DNA from: Siderastrea siderea | Taxonomy: Eukaryota; Cnidaria; Anthozoa; Scleractinia; Rhizangiidae | NCBI GenBank assembly: GCA_964030785.1 | Contig: OZ034968.1 | Location: forward strand, 51,157,230 to 51,221,229 | Length of the DNA stretch: 64,000 nt | Reading direction: 5' to 3' | Part shown: positions 1 to 64,000 of the stretch, piece by piece | Position numbering within the stretch: position 1 is the stretch's first letter | Layout of the letters: every line of letters begins with the position of its first letter | Made by a program: the position numbers and the translations under genes | Notes under the pieces: generated by a model | Databases searched by the model: none | Seen by the model: only the letters and a program-made list of their open reading frames with translations | What the model was told of the DNA's origin: nothing

Positions 1-1757
1 TATGGCATTGATATTGCCTGTATGTGTTATTGTTTATTGAGTGAAGCCTTCTTGTAGCTATCAGTACTCTGCAGGGAAGGAAGAAGGGGCGACATTCAGG
101 GAGGGGAGGGGAGCGGAGATTAGGTGACTGCATCGGTTACTGAACTTATCCGATGATTCCCTGACTTCGTCAATAACCGAACGTATCGCCACTTACTAGC
201 TTTATTTTTTGAACTGAAAGCGATAGCAAAGCTTAGCTTCTGTCATCATCAAGATCAACATTAGCATTTAGCAATATGTAATTATTCATGGCTTCATTGT
301 TTACAGAGTATTTCATCTTGTCATTCAATTGCTATATATTTTTTTTGTATTCATTGGTTTTTGAAAAAAATAGAACTTGTATGTAACTGGTATTATTTCA
401 AGAAGTTAACCAATTCTCAGATCTGTATATGGTAGGAACATTTGCATCACGTATCCGTTTGCCTTTAATTCTAACATATTTGACACTTCATTATAAACAA
501 AGCAAAAGATAAATGCAAAACCTGTCTCTCGGCTCATAACTGTCAAAGTTGGACTTCCTTATGTCAAAATTAGGGTCGTATATATGTCACTCATAAAATG
601 TAAAAAATTGGCCTAGTGGTAGGATGTCATAAACTGAATGCAGATAAACTTAAAAGGTTAACCAATGAAGGAGACCTGAAATGCAGAATCAAAAACCAAG
701 AGTACCAGCAGTTAACTCAGTCTGTATTCTTATGACTCAGTCTTATTATACAAAATTCAAATTAAAGGTTTCGATGTTTACTTTCAGAAAATTATAATTT
801 TGGCCGCAGGTGTATTTAATTTAGCATGGCAAGATTACTTACCATAAATTCATTAGTTCTATGCTTTTCGGAAGAACGAAGTTTCCAGCAGGAAAACTTT
901 CTAAGCATCAGTAAGCTTAGGAACCTCATTGGCCTGCCCACTTGCCGTCCGCTAAGTGACATTGTAACGCAGATAAGTCTATATAAGGAGGCTTTGCCAG
1001 TTTTCGTTTTGAAGTCCAGTAAAAGATTTTAGGGAATACGACTGATTACAGGTAGATCATTCTAGCTTTAAATTTTAAATTTGTCAGAAAGCGCCAAAGC
1101 AGTTAAGTTCATGTGCTTTTGTGATTAACTTTGTAATGAAAGTGTCAAATTTAGAGGGACAGAAAATGGTTCGGATCAGTAGGGCTCATCTTATAAGATC
1201 CAAGCGGAAATTTAATTTTATTGCCCATTTCCGCCTACCTGTTTGTAAAAATGAAACTTTTCTGGAACGAATTGAAAACAGTTTTCCCCCCAGGTGATGT
1301 TTTGCCTCCAAGTAAAGAGACCGACATCAAATTGAACATTCGTTCAAATTTGGGGAGAAGTTTATCTCTCAGGGTAATGAAAAAAAAAACACCGCAACAA
1401 AAACAAAAACTCGACCTCCGATCCATTTTTGGCGTCAACAGTCTTCGGCAGTGCGGATTACCGTGGAAACAAAAGGTTGTCTTTTCTAAATTAAATGTTC
1501 CAACTTAATCAGTCTTAGTTCCAAAACAAACTCTATTCAAATATTAAAACTAGCCTGTTTAGGGCGGCAAATCCCACAGCTTTCATTTTGATTTTAGCAG
1601 GTCGAAGAGAACAGGTGAAAAACACGAACTAAGATGAAGGAGTTGGTTAAAAGCGCTCAAATGAGGCGATGGGAGTGCCCGATGTTTCTTGTAATATTTG
1701 GTGTTTTATTTTTTCACTCATAGTTGCTCCTTGATCGATCACATGGGAAGGTGAATC
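1..1757. other. Intergenic, upstream of first receptor gene
   Basis: AT-rich DNA with only short ORFs (under 100 codons) that show no domain, signal peptide or splice context. The promoter and 5' UTR of the receptor gene that starts at 1758 must lie in its right-hand part, but I see no convincing TATA or initiator. Nothing else is supported. Confidence 0.5.
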
Positions 1758-1848
1758 ATGCTGTTCAAAACCATCATGTTACTGTTAAAGTGTGCGATTA
1801 TATCGATGATTTACCACTCGTCACGGGGAGCAAACCATATCAAAAGAG
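1758..1848 (+). CDS. Exon 1 of receptor 1 (signal peptide)
   Basis: Thirty codons plus one base from ATG 1758. A basic start is followed by a hydrophobic stretch (IMLLLKCAIISMI). The GTAAGA donor follows directly, and the phase fits the acceptor at 2407 exactly, which is why I chose this start and not the internal ATG at 2548. Confidence 0.8.
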
Positions 1849-4800
1849 GTAAGAAATAGTCAAAAATGTGTCTTGGCTAGAGAAACCGATCGCAGGCTTA
1901 TCACATATAAGGTCCCAAGTTGAACCCCGATTCAAAGTTTATAAATTGTTTTCTACAGTACTGCAAGGCTTATTATCAGACAGTAACTGAGTTAGTTTGT
2001 AGCCGTTATGACAAGCTACATGTTCAGCTGCACCATTTCACTGTTGTTGTACCTCTAACATGCACATCTTAAAGTAAAGGCTGGTTTCCGTGTGATCCGA
2101 CGGCCTTATTTCGTTAGTTCGGGTTGCCAAAACCTTTCCACTCAAATGAAAGCAGGTGATATTAATCGTTAGCAATCTTCCACGATCTATTGCAAAATAG
2201 TATCCAACAACCGCATCACATGAAAACCCAAATTAAAGTGTGCTACTGACACACGCTGACAGCCACTGATCGGAAGTACTAGGGAAGAAGCCATGCAGGC
2301 AATTTCAAGATCAGATAACACGCAAACACAAACACGTTTACACACTCTGCATAGATTATTGCCTTCAAGAAAATTCTAAATACTCTTTTCCCGTTTCCTT
2401 TTCTTAGATGGAGACAATCAAATTTCTCTCCACATCGATGGGGACATTATTCTCGGGGGTCTATTCCCAGTCCACCGCCGCAGTGATACGACTGAAAACG
2501 CGTGCGGGAAGATAGACCCTAGTCCAGGCTACCAGTACCTCGCTTCCATGCTGTTTGCATTGGAGGAAATCAACAATGATTCCGCCATACTACCAGGTAT
2601 AAAACTCGGAGCGAAAATTTATGACACCTGCCGAAGTCAAACGATTGGTTCCAATGGAGCTAAAGAGATAATAAGGTACACTCTTCGGGAAGAGAATGGC
2701 ACCTCCCCCTTGTCCGGCGTCATTGGACCATTCCGAAGCGATGTGTCGGTGGCTGTTGCTAATTTGCTTCGTGTGTTTAATATTCCTCAAGTAAGCTATG
2801 GTTCAACCACTCCAGTTCTAAGCGATAAAGAGCTTTATGCATATTTTTTACGAACCGTGCCATCTAACTCGTACCAGGGCAAGGCAATGGTGGATGTTGT
2901 TCGTTACTTTGGTTGGAGCTATGTAATGACTGTTTACTCCCCTGGGCAGTACGGAGAAAAAGGAATAGAAAAATTCTACGAGGAGGCGGAACGTGCAGGA
3001 ATTTGCATTGCAAATAAGAAGAAACTTCCGGCATTCCCGACTGAAGAAGATTTCGTGAGCACCATTCAAGAACTTTTGCTAACAAGAAAAACTAATTCGC
3101 GTGGTAAACTGGACGTTGTCGTGTTATTTTGCATCCAGAGAGATAATGCAGGGTTAGTTCGAGCCGCAAATAAGGTTTTGGCAAATGGTGAAAGATTTTC
3201 CTGGCTTGCAAGCAATTCTTGGGGAGACAGAAAACAAGTTACTGACGGAGCCGAGGAGGCAGGAGAGGGCGCCATTACAATTAATTACTTAGAAGGAAAA
3301 GTTGATCGATTTAAAAAGTACTTTTTGAACTTGAAACCATCAAACAATAAATACGGTCCGTGGTTTGATGAGTTTTATCAAGAAACCTTAAAATGCAAAC
3401 TTATAAATACGCCAAAGTCACTTGATTATGAGCGTGGATGTTTGCAAAACGAGTCGCTTCCCGAAGATCTCGAGATTGCTCCTGTTCGAGTCGTAATAAA
3501 TGCCGTCTACGCCATGGCGCATGCTCTTCACAACATGCAGAAACTATTGTGCTTAGGAAAACCTCCTCTGTGCACAGAGTTGAGAAATATTGATCGAGAA
3601 CTGGTTTTAGAATATTTGAAAAACGTGTCTTTTCCGGACGCGTCGCTTAATTTCAACGTGACCTTCAACCAAAATGGGGACGTGGACGGAAATTATAACG
3701 TACTGAATTTCAAAAAAGTCGAAGGAAAGTTCCGACATGTGATAATTGGCAACTGGAGTGGTGCGTTAAACAAGGATGGAACCATTCAGGGACAAATAAA
3801 CTTGGAAAAAAATCAGATATTGTGGAGTGGTGGAATACTTGAAACACCGCAGTCATACTGCAGCAAAACCTGCCCGATAAAACAGATAACCATTCCAGAG
3901 CTGGCGAATCCTAGCTGCTGCTGGCGATGTGAAAGCTGCAGCTCTAATAACATCATCATAAACAACACATGCACCATGTGCAGTCAGGGAAGTATCCCTG
4001 ATGTAAACCTCACAACCTGTGTCAGGCTGCCAGTTGTATATCCATCTTGGACAGACGTTCCTGCGCAAGTCCTAACAGCACTCGTATCACTTGGCATCAT
4101 CAGCAGCATTGGCACCGCGATATTTTTTTTTGTACAAAGGCGCCACCGCGTCATAAAAGCCTCCGGAAGGGAACTGAGTGTCATTCTATTTATCGGAGTT
4201 GTTTCATGTTATGTTGCCGTGCTGTTACATTTCACTAAACCTGATAACACTGTATGCACCGTCAGGCGCTTCGCTGATAGTGTTTCCATGACAATGTGTT
4301 ACGCACCTGTACTACTGCGGACAAACCGCATTTTTCGCATATTCAAGGCCGCTCAGAAATCAGCTCGTCGTCCTTCATTTGTAAGCCCACTGTCGCAAAC
4401 ATTTGTCGCTCTGGGTATTATCGGCGTGCAGTGTCTTGTTACTATGATATGGGTCTTATCAAAACCTCCCAAGGCGGCAGAATATTACGCTTATCAGGAT
4501 CACGTGATTCTGGAGTGTAAAACGGACGACTTCAGTGTCGCAATCAACTTATGTTTCAATGCTATTTTGATGTTCGTCTCCACAGTCTTCGCATTTCTAA
4601 CTCGGAACTACCCAAGAAATTTCAACGAAGCAAAATACATCGGCGTCACAATGTATTTGTCATGTTCCGTGTGGATAATATTTCTACCTTGCTATCTAAA
4701 TGCAGTTGATAGTATCTGGAAATCGTACTTTCTCTGTAGTTCTCTTTTTCTCATTGGAACTATCACTCTTCTTGGTCTTCTTGTGCCAAAAATTTTCCTT

Positions 4801-4977
4801 GTATATTTCGGTAACTCAGTGGATCCAAGTGGGGACACACTCACAGGTACGTTCAGCGATAATCAAGGGAGAAGTGAGCATGGCAGATATTGTCAGCAAC
4901 CACCTTCCGCAGCTAATGCTACTAAGATGCAAAATGTAGCGTCCTCAAATGAAACCGTCCAAAATACTGTCAGTTGA
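1758..4977 (+). CDS. mGluR-like class C GPCR, paralogue 1 (two coding exons)
   Basis: Exons 1758..1848 and 2408..4977, join phase 1: donor AGAG|GTAAGA, acceptor TTCTTAG, split codon GAT. This gives about 886 residues. Exon 1 encodes a signal peptide (MLFKTIMLLLKCAII...). Exon 2 carries the bilobed Venus-flytrap domain (about residues 35-510, with the GDIILGGLFPVH entry motif), a nine-cysteine-type linker (about 515-568, CCWRCESC), a seven-helix domain (about 579-834, with NEAKYIG before TM6) and a tail of about 50 residues. It should act at the plasma membrane as a dimeric G-protein-coupled receptor. By eye alignment to mammalian mGluRs the serine, threonine and tyrosine contacts for an alpha-amino acid are kept (SDVS, YGST, QYGEKG), but the acidic contacts read N (VPSN, ASNSW) and the distal arginine reads Y. 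Ligand specificity may therefore differ from glutamate. The next gene on this strand is its paralogue at 25.1 kb. AATAAA at 5883-5888 is a possible polyA signal. Confidence 0.9.
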
Positions 4978-6576
4978 ACCTTAGAGCCTTGAGGCAACTC
5001 GTCTTTCCGATTTACAGTTTGAAAGGGATCAACCAACATTTATAGGAACTGTATAGTAGTCATCGAAATTAACAGAAATAAGGTTAAAACGTAAAAAAAG
5101 GAAAACGCTAAATGGAGTAGAAAGTTCATATGCATTTGGTATGTAAGAAGCCAGGTAAGAAATCCTAAAAAAGATCAGTCACGTCCCTGAAAGAACGAAG
5201 TATAACCAGTTTATAGTACAAAGTACATTGCAAGAACAATTGCTTAATGTACTGTATAGTACTCCTTATACGACCATCATGAACCATGATATTCCACTAA
5301 TAATGATGCACGAGAATGTTGATATATAAACAAGTTAGATTTGTATTTCAAACCAACTTCAATTTGCTTGAGCCTTCGGAAAAAATATGCTTTCCCTTTT
5401 GGAAGACTGATGGAGATTCAGATTAGAAGGGATCGCAAAGATCTGTTGCAGAAAAAATCAACAATAATAAATGCTGCCACAGCAAGTGTAGGGAACACTT
5501 ACATAGCTAATTTATATGATTGATGTTATAGTTGTGTTTAGGAAGGAGCCGGAAGGGGACATTTGTCCACATACGAATTTTATAGCGGTCATGGGAAGGA
5601 CACCAAAATGGATGCGCACCCACCAAAATACACTACAGGGATGAAAACGAACACAGCGCAATATTTTCATTTTGCTTCTCGTTTTAGTAAGAAAAGAAAA
5701 GGAGTTATTTTCCCTGTTCTGATAGTTATGAACAAAACATATGAACTCGACCGTTGTGACTTGCAAAACCTGATACTATAGCGCTTTTAAACAGCTGTAA
5801 CACTGTGATTATGTCTTCAAGTCTTTTAACTCCCAAGTATGTCCAACCTTAAAACAGGGGGCGATTCTAAGAAAAATCGTTTAATAAAGTAATAAAAACA
5901 AACAGAATCATGGATAAGCAATGCTCTTTAGCTTTCATTTAAATGGTCATAGCTGTCGATTTCATCCGCACTCTTAAAAGCTAGCACCATACAAGCTGTT
6001 TCAGTTTCAGTGGGGATCCGACATGCCATCTTTATGTTTCTGTCACGTCTAAACATTCAGAGTGAACAACCTGTACCCACTTAGTGCTGCGTTGGGGAAA
6101 TTGAGGTTCATTTGGAGGCACATATTATCGTCGTTTGATAAGTGACACCAGTCGTACCGAATCTACCCCTTTGCCTTTCATTTTCGCGTGGGTTTTAATT
6201 CTCGTGCAATATTTTTGCATTAAATCAGCGAAAATTTATCCACAGAAAGGAATTTGAAGGTGTCAAGGCCCCCGCAAACGAGGAAACATCATTTCTCTCA
6301 ATGCTCCCCCGTTTGCACTGGTGCGGAATGATTGTTGCAGAAATACTTTTTGTTTCAGAGAAACAAAACAGGCTTCTGATTTTTTCGGAAACATTTTGTT
6401 TTAACAACAAATGTTTCCCGCTTGCGCGCCGAGGAAACAATGATGACTAGATTCCAGGATTGCGTGGGCTGCGCTTCCCAAATTGAGCATAGGCAAATGT
6501 CTGAGGTCGGCGTTTTGTTTGCATTGGGAAACGTTCTCGACTTTTCACGGCATTGCATGCCACAAAAACGAAAATG
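4978..6576. other. Intergenic, 3' flank of receptor 1
   Basis: Non-coding, AT-rich. It holds a candidate polyadenylation signal AATAAA (5883-5888), about 900 bases after the receptor stop. The word CGAGGAAACA occurs twice (near 6279 and 6430), which suggests an old small repeat. No gene is supported. Confidence 0.45.
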
Positions 6577-6649
6577 TAGGGTGGCAGTGCGATCAGTGTA
6601 CCTTTACGGCCAAGTGGAATATCGCATTTCGCCAACAACTTTTCTGCTT

Positions 6650-6960
6650 CGGCGTTTCTGCATTTCAGTTTTCGCTTTTAGCTTTAGGCATTGCTTCGGT
6701 ATTTCGGATTTAGCTTTCAGCTCTTGGCATTTCCACGTCTTTCAAGCTTTCGGCATTTTGGTTTTTGCTTTCAGTATTTATCTTTATCAGTCGTTTCAAC
6801 ATTCGGCATTTCGAATTTAGATTTCAGCTTTCGCCGTTTGGGAATTAGATTTCAGCATTTAGCTTTCGGCATTTTGGATTTCGATTTTCAGCTTTCGGCA
6901 TTTCGGATTGCTTTTCGCAGGTTTCAGTTATCAGGTATTCGGGTGTAGCTTTCATTTGGA
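6650..6960. repeat. Degenerate TTCGGCATTT-type subterminal array (left)
   Basis: Words such as TTCGGCATTTCGGATT and AGCTTTCAGCTTTCGGC recur at irregular 20-35 base spacing. The reverse-complement counterpart lies at 8895-9140. Open frames across it are phenylalanine/leucine-rich by-products of the repeat. Confidence 0.7.
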
Positions 6961-7259
6961 TTTCAGTTTCCAGGTTTTGGCTTTGACACCTCTCGACAGT
7001 AGGTTTAGTTTTGATTGACTCCTTTCACGACAGTTTGGACTCCGAGGGCAAGAAAGATATGGAATAGAAATGGACGTGTGAATAGTGGACAGTGGATGGC
7101 AGACGAATTGACATTATTATGGGAAACTTATTTTTCACAAGAACGTCAAGCCACTAAAGGAAAGGAAACGTTACCGTGAAGAATGATAACACCTCTAAAT
7201 ACCGCGCCTCTTAAGTGAACCTACACCAAGCTGAATGCCTTGGCATGGTAGGGTTTCCT

Positions 7260-8480
7260 CCTCCCCGCAAGATTAATAAAATACACCTGAACAGAGGGTT
7301 GGGGGGGGGGGGGTAGGCAGGGGGAAAATAAGGGGTAGTGATCTGGCAATCAATACCCAGTGCCGTTAAACCTGAATGGGACATGATTAAAAGGAGAAGC
7401 AAATGGCACAACTTGATTTAGACGAAAATGAGAAACCTTGCTGCACGCAAGATGGTGTCAAACAAATTTACTGTCCATCAGCATGCATCATTACTGCCTG
7501 ACTAAGCAATCGTGCTTTCAGAGTGTTATGTCAATACCGTCGGCAGCTGCACCGTGTTCTTCTAAGATCTGATCAGGTACAATGTTAAGTTAATTAAAAG
7601 CGAAGGGCTGTTTAAATATTTCCGAAACTCCGCGCACAATACTTGAAAATATGATCTGACCCGACGGCTGATTTGCGTTAAATAACTGTTTTCGAGATTC
7701 TACTACATCTGGTCTTAATGCAAGAGGATCGATTCCAAAATGTGCATTGCGTGTGAGATTACCACCCCTCTCCTCATACATTCTCACACCTCTTCAGCAG
7801 TTGGTACGAGTACGAGCTCTTTCGGTATTTCGACTGCACGATTGGACTGTAGCATGTTCTCCAATGGGACACACTCGTGTCCAGGAATTCTATGAAAATT
7901 CCAACAGTTAACAAGCTGCTGAAGAGGGTTATGACAAGTGTACATTGTCAACCAAGAAATACAGAACTACGCGACAACATCATCAAAGTCGAATTCTTCT
8001 TTCGCCTGAAGAGCAACGAGAACACGTTTTAAGGGATAATTGATCCTCTGGTTATTTCTGGCCACATTCGTTCCGCTGCATAATTCTGTGTAGACTGGGT
8101 GCCACGCCCGATACACGATTTCGGGATATTTTGGGTAAGAAAATTTTGGCAGTTGATAATAATGACGTAATACTAGGTCTCAGGAAGTTTATTTATTGCG
8201 ATAGTATGATACTAACCAAAAAACACTACCTTTAAAAAAGTTCTGTTGTTCTTCGTTATTGTCATTTAATCCCTTCTGGTAGCTCCTTTTGGTAGCTCCA
8301 AAATTCAGCATGGGATTACTTTGGGTTTCACTTTGGAAAATGAAATTTGGTATACGTGATCCGTGACTCGTTATTTCTTCCCCCCGTGAACCGTGCCAGA
8401 GGACACCCTCTCTCCTGTGCAATCATTATTTTGGTCGAAAGGATTTCTGGGAGTTCGCTCAAGCCCAAGGGTTTTTTTTG
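7260..8480. other. Interior of eroded transposon, no intact gene
   Basis: Contains a G run at 7303-7312 and several short ORFs without recognisable domains. Some of it may be decayed transposon coding sequence, but I could not place any part of it in a family. Confidence 0.3.
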
Positions 8481-8488
8481 CTTTTAAT

Positions 8489-8899
8489 TTATGTCCCCAT
8501 TCGCACCTTCCCGTCACTTGAAATCCAGAGTACTCCTCGGGGGGTCTGACGCCAAGGCGTTCTCCTTTTGTCAAACCTGTATTCTTTAAAACGTTCCCGA
8601 ACAAACACACACAAGCAGAACTCTTGTCCGTGGTCCATTCTGATCTGGTCGAATAATCCATAACGGAGCAATACTGGTCTGAACAAATGATGATAAATAT
8701 GGATGGGGTCCTTTACGGACAAGACTATAGCTCCACGTATAAATCTTGAGCAACCGTCGACAAACATCACGTGAGTACACCCAAAGTCTTGTGAAATTTT
8801 TTCGTTTCGATCAAAATGGCCTATATATGCAAAATAAGGAACGAAGTGAGGCACTAGGTTTGTTCGAATCAGTGTCCCTTGCCAGAAGGTGAATGGCAA
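8489..8899 (-). pseudogene. Integrase-core (DDE) transposase fragment
   Basis: A 136-residue open stretch with the look of an rve-type integrase core of the kind found in animal DNA transposons: FDRNEKI, then VMFVDGCSRFI (first catalytic Asp), VLLRYGLFDQIRMDHGQEF (second Asp), and a YRFDKRRTPW stretch where the family normally continues toward the third acidic residue. The frame drifts after RTPRGVL and the expected Glu motif is not visible, so this is a broken copy. It lies between the inverted subterminal arrays of the 6.6-9.3 kb element, which suggests it is that element's own transposase remnant. A host gene is unlikely, since no start, introns or remaining domains are seen. Confidence 0.6.
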
Positions 8900-9140
8900 A
8901 AGCGATAATCTGAACTTTTAATGCCAAGGGCCAAAAGCTGAAAATTAAATACCGAAAGCTGAATGCCGAAACGCAAATGCAGCGTGCTGAAACCAACAAC
9001 GCACGTGAATTTCAAAATGTTGAATGCTAAAAGCCGAAAGCTGAAGTCACACGCTGGTCACAGAAAGTGAAAATCGGAAAGCAGAATTCACAATTTAAAA
9101 TTCTGGAAGAAATGCTATCAAGCCGCAATAAGAATTAAAG
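8895..9140. repeat. Subterminal array (right, inverted)
   Basis: AAAGCTGAATGCCGAAA-type words, the reverse complement of those at 6650-6960. Together they form the inner part of a large inverted repeat. Confidence 0.6.
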
Positions 9141-9295
9141 ATGGAAAACTGAAAAGCAAAATTCGGATTACGGAAAAGACACGTTAAAAGCAGAAGGCGG
9201 TAATCCCTGAAAAAGAGAAAAGCGGAGAGAAAATAGGAAATAAGTACAGAAATTCCATTTGGCCGCAAAAGTATACTTATTCAGTGCACCCCACC

Positions 9296-11776
9296 TAAAA
9301 AAAAGTAAAAATAATAATAAAGATATCATTTCGGTTATCGAATTTTTTCTGTTCTTTTCTCTTTTACTTTTTTCTACCGCAAGCTGCGCATTGTCTTCAG
9401 TTTTTGTACGTGACTCGTCGCATATTGCGAAAATAAAGTGGGAGATAACCCACATTTAGGTAGAGGTTCCCTAAATAAATTTATCCGGAATCAAACACAA
9501 CACTAGAACATCCCGTCTTCTTTTTCATTTTTAAAAGCAGACACACAAGCCTACAAGCGCATTCTGCTATTTGATTTACAATTTCGTGCAGTAGTAATAA
9601 GCTTTTTACGGTGGACGTGACAGTTGCGTTTTTTCTCATTGACGTGAAGAGCCAAAAAGCGATATTAGATATCAGCACGAACTGAACGAAACCTATATTT
9701 AATATTAGAGACTATGCTTTTTTGTGTCGCATCTTTTTCTTTCCCTTTTTTTACTATCCATTGTCTGATTAATTTCCTCGCCAATGTCCTATTAACAAAC
9801 TTCGGATTATAGGTGCTTGTAGGTTGCTCGACTGTGCATGTAGTCTTGTGCCACTGACGCATTTTGTGCCTTTTCGTGTAGGATGACGCCATTGCTTTTA
9901 GTACCTGTTTTTAAAATACGTTAGAACGAAACATAACAAAGGACGCTGCTTAAAAGGCCTTAGCTTCTTTTTTCATTTCCGGCTCCTCGAGTGACCTTGC
10001 ATTTTGTGATGTGATATTAGTATTTAGTTTTTTGTCCTCGAGATTCAGGGATAATGGTAACATCCATAAGCAATCTACAACCTTAAGGTAAGTAATTAAT
10101 TAGAAAACTCTCACCTTCCGCTGAGCTAATTAAAAATAAAATTCTCAAAAATGTTTGTCATCGCAGCTGCACTGTTCAAATTACATGGATGATGTCAATC
10201 TCGCATTTCAAGCAAACCGACCAAAAAACACTTTATTAAAAAATAAGGAGGTTGTTTAGTCGGAGAGGTCTTGAAATCTCCAGAAGATTTTCAAAATGCT
10301 GTTAATTTTTAAAGTACAACTGTGAAAACAACAGGATTTACAAGCATAAAGAACTGCACGATTATCGACAGGTGGGTGCAAAGCTACTAAAGCAGTTTAT
10401 CGACTAGCTTGCTGTAAGCAAATCGAATTTCACGATTTAAAAAAATGAATTAAAAGAATTTTAATTCCAAAGATGAAGCATCGTCTAAATTAGAACTATG
10501 TTTTGTATATAACAAAATATTTGGGTTTAAATTGACAAAGTAATCTTATAGTCCAGAAAAAAAATTGATTCGGAAACTATATATATCAGTTTACTACACA
10601 ACCTTTCAAATGATATCTATTTTTATCTTCTTTCAGTTCAGGTTACTTTTAGTTTAAGAGAGAAAGAAATGGAGAAAATTGAATCATCTTTAACTGGAAT
10701 TGTGGATTTTTCGTGGCTAGAACTTTTTTAAGCCCGAGATTTCGTATTTACTTTGTGAAATCAGATAATTTGCTCATCAATGTAAAATACCAGAGTTGAA
10801 AAAAAAATTCACTTCAGTATGTAACAAGCTACAAAACAGGCGGAAAATCTAAGACATTTTAACATTATCCTTTGTCATCAAGTTTTCATTTGAATGCTAA
10901 TTTTTCACTTAGCATAGCGTAAGTTGCTGTTAGTACAGCTGTAAGGGCTGCTTCTCCTAGTCCGAATTTGTCTTGGGAGCTATGAAGCTATCAATATCAT
11001 TAACCTTAGTAGTTTTGATCGTCTGTGCTGCCATGTAAAGTCATCGAGGTGTCGTCGAGGTGTCAAAATAATGCGTTGACTGTACTTTAGTGATTATGAG
11101 TTCGCTGTACTCAAAAGCTGTTTAAACTTAAGAAAAATTTAACGTCCCATTTCCGAACGTCAGTTAAAATATTCCGCCGCAAGGAAGCGTTTGGTATAAA
11201 ACGTTCTCAATTTAATTGCAAAGGGAATAACTGACTGTTCTACCGTTTTAATGTTATTTTCCTGAAAGTGTTTATTTTTACTGACACCAGTTGACCGAAA
11301 TCTTGAAAATTCTGGTTAATATAACACAGTAAAGGTAAGTAAATTGTTATTGCTCTTGATCTCTTGCAGTTTCTGACTAGATAAATACAAGACATACAAA
11401 TGTCTAAACTTACTCGAATTAATACGACGAGAATGTCGTAAAAGCTGACAACGTTAATGTATTTGGAACGCGCAACGCAGCGGAAAAGGATGAGTTTTAA
11501 AACGTGATCGAAACATGTTTCGGTTATTTCAGCTATAAAATGTCTTTTTCATTACACAAAGTCTCGGTTTCAGTTAAAAAAATGATCGCAAAATGTTTAG
11601 TTCTGGCGGTTTGGAGCTGTTTTGGGAGTACAAAGACCAGTCACATGACATCTCTGTCCCGACGCTGTCCAATGAAGAACTAAGGCCTTCTTCCAGAGCA
11701 AGAATACAAGGAACAATCACAATAATATTCCAATCGGTTTTAAGTGTGTCAGCAAAAAGTGATAACTCTAGAATAT
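9296..11776. other. Gene-free AT-rich intergenic DNA
   Basis: No ORF with a domain, no tandem array, no clear inverted repeat. Only short shadow frames. Confidence 0.5.
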
Positions 11777-12244
11777 TATACCTGCCAACATTTTGTGATT
11801 CATAGGCGTGACATTTTTATCCTGAGAGCGTCAAGATTTTTCGTAGGGGACCGATAATATCCGAAGATGTCCGACGATTTCCGAAGAGGTCCGAAGAGTA
11901 CCAAAGACGTTCCGAAGACGTTTAGCCTTATGGCCAGTAAATCGATGCTTTGATCATTTAAGATTACACGGAGCTCGTCTCGATGAGTATGACCATGTCT
12001 CCAGTGACTTTCCCTACTAAAACCCGAGATTTCGCGAAAGTATGATCAATATTTTCTTGCATTGGTTCGAGTTTATTTAAATACTTTATAATTTTTTTCA
12101 AAATGAGCTGGTTGAGGCTGTAGGGGCTCAAACGTTTCCACCAGGCGTGAGAAATGGGAACGCAGGCGTGAGTAGGCGTGAGATCGCAGTTTTTGATCCG
12201 CAGGCGTGACAATCACGCCTTAGGCGTGACACTTGGCAGGTATA
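11777..12244. mobile_element. MITE-like element, ends TATACCTGCCAA
   Basis: Perfect 12-base inverted ends: TATACCTGCCAA at 11777-11788 and TTGGCAGGTATA at 12233-12244. The interior has a CCGAAGA-type word repeated at 11850-11925 and AGGCGTGAC/CAGGCGTGAG words near both ends. About 470 bp and no coding capacity. The terminal TATA would fit TA-targeting elements. Confidence 0.65.
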
Positions 12245-13342
12245 GAATATACAGTTCATTCCTGCAAGTAAGGCATTTAGCAAATAAGTATGACCTTATC
12301 GGCTTGGCTCAGACAGCGTATAAAAAACTATATTATGCCGCTGCAAGCAGTGCTTGTAACTATTCTAGCTGGGCGAAGCACAGGATTGGGAGCAACTAAT
12401 CATCCGTGAAAGAAAAGCTTTAGAAAATCACGTACCAAAACAGGAAAAGACGAGGTTCTCAAAGTGATTCGAAATCAGAGGCATAATAACAGCTTGAAGT
12501 AGTCCACAAATAAACATGACTGGCGGGGATCGAAGGCGGAATCGCGGGAGGATTCACGATCAACTGCTAGCCTTTCTGTATTGGGACCAGGGACATACCC
12601 ACTGAAACAATGCTCGTAACCACTTCAGGTAGTACCTCAAATGCATGGAGGAAACAGGAGATGTTTGTGCATGTGTAGGCAACAAATGATGCAATTTCCA
12701 AACAAAGCAGGTTTGCAGGGATGTAAATGGCGTCAAATCAATGAATTTTCTATTATACAGACCAAAGCATTGACCAAAAGTTTCGTTAATGAAGAATCGT
12801 TTCAGCGTATGACGTTGGTGTAAGACGTCTGGCGCACATATTAGACCAAAACAAAATTTCATGCGTTTGACCTGTGATTTGGATAACGGAAGGTTTTGTG
12901 ATGGTCCACTTGGTTTGCGCTAACACTGAATTAGCCATAGCCTTTTTACTGTCGATTATTACTATTTTCTCTACTGTTTGATCACTATTCATGAGTTACA
13001 GTTTATGAGGTTTGTCCACTTAGGTTATTTTTAAAAATTCTGTTTTCTACTTTCTGTTACGTTATAAAAAAGGATGTTTCCCTTGTGCTGTGTCGTGTCT
13101 TTTCCCGCGTTTTCAAATTATTATAATTTATTTTCGTTGTTTTGGCCCCCCGCGTTGTGCGAGGGATTTCGTAAGGTCAGCCACGAAATTTTAAGTTTGC
13201 TGTTTTTTGCCGTTTTTATGGCTTTCCTGTTCCTTGTATCCTTTTGTTATGTGATGTATTCCGTTGCGGTGGCACGGGAGATGAAGATTATGCTGTATTC
13301 CGCTTGTGAATCGAGTGCTGAATGAGCTGGTGCAATTAAAAG
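12245..13342. other. Intergenic, possible 5' LTR region of the BEL/Pao element
   Basis: No host gene. A TATA-like GTTATAAAAAA word at 13061-13071 lies about 270 bases before the 80-bp repeat at 13343 and could belong to the 5' LTR promoter. The left limit of the LTR cannot be set because the 3' LTR is mostly missing. Confidence 0.35.
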
Positions 13343-13422
13343 GATTCAACTGGAAATTCGGGCTGTTCGTGTTTATCCCACGTGCACGGGATTGGTTCGA
13401 CTTGTTCGTTCGACTTACTCCT
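13343..13422 (+). repeat. 80-bp direct repeat, 5' copy
   Basis: Starts GATTCAACTGGAAATTCGGG and matches 19278-19357 except for one C/T change near its end. Sequence homology stops sharply on both sides. Confidence 0.85.
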
Positions 13423-13560
13423 CATTTCCTTAAAATTTCGTGGATTTATGGTTTGGATTGTGGTCAACTGTGGACTGTGTTGGATGATTGTTTGTACAGA
13501 AGATAACTGAGAAGCGATTCGAGGAGTTTCGTCGCTTGAAGGTACATTTTATTACTGTTA

Positions 13561-14139
13561 TGCACCTATCAATGCAAAGCCGGCGGGGGAGGGGGGGGAG
13601 GCAGGACATGGGGTGGGGATTTGAAATTTTTCAAAAATTTGCCGTCAAATTCCCTGCGCACGGGCAAATTATTCCAGTCAAATGCACAAAAATTTCCCCA
13701 CCCCGGGCGGCACATTGCCCATACACTGATCGTTCGCATTGGCAAAAAAATCGACTTCGTTTCTCTTTATCCCCGTTTACTTTAATACCGCAATATCTAA
13801 AAACATGCAAATCAACAAAAAAAACTCTAAATTAATAGAAACTATGGAGATAAAACAGTCAAATTCACTCATCTTTCGCTGATTCTCGATCTCGTGGACA
13901 TCCATTATGATTTCAAGGACATATAGCGCATGCGTGATGCGGGAAAAGTAATTTCGGTCTCAGTCTCTTCATTCAAGTCGATGTTCAACATCCCCACTTT
14001 GGGCGAAGACAGATTCAAATATCCCCTCCCGTGGGAAGGCAAGATCAGTCAAAAGACTCCACCCCAGGGCCAACAATAACAATCAAATCCCCACCCCATG
14101 CCCTGCCTCCCTCCCGCCGGCTTTAAAGTGATAGGTGCA
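13561..14139. mobile_element. 579-bp MITE inserted in BEL/Pao leader
   Basis: Inverted ends of about 60 bases: TGCACCTATCAATGCAAAGC at the left, and the inverted counterpart ending GATAGGTGCA at the right, both continuing into a GCCGGCGGG / CATGGGGTGGGGATTTG block. Direct TTA copies flank it (13558-13560, 14140-14142), the 3-bp target pattern of PIF/Harbinger-type elements. No coding capacity. It is younger than the retroelement it interrupts. Confidence 0.8.
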
Positions 14140-14199
14140 TTATTATTGCATTGAAACCCGATATGGCGGACGCTGTTTTTGCCTGGTGTTGAGAACGAT

Positions 14200-15112
14200 A
14201 TGAATGAAACTGTGCCTTTGTTACCGGGTATGGACGATGAGGATGATCGTACTACTATCTCTAGCCGCTCTAGCTCGTCTACGTCTACTTCAGCGGCTCA
14301 GGCAGCTAAGCTAAAACGAATTCTGTCGGAAAAGAAACTTGAACAATTACGAAGGGCAAAGGGAAGGAAAATAAAGGAAGAACTGCTAAGGTTAGACAAT
14401 GAATTTGCAGCGGCTGAGGATGCTGTCGAATTAGCTAAGATTAAAGATCGTTTTTATGGGGAACAGTTAAGGGGTGCTCCTGCTGTTGATGTTGGTCATG
14501 TTGGTAATTTGCAAGATTTTGAGGGTGATGAGTCCCCTAAACAGAGTGATCCTAAAGCGATAAACACTGAGTCAACTACTCAAGTAAAAGAACAGACTGT
14601 TGTTGAGCCTGTATGCAAAGGGGTTAGTGATGAGCAGTTCATGTTATGGGAACCAGCCAGGAGTGCTGTCTGCATCAACACCAAATCAGCCAGTGATACC
14701 AGTGTTAATTCGTAAGGAGTCTAGTGTGAATGCAAATGCAGTCCCCTATGTGCAGACTTCAGTGTCCAAGCAAGAATATCTCTGTGGGGATCCATGTTTT
14801 CCTACCAGTGCTACTGAAAGTATGGTGTCGAGACTAACAACTAGCATAGATTCAATAGTAACTCGGTCCAGCCTCCCCCCTTTGGATGTAGCCAAGTTCT
14901 GTGGTGATCTGTGTGAATACTTTAGATTCAAGGCTCGCTTCCATGAAATGGTTGACTCCCAGAACATTTCTGAGTTCAGAAAATGTCTCGATTATTGCAA
15001 TTCCTCGATGGCCAAGCTAAGCGTGCGGTGGCTGGATTTGAAGGAGTGCCTGGTGGTTTATCAAAGGCCCTCAAAATGTTGGAGCAGCGTTTTGGACAAC
15101 CACGTGTTGTAG
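14200..15112 (+). pseudogene. BEL/Pao gag region with two frame changes
   Basis: From ATG 14200 a charged, serine-rich N-terminus runs into a predicted coiled coil (KLKRILSEKKLEQLRRAKGR). The frame ends at 14715. A second frame (14600-15112) carries the continuing homologous part, with LPPLDVAKFCGDLCEYFRF typical of Pao gag (DUF1759-like). The first frame resumes at about 14983 with LLQFLDGQAKRAVAGF. The two shifts compensate each other, as expected from small indels in a dead copy. Structural protein of the retroelement particle. Confidence 0.75.
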
Positions 15113-18100
15113 CAAAGGGGTGTGTTGATGCTTTGGTCGAAGGAGCGAATATCTCAAGCAGTAATAGACAAGACCTGCGTGAATTTGTTGATCGTTCAAG
15201 AACCTTGTACGAGACTTTGCAATCCATGAACGCTCTCTCTGAAATGAACATGACCAATCTGGCGAAAATGTCCGGAACGTTACCAGTTGCACTTCAGATT
15301 AAGTGGAGAGACGAAGCTCAGAGTATCAGAGAGAAAGGAAGGTGCCCAAGTCTCAAAGAGCTAGTAGAATTCATAGAAAGGCGGGCTGAAGCAGCCAATG
15401 ACCCCATATTTGGCAAAGTTGGTGAAGTAAACAAGAACTTTGTGAAACGACCAGCAAAGGGCAACACACGAGCCCCACCCCCAGAACCCACAGCTGGAAG
15501 TGGATCTAGAGTGACAACATTTGCAACGAAGCTTGGATCACATACCCAAGAAAGCCAGAACACCCAAGGCAGGGGCTCAAACGTTTCAACGCCAAGAGGT
15601 TCCCTTCCGGCTGGAAAATGCTACAGCTGTGAGGCCACCCATAAAATTGAACATTGTCCTGATTTCACCAGCAAGTCTGTAAGACAGAGAATGATCTTTG
15701 CAAGATACAAGGGACTTTGTTTGAACTGTGTGCGAAGAGGGCATTTTGCTGGTGAATGTAAATCGGCCTTTCGATGCAAGCACTGTCAGCACCCGCATCA
15801 CACTTTACTGCACAAATCAGTAGAAGACCACGTGGATACAGGCATGGGTGATGGTGGAGACCAAGCTGTTAAAGAGCCAGCTAATGTAAACGCAGTAGCT
15901 GCAGCTGCGGGTGATGAGATGCTAAGTGACACATACTCAACGACATCAAAGGCAAAGATTGCATTGCAAGTTGTGCCGATTGAAATACTGAGTAAGGAGG
16001 GACGCTCTGTTAGTACGTACGCGCTACTAGACACCGGAAGTGAGGAAACGTTTCTCTCCAAGTCCATATCAGAGAAACTTGGGATTCAGATTGACAACGA
16101 TGATACCTTAGCTGTATGTACATTGTCAGGAGAGTCTGCAGTAAGGGTTGGCCAAGTCGACGTTGAAGTACGAGCGGCTGGTAACCGTGAGAGTCGCACT
16201 GTGACAATAAAAAACGTTAAGGTTGTAGACAATCTCAACATCACCGCAACAAAGGCAAAGGATTTATCAGGATGGCCGCATTTAAAGGAAATTGTAATTC
16301 CTGAGGTAGATGAGACACAGGTGACCAAGCTGATTGGTGCAAATGCTCCCGAAGCCCAGGTGCATGAAGAATGTCGCAAAGGGAAAGCAGGAGAACCGTA
16401 TGCTGTTCGCACTATGCTGGGATGGGCTGTGCTTGGACCAGTAGATGCTGTAAGCTTCTTAAAACCACAGAAAGTGAACGTGAATTTTGTGAAGTATGGC
16501 AGTGAACTGTCAGATCAGCAGATGGAGCAGTTTCTTAGACTTGAGGACGTTGACATGAGCAAGAGTTCAAAGAAGGGAATGTCAATTGAAGACCAAGAGC
16601 CGTTCAATAAGATGAAGAACTCTGTTCGTCTAGTAAATGGACACAATTCAGTTGGAATGTTGTGGAAGAGTGAAGACCCTTGGTTGCCAGACAACAGACA
16701 AATGGCTGAAGCACGGTTGCAGTCTCTGAAGAGAAAGCTCGAACGTGATGAGAGTTTTCATCGGAAGTATAGAGACTTTATGGATAACCTCGTCAGCAAA
16801 GGATATGCCAGGAAGCTGACTGCGGAAGAATCCGAGCGTCGAAGCAGAAGGACATGGTACTTGCCTCACCAGGGGGTGTTCCACCCGCAGAAGAAATACA
16901 AAATTCGTGTTGTGTTTGACGCGGCAGCCCTGCATGATGAAGTGTCACTCAACAACCAGCTGCACCAAGGCCCTGACCTAACAAACAGTTTGCTCGGTGT
17001 TCTGCTAAGATTCAGATAGGATCCAGTTGCTCTCGTTGCTGACATTGAGGGAATGTTCAATCAGGTCAAAGTACCGACTGGAGACGCTGATGCCCTTAGG
17101 TTTCTTTGGTGGGAGGACAGCAATCTAGAGCGACCGTCTGAATTCCAGATGACCCGTCACATCTTTGGTGCCACAGACTCGCCAAGCTGTGCAAATTTCT
17201 GCCTAAAAAGAGCTGCAGAAGACAACAAAGGAAACTTCAGTGAACACACTGTAAATACTGTCAATAAAGACTTCTATGTAGATGACTTTATCAAGTCAGT
17301 GAAGACAGTGGAAGAGGTAAGATCGTTAGCGAATGAAGTAACAAGCCTACTTGCTGAAGCCGGATTCAACCTGACTAAACGGATGAACAATAGTCGAGAT
17401 GTTCTGTCTGTGATACCTGAGAAAGAACGGGCGAGACCAAACCTGGACTTGGATCTCGACAACCTCCCAGTAGAAAGAACATTAGGAGTTCAGTGGCACG
17501 TGGAAAAGGACGTCTTCCTATTCACTCTTCACGAGCCAAACCAAGCACCGACAAAGCGTGGAAAACTGTCAGCAGTAAGCTCTCTGTACGACCCCATGGG
17601 ATTTGTCTGCCCAGTAGTACTGGAAGCTAAGAAGATCTTACAGAAACGTTGGAAGCTGAAACTGGGATGGGATGATGAGATACCTGAAGATTTGCACCGC
17701 CATTGGAACAAGTGGAAGAGCGACTTGCCCGCCTTGTCACAAGTTCAAGTGCCACGGTGCCATCTTGCCGATCAGACAGAAGTACTTGATGTATCTTTGC
17801 ATTTGTTCTCAGATGCCTCTGAGGACGGTTATGGCCTGTGCTCTTACCTCAAATTTGTTCATGCAAGTGGAGCTATCAGATGTTCATTCCTGATCGGTAG
17901 GTCCAGAAGTTTACCTGTGAGACTGATCTCGATCCCGAGGCTTGAACTGCAAGCAGCTACATTGTCTGTGAAGATGTACAGAGTGTTAATGGATGAGCTG
18001 ACGTACAAGATTAGCGGAGCTACATTCTGGACAGATTCTCAAACAACTTTGCAGTATATCAAGAATGAAAGCAAGCGTTTTCAGACGTACGTTGCCAACC

Positions 18101-19425
18101 GTGTAGTTGAAATACGCGAGGTGACCACCCCTGATCAATGGAGACATTGTCCAGGACGAATGAATCCCGCTGATGACGCCTTACGCGGTCTGAAGCCTCA
18201 GAAATTGTCCAATCAGCATCGCTGGTGGAGAGGGCCAGAGTTTCTGTGGGAGCCAGAAGATCGTTGGCCAAATTCGGTGGTGGAAGAGGTTCCAGAAAAT
18301 GATCCAGAATTGCGAGCTTCAACAAATGTTCACCAAATCAGTGTCAAGCAGAATGATTGTGATGTTAACTCTACCATTAACACCGATAGTGATGATACAT
18401 TTCCGAATGAAGGGAGAGGACTAAAGGAACTTATTAAGAACTGCAGCTCATGGTCAACCTTACAGCGCCGTGTTGCATGGATAGTCCGATTTTGTCATTG
18501 GATCATGAGTAAGAGAGCTGCCCATGTCACTGGTTCATTGACTTTAGAGGAACTTAATCAGGCAACCCATGTTATTGTCTGCAGTGTCCAGAATGAATGC
18601 TTTACTGAAGACGTCAAAGAATTAAAGAAGAATAAAGAAGTCAAGAAATCAAGCAAGCTAGCCAACCTGAGACTAGTGTTACTAGATGGAACCTTGAGAG
18701 TGGGCAGTCGATTGCAGGAAGCGGCAGCACTGTCCCGGGATGAAAAACACCCAATGATTCTGCCGAAGGGCCATCATGTCAGCCAATTGCTTGTTTGCCA
18801 CTGTCACGAGAGTGCTGCTCATAGTGGAAGGGAGCAAACGTTATGTGAGCTGAGAAGAATGTTTTGGATCGTTGCTGGAAGACGTCTAGTAAAGGGAACG
18901 ATAAGGAATTGTGTGAAATGCCGAAGACTGAATGCCAAACTAGCAGAGCAGGTCATGGGACCCTTTCCCAGGGCAAGGTTAGAAGCGTACCACCCTCCAT
19001 TTACCTTCACAGGTGTTCACCTTTTCGGACCACTAACAATTAAGTGGGGCCGCGGAACTGCAAAGAGATGGGGATGTCTATTTACGTGCTTCACAGCTCG
19101 TGCTGTTCACCTTGAAGTGACTCCATCGCTTGAGGCAGATGATTTCATCATGATCCCTCGACAGTTTATCAGTAGAAAAGGACCCCCTAAAGAAATTTGG
19201 TCTGATCGAGGAACTAACTTTATTGGAACCAACAGAGAGTTGAAGGAATCCATTGCAGAGTGGAACGAAGAAAAGATGATTCAACTGGAAATTCGGGCTG
19301 TTCGTGTTTATCCCACGTGCACGGGATTGGTTCGACTTGTTCGTTCGATTTACTCCTTATGCTGTGTTATTAAACTTTTCCTTGCTGATGAAGCGATTGC
19401 TTACAGATACATTATTTGTAAATAA
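14983..19425 (+). pseudogene. BEL/Pao pol: protease, RT, RNase H, truncated integrase
   Basis: One frame throughout, broken by TAG at 17017-17019 inside the RT. Visible parts: zinc knuckles from 15619 (CYSCEATHKIEHC, CLNCVRRGHFAGEC, CKHCQHPHH); protease LLDTGSEETF at about 16024; RT with YVDD at 17275-17286; RNase H acidic residues in FSDASEDGYG, RLELQA and FWTDSQ; integrase HHCC zinc finger (about 18775-18925); integrase core with GVHLFGPL, where the first catalytic Asp is His (codon 19018-19020); and WSDRGTNF with the second Asp (19204-19206). The third catalytic Glu is absent because the coding sequence fuses to LTR-like DNA at 19278. The last 50 residues are therefore not integrase. No function is expected. 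Confidence 0.9.
19278..19357 (+). repeat. 80-bp direct repeat, 3' copy
   Basis: Matches 13343-13422. It is read in frame at the end of the integrase, which is coincidental. After 19357 the two copies diverge completely. Confidence 0.85.
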
Positions 19426-19687
19426 CCCGTTATTCAAAATATGCTTTTAAACTTCTGGTCGTGGGAAATGATCTTTCATTAGATGCTTTTGTTGCAACAT
19501 TTTCAAAAAAACCCTGTCGATTGGCGTCTATTTCTAAACATGGTTGTATTAAGATCGGACAGTGTGTAACTTGGATGCTAGGGGCGTTTATTATGTGCGT
19601 CTCCTAAAGAAAACCTGTGGTACTCAAGGTAGAGCATGCGAAACATAGGTAAATACTCGCTTTAGGGAAGTGAAACCCGAGAAAAAA

Positions 19688-19688
<1 letters not shown>

Positions 19689-19726
<38 letters not shown>

Positions 19727-19727
19727 T
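19689..19727. repeat. (ATT)n microsatellite
   Basis: About 13 uninterrupted ATT units shortly after the BEL/Pao remnant. Confidence 0.9.
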
Positions 19728-19938
19728 TATTACTAGATTGATCTGACATTCCTCAACATGTTGCGCTTGTTTGACCAGCCCAAAGAAACATGCTGCAACA
19801 ATCGTCAACAATATCGCATGATGTTTCGTGAGATGCTGTTTGTTTGACCGAGATCTAAACAAACAAATCGTGTTGACCAATATGCTGGCTTTCATTTCTC
19901 GATTATGTTTTATATTAGCGTAGTTGATTTACATTTTG

Positions 19939-20194
19939 CAATAGGCCTTTTGCAACACAGTCACGTGACCATATTATTATTTTAACGTCAATCGTAGTCA
20001 GTGGTAAAATACTTAAGAAACGACGCACAATCTGCTGGGTGCAAAGTCCAGCTATGAGTGCGATCCCTTAAATCAATTGAATTAGAATGTTTGTTTGCCA
20101 TCCAGTCAATTTCACTCGTGAGAATTACGGCGTATTCATTTTTTCTTGGTGAAATTAATCACTCACGAGACAGTTTGTTGCAAAAGGCCTATTG
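19939..20194. mobile_element. MITE-like element, ends CAATAGGCCTTTTGCAACA
   Basis: Nineteen-base perfect inverted ends (CAATAGGCCTTTTGCAACA, and its complement at 20176-20194). About 256 bp and non-coding. The flanking duplication is unclear. Confidence 0.7.
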
Positions 20195-21900
20195 AACCTA
20201 TATCTTCTCATTTCTAGATTCTGAAGGATGTTGGGTACAATCCTGTTGTGCTGCATCATGGGCCTCGTCATGGTGTTTCCGTTGTCAGCAGCTTCAGCCG
20301 AACATGGTATACTAACGCTCTGGCTAAATGTTCCAACGTTGTTGTTTTTTTTAAACTTAATTAACAATCAACCACAGTAAAGATTACATATAGTACTTAA
20401 ACACTACACAATGTAAATTGCTGACATTACAATGCTTATACTACAGGCTTAAACTACACGTGACTGTTCATTGACAATGCAACCATATAGTACAACATCT
20501 ACAGTTACAATAAAATAATGTCCAACGTTGTTGGTCAAACCCATTAAACACATATTCAGATGCCGTATACATTTTTATGAAGTTTTGGTTTCAATTACAC
20601 ATCTTGCGAAAGATTTAAGATTAGCCACCATTGCTGTAGCATCTAGCCGGGTTTCTAACATATGAGGAGCAAATTGGGTTTAAAAACAAACAAACAATTA
20701 AACTAAAGCAAAGAAAACAACATCAACCAAAGAAATAAAATTTACACGTTCGCAGACGCTCCCACGACCAATGTGTGAATTTCGTGGTGCTTTTTCACTA
20801 AGCTTAGAGTTCCTCGATTTTCGAGATGCACTATAAACAACGAGTTTTAAATTCGACGGGGTGACCTATTGTAGGCTCTCCAAAAATTCCTGTGAACTGT
20901 GTGTCATTCACTCGAGCCTTTTACTATTGCGAATCACCTTGAAAACAAGAATTACCAACTCCAACAATGTCGGATCATTAACTGCTTGTCTAAAATGGAG
21001 ATCCAGTCGTGTTGGGATTGGTTGTCCAACAACGCTGTAACGTTAGCATTATCAATTTTAAACTGAACATATTGCCAAGATCTGTATTTAAGACCTATGC
21101 GAGGGTGTGAATGGGGGTACCTCGATTACACTTAACACTTAATTTTTGGCCTCGGTGACATATAACAGTTAAATTTTAGGCATTTTAACACCAACAGTAA
21201 AAAATTAACTGTAAGAGTAAATTTCATCCAGAAAGAAACGAACTCGGCTCCAAAATTGTCGGAAAGCAGTCCGAAGATCATTCGAATGTTTCCGATCATT
21301 TCCAAAGATTTCCGAAGACTATCGAAGATTTCCGAGGAGAATTCCGAAAATGTTTCGACTATGTACCAAGGACAAACAGTTCACGTTAGCAAACGTGACG
21401 TAATCGATATATTCACATGTGAAAGATGCATCTTTTACAGTCTAAAGACAGAATTTTTCTCAGTGAGAGAAATCCTTGTTATCCTCTAATTTATATCATA
21501 ACATGGGATATTATTTACCATTAAACGCTCAACAAAAATGACAGATGTAATTCCCTCCTTGCTAAATTTACAGGTATGAACCACGAACTTTTCAGCGCCA
21601 GTTTCTGTTATGCCCTCGAATGCCCTCGAATATGAAAACTCTTTTTAGATATATTGCAAGCTTCAATCTGCCCAATCTGGCTCGAGGGTCAACTCTTTGT
21701 AAATTTGCTGAGTTGTGAATTATTGGTACTTAGAAACTCAGTAAAAGCTGAATCAGTGTTTTTATAGAGCTTACACTTTGACATAATAATTTACGTTGCA
21801 AAATTGTTTAATTAATCATTTTTATGTCCGGTCAAAAGCTTATGGATGTGTGAATACAGATGTTTCTGGAAGGCTGCCACGCTGGATTGCTTTTTAAGGT
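20195..21900. other. Intergenic, old dispersed repeats only
   Basis: No gene seen. At 21240-21345 a CCGAAGAT / TTTCCGAAGA word recurs, like the one inside the 11.8-12.2 kb element, so this may be a relative of that family. The direct repeat ATGCCCTCGA occurs at about 21610-21630. Confidence 0.4.
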
Positions 21901-21944
21901 CAAACGTGACCCTGCTTCTGTACCTTTCGAAAGCAGAATCCTCT

Positions 21945-22070
21945 CCGGAGGGGAGAGGAATGGTTTAAGGAGGAGGGGGAAATGGCCCCAAAAAATAGGG
22001 AGGAAGGAGAAAGGACGCAAAAAAATAGGGTGACGGGAGAACCAGCATGAAAAGGGAGAAGGGAGAATGT
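21945..22070. repeat. Degenerate AAAAATAGGGAGG purine-rich tandem repeat
   Basis: Unit of about 20 bases (AAAAATAGGGAGGAAGGAGA), several diverged copies. The same motif recurs at 24245-24345, so it is dispersed locally. Confidence 0.6.
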
Positions 22071-23013
22071 CTTTAAAAACGTGACATGAGTCTTTAAAGC
22101 CTTAATAGATCCTAATATAAGAAACTGTACGGATCTGTTCCCCACTGAACAATTATATCGAGAGCTAGAGAAGACTAGGTAGACCCTGGGTTCCCAAGAC
22201 TATTTTGAGCCCGTAAGCTCAGGTACAGGTGTTTGCGATATTTTGAATGGTCTCTTGTTATTTTTCGCGCTTCATGCTGCTAGAGGTCGCTAGGGAATTT
22301 GTCATTTCATTGTTTGGCCATTTCAAGATATTCTGATTTACCGTGAGATTTAGAGGCCAAATCGGAAAATCGTGAGACCTTGAGTAAGTCATGTTAGTGT
22401 TCGTTAAAACGTGATATTAAGGATGAAGGTCAGGGGCAAGGCCATGGTGAGTACGAAATGTTTTGCCTTTCTAGTTTTCTGTCTTTTCTGTGCACTTCAT
22501 GTGTTTAGGTCTGTTTAGGCGTCACCAATAAAACGAGTAGTGCTTTCTGATTCAGTGCTTCCATTAGGTTCCCAGAAATGTGAAACAATACAGCAACTTA
22601 ATCTTAAGTATTTTATTATAGACCGTGGAATCGCACTTTCGGCATTCATGTCATCGATAACGGCTCCATTTTGTGATCTTTTACAGTAATTTGACTGTCA
22701 CTCAAACATTGACATGTTCTGAATTTCTCTCTTGCACTGTGTCATGTTAAACTCCAAAGTCTTTTTGTGCAAAAATATTTCTACTGCAAATTGCTTAATA
22801 AGAATAATTTGTAGGAAGGGAAGTCAGAAAACTATGAAACTAAACTGACAATGTAATCGTCCTTAAAAAATTTTATGGACTTCGTGTACTGGTTGATGCT
22901 GCGTTATCTTGACCCGTTAGTGCGGTACAAATCCTAACATTGTAACGCTCCTCAAGAACTAATAAACATTTCTAGTTCAGCCACAAACAAAAAAGTTGCG
23001 ATGTAGGCAAACC
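22071..23013. other. Intergenic
   Basis: No supported gene. A short ATG frame at 22423 resembles a signal peptide but has no phase-compatible donor for the receptor exon at 25110. Confidence 0.4.
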
Positions 23014-23020
23014 TTCTTAA

Positions 23021-23338
23021 GGACGGTGGGTCCTAATACAGAGGTATTTTTGCAAAGGTTATGACTATGCGGGAAAAGCAGATCTTAGTAAGGATTACTG
23101 GAATCTAAAAAGAAAAATGCGGGTAACCTCGCATTTTTCAGAAATAACTAAGCAACCATAACTCTAAAGAAAGCTTTAAAATACAAAGAATGTACGGCAT
23201 TTTCTTTCCAAATATCTCTGAAAAATGCGAGGTTACCCCCAATTTTCTTTTACGATTCTGATAGCCCTTGCTAAGATCTGCTTTTTCCACATAGTCATAA
23301 GCCGCGCAACAATACCGTTGTATTAGTAGGCAAATTCC
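23021..23338. mobile_element. Palindromic MITE with TTAA flanks
   Basis: Arms of about 90 bases are inverted copies (GTTATGACTATG and AAGCAGATCTTAG words on the left, with their complements on the right), with a further inverted pair inside around CGGGTAACCTCGCATTTTTC. TTAA lies directly outside both ends (23017-23020, 23339-23342), the target site of piggyBac/Kolobok-type elements. Confidence 0.75.
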
Positions 23339-23365
23339 TTAAGAAACCCGAATATCTTGGACCAG

Positions 23366-23583
23366 GTGTGCGTTTCTCGAAAGCCCCAAGACTTTTCGGC
23401 TCGATTTTGAGCACGATAAGTTACTCTGTATCCTGTAAATAAAGAACTTTCTAAGCATCAAACTTCCTTTATTAGTTAATTATACATTTCTTACCTTGAA
23501 GACATGTTAAAATAACAGCTTTGTAGAATGAGTTGATCATGTTTTTATAAATGGCTTTTCGGGGCTTTCGAGAAACGCACCCC
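23366..23583. mobile_element. Short MITE, ends GTGCGTTTCTCGAAAGCCCC
   Basis: Inverted ends of about 22 bases (TGCGTTTCTCGAAAGCCCC at 23369-23387 and the complement at 23561-23579). Interior about 170 bp, non-coding. CCAG is present at both outer edges and may be a 4-bp duplication. Confidence 0.65.
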
Positions 23584-23589
23584 AGACCC

Positions 23590-25109
23590 GAGATGCGCAG
23601 GACGTATGCGCAGTAACAAAAGGGGCACCGTCCATAAGGTACTAGAAAATCATCACATTTACTGACCAAATCTTTGGAATGTTGGACATCAGCGAACTTG
23701 TTCCTCAAGAAAGTGAAGTCGAACGTGATTAGAATAATAGCCATAGTGGCAGTGACGACGAACTGAGAGTGTAACATGCCCACACTTACGCGTAGCAGCA
23801 GGTGGGTTCGAGTGCCTGCAAACTGGCAAAGTGTCATGACTTTCTTTAAAAAGAACATCTTTGTTTACAGACTTAATTTGATCATGAAATATTTTAAAGG
23901 AAATTCTGTCTTTGCTGTATCCAGTGAGAACTGTGTGATTATAGATAAAAACTGAGAGTAAGAGTAAGGCAAGACATCAAAAGCCATACAATAGAGAAAC
24001 AAGAAGAGACGAGAGGAACTCATAAGGGATCATGAGGATATAATGTCGCTTGAGATAAGGAAAAGAGCCTGTTAGTTTGGCAAAATCACAAAGATAGCGT
24101 ACATCATTCATAGGTACCCTGTTACTACATGTTAAGTCTAGTAGTTTGTAGGTATTCAAAGAGCACAAAGTTCCTTAGTAAAGTGACAGTATTGGAAGGA
24201 ATTTAAGCTGCAGTGTAGTGTTATGTAATATAAACCCGTTAAAGCATAATCAGGGAGAAAGGTGAAAAAACAGGGAGGCGGGAGAAACGGCCAAAAAATT
24301 AGGGAGGAGGGAGAAAAATGAGTTTAAAAATAGGGAGAAAAGATATTTAACTGCCTGTTCCTCTCCCCTCTCTCCGCTTCTATAGAAGCTCGCTAGAACT
24401 TTAACAACACCGGATACTGCCATGTTGTTTTTTTGCTTTTGACTGATTTGACCTCGAGTTCCAACCTCGTCGAGCCCAGTTCGCCCGTGGCTCTGACCAA
24501 ATGAACGCTGGCTCTTGGTATGCTTTTGTTCTCCAGGTTTCCCCAAAATACTGATACGCATGGGTAGAAAAAAGATACTACTGCCCCTTTAAACTGCTCC
24601 TTTGAGCATAGGCTCAAAGTTAGGGCAGCATGGCGATTGAGCGATTTTATTAGCGATTTCAGCAGAGCAGATAAGTATTTACAATGCTAAAAGACTACGA
24701 TTTTTTTTACGGAAAACCTTCTAAACACTAAACAGTATTTTCTCCGCAAACAGTAAACATTAAAATATTGGCCAATTTAACAGCAAACACTACAAATTGT
24801 GGGCAATTAACACTAAACATTAAACCCCATTCAGACCCTCCTATGCATCCCAAAATCAGAACATGTTCTTTCCAACTTTACGTAACATTGATTATTTTAT
24901 TCTAACGTACCTGTAACACATAAACCTAGAATTTGGGCCAGTGAATCTTAGTTGAACAAAGATTGGAATAATGGGTCGTTTTTCCGTGATGGACTACTTA
25001 GTTCCCTGCTCTGTCGGGTGCCAGAAAGGTAGCGGGCGAAAGGGAGTTCGGGAGGACACTAAGAACGGTCATAGCTTGTTGATTCGATTATTCCTTATGC
25101 CTTTTTCAG
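23590..25109. other. Upstream region of receptor 2
   Basis: Should contain the first exon, or the end of the first intron, of the second receptor, but I found no convincing signal-peptide exon. One phase-compatible option is ATG 24971 to 25028 with a weak donor (AAAG|GTAGCG), giving a 19-residue leader that is not strongly hydrophobic. A purine-rich repeat (24245-24345) is the only other structure. Confidence 0.4.
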
Positions 25110-27739
25110 AGACCCAGAGTTATGAGCTGAATGGAGATATAATACTAGGAGGGCTCTTTCCAATTCACCGTAGAAGTAGACACACAGAGAATGCTTGTGG
25201 TAACATTGATCCTCAGCCAGGGTTCCAGTACTTAGCCGCCATGCTATTTGCTATTAAAGAAATCAATAACGACCCGAACCTTCTCCCGAACATAACACTC
25301 GGTGCAAAGATCTACGACACTTGCCGAAGTCAAACAATTGGCGCCGACCGTGCAAAAGACATTATTAAATACACTCTTGGTGACCACAAAGCCCCTCTAG
25401 CTGCAGTTATTGGTCCTCTTGTTAGCGACGTGTCCATAGCAGTGGCAAATCTACTGCGTGTTTTCAACATACCTCAAGTTAGCTATGGATCAACTAGTGC
25501 AGATTTAAGCAACAAAGAGATTTACAGCTACTTTTTTCGCACTGTTCCACCGGATTCTTTTCAAGCGCATGCTATGGTTGATGTTCTTAGAGAATACAAC
25601 TGGAATTACGTATTTACAGTCAACTCGTACGGCAATTATGGACAGAAAGGAATGGCTGAATTACAAAAGGCAGCAAAAGCAGCGGGGATCTGTGTTGCTA
25701 GCGCTGCCCAACTTCCAAGTCTCCCAAGAGATGAGGACTTTAAAAATGTTGTCAATGACTTCCTCAAAAGGAGAACAGAATCTTCAAGTTCTGTCAATAC
25801 CATTGTTGTGTTTACTACCCAGTCTGACTCAACAGATTTGCTCCGCGCAGCTAATGAGTCAGGGGTAACACAATTTACCTGGGTCGGGAGCAACGGTTGG
25901 AGCAATCGAATTGACGTAACCGAGGGAAAAGAGGAAGTTGCCGACGGCTCTCTAACTGTCAATCATCTTGAAGGAGAAGTCCCAAAATTCCACAAATACT
26001 TCCTGAATTTGAAACCTGCTGAAAACAAGCTCAATCCATGGTTTGAAGAGTTCTGGGAAGCAGTTATGGAATGTAATATTCCCGGAACAAAACAAAGCAC
26101 AGTACATGCGATGCGAACATGTGGAAGTGACGAAAAGTTACCCGAAGGGATAGAAATTGCGCCAGTGCGAGTGGTAATTAATGCAGTTTACGCTGTGGCA
26201 CATGCACTGCATAACATGCAAAACGTCTACTGTCCAGGGGTAGAAGGTGTCTGTCAAAACATGACCAGAGAGTTCCGAAGAGAGGAACTGATCAAATTCT
26301 TGAGAAACGTGACTTTTTCCGATTGCTCGTTAAATTTTACCATTCGCTTCAATCAGAACCAAGAAATGGACGGAGTTTATAACATTGAAAACTTTCACGA
26401 AGGAGAGGACGGTAAGTGGAAATACACCAGTGTAGGAAATTGGCAAGGGAAGTTGCTCGCCAATAATAAAATCCAAGGAAAGCTGACAATAAACAAGTCC
26501 CTGTTACAGTGGGGGAATTCCAAGCCACATCCCATTCTGTCTTTTTGCAGCCAGACTTGTAACGGCTCACAAATACGAAAGTCAAGACTCAGGGACCCCG
26601 AGTGTTGCTGGGACTGTCTAACCTGCGACGAGAACTACATTATCAAAAACCAAACCTGTCAATTATGTCCTCTTGGTCATTTTGCTAACAACAAGCTGCA
26701 GGTTTGCACAAGAATACCTCTCATGTATCCAAGATGGTCAAGTGCGCCCGCGATTACATTTACAGTCTTTGCTGCCCTGGGTATGCTAGGTTGGTTAGCG
26801 ACAGCGGCGTTATTCATCAGGCACAGAGGTCATCATTTTATCAAAGCAGCAGGGAGGGAGTTGAGCGCTATCGTATTTATCGGTATCATGCTTTGCTATA
26901 TAACACCGTTTACGTATCTCGGTAAACCCACTGACACGCTTTGTGGCGTCCGCCGTTTTTTCGGAAGTGTATGTTTAACGGTGTGCTACGCGCCCGTCCT
27001 AATGAAAACAATTCGTATATACCGTATCTTCAAAAGTGCACTGAGTTCAGTGACGCGCCCTTCACTTACTCGCCCCAGATCACAGGTCCTCATTTCAATA
27101 GGGCTCATAGCTGTACAGTTCTTAATGACCACATTGTGGAACACTTCTGATGTCCCCAAAGCCAATGAAGTGTACCCTTCTGAGGACGTTGCTATTTTAG
27201 AGTGTAAAGTGAACAACTATAACTTAGTGGTGAATATTTCCTATAATTCACTTCTAATGCTCCTCTGTACCATTTTCGCCTTCAAGACCAGACATTTTCC
27301 AAGGAATTTCAACGAGGCAAAGTACATTGGTATCAGCATGTATCTTACCTGTACCGCTTGGATAATCTTTATTCCAAGCTACCTTAATACGTCAAACCCT
27401 TTTTGGCGTGTTTTCATGAGCTGCGCGGTTTTTATTGCGATCGGTACAATCACTTTGCTTGGTTTGCTGGTTCCTAAAGTAATCATAGTCATCTTCACTA
27501 ATGGACAATACCCTGGTGTCAACGAAAATTACACTTCCACTGCAGGACAGGGCGACACAAGCAACAGAAGGCTGAGTTGCGCTAATGCAGGTTCACGGAT
27601 GCCAAGAAGTACCTCCCTTGACATGGATGCAGGGCGACAAAATAGGGAATCACCACCGTCACAATTTCTGACTACAAGGCCCACAGATGCAAGGGCCCCA
27701 TTCAACTTACCAAAAAGTCAGATGCCAGCCCTTCTATAA
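25110..27739 (+). CDS. mGluR-like class C GPCR, paralogue 2 (main exon, 5' exon unresolved)
   Basis: The frame is open from 24971, but homology begins at TQSYELNGDIILGG, directly after a good acceptor (CTTTTTCAG, 25101-25109), in the same phase 1 as receptor 1. I therefore take 25110 as the exon start and the upstream codons as intron read-through. The protein has the Venus-flytrap ligand domain, a cysteine-rich linker (CCWDCLTCDENY at about 26600), seven TM segments (about 26735-27500) and a tail of about 79 residues that is longer and more polar than in receptor 1. Ligand contacts by eye: Ser in SDVS, Thr in YGST, Asp in VPPD and Tyr in GNYGQKG are kept; the Asp of the GSDGW motif is Asn (GSNGW); the distal Arg is Tyr and the distal Lys is Thr. 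It is probably a plasma-membrane receptor for an amino acid or related ligand. Confidence 0.88.
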
Positions 27740-27817
27740 AAGCTTTGAGAGAACTTATTGTCTGGTTTGGTAAGACTAGACTTTTTCAATCAGACACCTG
27801 TCTGGAGAGAAACGTTT

Positions 27818-27985
27818 CAATAGCCCTTTTCACAGTTGCGTTTTTCATTTGCATTACAATGTATTTGAACGTGAATGTGAGGCAATTTCGGGCAACTGTG
27901 CACGTTTTGCCCAAAATTGCCTCACATCCACGTTCAAATACATTGTAATGCAAATGAGAAAAGTTACCTGTGAAAAGGGCTATTG
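27818..27985. mobile_element. Near-perfect hairpin MITE in receptor 2 3' flank
   Basis: Arms of about 75 bases (left begins CAATAGCCCTTTTCACAG) face each other across a loop of about 15 bases, with only a few mismatches. It starts 79 bases after the receptor stop codon, so it is probably transcribed in the 3' UTR and would fold into a long stem. TA at the ends would fit mariner-type targeting. Confidence 0.85.
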
Positions 27986-28595
27986 TGTCACAGTGTAGAA
28001 GAGTCAGAGGTTTACAAGTTGTAAGAAACGAACAGCCACAGCTTTAATTGATCAGCTTTCTCGATTTTATTTGATCCTACAACCCTATTCATTCCTTTTT
28101 ACATTGATTTTAAGTTATTCTCGAAGGACGTGAAATGTTTATCTATCAATCCTCAGAGAATACACGCTGCTAGTTAAGACGTGCCACAAAAATGGATGGA
28201 TACCGGGCGAAGAAATAAAAAATACAGGTTTATGTGCAAAACATTAGCTTTTAGCAAACAGATTTCGTAGACTTTGCGATTGAACTGTGATAACCTTAAT
28301 CCGCTGCAATGTTATTTTTGTTAAATTAGCTTTTATCCTACTCGGCATGTTGTTTGCCCAATAGGGTTTTCCCACTGTAAATAGTAAGAAGACGTTCAAA
28401 GTAATTATACCTCACCAACACATACACCTGCATTGGCAGTGAGGACGCAATGTGTGTATTCATGACGTCATCTAAATCACCTTCGTAGGTTTCATTATAG
28501 CGTAGCTAACTAAGAATGTCAGTGAGAATATAATGTTGAAAACACTTCTCCATTTCGCATCATATATTGAAAGTGGACCAATGGACGGGAACTTG
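27986..28595. other. Convergent 3' flank of receptor 2 and LETM1
   Basis: The two genes meet tail to tail, with about 860 bases between stop codons. AATAAA on + at 28214-28219 and TTTATT (AATAAA on -) at 28066-28071 are candidate polyA signals. If both are used, the 3' UTRs overlap. Confidence 0.45.
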
Positions 28596-44478
<15,883 letters not shown>

Positions 44479-46049
44479 CTGGAAAGTTCACATAATTAAC
44501 ATGCATTAGAAAATTATAAACAAGAACCATGTACGTGTTAGACTGCAAAATAGATGCTTTATTCCCTCTTAAGTAATGGAGGCACATGTGAATTGCCACA
44601 AATATGGTGCACCACTAAACGGTGGTTTCATGGAAGCCTCACATGCACTTAGGGTGTGACAAAAAAAAACAACAACAACTGTATGCTTTTCATGTGGCAA
44701 ATTTGCTCTGTGCAGGGCCTGGTGCATTCGCTGAGGTGTCAAGAATTTGCTTGCAATTCAGTTTCTAGAACTTAATATTGATTGGTTTGATCAGTCAAGA
44801 AAAGGAGGCTGCTACTGTACATAGATTAGAAAGTACGTAAGGATTCTCTAATAATATTTTTTGCAACATTTGATGACAAATAGTGACAAATAGTGTCTGC
44901 AGCAGCCCCCTCTTATTTTATAATACTACAAAAACCTAAATATGTTAAGCAAATTGCATTTCTGCTTGGATCCTGCCGTCACTTCTCCCTGGCTTTTTGC
45001 TATATAACAGTAGTCTTCATGATATACCAGTATTTATATTAAATTTTGTGCTTAAATTCAAATGATTGAAACACTCTGATTGTATTTGTTACAAGGGACA
45101 CAGCCTTGGAATAATGATACCATTTCGATGTCTTACAGTGCAGTTTTTGACAAATTTTTCTTGTAAACCAAAGCTGGGTGTAGTAACATGACATTTTGAT
45201 CATCCATGTCACAATTCAACCAGTGGAAATTTCCTGTTGCTGCAGGAATGAGAAATTCAGGACAAGGGTTATTGCATGGAAAGAGAACCACAATATACAT
45301 GTACTTTTAGCATGTCTCCAGTCCCATTTCCTGCATTCACACCCTCTCCACGTTTATGCAGGTTCATTCGCAAGAAAAACTCATGAAAAAATATGGACTG
45401 TTCTGCAGTCTGTGAGCATGTGGGTGATGTTAATGCTCTACTCTCAGGGCGTGTATGTCAGAGTCATCACTACTGTCAAATGTACAAAATGCACTTATCA
45501 GTGTAAAGCTGTGGGAAGAGGAGGCCTGTGGGAGATGAGAGGCATTTGATTTGATTATTCAAATTCCCCACCCATGGGTCCCTTTCAAGTATGTAACAAA
45601 CAATTTGTAAAATAATGTGACAGTCTCATGCTAGAGGATGGGGATTGTAAAAAGATAGAATGTCCCATGTCCATCCCTCCCCAAATCTTAACACTGATAT
45701 GAGCAGAAGGCATTGCAATTGACTCCTGCATTAGTTCTGGAAAGAAGGGGATGGGGGAGTTGTTGGATAGCCTGAGAAAACCGCTGACGTTTCGCGAGGT
45801 TGCCACTTGAGCCCTCGCAAAACAACGTCTGAGTAACAAGCACAGAAATTCCATACTGATGACATTCACTACCCACATATTGGTAGTGCTTTTGATTGGT
45901 TGGATAGCTTAAGTCTGACAACTTTGCAAATTGATCACTGGGTTTCTTGATTTTTTGTCAATTTGTCATGCATTTCTCTTAATGGTACGTTTAAAAAACA
46001 GTCAGACAAGAAAACAATAAATAAGCTTATTACAAAGCAAATGCTTTAA
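44479..46049. other. LETM1 5' intron
   Basis: No gene supported. The upstream LETM1 exon that must join at 44478 was not found here. Confidence 0.4.
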
Positions 46050-48115
46050 AGTGCACCTAACCCTAAAAATTTTTTCCCCGTCAAATATATCCTGTTATCA
46101 TTTGAAGCATTTCGTCACAAAAAGTTTTTGATTTGGTTTAATCCCTGATTTTCTGTGCGCGATTGAAGTACGGAAAATCGGCCGAAAATAGACACCATTT
46201 TGGTTCAGGGTTGAGCAATGAGGGCATGGGACTAGTCACCTTGTGACGTCAAATCAAGAACCCGCAGTCTCGTGCTATCTCTATCGGAGCTATATTTCTC
46301 TTGAGCTCTCGAAGATGTACAGAAAACTGTCGACCGTTCATATTGCCCCAAAACATAGTAACCAAAGAAACGAATCACAAGACGTATCACTACAAAAATA
46401 CAGCATTTTTTGATGACGAGCGACCAGAGGCGAAGGGACAAAATGAGTGGATTTTGTAAAGCAATAGCGAGCAAAGCGGCTGCCTTCCAAGCACTCGATA
46501 CTATGCTCGATGCATTTTAAGCAAAGATTTGTTGTCGCAGAAGAAGGTATGAATGAATGAACAACTTTAGTATCCGACTAAACGATAGCATTTTGTGTAT
46601 TTCCAATGATTCAACGGCTGATTAACCACAGAATACCAGCGATACACGGTACGCAGAAAATTATTACCTTTGCGAATTATTCAAGTTGGCTACACGGTAA
46701 GCGCTAAATAATTACATGTAAGCGGTGCCCAAAACAGCGAAGGGTTTAAAATTAAAGACCGCATTTATAGAAAGCCTCCTTCAACAGAACCGAACGCGCT
46801 TTCTCCAAAATAACAAACCATTGCCATTATTCCTTATTCTAGTCTAAGAACGTGCCTCGCTAAGAGAATTTTATCTTGAGTCATATCCCCGGTCATATCA
46901 AATCACTCGAGCATAACAAAACATTACTGTGCAGAGATACCTTGTTCATATCCTCTGTTTAAGTAGACGGTAAGCAGTCTCTTTATTAATTCGTTTATTA
47001 CCATTTTTTGTGCGAAAAAAGGCCGCAAGAAGATCGAAGTGTGAGCGATGAGCGGCGAAGCCTTGAGTCGCGAGTTAAGCGAGGGCCGGTTGATTTACAT
47101 AATTTGCACATTTCCGCTCGCGCTGGGATCTGAGAAAACTGCTCGCACGTTGACACGAGAAAAATGATTGGTAAGATAATCTCAGTTGAACCGATACTAA
47201 CAAACTCTTGTGCTTATAATTCTCGTCAATGTCCTTTAGAAAATAATTGCCTTCCTGATTCACTAGTGTTATAAATTGTTGTTATTGTTAATGCTGGTTA
47301 CAGAAATGGACAAGACGTAAGTAATATCGCAGTTTCCACATTTACTTCTATGTAAAATAAATAAATAAATGAAGAAAGGAATGCTTTATTAAATCTCCAT
47401 TTCTATAAGAGGTTCCCTCAGCTTGAATATAAATCTCAAATGTGAGAAGCGGAGAGCAGGAAAACCGAGACCAAACGTGAAGACCGAACGTGCGAAATAA
47501 AATGTAAACACTCACGGGCGAAGCTCAGCATTCCGGCTTCTTCGCGGCCCTCCAAGGCCAATCGTAAGTTGCTTTATTTGCTGTTCCAGTTCTTAGTTTG
47601 CCTTTATTTCCATTTTGCATTGAGAAATTCATTCTTCGTTTGTTAGCGGCTTCTTAGCAGATATGGGCAGGACGGCACTTTCTTCATCCTTTGTCGGTGT
47701 ACTGTCGACTTCGTGTTCCGCATCTATCTCGTATTCAGAGCTAAAATTCATCTACAAATCAGCAGAATCCGCGAAGCTCTTCTCAATATCTGCTTTGGAT
47801 TACAACATTGGAATTTTAGTCATACTATCACTTTGTTTGAATTAGCTAGAAGGTCAGAAGGCTTCGATCAACAAATAAAGTCAGAGAAACACAGCTAAAA
47901 ACTAAGCGGCGTGGAATTCTTGGTTCTTGATCTGACGTCACAACTACGGCTCGCCCCAGGTTCCTCTTACTCGGACGTGAACCAAATTTTTCTTGAATTT
48001 AACAGGGCACAGAAAATCGAGAATTTAACCAAATCAAAAAATTTTTGCGAAGAAATGTTCCAGATGATAACAGAATTTATTTAGCGGAAAAAAAATTTTA
48101 GGGGTTAGGTGCACT
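46050..48115. mobile_element. 2.07-kb TTAA-flanked non-autonomous transposon
   Basis: Ends AGTGCACCTAACCC and GGGTTAGGTGCACT; the inverted similarity continues for over 120 bases (AAATTTTTTTCC..., CTGTTATCATYTG, TTTGATTTGGTT, CGATTTTCTGTGC words). TTAA duplications at 46046-46049 and 48116-48119. No transposase ORF in the interior. Fits Kolobok or piggyBac targeting. It lies just downstream of the probable LETM1 start region. Confidence 0.85.
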
Positions 48116-48398
48116 TTAAGTTTACATGCACAACGTTAACCCCAAGCTTTCGTTAACAATGAAGATTGACAGAAGCTTAAGGGACGGTGGCACCTGGTGA
48201 TTATTAAGTTTACCTAATATGCGGCGAAGAAGTAAACCACAGCCACCCTAAGAAGAGAAGCAAATAAGAAAGTTTACAACCAAAATAAGCTCACTTTTAG
48301 AAGGAAAGTTTAAGCTCAAGTTTTTAAAAAGCCTCTAGCTAAGCTTAACACTTACAATAAATCCAAGCTTTCCATGTTTTACATGAAGGCACACTTAC

Positions 48399-48620
48399 GT
48401 TTGCATAAAGAATGCTGTAACATCGCCATTTCCTTTTCCTGTATTATCCAGTAAATTTTAATCCTTATACACTACAAAAATCCAATCACCGCAGCTGGTA
48501 AACACTTCGCCACTTCTCTCCATTTTGAGGGGCACATGCAACACATGCAATATCGCGAAGTTCTCACAGATCCTCGCGCTAAAGGATTTCATGTGGTCAG
48601 CGGACGTACCAACCCCCGCC
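48399..48620 (-). promoter_or_regulatory. Candidate LETM1 5' end and promoter region
   Basis: 48429-48399 (-) could be a short first exon, ATGGCGATG... ending CAAAC|GTAAGT, an ideal donor. It leaves one base over, whereas exon a at 44478 needs two, so an intermediate exon would be required or the exon is not coding. The DNA to 48620 is more GC-rich, with CCAAT at about 48482, and ends at the target duplication of the giant element. Confidence 0.4.
48613..48620. repeat. Target-site duplication, left copy (CCCCCGCC)
   Basis: Eight bases identical to 61869-61876, directly outside the inverted ends of the giant element. Confidence 0.88.
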
Positions 48621-48699
48621 GGTAGGTACGTGATGTATGGGGAACTATATTGTCCCCAATATATTATTTAACTAACTTTACTTGAGTTCTATTACTTAT

Positions 48700-51600
48700 A
48701 CTATTCTACTTGCTTGGCTACCTTGATGTACTCTACTTGCTTGATGTACTCTATGTGCTCGATCTACTCTACGTGCTTGATGTACTCTACGTGCTTGATA
48801 TACTCTACTTGCTTGATGTACTTCACTTGCTTGATGTACTCTACTTGCTTGATGTACTCTACGTGCTCGATGTACTCTACTTGCTTGATATACTCTACGT
48901 ACTTGATATACTCTACGTGCTTGATGTACTCTACTTGCTTGATGTACTCTACTTGCTCGATGTACTCTACTTGCTTGATATACTCTACGTGCTTGATATA
49001 CTCTACTTGCTTGATGTACTTCACTTGCTTGATGCACTCTACGTGCTTGATGTACTCTATGTGCTCGATCTACTCTACGTGCTTGATATACTCTACGTGC
49101 TTGATGTACTCTATGTGCTTGTAATACTCTACATGCTTGATGTACTCTACTTGCTTGTTGCACTTTACTCGCTTAATGTACTCTACTTGCTTGATGTACT
49201 TCACTTGCTTGATGTACTCTACTTGCTTCATGTACTCTACGTGCTCGATGTACTCTACGTGCTTGATATACTCTACGTGCTTGATATACTCTACGTGCTT
49301 GATGTACTCTATGTGCTTGTAATACTCTACATGCTTGATGTACTCTACTTGCTTGTTGCACTTTACTCGCTTAATGTACTCTACTTGCTTGATGTACTTC
49401 ACTTGCTTGATGTACTCTACTTGCTTGATGTACTCTACTTGCTCGATCTACTCTACGTGCTTGATATACTCTACGTGCTTGATATACTCTACGTGCTTGA
49501 TATACTCTACGTGCTTGATGTACTCTATGTGCTCGATCTACTCTACGTGCTTGATATACTCTACGTGCTTGATGTACTCTATGTGCTTGTAATACTCTAC
49601 ATGCTTGATGTACTCTACTTGCTTGTTGCACTTTACTCGCTTAATGTACTCTACTTGCTTGATGTACTTCACTTGCTTGATGTACTCTACTTGCTTGATG
49701 TACTCTACTTGCTCGATCTACTCTACGTGCTTGATATACTCTACGTGCTTGATATACTCTACGTGCTTGATGTACTCTATGTGCTTGTAATACTCTACAT
49801 GCTTGATGTACTCTACTTGCTTGTTGCACTTTACTCGCTTTATGTACTCTACTTGCTTGATGTACTTCACTTGCTTGATGTACTCTACTTGCTTGATGTA
49901 CTCTACTTGCTCGATCTACTCTACGTGCTTGATATACTCTACGTGCTTGATATACTCTACGTGCTTGATATACTCTACTTGCTTGATGTACTCTACGTGC
50001 TCGATGTACTCTACTTGCTTGATATACTCTACGTACTTGATATACTCTACGTGCTTGATGTACTCTACTTGCTTGATGTACTCTACTTGCTCGATGTACT
50101 CTACTTGCTTGATATACTCTACGTGCTTGATATACTCTGCTTGCTTGATGTACTTCACTTGCTTGATGTACTCTACGTGCTTGATGTACTCTATGTGCTC
50201 GATCTACTCTACGTGCTTGATATACTCTACGTGCTTGATGTACTCTATGTGCTTGTAATACTCTACATGCTTGATGTACTCTACTTGCTTGTTGCACTTT
50301 ACTCGCTTAATGTACTCTACTTGCTTGATGTACTTCACTTGCTTGATGTACTCTACTTGCTTGATGTACTCTACGTGCTCGATGTACTCTACGTGCTTGA
50401 TATACTCTACGTGCTTGATATACTCTACGTGCTTGATGTACTCTATATGCTTGTAATACTCTACATGCTTGATGTACTCTACTTGCTTGTTGCACTTTAC
50501 TCGCTTAATGTACTCTACTTGCTTGATGTACTTCACTTGCTTGATGTACTCTACTTGCTTGATGTACTCTACTTGCTCGATCTACTCTACGTGCTTGATA
50601 TACTCTACGTGCTTGATATACTCTACGTGCTTGATGTACTCTATGTGCTCGATCTACTCTACGTGCTTGATATACTCTACGTGCTTGATGTACTCTATGT
50701 GCTTGTAATACTCTACATGCTTGATGTACTCTACTTGCTTGTTGCACTTTAGTCGCTTAATGTACTCTACTTGCTTGATGTACTTCACTTGCTTGATGTA
50801 CTCTACTTGCTTGATGTACTCTACTTGCTCGATCTACTCTACGTGCTTGATATACTCTACGTGCTTGATGTACTCTATGTGCTTGTAATACTCTACATGC
50901 TTGATGTACTCTACTTGCTTGTTGCACTTTACTCGCTTTATGTACTCTACTTGCTTGATGTACTTCACTTGCTTGATGTACTCTACTTGCTTGATGTACT
51001 CTACTTGCTCGATGTACTCTACGTGCTTGATATACTCTACGTGCTTGATATACTCTACGTGCTTGATATACTCTACTTGCTTGATGTACTCTACGTGCTC
51101 GATGTACTCTACTTGCTTGATATACTCTACGTGCTTGATATACTCTTAACGTGCTTGATGTACTCTACTTGCTTGATGTACTCTACTTGCTCGATGTACT
51201 CTCCTTGCTTGATATACTCTACGTGCTTGACATACTCTACTTGCTCGATGTACTCTACTTGCTCGATGTACTCTACTTGCTTGATGTACTCTACTTGCTT
51301 GATGTACTTTAATTGCTTGTTGACCTCTACTTACTTGATGTACTCTACTTGCTTGATGTACTCTACTTGCTTGATGTACTCTACGTGCTTGATATACTTT
51401 ACTTGCTTGATTTACTCTACTTGCTTGATGTACTCTACGTGCTTAATATACTCTACTAATGCTTAATGTACTCTACTTGCTTGATGTACTTCACTCGCTT
51501 GTAGTACTCTATGTGTTTGATGTTCTTTACTTGCTTGTAGTACTCTATGTGCTTGATGTACTTTACTTGCTTGATGTACTTTACTTGCTTGATGTACTCT

Positions 51601-52560
51601 ATGTGCTTGATATACTCTACTTGCTTGTTGCACTTTACTCGCTTAATGTACTTTACTTGCTTGATGTACTTCACTTGCTTGATGCACTCTACTTGCTTGT
51701 AGTACTCTATGCGTGCTTGATGTACTTTACTTGCTTGATGTACTTTTCTTGCTTGTAACACTCTACATGCTTGATGTACTACTCTAAGTGCTTGATGTAC
51801 TTTTATTGCTTGTAATGCTCTACATGCTTGATACTCTATGTGCTTGATGTACTCCACTTGCTTGATGTACTTCACTTGCTTGTAGTACTCTATGTGCTTG
51901 AGGTACTTCACTTGCTTGATATACTCTACTTGCTTGATGTAATTTATTTGCTAGTAGTACTCTATGTGCTTGATGTACTTTTCTTGCTTGTAGTACTCTA
52001 CTTGCTTGATGTACTTTACTTGCTTGATGTACTCTATGTGCTTGATGTACTCTACTTGCTTGTTGCACTTTACTCGCTTAATGTACTCTTCTTGCTTGAT
52101 GTACTTCACTTGCTTGATGTACTTTACTTGCTTGTAGTACTCTATGTGCTTGATGTACTTTACTTGCTTGTTGCACTTTACTCGCTTAATGCTACATGCT
52201 TGATATACTTTACTTGCTTGATATACTCTTCTTGCTTGATGCACTCTACTTGCTTGTAGTACTCTATGTGCTTGATGTACTTTTCTTGCTCGTAGCACTC
52301 TACATGCTTGATGTACTCTAGGTGCTTGATGTACTTTTCTTGCTTGTAACTCTACATGCTTGATACTCTATGTGTTTGATGTACTTCACTTGCTTGATGT
52401 ACTTCGCTTGTAGTACTCTATGTGCTTGATGTACTTCACTTGCTTGATATACTCTATTTGCTTGATGTACTTCACTTGCTTGATGTACTCTATGTGCTTG
52501 ATGTACTTTACTTGCTTGATGTACCTTGCGTGCTCGGAGTTTTTTACTTGCTTTGAGTAT
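48700..52560. repeat. Left 18-bp minisatellite array of the giant element
   Basis: About 210 copies of units such as TTGATGTACTCTACTTGC, with variants GATATACTCTACGTGC, CTCGATCTACTCTACGTG and TTCACTTGC. A marker variant TTGTAATACTCTACATGC begins at 49119, 49317, 49587, 49785, 50253, 50451, 50703 and 50883; all spacings are multiples of 18 (198, 270, 198, 468, 198, 252, 180), showing higher-order duplication of blocks. From about 51145 the phase is broken more often. Long ORFs in several frames are by-products. Confidence 0.95.
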
Positions 52561-53495
52561 CTGTACATGGTCATGAGGACTGCGACTCCGAAGCATTTTA
52601 TTTAGCAATTATGAAACACATCTGAGTAAAAGGAGGGCCACGAAATTGTATTAGCCTTGGCTTTAAGAAGTTTGGCTTGAACAAGTTTATTATCTGCCTC
52701 AATTGTTTGCAACTTCTTATAATACTATATATTATATGCTTCTCTGAATATCTCAGGAGAAAATTTTTTTCGAAAACAAGTAACATTTTTGGGGAAGTTG
52801 AGGATTTAGTAAACTAGAACAGCCCCACATTTTTGAAAGAAGTCTAATTTTCCTGTATTGCTCTGTCTGACCATTCATTAAAAGATTATGAGGGGTCAGA
52901 AAGGGACACTGGCGTTAACCAGAATATGTCACTTTCACAAAGATATTTATCAATTGGCCCTGAAACAGGTCTATTTTCCGAGACGTACGCCACCTAACAT
53001 TTTCTCTGGTTATGGAAATCATCATGGAAGTCATTTTTGTCGACAAAACTTAACGCAACCGCTTTCCTAACATTAAATAAAAATTGACCTCTATGCAGAC
53101 GTCTTGGCCAGGGGAACAGCGTTCTCAAAGGCAATATCTCTCTCCTTTTAAGTGTCTTTTTCTTTTCCTCATTTTCTCTTGTAATAACTGTCCTTGTTAG
53201 TTTTTTTTAGCATTCCCAATTTAAGTGTCCCCAATTAAACTGTTAAATACTAAATACATTTGACACTTTTAATTAAGATTTTATCTACAGGGGCGTAGCT
53301 AGCTTTCTGAAGAGCTGTAGGCCTGGCCGCCTCTAGTTGGGGGGGGGGGGGATTAACCTACCGATGAAGACCCTTAAAAGTGCAATTGCACAGCACCGAA
53401 ATTTTGACATTTTATTACAGAGAATGGGCCAACTTTCACTCGTTACTTAATATATAAACGCACTTGCCTTTAACGACACATACCTATCACTTGGC
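52561..53495. other. Interior of giant element, left flank
   Basis: No gene. G run at 53340-53352 following GGGGCGTAGCTAG, which looks like one end of a hAT-type repeat without a visible partner. Confidence 0.4.
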
Positions 53496-53499
53496 TTTT

Positions 53500-53845
53500 C
53501 CAGAAGTCTCCCGAGTTTCTACTTGCTTGCATGAGACTTAACCAATCTCGAAAGGTTTTTTGTGGTATGTATAATGCCTATTGCTTTCTATTTTATCTTG
53601 AAAGTGTTTTAGCCTGAATTGCTCTCTATTGCACATTTTAAAAATACGAGCGAGCTAAAAAAATTTGTACTATAAACAAACAAAAAAAAACTAAAAAAAT
53701 GGTGTAAAAAGTGTCATTTTGTGTAGTTTACAAACACAAACATTTCGGACATAGCCCTTCTTCAGTATGAAACCGTTCTCCATATGTGTACACCTGAGAG
53801 ATTGGTTAAGTCTCAGCAAGCAAGTAGAAACTCGGGAGACTTTTT
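53500..53845. repeat. 50-base inverted repeat beside Penelope-like fragment
   Basis: 53500-53550 and 53795-53843 are inverted copies (TCTCCCGAGTTTCTACTTGC and complement), about 250 bases apart. Penelope-like elements often carry inverted terminal segments, so this may mark an element junction. Confidence 0.75.
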
Positions 53846-54620
53846 TGTTGAAAAATGTGAAGAAATGACCACCTTCTTTGAAGACCGTGGCTATCCTTCC
53901 GATCTACTGCGCAATGATCGGGAAAGAGTGCATTCCATCTCAGGTCAGGAAGCACTCGAGAAACGTGTCAGGCACAGCGAAGAAAGGATCGCTCTGGTAC
54001 TCACCTACCATCCTCTAAGTTCACGCATTAAGCACATTTTGCTTAACAACTTTAACATCCTGATAAGTAACCCAACGACCGCAGCAATATTTCCAGCACC
54101 ACCTATTGTTGCATATCGACGCCATTGCAGCCTCAGAGATCTCCTAGTACATACCTCCGACCACTGTGTAACAGACGAACCAGGAACATTCGCGTGTGAA
54201 CACCCACGCTGCCGCACCTACCAGTACACCACGTCCGATGTACATGTACGCGGACCGAACTGCTCAACTACCATCCGCGAGCACTTCAACTGCAAATCGG
54301 AGAACATTGTTTACTGCATCTCGTGCCGTTGATGTCCAAGGCTGTACATTGGGGAAACCGAACGTTCTCTCCGCGAGCGATTCGGAGAACACCAACGAAG
54401 CGTTGAAAAGAACACACCCGGTTTCCCTGTCGCGGAACATTTTAACTCCCCCGGCCACACTCTATCAGACATTCATTTTAGAGGACTAAGAATGTGTTCT
54501 GGGTCCGGAGCGCGACGGAAGCAATTTGAAAAGGAAAACATTTTTAAGCTCGGTTCAATGGCACCACAGGGCTTGAACAATCCTCTGACCCTTAGGAATG
54601 GAGTGGTGTTTACCATATGA
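53800..54620 (+). pseudogene. Penelope-like element: RT C-terminus and GIY-YIG endonuclease
   Basis: The frame continues from the RT thumb region (LVLTYHPLSSRIKHILLNNF, IFPAPPIVAYRRHCSLRDLL) into a cysteine-rich linker (FACEHPRCRTYQYTT, YCISCR) and, after a TGA at 54330-54332, into LYIGETERSLRERFGEH...FPVAEHFNSPGHTLSD, the GIY-YIG type endonuclease. The order RT then GIY-YIG is that of Penelope-like retroelements. The stop and the missing RT core make this a dead 5'-truncated copy. The CCHH-type linker motif before YIG is typical of animal copies. Confidence 0.8.
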
Positions 54621-54627
54621 TAGAAAA

Positions 54628-55040
54628 TATCATTAAGACTCGCAGATAAGCGGCTGCACTCACAGATAAGCCGCACTCACAGATAAGCTGCACCCTGAGT
54701 TTGGCAACTCAAATTAATTTTGATAAAAACGTTTTTTGAAAGAAATTTAAAGTTTGATTGTTTAGAAGTCTTCGTCTTACAACCTATCAACTCACTTACA
54801 TTGAAACAGAAAATACTTCAAAGACTTAGTCACAATTTCAGCTATTTAATAGAAGAAACATCTTGATCACAAACTTTGACAACTGATTGATCTTTTTCTG
54901 GTATTTGTTGGTGAGTCTTTCTTGACTCACCACAAGCAAATCGTTTGTGGAACGTTTGTAGCTCAGATAAGGCGCACCCTCGATTTTGAGCAACGAATTT
55001 GGGAAAAAAGGTGCGGCCTATCTGTGAGTCTTCACGGTAT
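54628..55040. mobile_element. MITE with GACTCRCAGATARGC ends
   Basis: The left end (AAGACTCGCAGATAAGCGGC) and right end (GCGGCCTATCTGTGAGTCTT) are inverted. The motif ACTCACAGATAAGC repeats tandemly inside the left end. About 410 bp, immediately upstream of the CXC ORF. Confidence 0.6.
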
Positions 55041-55159
55041 TATGTTTCATTCATCTAAGACTATCTGTTGGTTTGAAAGCCTTTATATGGTTGCATTTTT
55101 TAAGGCGACATTAGGCGACTTAACGTGACTTAAGGCGACTTCAGTCCCCAGAGTAGTTC

Positions 55160-55912
55160 TTGATGACTTATTACCGATCTTTTCTTATGTCAGAATGTTC
55201 AAGTTCAGATGACCCTAGCGAAGAAGAAAACCACGATATGGAAACTCGCTGCTCTTGCGGAAAAAATAGGAGGCACACAGATGTGCCAGAAGCCTGTGTT
55301 TCTAATAGATGTCCCTGTTACAAGCTAGAGCGGCCGTGTTCTCGGAAATGCAGATGCTATAACTGCAAGAACAAGAACGACTCCAAACCAAATGGAATCA
55401 ATAACAAAATAACAAATAAGGGATGCAAATGTGGACTTGCAAAGAAAAACAAAGCTAGCGATGCAAGTAACAAATCCTGCCGAGACGGTGTCCGCAAGTC
55501 CAGGTGCCCATGTGTAGCGAGTGCAACAGGTTGCTCGGAACTCTGTAGATGTGTTAATTGCGGCAATATTTTTCAGGCTCGTGTTGCTACAGAATCAACA
55601 AGCAATCCAAGGAAACGACAAAGGCAGTTAGTTTCCCCTTACAAAAGGAAAACAGGAAGGAGCTTCATGTCAGCTGAAAATGTTCAAGTCGAATCTGGGC
55701 CGTGGAGAAACCTGGAAATGCTATGTTTAATGGTTTGCAGAGAGGTGTTGTTTGGTCATGGTGTCTGTGTAAATGCAAGAAATTTGCAAATGCTGTTTAA
55801 TTTTGTTGCCCAATCTGATAGTGTTAAGGATATGTCTTTACTTATAGATTACAAGTCTATAGCACAAGTCGCTGCAAAAATTGCGCACTTAGAAGCCAAC
55901 CATACGTTGTGA
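55160..55912 (+). CDS. CXC-domain (tesmin/TSO1-like) protein, possibly a 3' exon
   Basis: Two cysteine-rich modules: RCSCGKNRRH...RCPCYKLERPCSRKCRCYNC and GCKCGLAKKN...RCPCVASATGCSELCRCVNC, each with the CXC spacing that binds zinc and DNA in tesmin/TSO1 proteins. A basic stretch (NPRKRQRQ...PYKRKTGR) and a helical C-terminus follow. In-frame ATGs at 55163 and 55187 are possible starts. However, TTTTCTTATGTCAG at 55180-55193 is also a good acceptor, and a protein with a longer upstream part is plausible, since CXC modules often sit at the C-terminal end of large transposon-linked proteins. It lies inside the giant foldback element and may be its own DNA-binding protein. No stops interrupt it, so it may be recent or under selection. 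Confidence 0.7.
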   Translation: MMTYYRSFLMSECSSSDDPSEEENHDMETRCSCGKNRRHTDVPEACVSNRCPCYKLERPCSRKCRCYNCKNKNDSKPNGINNKITNKGCKCGLAKKNKASDASNKSCRDGVRKSRCPCVASATGCSELCRCVNCGNIFQARVATESTSNPRKRQRQLVSPYKRKTGRSFMSAENVQVESGPWRNLEMLCLMVCREVLFGHGVCVNARNLQMLFNFVAQSDSVKDMSLLIDYKSIAQVAAKIAHLEANHTL

Positions 55913-58068
55913 CTTCATATAAGGGACTCCTGGGTAAAACGACTTTTAAATATTTAATTGTACTTTTTAAATTTAGCTACCTTGGGTCTTTTCTTTTGCT
56001 GACAATGTAACAACGAGTTTCAGTGATGTCTTGTACAAAATTTTTAGCTCGTGACCGTCGTGGATATTGTGTTTTTAGTGGCAACACTTTCCTCAACGAC
56101 ACTTGAATGATGATTTTAGCTTGGAAAATTTCATTGTTTGAAAATTGTAAAAAGCTGTATCTTTTTATTTATTCATATATTTTATTCTTAATATTAGTAT
56201 AAGTATTTCAAATTCATAGGCTTTTTTATTTTATTAATGTTATTTTTATGAAACGTTCACCACTATTCGCAGACATACATGTCTTATTAAAGAGTAGTTT
56301 GTACTTTAAGTTCAGGTTGGCTTCGCATAATGTGGTGGACGTTTAGAAGTGTTGAATATAGTTCCAGTTTTTAGCATTCCTAGGTTACAGTTTCTTACTT
56401 TGTTTTGTTCCAGAGAGAAATGATCTAAAATAAATGAATTCAAGTGACGGAAAATGTGTGTGCTTAATCAGTTAGAGTAAAAGGTTTTGCGATAAGACAT
56501 TTGTTATACTCGTATTGCTTTCAAGAACATTACAGGCACAATATGCTGTGGAACTGATTGATCTTGTCACCAAGTATTTGCTAGAAAACTGTTTCACCAC
56601 CCTAACAACTACAAAGGACCCATGGATCAGCATAAGTGCGGTCTGCAATGCTCTCGGGTTGGGTTTATCACTGTCAATTTTTAACACCTATACTTTGTAA
56701 TAGAGGGCATGAAGTTTGATGTTTATTTTAGTTGTGTATTAAATATCTCCTTTGAATTCCCAACTTGGCGATAAAAAGGTATTCCAGTCTAATTTGTTGT
56801 TCTACCTCACAGTATACCTTGACCCACATAACATCTTATCTTATCTTATCTTAAACCACGGGTTAGGAAGTGCGGGCCTTGATAGACTGAAAAGTTGTCT
56901 TGTGAGGGTCATGGAAGGAGAGGAGGTACTCGAGCGAGTTTGCCTGCTTTTGAGATTGGACCAGAAGCAGTATCCAAAGCTTACATTTTTAAAGCAAACA
57001 CTAAATTGTCGATATCTCAAAAAGGCGGAGTTACAAATGGCTGAATTTTCAAGAACCTTCCCAGGCTAAAAAAGATCATTTACAGCGGATTTTTTTCTGT
57101 AGTATCAGATGTAGTATCAAAAACATGCAATTTCAATATATGTTCAACCAGAATAAACGCGAAACAAAAATACATCGCGCGTTCCAAACTTTGCTTAAGT
57201 ATTTCACTGTAGTCTGTTGACAGCGTTTAATATTGTCATACGTAATTGACAGGGTAAGAAAATGTATAAGCGCAGTTTAGTTTTACAGTTACAAACACTC
57301 ACTCCGTAATGGTCATTAATACGCTAAAATCTTATGAAAGTTCTAAACGTCCTTTCCTTCTTGTAAAAACACCGAACACTTTCATCATATACAGTTAACA
57401 CGCTCAGCACACATAGTTTACGTGCAAGTTTTTCACGTACTCGATAGCTTTGGCAGCTCCTGAGTCTGAGATAGCATGAGAACACTTGGTTACATGATCT
57501 ACTTCCCCCAAAATGAACATTTCTTGTTCAGTTGTTTTCATTCTCTCCGAGAAGCGAAAAGTCCTACAGACTTGAAACTGTGCACGCAGAATCAAGTGCG
57601 GTTTTACACCAATCTGCAACAACGATTTTTTGCCTAGAGCAGACAAAACTTTAATTTTGTTCGAACCCCGAAAACAAGCGAATGATCCTCCATTGTGCTA
57701 CATAAACAGAACAACAAGTTACGATTGTTCTTCAAAATCCGAGAGCAAAATTCCTCCATTTCAACGCTTTGCTTTAGTAAACATTGAGGCAATCTTCTCA
57801 GGCAACATCGTGACAGAGGCAAACTGCTTAGCGACAGCAGGAAAAACGTATGCGTTTGCAAGCTACGATACTGCTGGGATTGACAAAGTTTTCGCATTCT
57901 GATCGTTCTTGGTGGAAAAAGATATCTTCAACTTCCGGTTTGAATGGCCCCGTTATAAACGTGGCGCGCACGCTACGCGCCTCGTTGGCTATCTACCATC
58001 TCGTATCCAACGCGCGCTCAAGGAATAATTGTTAAGTATACCACGAGAAAGTGTTGTGTTACTATTTT
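55913..58068. other. Interior of giant element between CXC ORF and MITE cluster
   Basis: Short ORFs at 56515-56700 and 56752-57069 (+) have some helical, leucine-rich character but no family I recognise. They could be decayed coding exons of the element. AATAAA at 56429-56434 lies about 520 bases after the CXC stop. CTTAT repeats five times near 56835. Confidence 0.35.
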
Positions 58069-58210
58069 ATACCATGCCATAGAAAATACGCTTACTAAAT
58101 TTCGTCGAGAATAAAATCCCAGCGCACGATGGGAAGGTTAAGTTTAACCATCGAATATTCAACGGCTTTCCTGAATTCTGATAGGCTGTATTTTCTATGG
58201 CATGGTATAT
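58069..58210. mobile_element. Short hairpin MITE, ends TACCATGCCATAGAAAATAC
   Basis: Twenty-base perfect inverted ends with TA edges; about 140 bp. Nested in the giant element. Confidence 0.8.
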
Positions 58211-58228
58211 AGAGTAGTTTGTAATATA

Positions 58229-58984
58229 CAGTGCCGTAGCAGGGTTAAATTTATTGGGGGGGGTGGGGGGTGGGCACATCACTCGCACCTTGGGCGCGAG
58301 GTTCTTGGAGGGTCGGGGGGCATGCTAGTCTGGGAGATTTTCAATGATGGGGTCTCTAAAATAGCATTTCTAGCTTTCTGAAAAAGTTACCAGCAATTTT
58401 AAACTGACTACAATCATTGATCAGAAAGGTTGCTTTAACGCTGTACTGTTCTTATTGAACGGGTTTATTTAATTCGAAGTTCCTGCTGCCTGTAAGCCAA
58501 AATGCCTGAGATGTTACTTCTAAACCAGCCTATTCTTGACGGTTTTCATTCTTTTTTGGGCATGACTCGTGATCGTTTCTCACCAGATTTAATGGGTTTC
58601 TCACCCATTTAAAGCCATAGAATTTAAAGCTTAATCAAATCGAAATGAACATTGGATGTTTGCAAAAATTAAGGAGCAGGAAGAGCGTCGCCGCTAACCA
58701 GACGTAACGGTCATAATTATTGGCTCAGTTCACAAGGGTCAATCGCAAAAATCCAATCCACTTCTAGGTTTTGCTGCCAAAAGCTTTGTAGGAGTTGGAA
58801 AAGAAAATGTGCAAAACTTTTGCTGGAAAACGTTATACTAATAGCACTGGAAAACAAAATTGGGCTAACCGCAGTGTTAATTAGGCTGACCTAATCCAAC
58901 AGTATGCTAACATAGTTACTGTTCTACTCTTTTGTGTTAACCCATTTTTTGGGGGGGGGCGGGGCTCCCCATGCTACGGCACTA
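58229..58984. mobile_element. hAT-like element, ends CAGTGCCGTAGCA
   Basis: CAGTGCCGTAGCAGGG at the left, TGCTACGGCACTA at the right, and G-rich/C-rich blocks just inside. About 756 bp, no transposase. Flanking duplication not clear. Nested in the giant element. Confidence 0.6.
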
Positions 58985-59014
58985 TTATATCAAACACGAG
59001 AGAGAGAGAGAGAG

Positions 59015-59157
59015 TGTTTCATGTAGTATGTCAAAAAACAGGGCGAGTGCTTCATCACGGGTTCCCGTAGACCGAGTGCTTTTATGGTTTCGAGGTGTTT
59101 GGAACCCGTGATGAAGCACGAAGCCCGAGTTTTTGACATGTCTTCTCAAATGAAACA
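59015..59157. mobile_element. Hairpin MITE, about 143 bp
   Basis: The left arm (TGTTTCAT...GACAT...GCTTCATCACGGGTTCC) and right arm are inverted with a small number of indels, around a loop of about 35 bases. A short GA run precedes it. Confidence 0.75.
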
Positions 59158-59299
59158 ATAAGAAATTATGCAGTGACATGTTTTCTCAAATCAACAATGA
59201 TAAATTATGCAGTGTTACATTATTGCCCTCCACCGAACGAACACGTTTACATGCATAGTGAGTTGTTGTTGTGCAGTTGGCGTCCGACCATGAGTGAAG

Positions 59300-59500
59300 A
59301 AGGGGCGTAAGGTCGCGACGCTCTCAACAGGTATCGAAGAAATGGAAGTGTCGAGTCTAAATTGCAGGCTAAGCAAATTCGTTATGGAAGTGGCTAAGAA
59401 GACCGGTGAGAGATATCCTGCGAAGATTATTTACGGAATAGTTGTGGAAAATTGTTCGCGTCTCAGACCAAGCTTATCTTCGCACCAAGTGGAGGCTATT
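59300..59500 (+). pseudogene. Crypton/DUF3504-like N-terminal fragment
   Basis: The reading SSLNCRLSKFVMEVAKKTGE then RYPAKIIYGIVVENCSRLRP resembles the start of the domain found in Crypton recombinases and ZMYM/QRICH1 proteins (LNYWLSKFV-EV-K-G--YPP-TLY). It stops where a TGTATAGTGTAGTATAG repeat and the right array begin. Only about 60 residues are recognisable, no catalytic part remains. It may be a captured piece rather than the element's own gene. Confidence 0.5.
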
Positions 59501-59585
59501 GTTTATATGGCTGTATATAGTGTAGTATAGTGGTGTATAGTGTAGTATAATGGTTTATGTTGTGCTATAGCCGTGTATAGTGTAG
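59500..59585. repeat. GTATAGTGTAGTATA-type repeat at inner edge of right array
   Basis: Several copies of (G)TGTATAGTGTAGTATAGTGG, a unit distinct from the 18-bp array that starts next to it. Confidence 0.8.
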
Positions 59586-59589
59586 TACT

Positions 59590-61785
59590 CATACTCCAAT
59601 TAAGTAAAGTGCTACAAGCAAGCAAAGTACTACAAGTAAGTAAACGAAAAACTCCAAGTAAGTAAAGTACTCCAAGCAAGTCAAGTACTCCAAGCAAACA
59701 AAGTACTCCAAGCAAGTAAAGTACTCCAAGCAAGTAAAGTACTCTAAGCAAGTAAAGTACTCCAAGCAAGTAAAGTACTCTAAGCAAACAAAGTACTCCA
59801 AGTAAGTAAAGTACACTAAGCAAGCAAAGTACTACAAGTAAGCAAAGTACTCCAAGTACTCCAAGCAAGTAAAGTACTCTAAGCAAACAAAGTACTCCAA
59901 GTTAAAAGTAAAGTACTCCAAGTAAGTAAAGTACACTAAGCAAGCAAAGTACTACAAGTAAGCAAAGTACTCCAAGTACTCCAAGCAAGTAAAGTACTCT
60001 AAGCAAACAAAGTACTCCAAGTTAAAAGTAAAGTACTCCAAGTAAGTAAAGTACTCCAAGCAAACAAAGTACTCCAAGCAAGTACTCCAAGCAAGTCAAG
60101 TACTCCAGGCAAGTAAAGTACTCCAAGTAAGTTAAGTACTCTAAGCAACCAAAGTACTACAAGCAAGAAAAGTACTCCAAGTAAGTGAAGTACATCAAGC
60201 AAGTAGAGTACATTAAGCGAGTAAAGTGCAACAAGCAAGTACAGTACATCAAGCACATAGAGTACATCAAGCAAGTAAAGTACATCAAGCAAGTAGAGTA
60301 CTACAAGCAAGAAAAGTACATCAAGCACATAGAGTACTACAAGCAAGTAAAGTACATCAAGCAAGTAGAGTATATCACGCAAGTGAAGTACCTCAAGCAC
60401 ATAGAGTACTACAAGCAAGTGAAGTACATCAAGCAAGTGGAGTACATCAAGCACATAGAGTACTACAAGCAAGTAAAGTACATCAAGCAAGTGAAGTACA
60501 TCAAGCAAGAAGAGTACATTAAGCGAGTAAAGTGCAACAAGCAAGTAGAGTCCATCAAGCACATAGAGTACATCAAGCAAGTAAAGTACATCAAGCAAGT
60601 AGAGTACTACAAGCAAGAAAAGTACATCAAGCACATAGAGTACTACAAGTAAATAAAGTACATCAAGCAAGTAGAGTATATCAAGCAAGTGAAGTACCTC
60701 AAGCACATAGAGTACTACAAGCAAGTGAAGTACATCAAGCAAGTGGAGTACATCAAGCACATATAGTATCAAGCATGTAGAGTATTACAAGCAAGAAAAG
60801 TACATCAAGCACTTACAGTACATCAAGCATGTAGAGTGTTACAAGCAAGAAAAGTACATCAGGCAAGTAAAGTACATCAAGCACATAGAGTACTACTACA
60901 AGCAAGTAGAGTGCATCAAGCAAGTGAAGTACATCAAGCAAGTAAAGTATATTAAGCGAGTAAAGTGCAACAAGCAAGTAGAGTACATCAAGCACATAGA
61001 GTACATCAAGCAAGTAAAGTACATCAAGCAAGTAAAGTACACCAAGCACATAGAGTACTACAAGCAAGTAAAGAACGTCAAGCACATAGAATACTACAAG
61101 CAAGTAAAGTACATCAAGCAAGTGAAGTCCATCAAGCAAGTAGAGTACATTAAGCAAGTAGAGTACATCAAGCACGTAGAGTACATCAAGCGAGTGAAGT
61201 ACATCAAGCAAGTAGAGTACATTAAGCGTTAGTAGAGTATATTAAGCACGTAGAGTACATCAAGCAAGTAGAGTACATCAAGCAAGTAGAGTACATCAAG
61301 CAAGTAGAGTACATCGAGCAAGTAGAGTATATCAAGCACGTAGAGTACTACAAGCAAGTAGAGTATATCAAGCACGTAGAGTATATTAAGCACGTAGAGT
61401 ACATCAAGCAAGTAGAGTACATCAAGCAAGTAGAGTACATCAAGCACGTAGAGTACATCAAGCACGTAGAGTCTATCAAGCACGTAGAGAACATCAAGCA
61501 AGTAGAGTACATCAAGCACGTAGAGTATATCAAGCAAGTAGAGTACATCAAGCAAGTAGAGTACATCGAGCAAGTAAAGTATATCAAGCACGTAGAGTAT
61601 ATCAAGCACGTAGAGTATATCAAGCAAGTAGAGTACATCAAGCACGTAGAGTATATCAAGCACGTAGAGTATATCAAGCACGTAGAGTATATCAAGCGCG
61701 TAGAGTACATCAAGCACGTAGAGTAGATCGAGCAAGTAGAGTACATCAAGCAAGTAGAGTACATCAAGGTAGCCAAGCAAGTAGA
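59590..61785. repeat. Right 18-bp minisatellite array (inverted relative to left)
   Basis: About 120 units. The inner part (59590-60190) uses CAAGTAAAGTACTCCAAG; the outer part uses TACATCAAGCAAGTAGAG, the complement of the left units. Shorter than the left array, with different block order, so the two arms have evolved separately by unequal exchange. Confidence 0.95.
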
Positions 61786-61868
61786 ATAGTATAAGAATAG
61801 AACTCAAGTAAAGTTAGTTAAATAATATATTGGGGACAATATAGTTCCCCATACATCACGTACCTACC

Positions 61869-61876
61869 CCCCCGCC
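61869..61876. repeat. Target-site duplication, right copy (CCCCCGCC)
   Basis: Identical to 48613-48620. Confidence 0.88.
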
Positions 61877-62003
61877 GCCTGCAGGAGACTCTGGGAAAGA
61901 CAACTGTCGGGAAGGACTGGGAAGTTTGCCACTGCTTCTCTCTGTCACACCTCTTCCGGCAGTATTTGTGAATCAGGGAGAAAGAGTGCTGATAAGGAAG
62001 AAA
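61877..62003 (+). promoter_or_regulatory. WDR1 5' UTR and proximal promoter
   Basis: 127 bases between the end of the giant element and the WDR1 start codon. Any further upstream promoter DNA now lies beyond 48620. Confidence 0.5.
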
Positions 62004-62359
62004 ATGTCTTTCGAGAAAGGTTTGTTACTTCTTAAGAGAGCTAAGTTACCATCTGCTTTAATTTTAAGCTTGAGACTTGTGCAGTAGATTGAATTTAGTT
62101 TAAAAATAACCTAGGTATAACCCTTTGGAAGGAGTCCACATGAATGTTTAAGGCTTCTCTCTACCTAATTTCGGCATGCTAATTTCACGTAAACTTCATC
62201 TAAACCTAAGTTTAATTTGGCTTGTTTATATTTCTAGGGCGTATCTTTTCTACTTTGCCGAGGACTGTGAGAGGAGTTCCAACTGTCCTCAAGGGTGATC
62301 CCAAGGGGAAAAATTTTTTGTACACAAACGGTACAAGCGTAATAATTCGTGACATTGAG
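62004..62359 (+). CDS. WDR1: WDR1/AIP1 5' exons (gene continues off the right edge)
   Basis: Exon 1 62004..62019 (MSFEK plus one base, donor AAAG|GTTTGT) joins exon 2 62238..62359 (acceptor TTTCTAG, donor GAG|GTGAGC), frame kept. The product begins MSFEKGRIFSTLPRTVRGVP and contains GDPKGKNFLYTNGTSVIIRD, the first WD-repeat blade of actin-interacting protein 1, close to vertebrate WDR1 at the same position. AIP1 is a 14-blade double propeller that works with cofilin in disassembling actin filaments in the cytoplasm. Only about 46 residues lie in the window. Confidence 0.92.
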
Positions 62360-64000
62360 GTGAGCTGGGTCTTTATCTTTTTCTACTGTTTAGTTGGTCA
62401 ACATTGAGCTCGAGCTTGATGTAACTGCAGCTGGAATTCTACACAGTATATCATGTTGTCGCGTATGTAGCTGATCTGAGTAACTTTTGCTGCTGTTATA
62501 GTCGGTTTTGGACCGAAATGAAGCTGCGGATACTAGGAAAATCTCAGTGATCAAAATGGCGTATTAAACGAAAGCTGAATTTTATGTTGTAACTTGAACG
62601 TATATTTAAAGTGCATAAACAAGCTCAGGTTTTTTTAAATTTCTCTGTTTTTAACCAAGAAAATACGTGAACTGGGAAACGTTTAAGTTATGTGAACTCT
62701 TGTGGTGAAGCAGCCATAATCTTTCTTAGCAAACTTTACCATATATGGAAATCTTATTACAAGACATCCCTGTTGAAATATTGCCTGTTAAGGAACTAAA
62801 AAAGTTATCATTTGTATACTTGGACAGTTTCTGTCATGTCATGGCAAGCTGAAGTATCACAACGCCAATACTCTATTTATGCTTATCACTGTATAAATAA
62901 TAATAGGCAAGAAGCAACCTAGTCATTGTTTTGTTAACTGAAGGTGTAATCTTGAGCATTTGCATTTTAATAGCACTTAATTACGTCTGAAGGAGGTGGG
63001 GTTGCAAGGAAGAAGGAGAAGATGTATTTTGTCCCAGAGAGAAAAGTTAAAAAATACACTGTAGAATTGCATATAGATATAACCAGGCTAGCCTAATAGC
63101 AGAGCCACTTAAGGAGGCTCGCAACAGTTTTTTTGGCCTTGGAGTGTATCTTTTGAAGTTAAAATTTCGCATAGAAGATAAACTTCGATTTCCTTGATAC
63201 CATACCACCTTTTCAAATTATGAAAAATATTCTGAGCTTTGTTTCTCGTTTTTTCGGCCCCAGTCTAATGCCATTGTGGACGTTAACATGTATGCAATCC
63301 GTAATTAAAAATGCTAAAACGTCACTCAGTATTTAAAGAATAATGGCAAAGAGTCTCCAGGAAGAAGCTCAGAAGATGAAAATTTTTTATTATTATGAGA
63401 AGGAATTATAGATGCACGAGAGGACACAAGCGCAGCGTGTATAAATATTCATTGCATGCGAATAAGCATGAAATAGACCAGGAAAAACAAAATAAAACTG
63501 TTGCTCATTGAAAATTAATAACGACTGAAACCTGACCGAGATTCAGCCTTCTTATCTAATAAACAAAATGGTTGTTCACCTTACTTGCTGGAACATCAAA
63601 AAGAATTATTATTCTAACAGCAATCAATTTAAGAGAAAAATCTGTAAGGGCAGTTTCGAAATATAATTTTCTATTTATACAAATTACAACCTTTTTGACT
63701 GATTTGTGCTGCATTTTAGCAGTTTTTAAATATAAATATCTTAAAATCGCAGCCACCTAGGAAGCTCAATGTACATTTAGAATGTTTTGCTGTCATAATA
63801 GATCTTTCAACTGAAAAGGGAAAGTGTTAAGTTTTATCTTTCTTGAAATATTGGAGAAAATTGCAGGAATGACCAAAATCAGCCCATAAAAAATGAATCA
63901 TGATTTACTTGAAAACGCTCTTACAGATTTTTCCCAAATTTCGCATACAAGTTGTGTTGATTGAGTAGTTCAAAATAGTTCAAGTTTCGTCATAAAGTGT
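62360..64000. other. WDR1 intron 2 (partial)
   Basis: No further WD-repeat exon is seen. Short ORFs near 63556-63760 are frame shadows. Confidence 0.5.

Follow-up and report, generated by a model that had tools for sequence, protein, structure and literature searches.

The segment at positions 48613-61876 of the window (the whole 64-kb stretch of Siderastrea siderea DNA analysed here) is a single insertion, and the transposon proper (48621-61868, 13,248 bp) is very probably one copy, W, of a foldback family, young and non-autonomous, within the cut-and-paste DNA transposons of an animal genome. In structural class it is a foldback-type DNA transposon, by its arms and by its target duplications. 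The family occupies many unrelated sites, where the 18-bp arrays, the middle and its passengers travel together. The original prediction of one insertion with an 8-bp duplication, inverted ends and inverted arrays is confirmed, with its coordinates and sizes.

Borders of the insertion

W consists of 8-bp duplications, inverted ends, two inverted 18-bp arrays and a 7-kb middle (Table 1). On the + strand of the 64 kb CCCCCGCC occurs at 48613 and 61869 only, in both cases abutting an end of the element. Its complement occurs once, the expectation per strand from base composition being 0.16, and an exact 8-mer was common to two random places in 171 of 2,000,000 draws. The outer 102 bp, left against inverted right, are 99% identical with one 1-bp gap, and the left terminal inverted repeat is imperfectly palindromic at its positions 16-41 (10 of 13 pairs). 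The inversion is confined within the borders, since the 200 bp beyond the ends have an inverted identity of only 27.5%. About 76 bp of the ends are non-satellite. Over 22 ends from 11 copies 40 of the first 46 positions are invariant; the defined ends of the family are GG-terminal and read GGTAGGTACG..., also given as GGTAGGTACGTGATGTATGG.

Table 1. Features of the insertion and of the adjacent gene (positions in the window)
Feature	Coordinates	Strand	Remarks
Left target-site duplication	48613..48620		8 bp, CCCCCGCC
Left outer terminal inverted repeat	48621..48722	+	starts GGTAGGTACGTGATG
Left arm	48722..52524	+	array of 18-bp unit CTTGATGTACTCTACTTG; Tandem Repeats Finder: 211.6 copies, 82% matches
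Higher-order repeat in left arm	48771..50871	+	~198 bp (11 units)
Middle (interior)	52535..59616		7.08 kb; 99.6% identical in P1 and P2
5'-truncated Penelope-like fragment	53504..54617	+	weak GIY-YIG match, E 0.015, below cut-off
CXC segment	54582..55967		1.39 kb; in W, P1, P2, P13
Stop-free CXC frame	55157..55909	+	251 aa, ATG at 55187, two CXC clusters; MSL2-CXC E 1.2e-7
QRICH1-like fragment	59294..59527	+	E 9.1e-6, below curated cut-off
Right arm	59655..61768	-	inverted array, 18-bp unit; Tandem Repeats Finder: 118.2 copies, 78%
Right outer terminal inverted repeat	61768..61868	-	
Right target-site duplication	61869..61876		8 bp, CCCCCGCC
Probable first coding exon (ATG), WDR1/AIP1 gene	62004..62019	+	border predicted by splice signals and reading frame
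Second exon, WDR1/AIP1 gene	62238..62359	+	borders inferred; phmmer WDR1 (9qfq) E 7e-10, AIP1 (1nr0) E 0.0012

Sister copies in the same genome

The search proposed with the original prediction, with the first 100 bp of the end against its own 831-Mb assembly, gives at least 41 matches, six at 100% and the other 35 at 93-99% (66 candidates, 40 of them scored). Thirty of the matches fall into 15 left/right pairs, each made up of two nearby ends of opposite orientation; another matches partially, inside copy P4, and 10 single ends are excluded from the counts. The 15 pairs, the window included, span 9.7-35 kb, and all of them are bounded by exact duplications of 7-9 bp, each different: 8 bp in ten pairs, 9 bp in four and 7 bp in one (P12). 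The outcome named beforehand as refuting the original prediction, ends found only as satellite edges and never in copies bounded by duplications, is therefore not what this genome shows. When left and right flanks of 14 copies are mismatched as a control, none of 182 pairs shares a duplication. Inverted arms with tandem repeats surround a middle in all 11 copies fetched whole.

Middles were compared in these 11 copies (the window and ten pairs) and in parts of P4, P7 and P13. The copies have one middle in common, with deletions. Among W, P1 and P2, at different sites, identity across the 7.08 kb is 99.61-99.76%; between P5 and P9 it is 99.71%. The family has moved recently, since the middles of P1 and P2 are 99.6% identical to that of W at other sites. 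The recent activity proposed earlier therefore stands on these copies; the near-identical ends, from which it had been proposed, are weak as sole evidence.

Segmental duplication or assembly error in place of transposition is very improbable as the origin of the copies. Two single ends 33 kb apart do look like a local duplication, given their identical 20-bp outer flank, but no two of the 15 pairs have the same duplication, flanks do not match across copies (0/182) and the flank at 61877-62160 occurs once in the assembly. A pair of unrelated satellite arrays, or a single palindromic rearrangement, whose 8-bp match is due to chance, is virtually dismissed: inverted satellites can arise without transposition and the arrays are long and variable, but the ~76-bp non-satellite ends, the sharp borders, an 8-mer found just twice on the + strand of the 64 kb and the equal architecture of 14 further sites, each with its own duplication, refute this.

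The 18-bp arrays

Unit-like sequence extends to about 52534 in the left arm and starts at about 59617 in the right one. A consensus 18-mer is found 44 times within the element and nowhere else in the window. The right arm aligns to the inner left arm at 87%, the other 24 listed alignments reaching 78-81%, and a register scan of the arms over 131 offsets gives a top score of 2347 against a median of 1850. The two arms are homologous in order. In the left arm the outer ~2.1 kb has the higher-order repeat, and none is seen in the right arm.

Arm lengths across the family range from 1.85 to 5.4 kb. When near-identical copies are compared, in eight arm comparisons, 42 of the 59 array gaps are multiples of 18 (42 of 50 for gaps of at least 18 bp); the comparisons come from four copy pairs, three with common members, and are thus non-independent. 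In the left arms of W and P1 just 9 of 18 gaps are such multiples, and gaps of 1, 2, 14 and 304 bp occur too. Copies whose middles differ by 0.24-0.39% already have unlike arrays, one left arm being off by about 1.5 kb, and the differences are mostly steps of entire 18-bp units. The likeness of the inner end to the 18-bp unit matches, and does not exceed, the best of 300 shuffles. Neither the terminal repeat pattern nor the unit pattern has a match in viral_contigs.

The middle and its passengers

The fragment at the left of the middle, which we take to be Penelope-like, in part from its below-cut-off GIY-YIG match, begins at the 5' side with a 46-bp inverted piece. All 11 whole copies have the fragment at least in part, and it is absent from P13. 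The CXC segment stands where P6 has a 2.95-kb segment and is missing from 8 of 11 whole copies. No stop interrupts its frame in W, P1, P2 or P13, and at 251 aa the frame exceeds the longest one in 300 resamples (220 aa); its match to TCR (E 0.0059) is below cut-off. Across the genome the frame has 62 matches, of which 53 are distant. The changes between W and P13, 2 synonymous and 7 non-synonymous, give no sign of purifying selection. A single-sequence structure model had a mean pLDDT of 34.8 and was left unused. We read the frame as a passenger and reject it as the transposase, given its MSL2-CXC match and the lack of signs of selection. The CXC cargo proposed earlier is present in only some copies and shows no sign of selection or of a transposase role. 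The literature on CXC domains with MSL2, transposases or cnidarians showed nothing matching among the papers listed.

Captured host-gene pieces are the mark of Pack-MULE and Pack-TIR elements. The CXC and QRICH1-like pieces lie inside the terminal repeats and would count as such if they came from host genes; the copies, however, have one common middle, not differing captures. Rfam gave no matches at gathering score.

The mobilising enzyme

The 91 frames of the middle of W (minimum 38 aa, unfiltered) contain no transposase domain with E <= 0.01. The relatives, in which a search for a transposase had been proposed, likewise gave none in 97 frames of the P6 middle (minimum 45 aa) and the P11 extra segment (minimum 60 aa), low-complexity frames being dropped and shorter small exons being able to escape. 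The element is read as non-autonomous because these frames lack such a domain. No autonomous copy was found among those read: the large copies P7, P4 and P13 were judged for autonomy and rejected, while P10 (34 kb) may yet be one. In P7 (22 kb) a CACTA-like gene (DUF4218 E 0.00097, Transposase_21 E 0.018, both below cut-off) splits the left array in two; in P4 (35 kb) a DNA_pol_B_2 frame (E 2.3e-45) lies beside the transposon's own middle, as do genes in P13 (29 kb) that, from reading their frames, we take to be Polinton/Maverick-like.

The hAT elements make a constant 8-bp duplication with an nTnnnnAn preference; here nTnnnnAn is found in one of ten 8-mers and 9-bp duplications in 4 of 15 copies, and we reject hAT. 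The same four copies speak against the P superfamily, in which Galileo is described with 7- or 8-bp duplications (PMC4168063).

A Mutator (MULE) transposase is the likeliest enzyme, and we would give it about an even chance, Merlin or another family being possible. A Mutator-type foldback such as Muta1 would agree with the mixed 8- and 9-bp duplications, the GG ends and the subterminal repeats. The superfamily is described with 8-11 bp duplications (PMC6446971), and 14 of 15 copies have 8 or 9 bp, P12 with 7 bp being the exception. Against this, MULEs are described as rare in animals, with a median of 0, in one survey of 100 animal genomes (PMC8277862).

Another source of the enzyme, the KDZ/Zisupton group or some other, possibly undescribed, family of whose gene set the CXC protein is a remnant, is unlikely. 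Cysteine-cluster modules are reported in KDZ transposases, and the stop-free frame in four copies and its many genome matches, mostly distant, agree with such an origin. However, the match is to MSL2-CXC and not to a KDZ-associated family, the scanned frames of W, P6 and P11 hold no KDZ domain, and the missing sign of purifying selection between W and P13 and the absence of the segment from most whole copies stand against it.

Rather less likely still is a Merlin (IS1016-like) transposase, with the arms as a foldback on Merlin ends. Merlin is described with 5'-GG termini, 8- or 9-bp duplications and terminal inverted repeats of 24-462 bp (PMC8101967); the family has GG ends, mostly 8 or 9 bp (7 bp in P12) and repeats of ~102 bp plus arrays. 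But the available part of that description has no long arm arrays (PMC8101967), it is in Mutator families that subterminal tandem repeats have been described (PMC5225508), and no Merlin domain (DDE_Tnp_IS1595) is found in the scanned frames of W, P6 and P11.

Comparison with known foldback elements

The arms of Drosophila FB and sea-urchin TU elements are runs of short direct repeats that are inverted relative to each other; in TU the unit is 15 bp and the duplication 8 bp. The likeness to our arms is one of description alone and implies no sequence relation.

Muta1 of Aedes aegypti, described as a 'type2 Foldback' of the Mutator superfamily, shares with our family 8- or 9-bp duplications, which in Muta1 show no evident target sequence, and terminal repeats made of a short end motif and short tandem repeats, 12 bp in Muta1 (PMC5225508). 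Its non-autonomous derivatives vary in repeat number, and 110 of 171 insertions are inside genes or no more than 5 kb away from one (PMC5225508). Unlike our family, with arms of 1.85-5.4 kb, an 18-bp unit and one common middle with deletions, Muta1 has a 145-bp terminal repeat with 9 repeats, encodes a transposase and has derivatives with varied middles (PMC5225508). Tm1 of root-knot nematodes (Mutator/Foldback) is similar in its composite terminal repeats with a variable number of ~14-bp repeats, its mostly 8-10 bp duplications (45 of 53) and its non-autonomous copies holding other genes, but its 7-bp end motifs are asymmetric and its commonest duplication is 9 bp (PMC3169594), where ours has symmetric GG ends and most commonly 8 bp. 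Rehavkus, Mutator-like with a minisatellite near an end, differs in its 9-bp duplications, a minisatellite before the 3' terminal repeat only and a PHD finger in its transposase (PMC6446971).

Tetris of Drosophila virilis is likewise described as a non-autonomous foldback with tandem repeats in its termini, no transposase found and duplications of 8-10 bp, which we count as similar, but its unit is ~220 bp and its termini reach 1,735 bp; it is a source of satellite DNA (PMC4079207). Galileo (P superfamily) shares long, internally repetitive termini and differs in its mostly 7-bp duplications, repeats of ~140-210 bp and a P-type transposase in the family (PMC3573991, PMC4168063). The arms of 3.9 and 2.2 kb had been called extreme; they are long but not unmatched, as the longest Galileo copy, without a transposase segment, has arms of 4,246 and 4,680 bp (PMC4168063). 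By analogy, the family would be a further member of a foldback kind already known, with a precedent for arms of this length in Galileo. The literature on foldback elements in corals and cnidarians showed nothing matching among the papers listed.

Proposed mechanism

Step 1: A transposase made elsewhere would bind the inverted ends and probably also the repeated sites in the arrays.

Step 2: It would cut at GG and insert the element into a staggered cut of 8-9 bp.

Step 3: The arrays may lengthen and shorten mostly by whole units, via slippage or unequal exchange, presumably independently in each arm.

A bolder reading, which we regard as improbable, is that the transposase is undescribed or unassigned, that the arrays are amplified within, or because of, transposition, and that the family would be a live satellite source, sowing kilobase minisatellites, at least one at a gene promoter.

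Significance

Satellite DNA and inversions are both suspected to arise from foldback elements, and here one assembly provides 15 copies with matched ends and duplications. The change of the arrays against a middle divergence of 0.24-0.39% is a natural clock of array growth against point mutation. The right end of W lies 135 bp upstream of the ATG of the WDR1/AIP1 gene, and this copy before WDR1 is a ready marker locus.

Structure of the window copy

The foldback transposon of the window (copy W) is a genuine element with exact borders. It is bordered on both sides by CCCCCGCC, which has no other occurrence on the + strand of the window, and its two 102-bp ends are inverted repeats of 99% identity, as expected from the single element with an 8-bp duplication and inverted ends that the original prediction described. 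Over the next 200 bp beyond the borders the inverted similarity is only 27.5%; hence, it ends at the element borders. The predicted inverted 18-bp arrays (arms) were also located (see the table), and one consensus 18-mer occurs 44 times in the window and 0 times beyond the element. The left arm exceeds the right by about 1.7 kb and contains a 198-bp higher-order repeat in its outer ~2.1 kb. In the best register the two arms align at 87%, against 78-81% in the remaining 24 of the alignments listed; thus the arms are akin in order, beyond the unit alone. The genes carried by the window point almost certainly to an animal host, probably a cnidarian.

Features of the window
Feature	Position	Remarks
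Family-C GPCR genes (two)	2380-4974; 24956-27736	Long single-frame stretches (ANF_receptor + 7tm_3)
BEL/Pao-type retrotransposon	14155-19425	Peptidase_A17, DUF1759, integrase zinc-binding
(ATGA)n tract	32968-33408	Perfect; 110 copies, 100% matches
8-bp duplication	48613-48620; 61869-61876
Element (copy W)	48621-61868
Left 18-bp array	48722-52524
Middle	52535-59616	7.08 kb
46-bp inverted copy	53504-53842	At the 5' end of the truncated Penelope-like fragment
CXC frame	55157-55909 (+)	251 aa, stop-free
Right 18-bp array	59655-61768
Right flank	61877-62160	Single occurrence in the assembly
Putative WDR1/AIP1 gene start	62004-62359	ATG at 62004, then a consistent predicted splice pair
Frame matching WDR1 and AIP1	62216-62404	E 7e-10 and E 0.0012

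Copies in the genome

Searching the 830.9-Mb assembly (402 contigs, window included) with the first 100 bp of the element gave at least 41 matches, a lower bound because 40 of 66 candidates were scored. Thirty of the 41 make 15 opposite-orientation pairs, 9.7-35 kb apart, each treated as the two ends of one copy; ten pairs were fetched whole, the ends of four more were fetched, and the window copy completes the set. The start and end bases are alike in 15/15 pairs, with one changed base near the tip of the left end of P4. All 15 are flanked by exact direct repeats, each different (8 bp long in ten copies, 9 bp in four and 7 bp in P12), which supports the element as originally predicted. In the mismatched control, which set left flanks against the right flanks of different copies (14 copies, P4 left out), 0/182 combinations had a match of 7-10 bp. 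Among the first 46 positions 40 are invariant (22 ends, 11 copies). Ten single ends among the 41 matches stand outside the pair counts; two of these (G000 C13:31658201 and 31691358), 33 kb apart, share 20 bp of outer flanking sequence, which suggests a local duplication or an assembly duplicate.

Array change and age

The arms span 1.85-5.4 kb in 11 copies. Between near-identical copies, array gaps are mostly multiples of 18 (42/50 of those with 18 bp or more, 42/59 with all gaps counted), in comparisons which have copies in common and depend on gap placement; hence, the arrays appear to change mostly by whole units. Relative to W, P1 has a left arm longer by 1.5 kb and a right arm longer by 55 bp, which suggests that the two arms change separately. 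The arrays also seem to change faster than the middle mutates. In P7 a CACTA-like transposase gene (L030:405-3675 and L032) has left-array sequence on both sides, and P11 is a second copy with extra DNA lodged in the array, its left array being split by a 4.3-kb unrelated segment (L023, element positions about 2221-6570). By description, virus-like Polinton/Maverick-type genes adjoin the transposon middle in P4 and P13 (L033 from ~3443; L048/L049 from ~5271).

Identity in the middle is 99.61-99.76% among W, P1 and P2, and 99.71% between P5 and P9, and these copies occupy sites with different duplications. The family has therefore moved recently, in line with the original prediction; no absolute date is given. 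The remaining copies have this middle too, with differing internal deletions; P12 and P14, at ~95-96% to the rest, are older. The CXC segment of W, P1, P2 and P13 stands where P6 has another 2.95 kb. The Penelope-like fragment is at least partly kept in 11/11 whole copies and is missing from P13.

Coding content

No transposase domain was found in Pfam-A at E <= 0.01, either in 91 stop-free frames (>=38 aa) of the window middle or in 97 frames of other copies (79 from the P6 middle, 18 from the P11 extra segment). The former gave MSL2-CXC and TCR (CXC frame), QRICH1 (one frame) and IGFL (E 0.0093), with weak GIY-YIG, FERM_N and Meiotic_rec114 added at E <= 1, all below the cut-off; the latter gave QRICH1 and weak DUF3915 and PID. 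The predicted zinc-binding CXC cargo is present, its frame exceeding the longest in 300 resamples (220 aa), but P6 is without it. The frame is identical in W, P1 and P2, whereas P13 differs from W by 2 synonymous and 7 non-synonymous changes (P = 0.58); hence no constraint is visible, and we read the frame as a passenger. Its 62 genomic matches comprise 7 near-identical places, 2 fragments adjoining two of these, and 53 distant MSL2-like matches of 25-51% identity. A 1990-aa frame in one relative is only apparent, being a stretch of N, and gives no evidence of a long gene.

Insertion site, affinity and proposed mechanism

The WDR1/AIP1 gene appears to start directly beyond the element, 135 bp from its end if the splice pair is correct, which would place the element in the 5' region of the gene. 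In the Muta1 account, 110/171 sites lie in or near genes vs 49/171 in the control (PMC5225508); the single site in the window is no test of such a preference.

Among known families Muta1 fits best: like it, the present family combines 8- and 9-bp duplications with long ends and subterminal tandem repeats, and shows no clear target motif (PMC5225508). The features stated for Merlin also fit (PMC8101967). The hAT and P superfamilies are disfavoured because 9-bp duplications occur. MULEs are called rare in animals in one survey (PMC8277862), and since no transposase was found we do not file the family under Mutator. Tandem-repeat arms of several kb, originally thought extreme, are at the long end of the range, but have a precedent in Galileo, with 4,246/4,680 bp (PMC4168063).

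The family has defined ends and duplications, occupies many sites, and its arrays travel with the element. We suggest that a transposase supplied in trans would cut at GG, and that insertion would follow at a staggered cut of 8-9 bp. The arrays may serve as extra binding sites, by analogy with the Galileo repeats, for which this role is proposed (PMC3573991).
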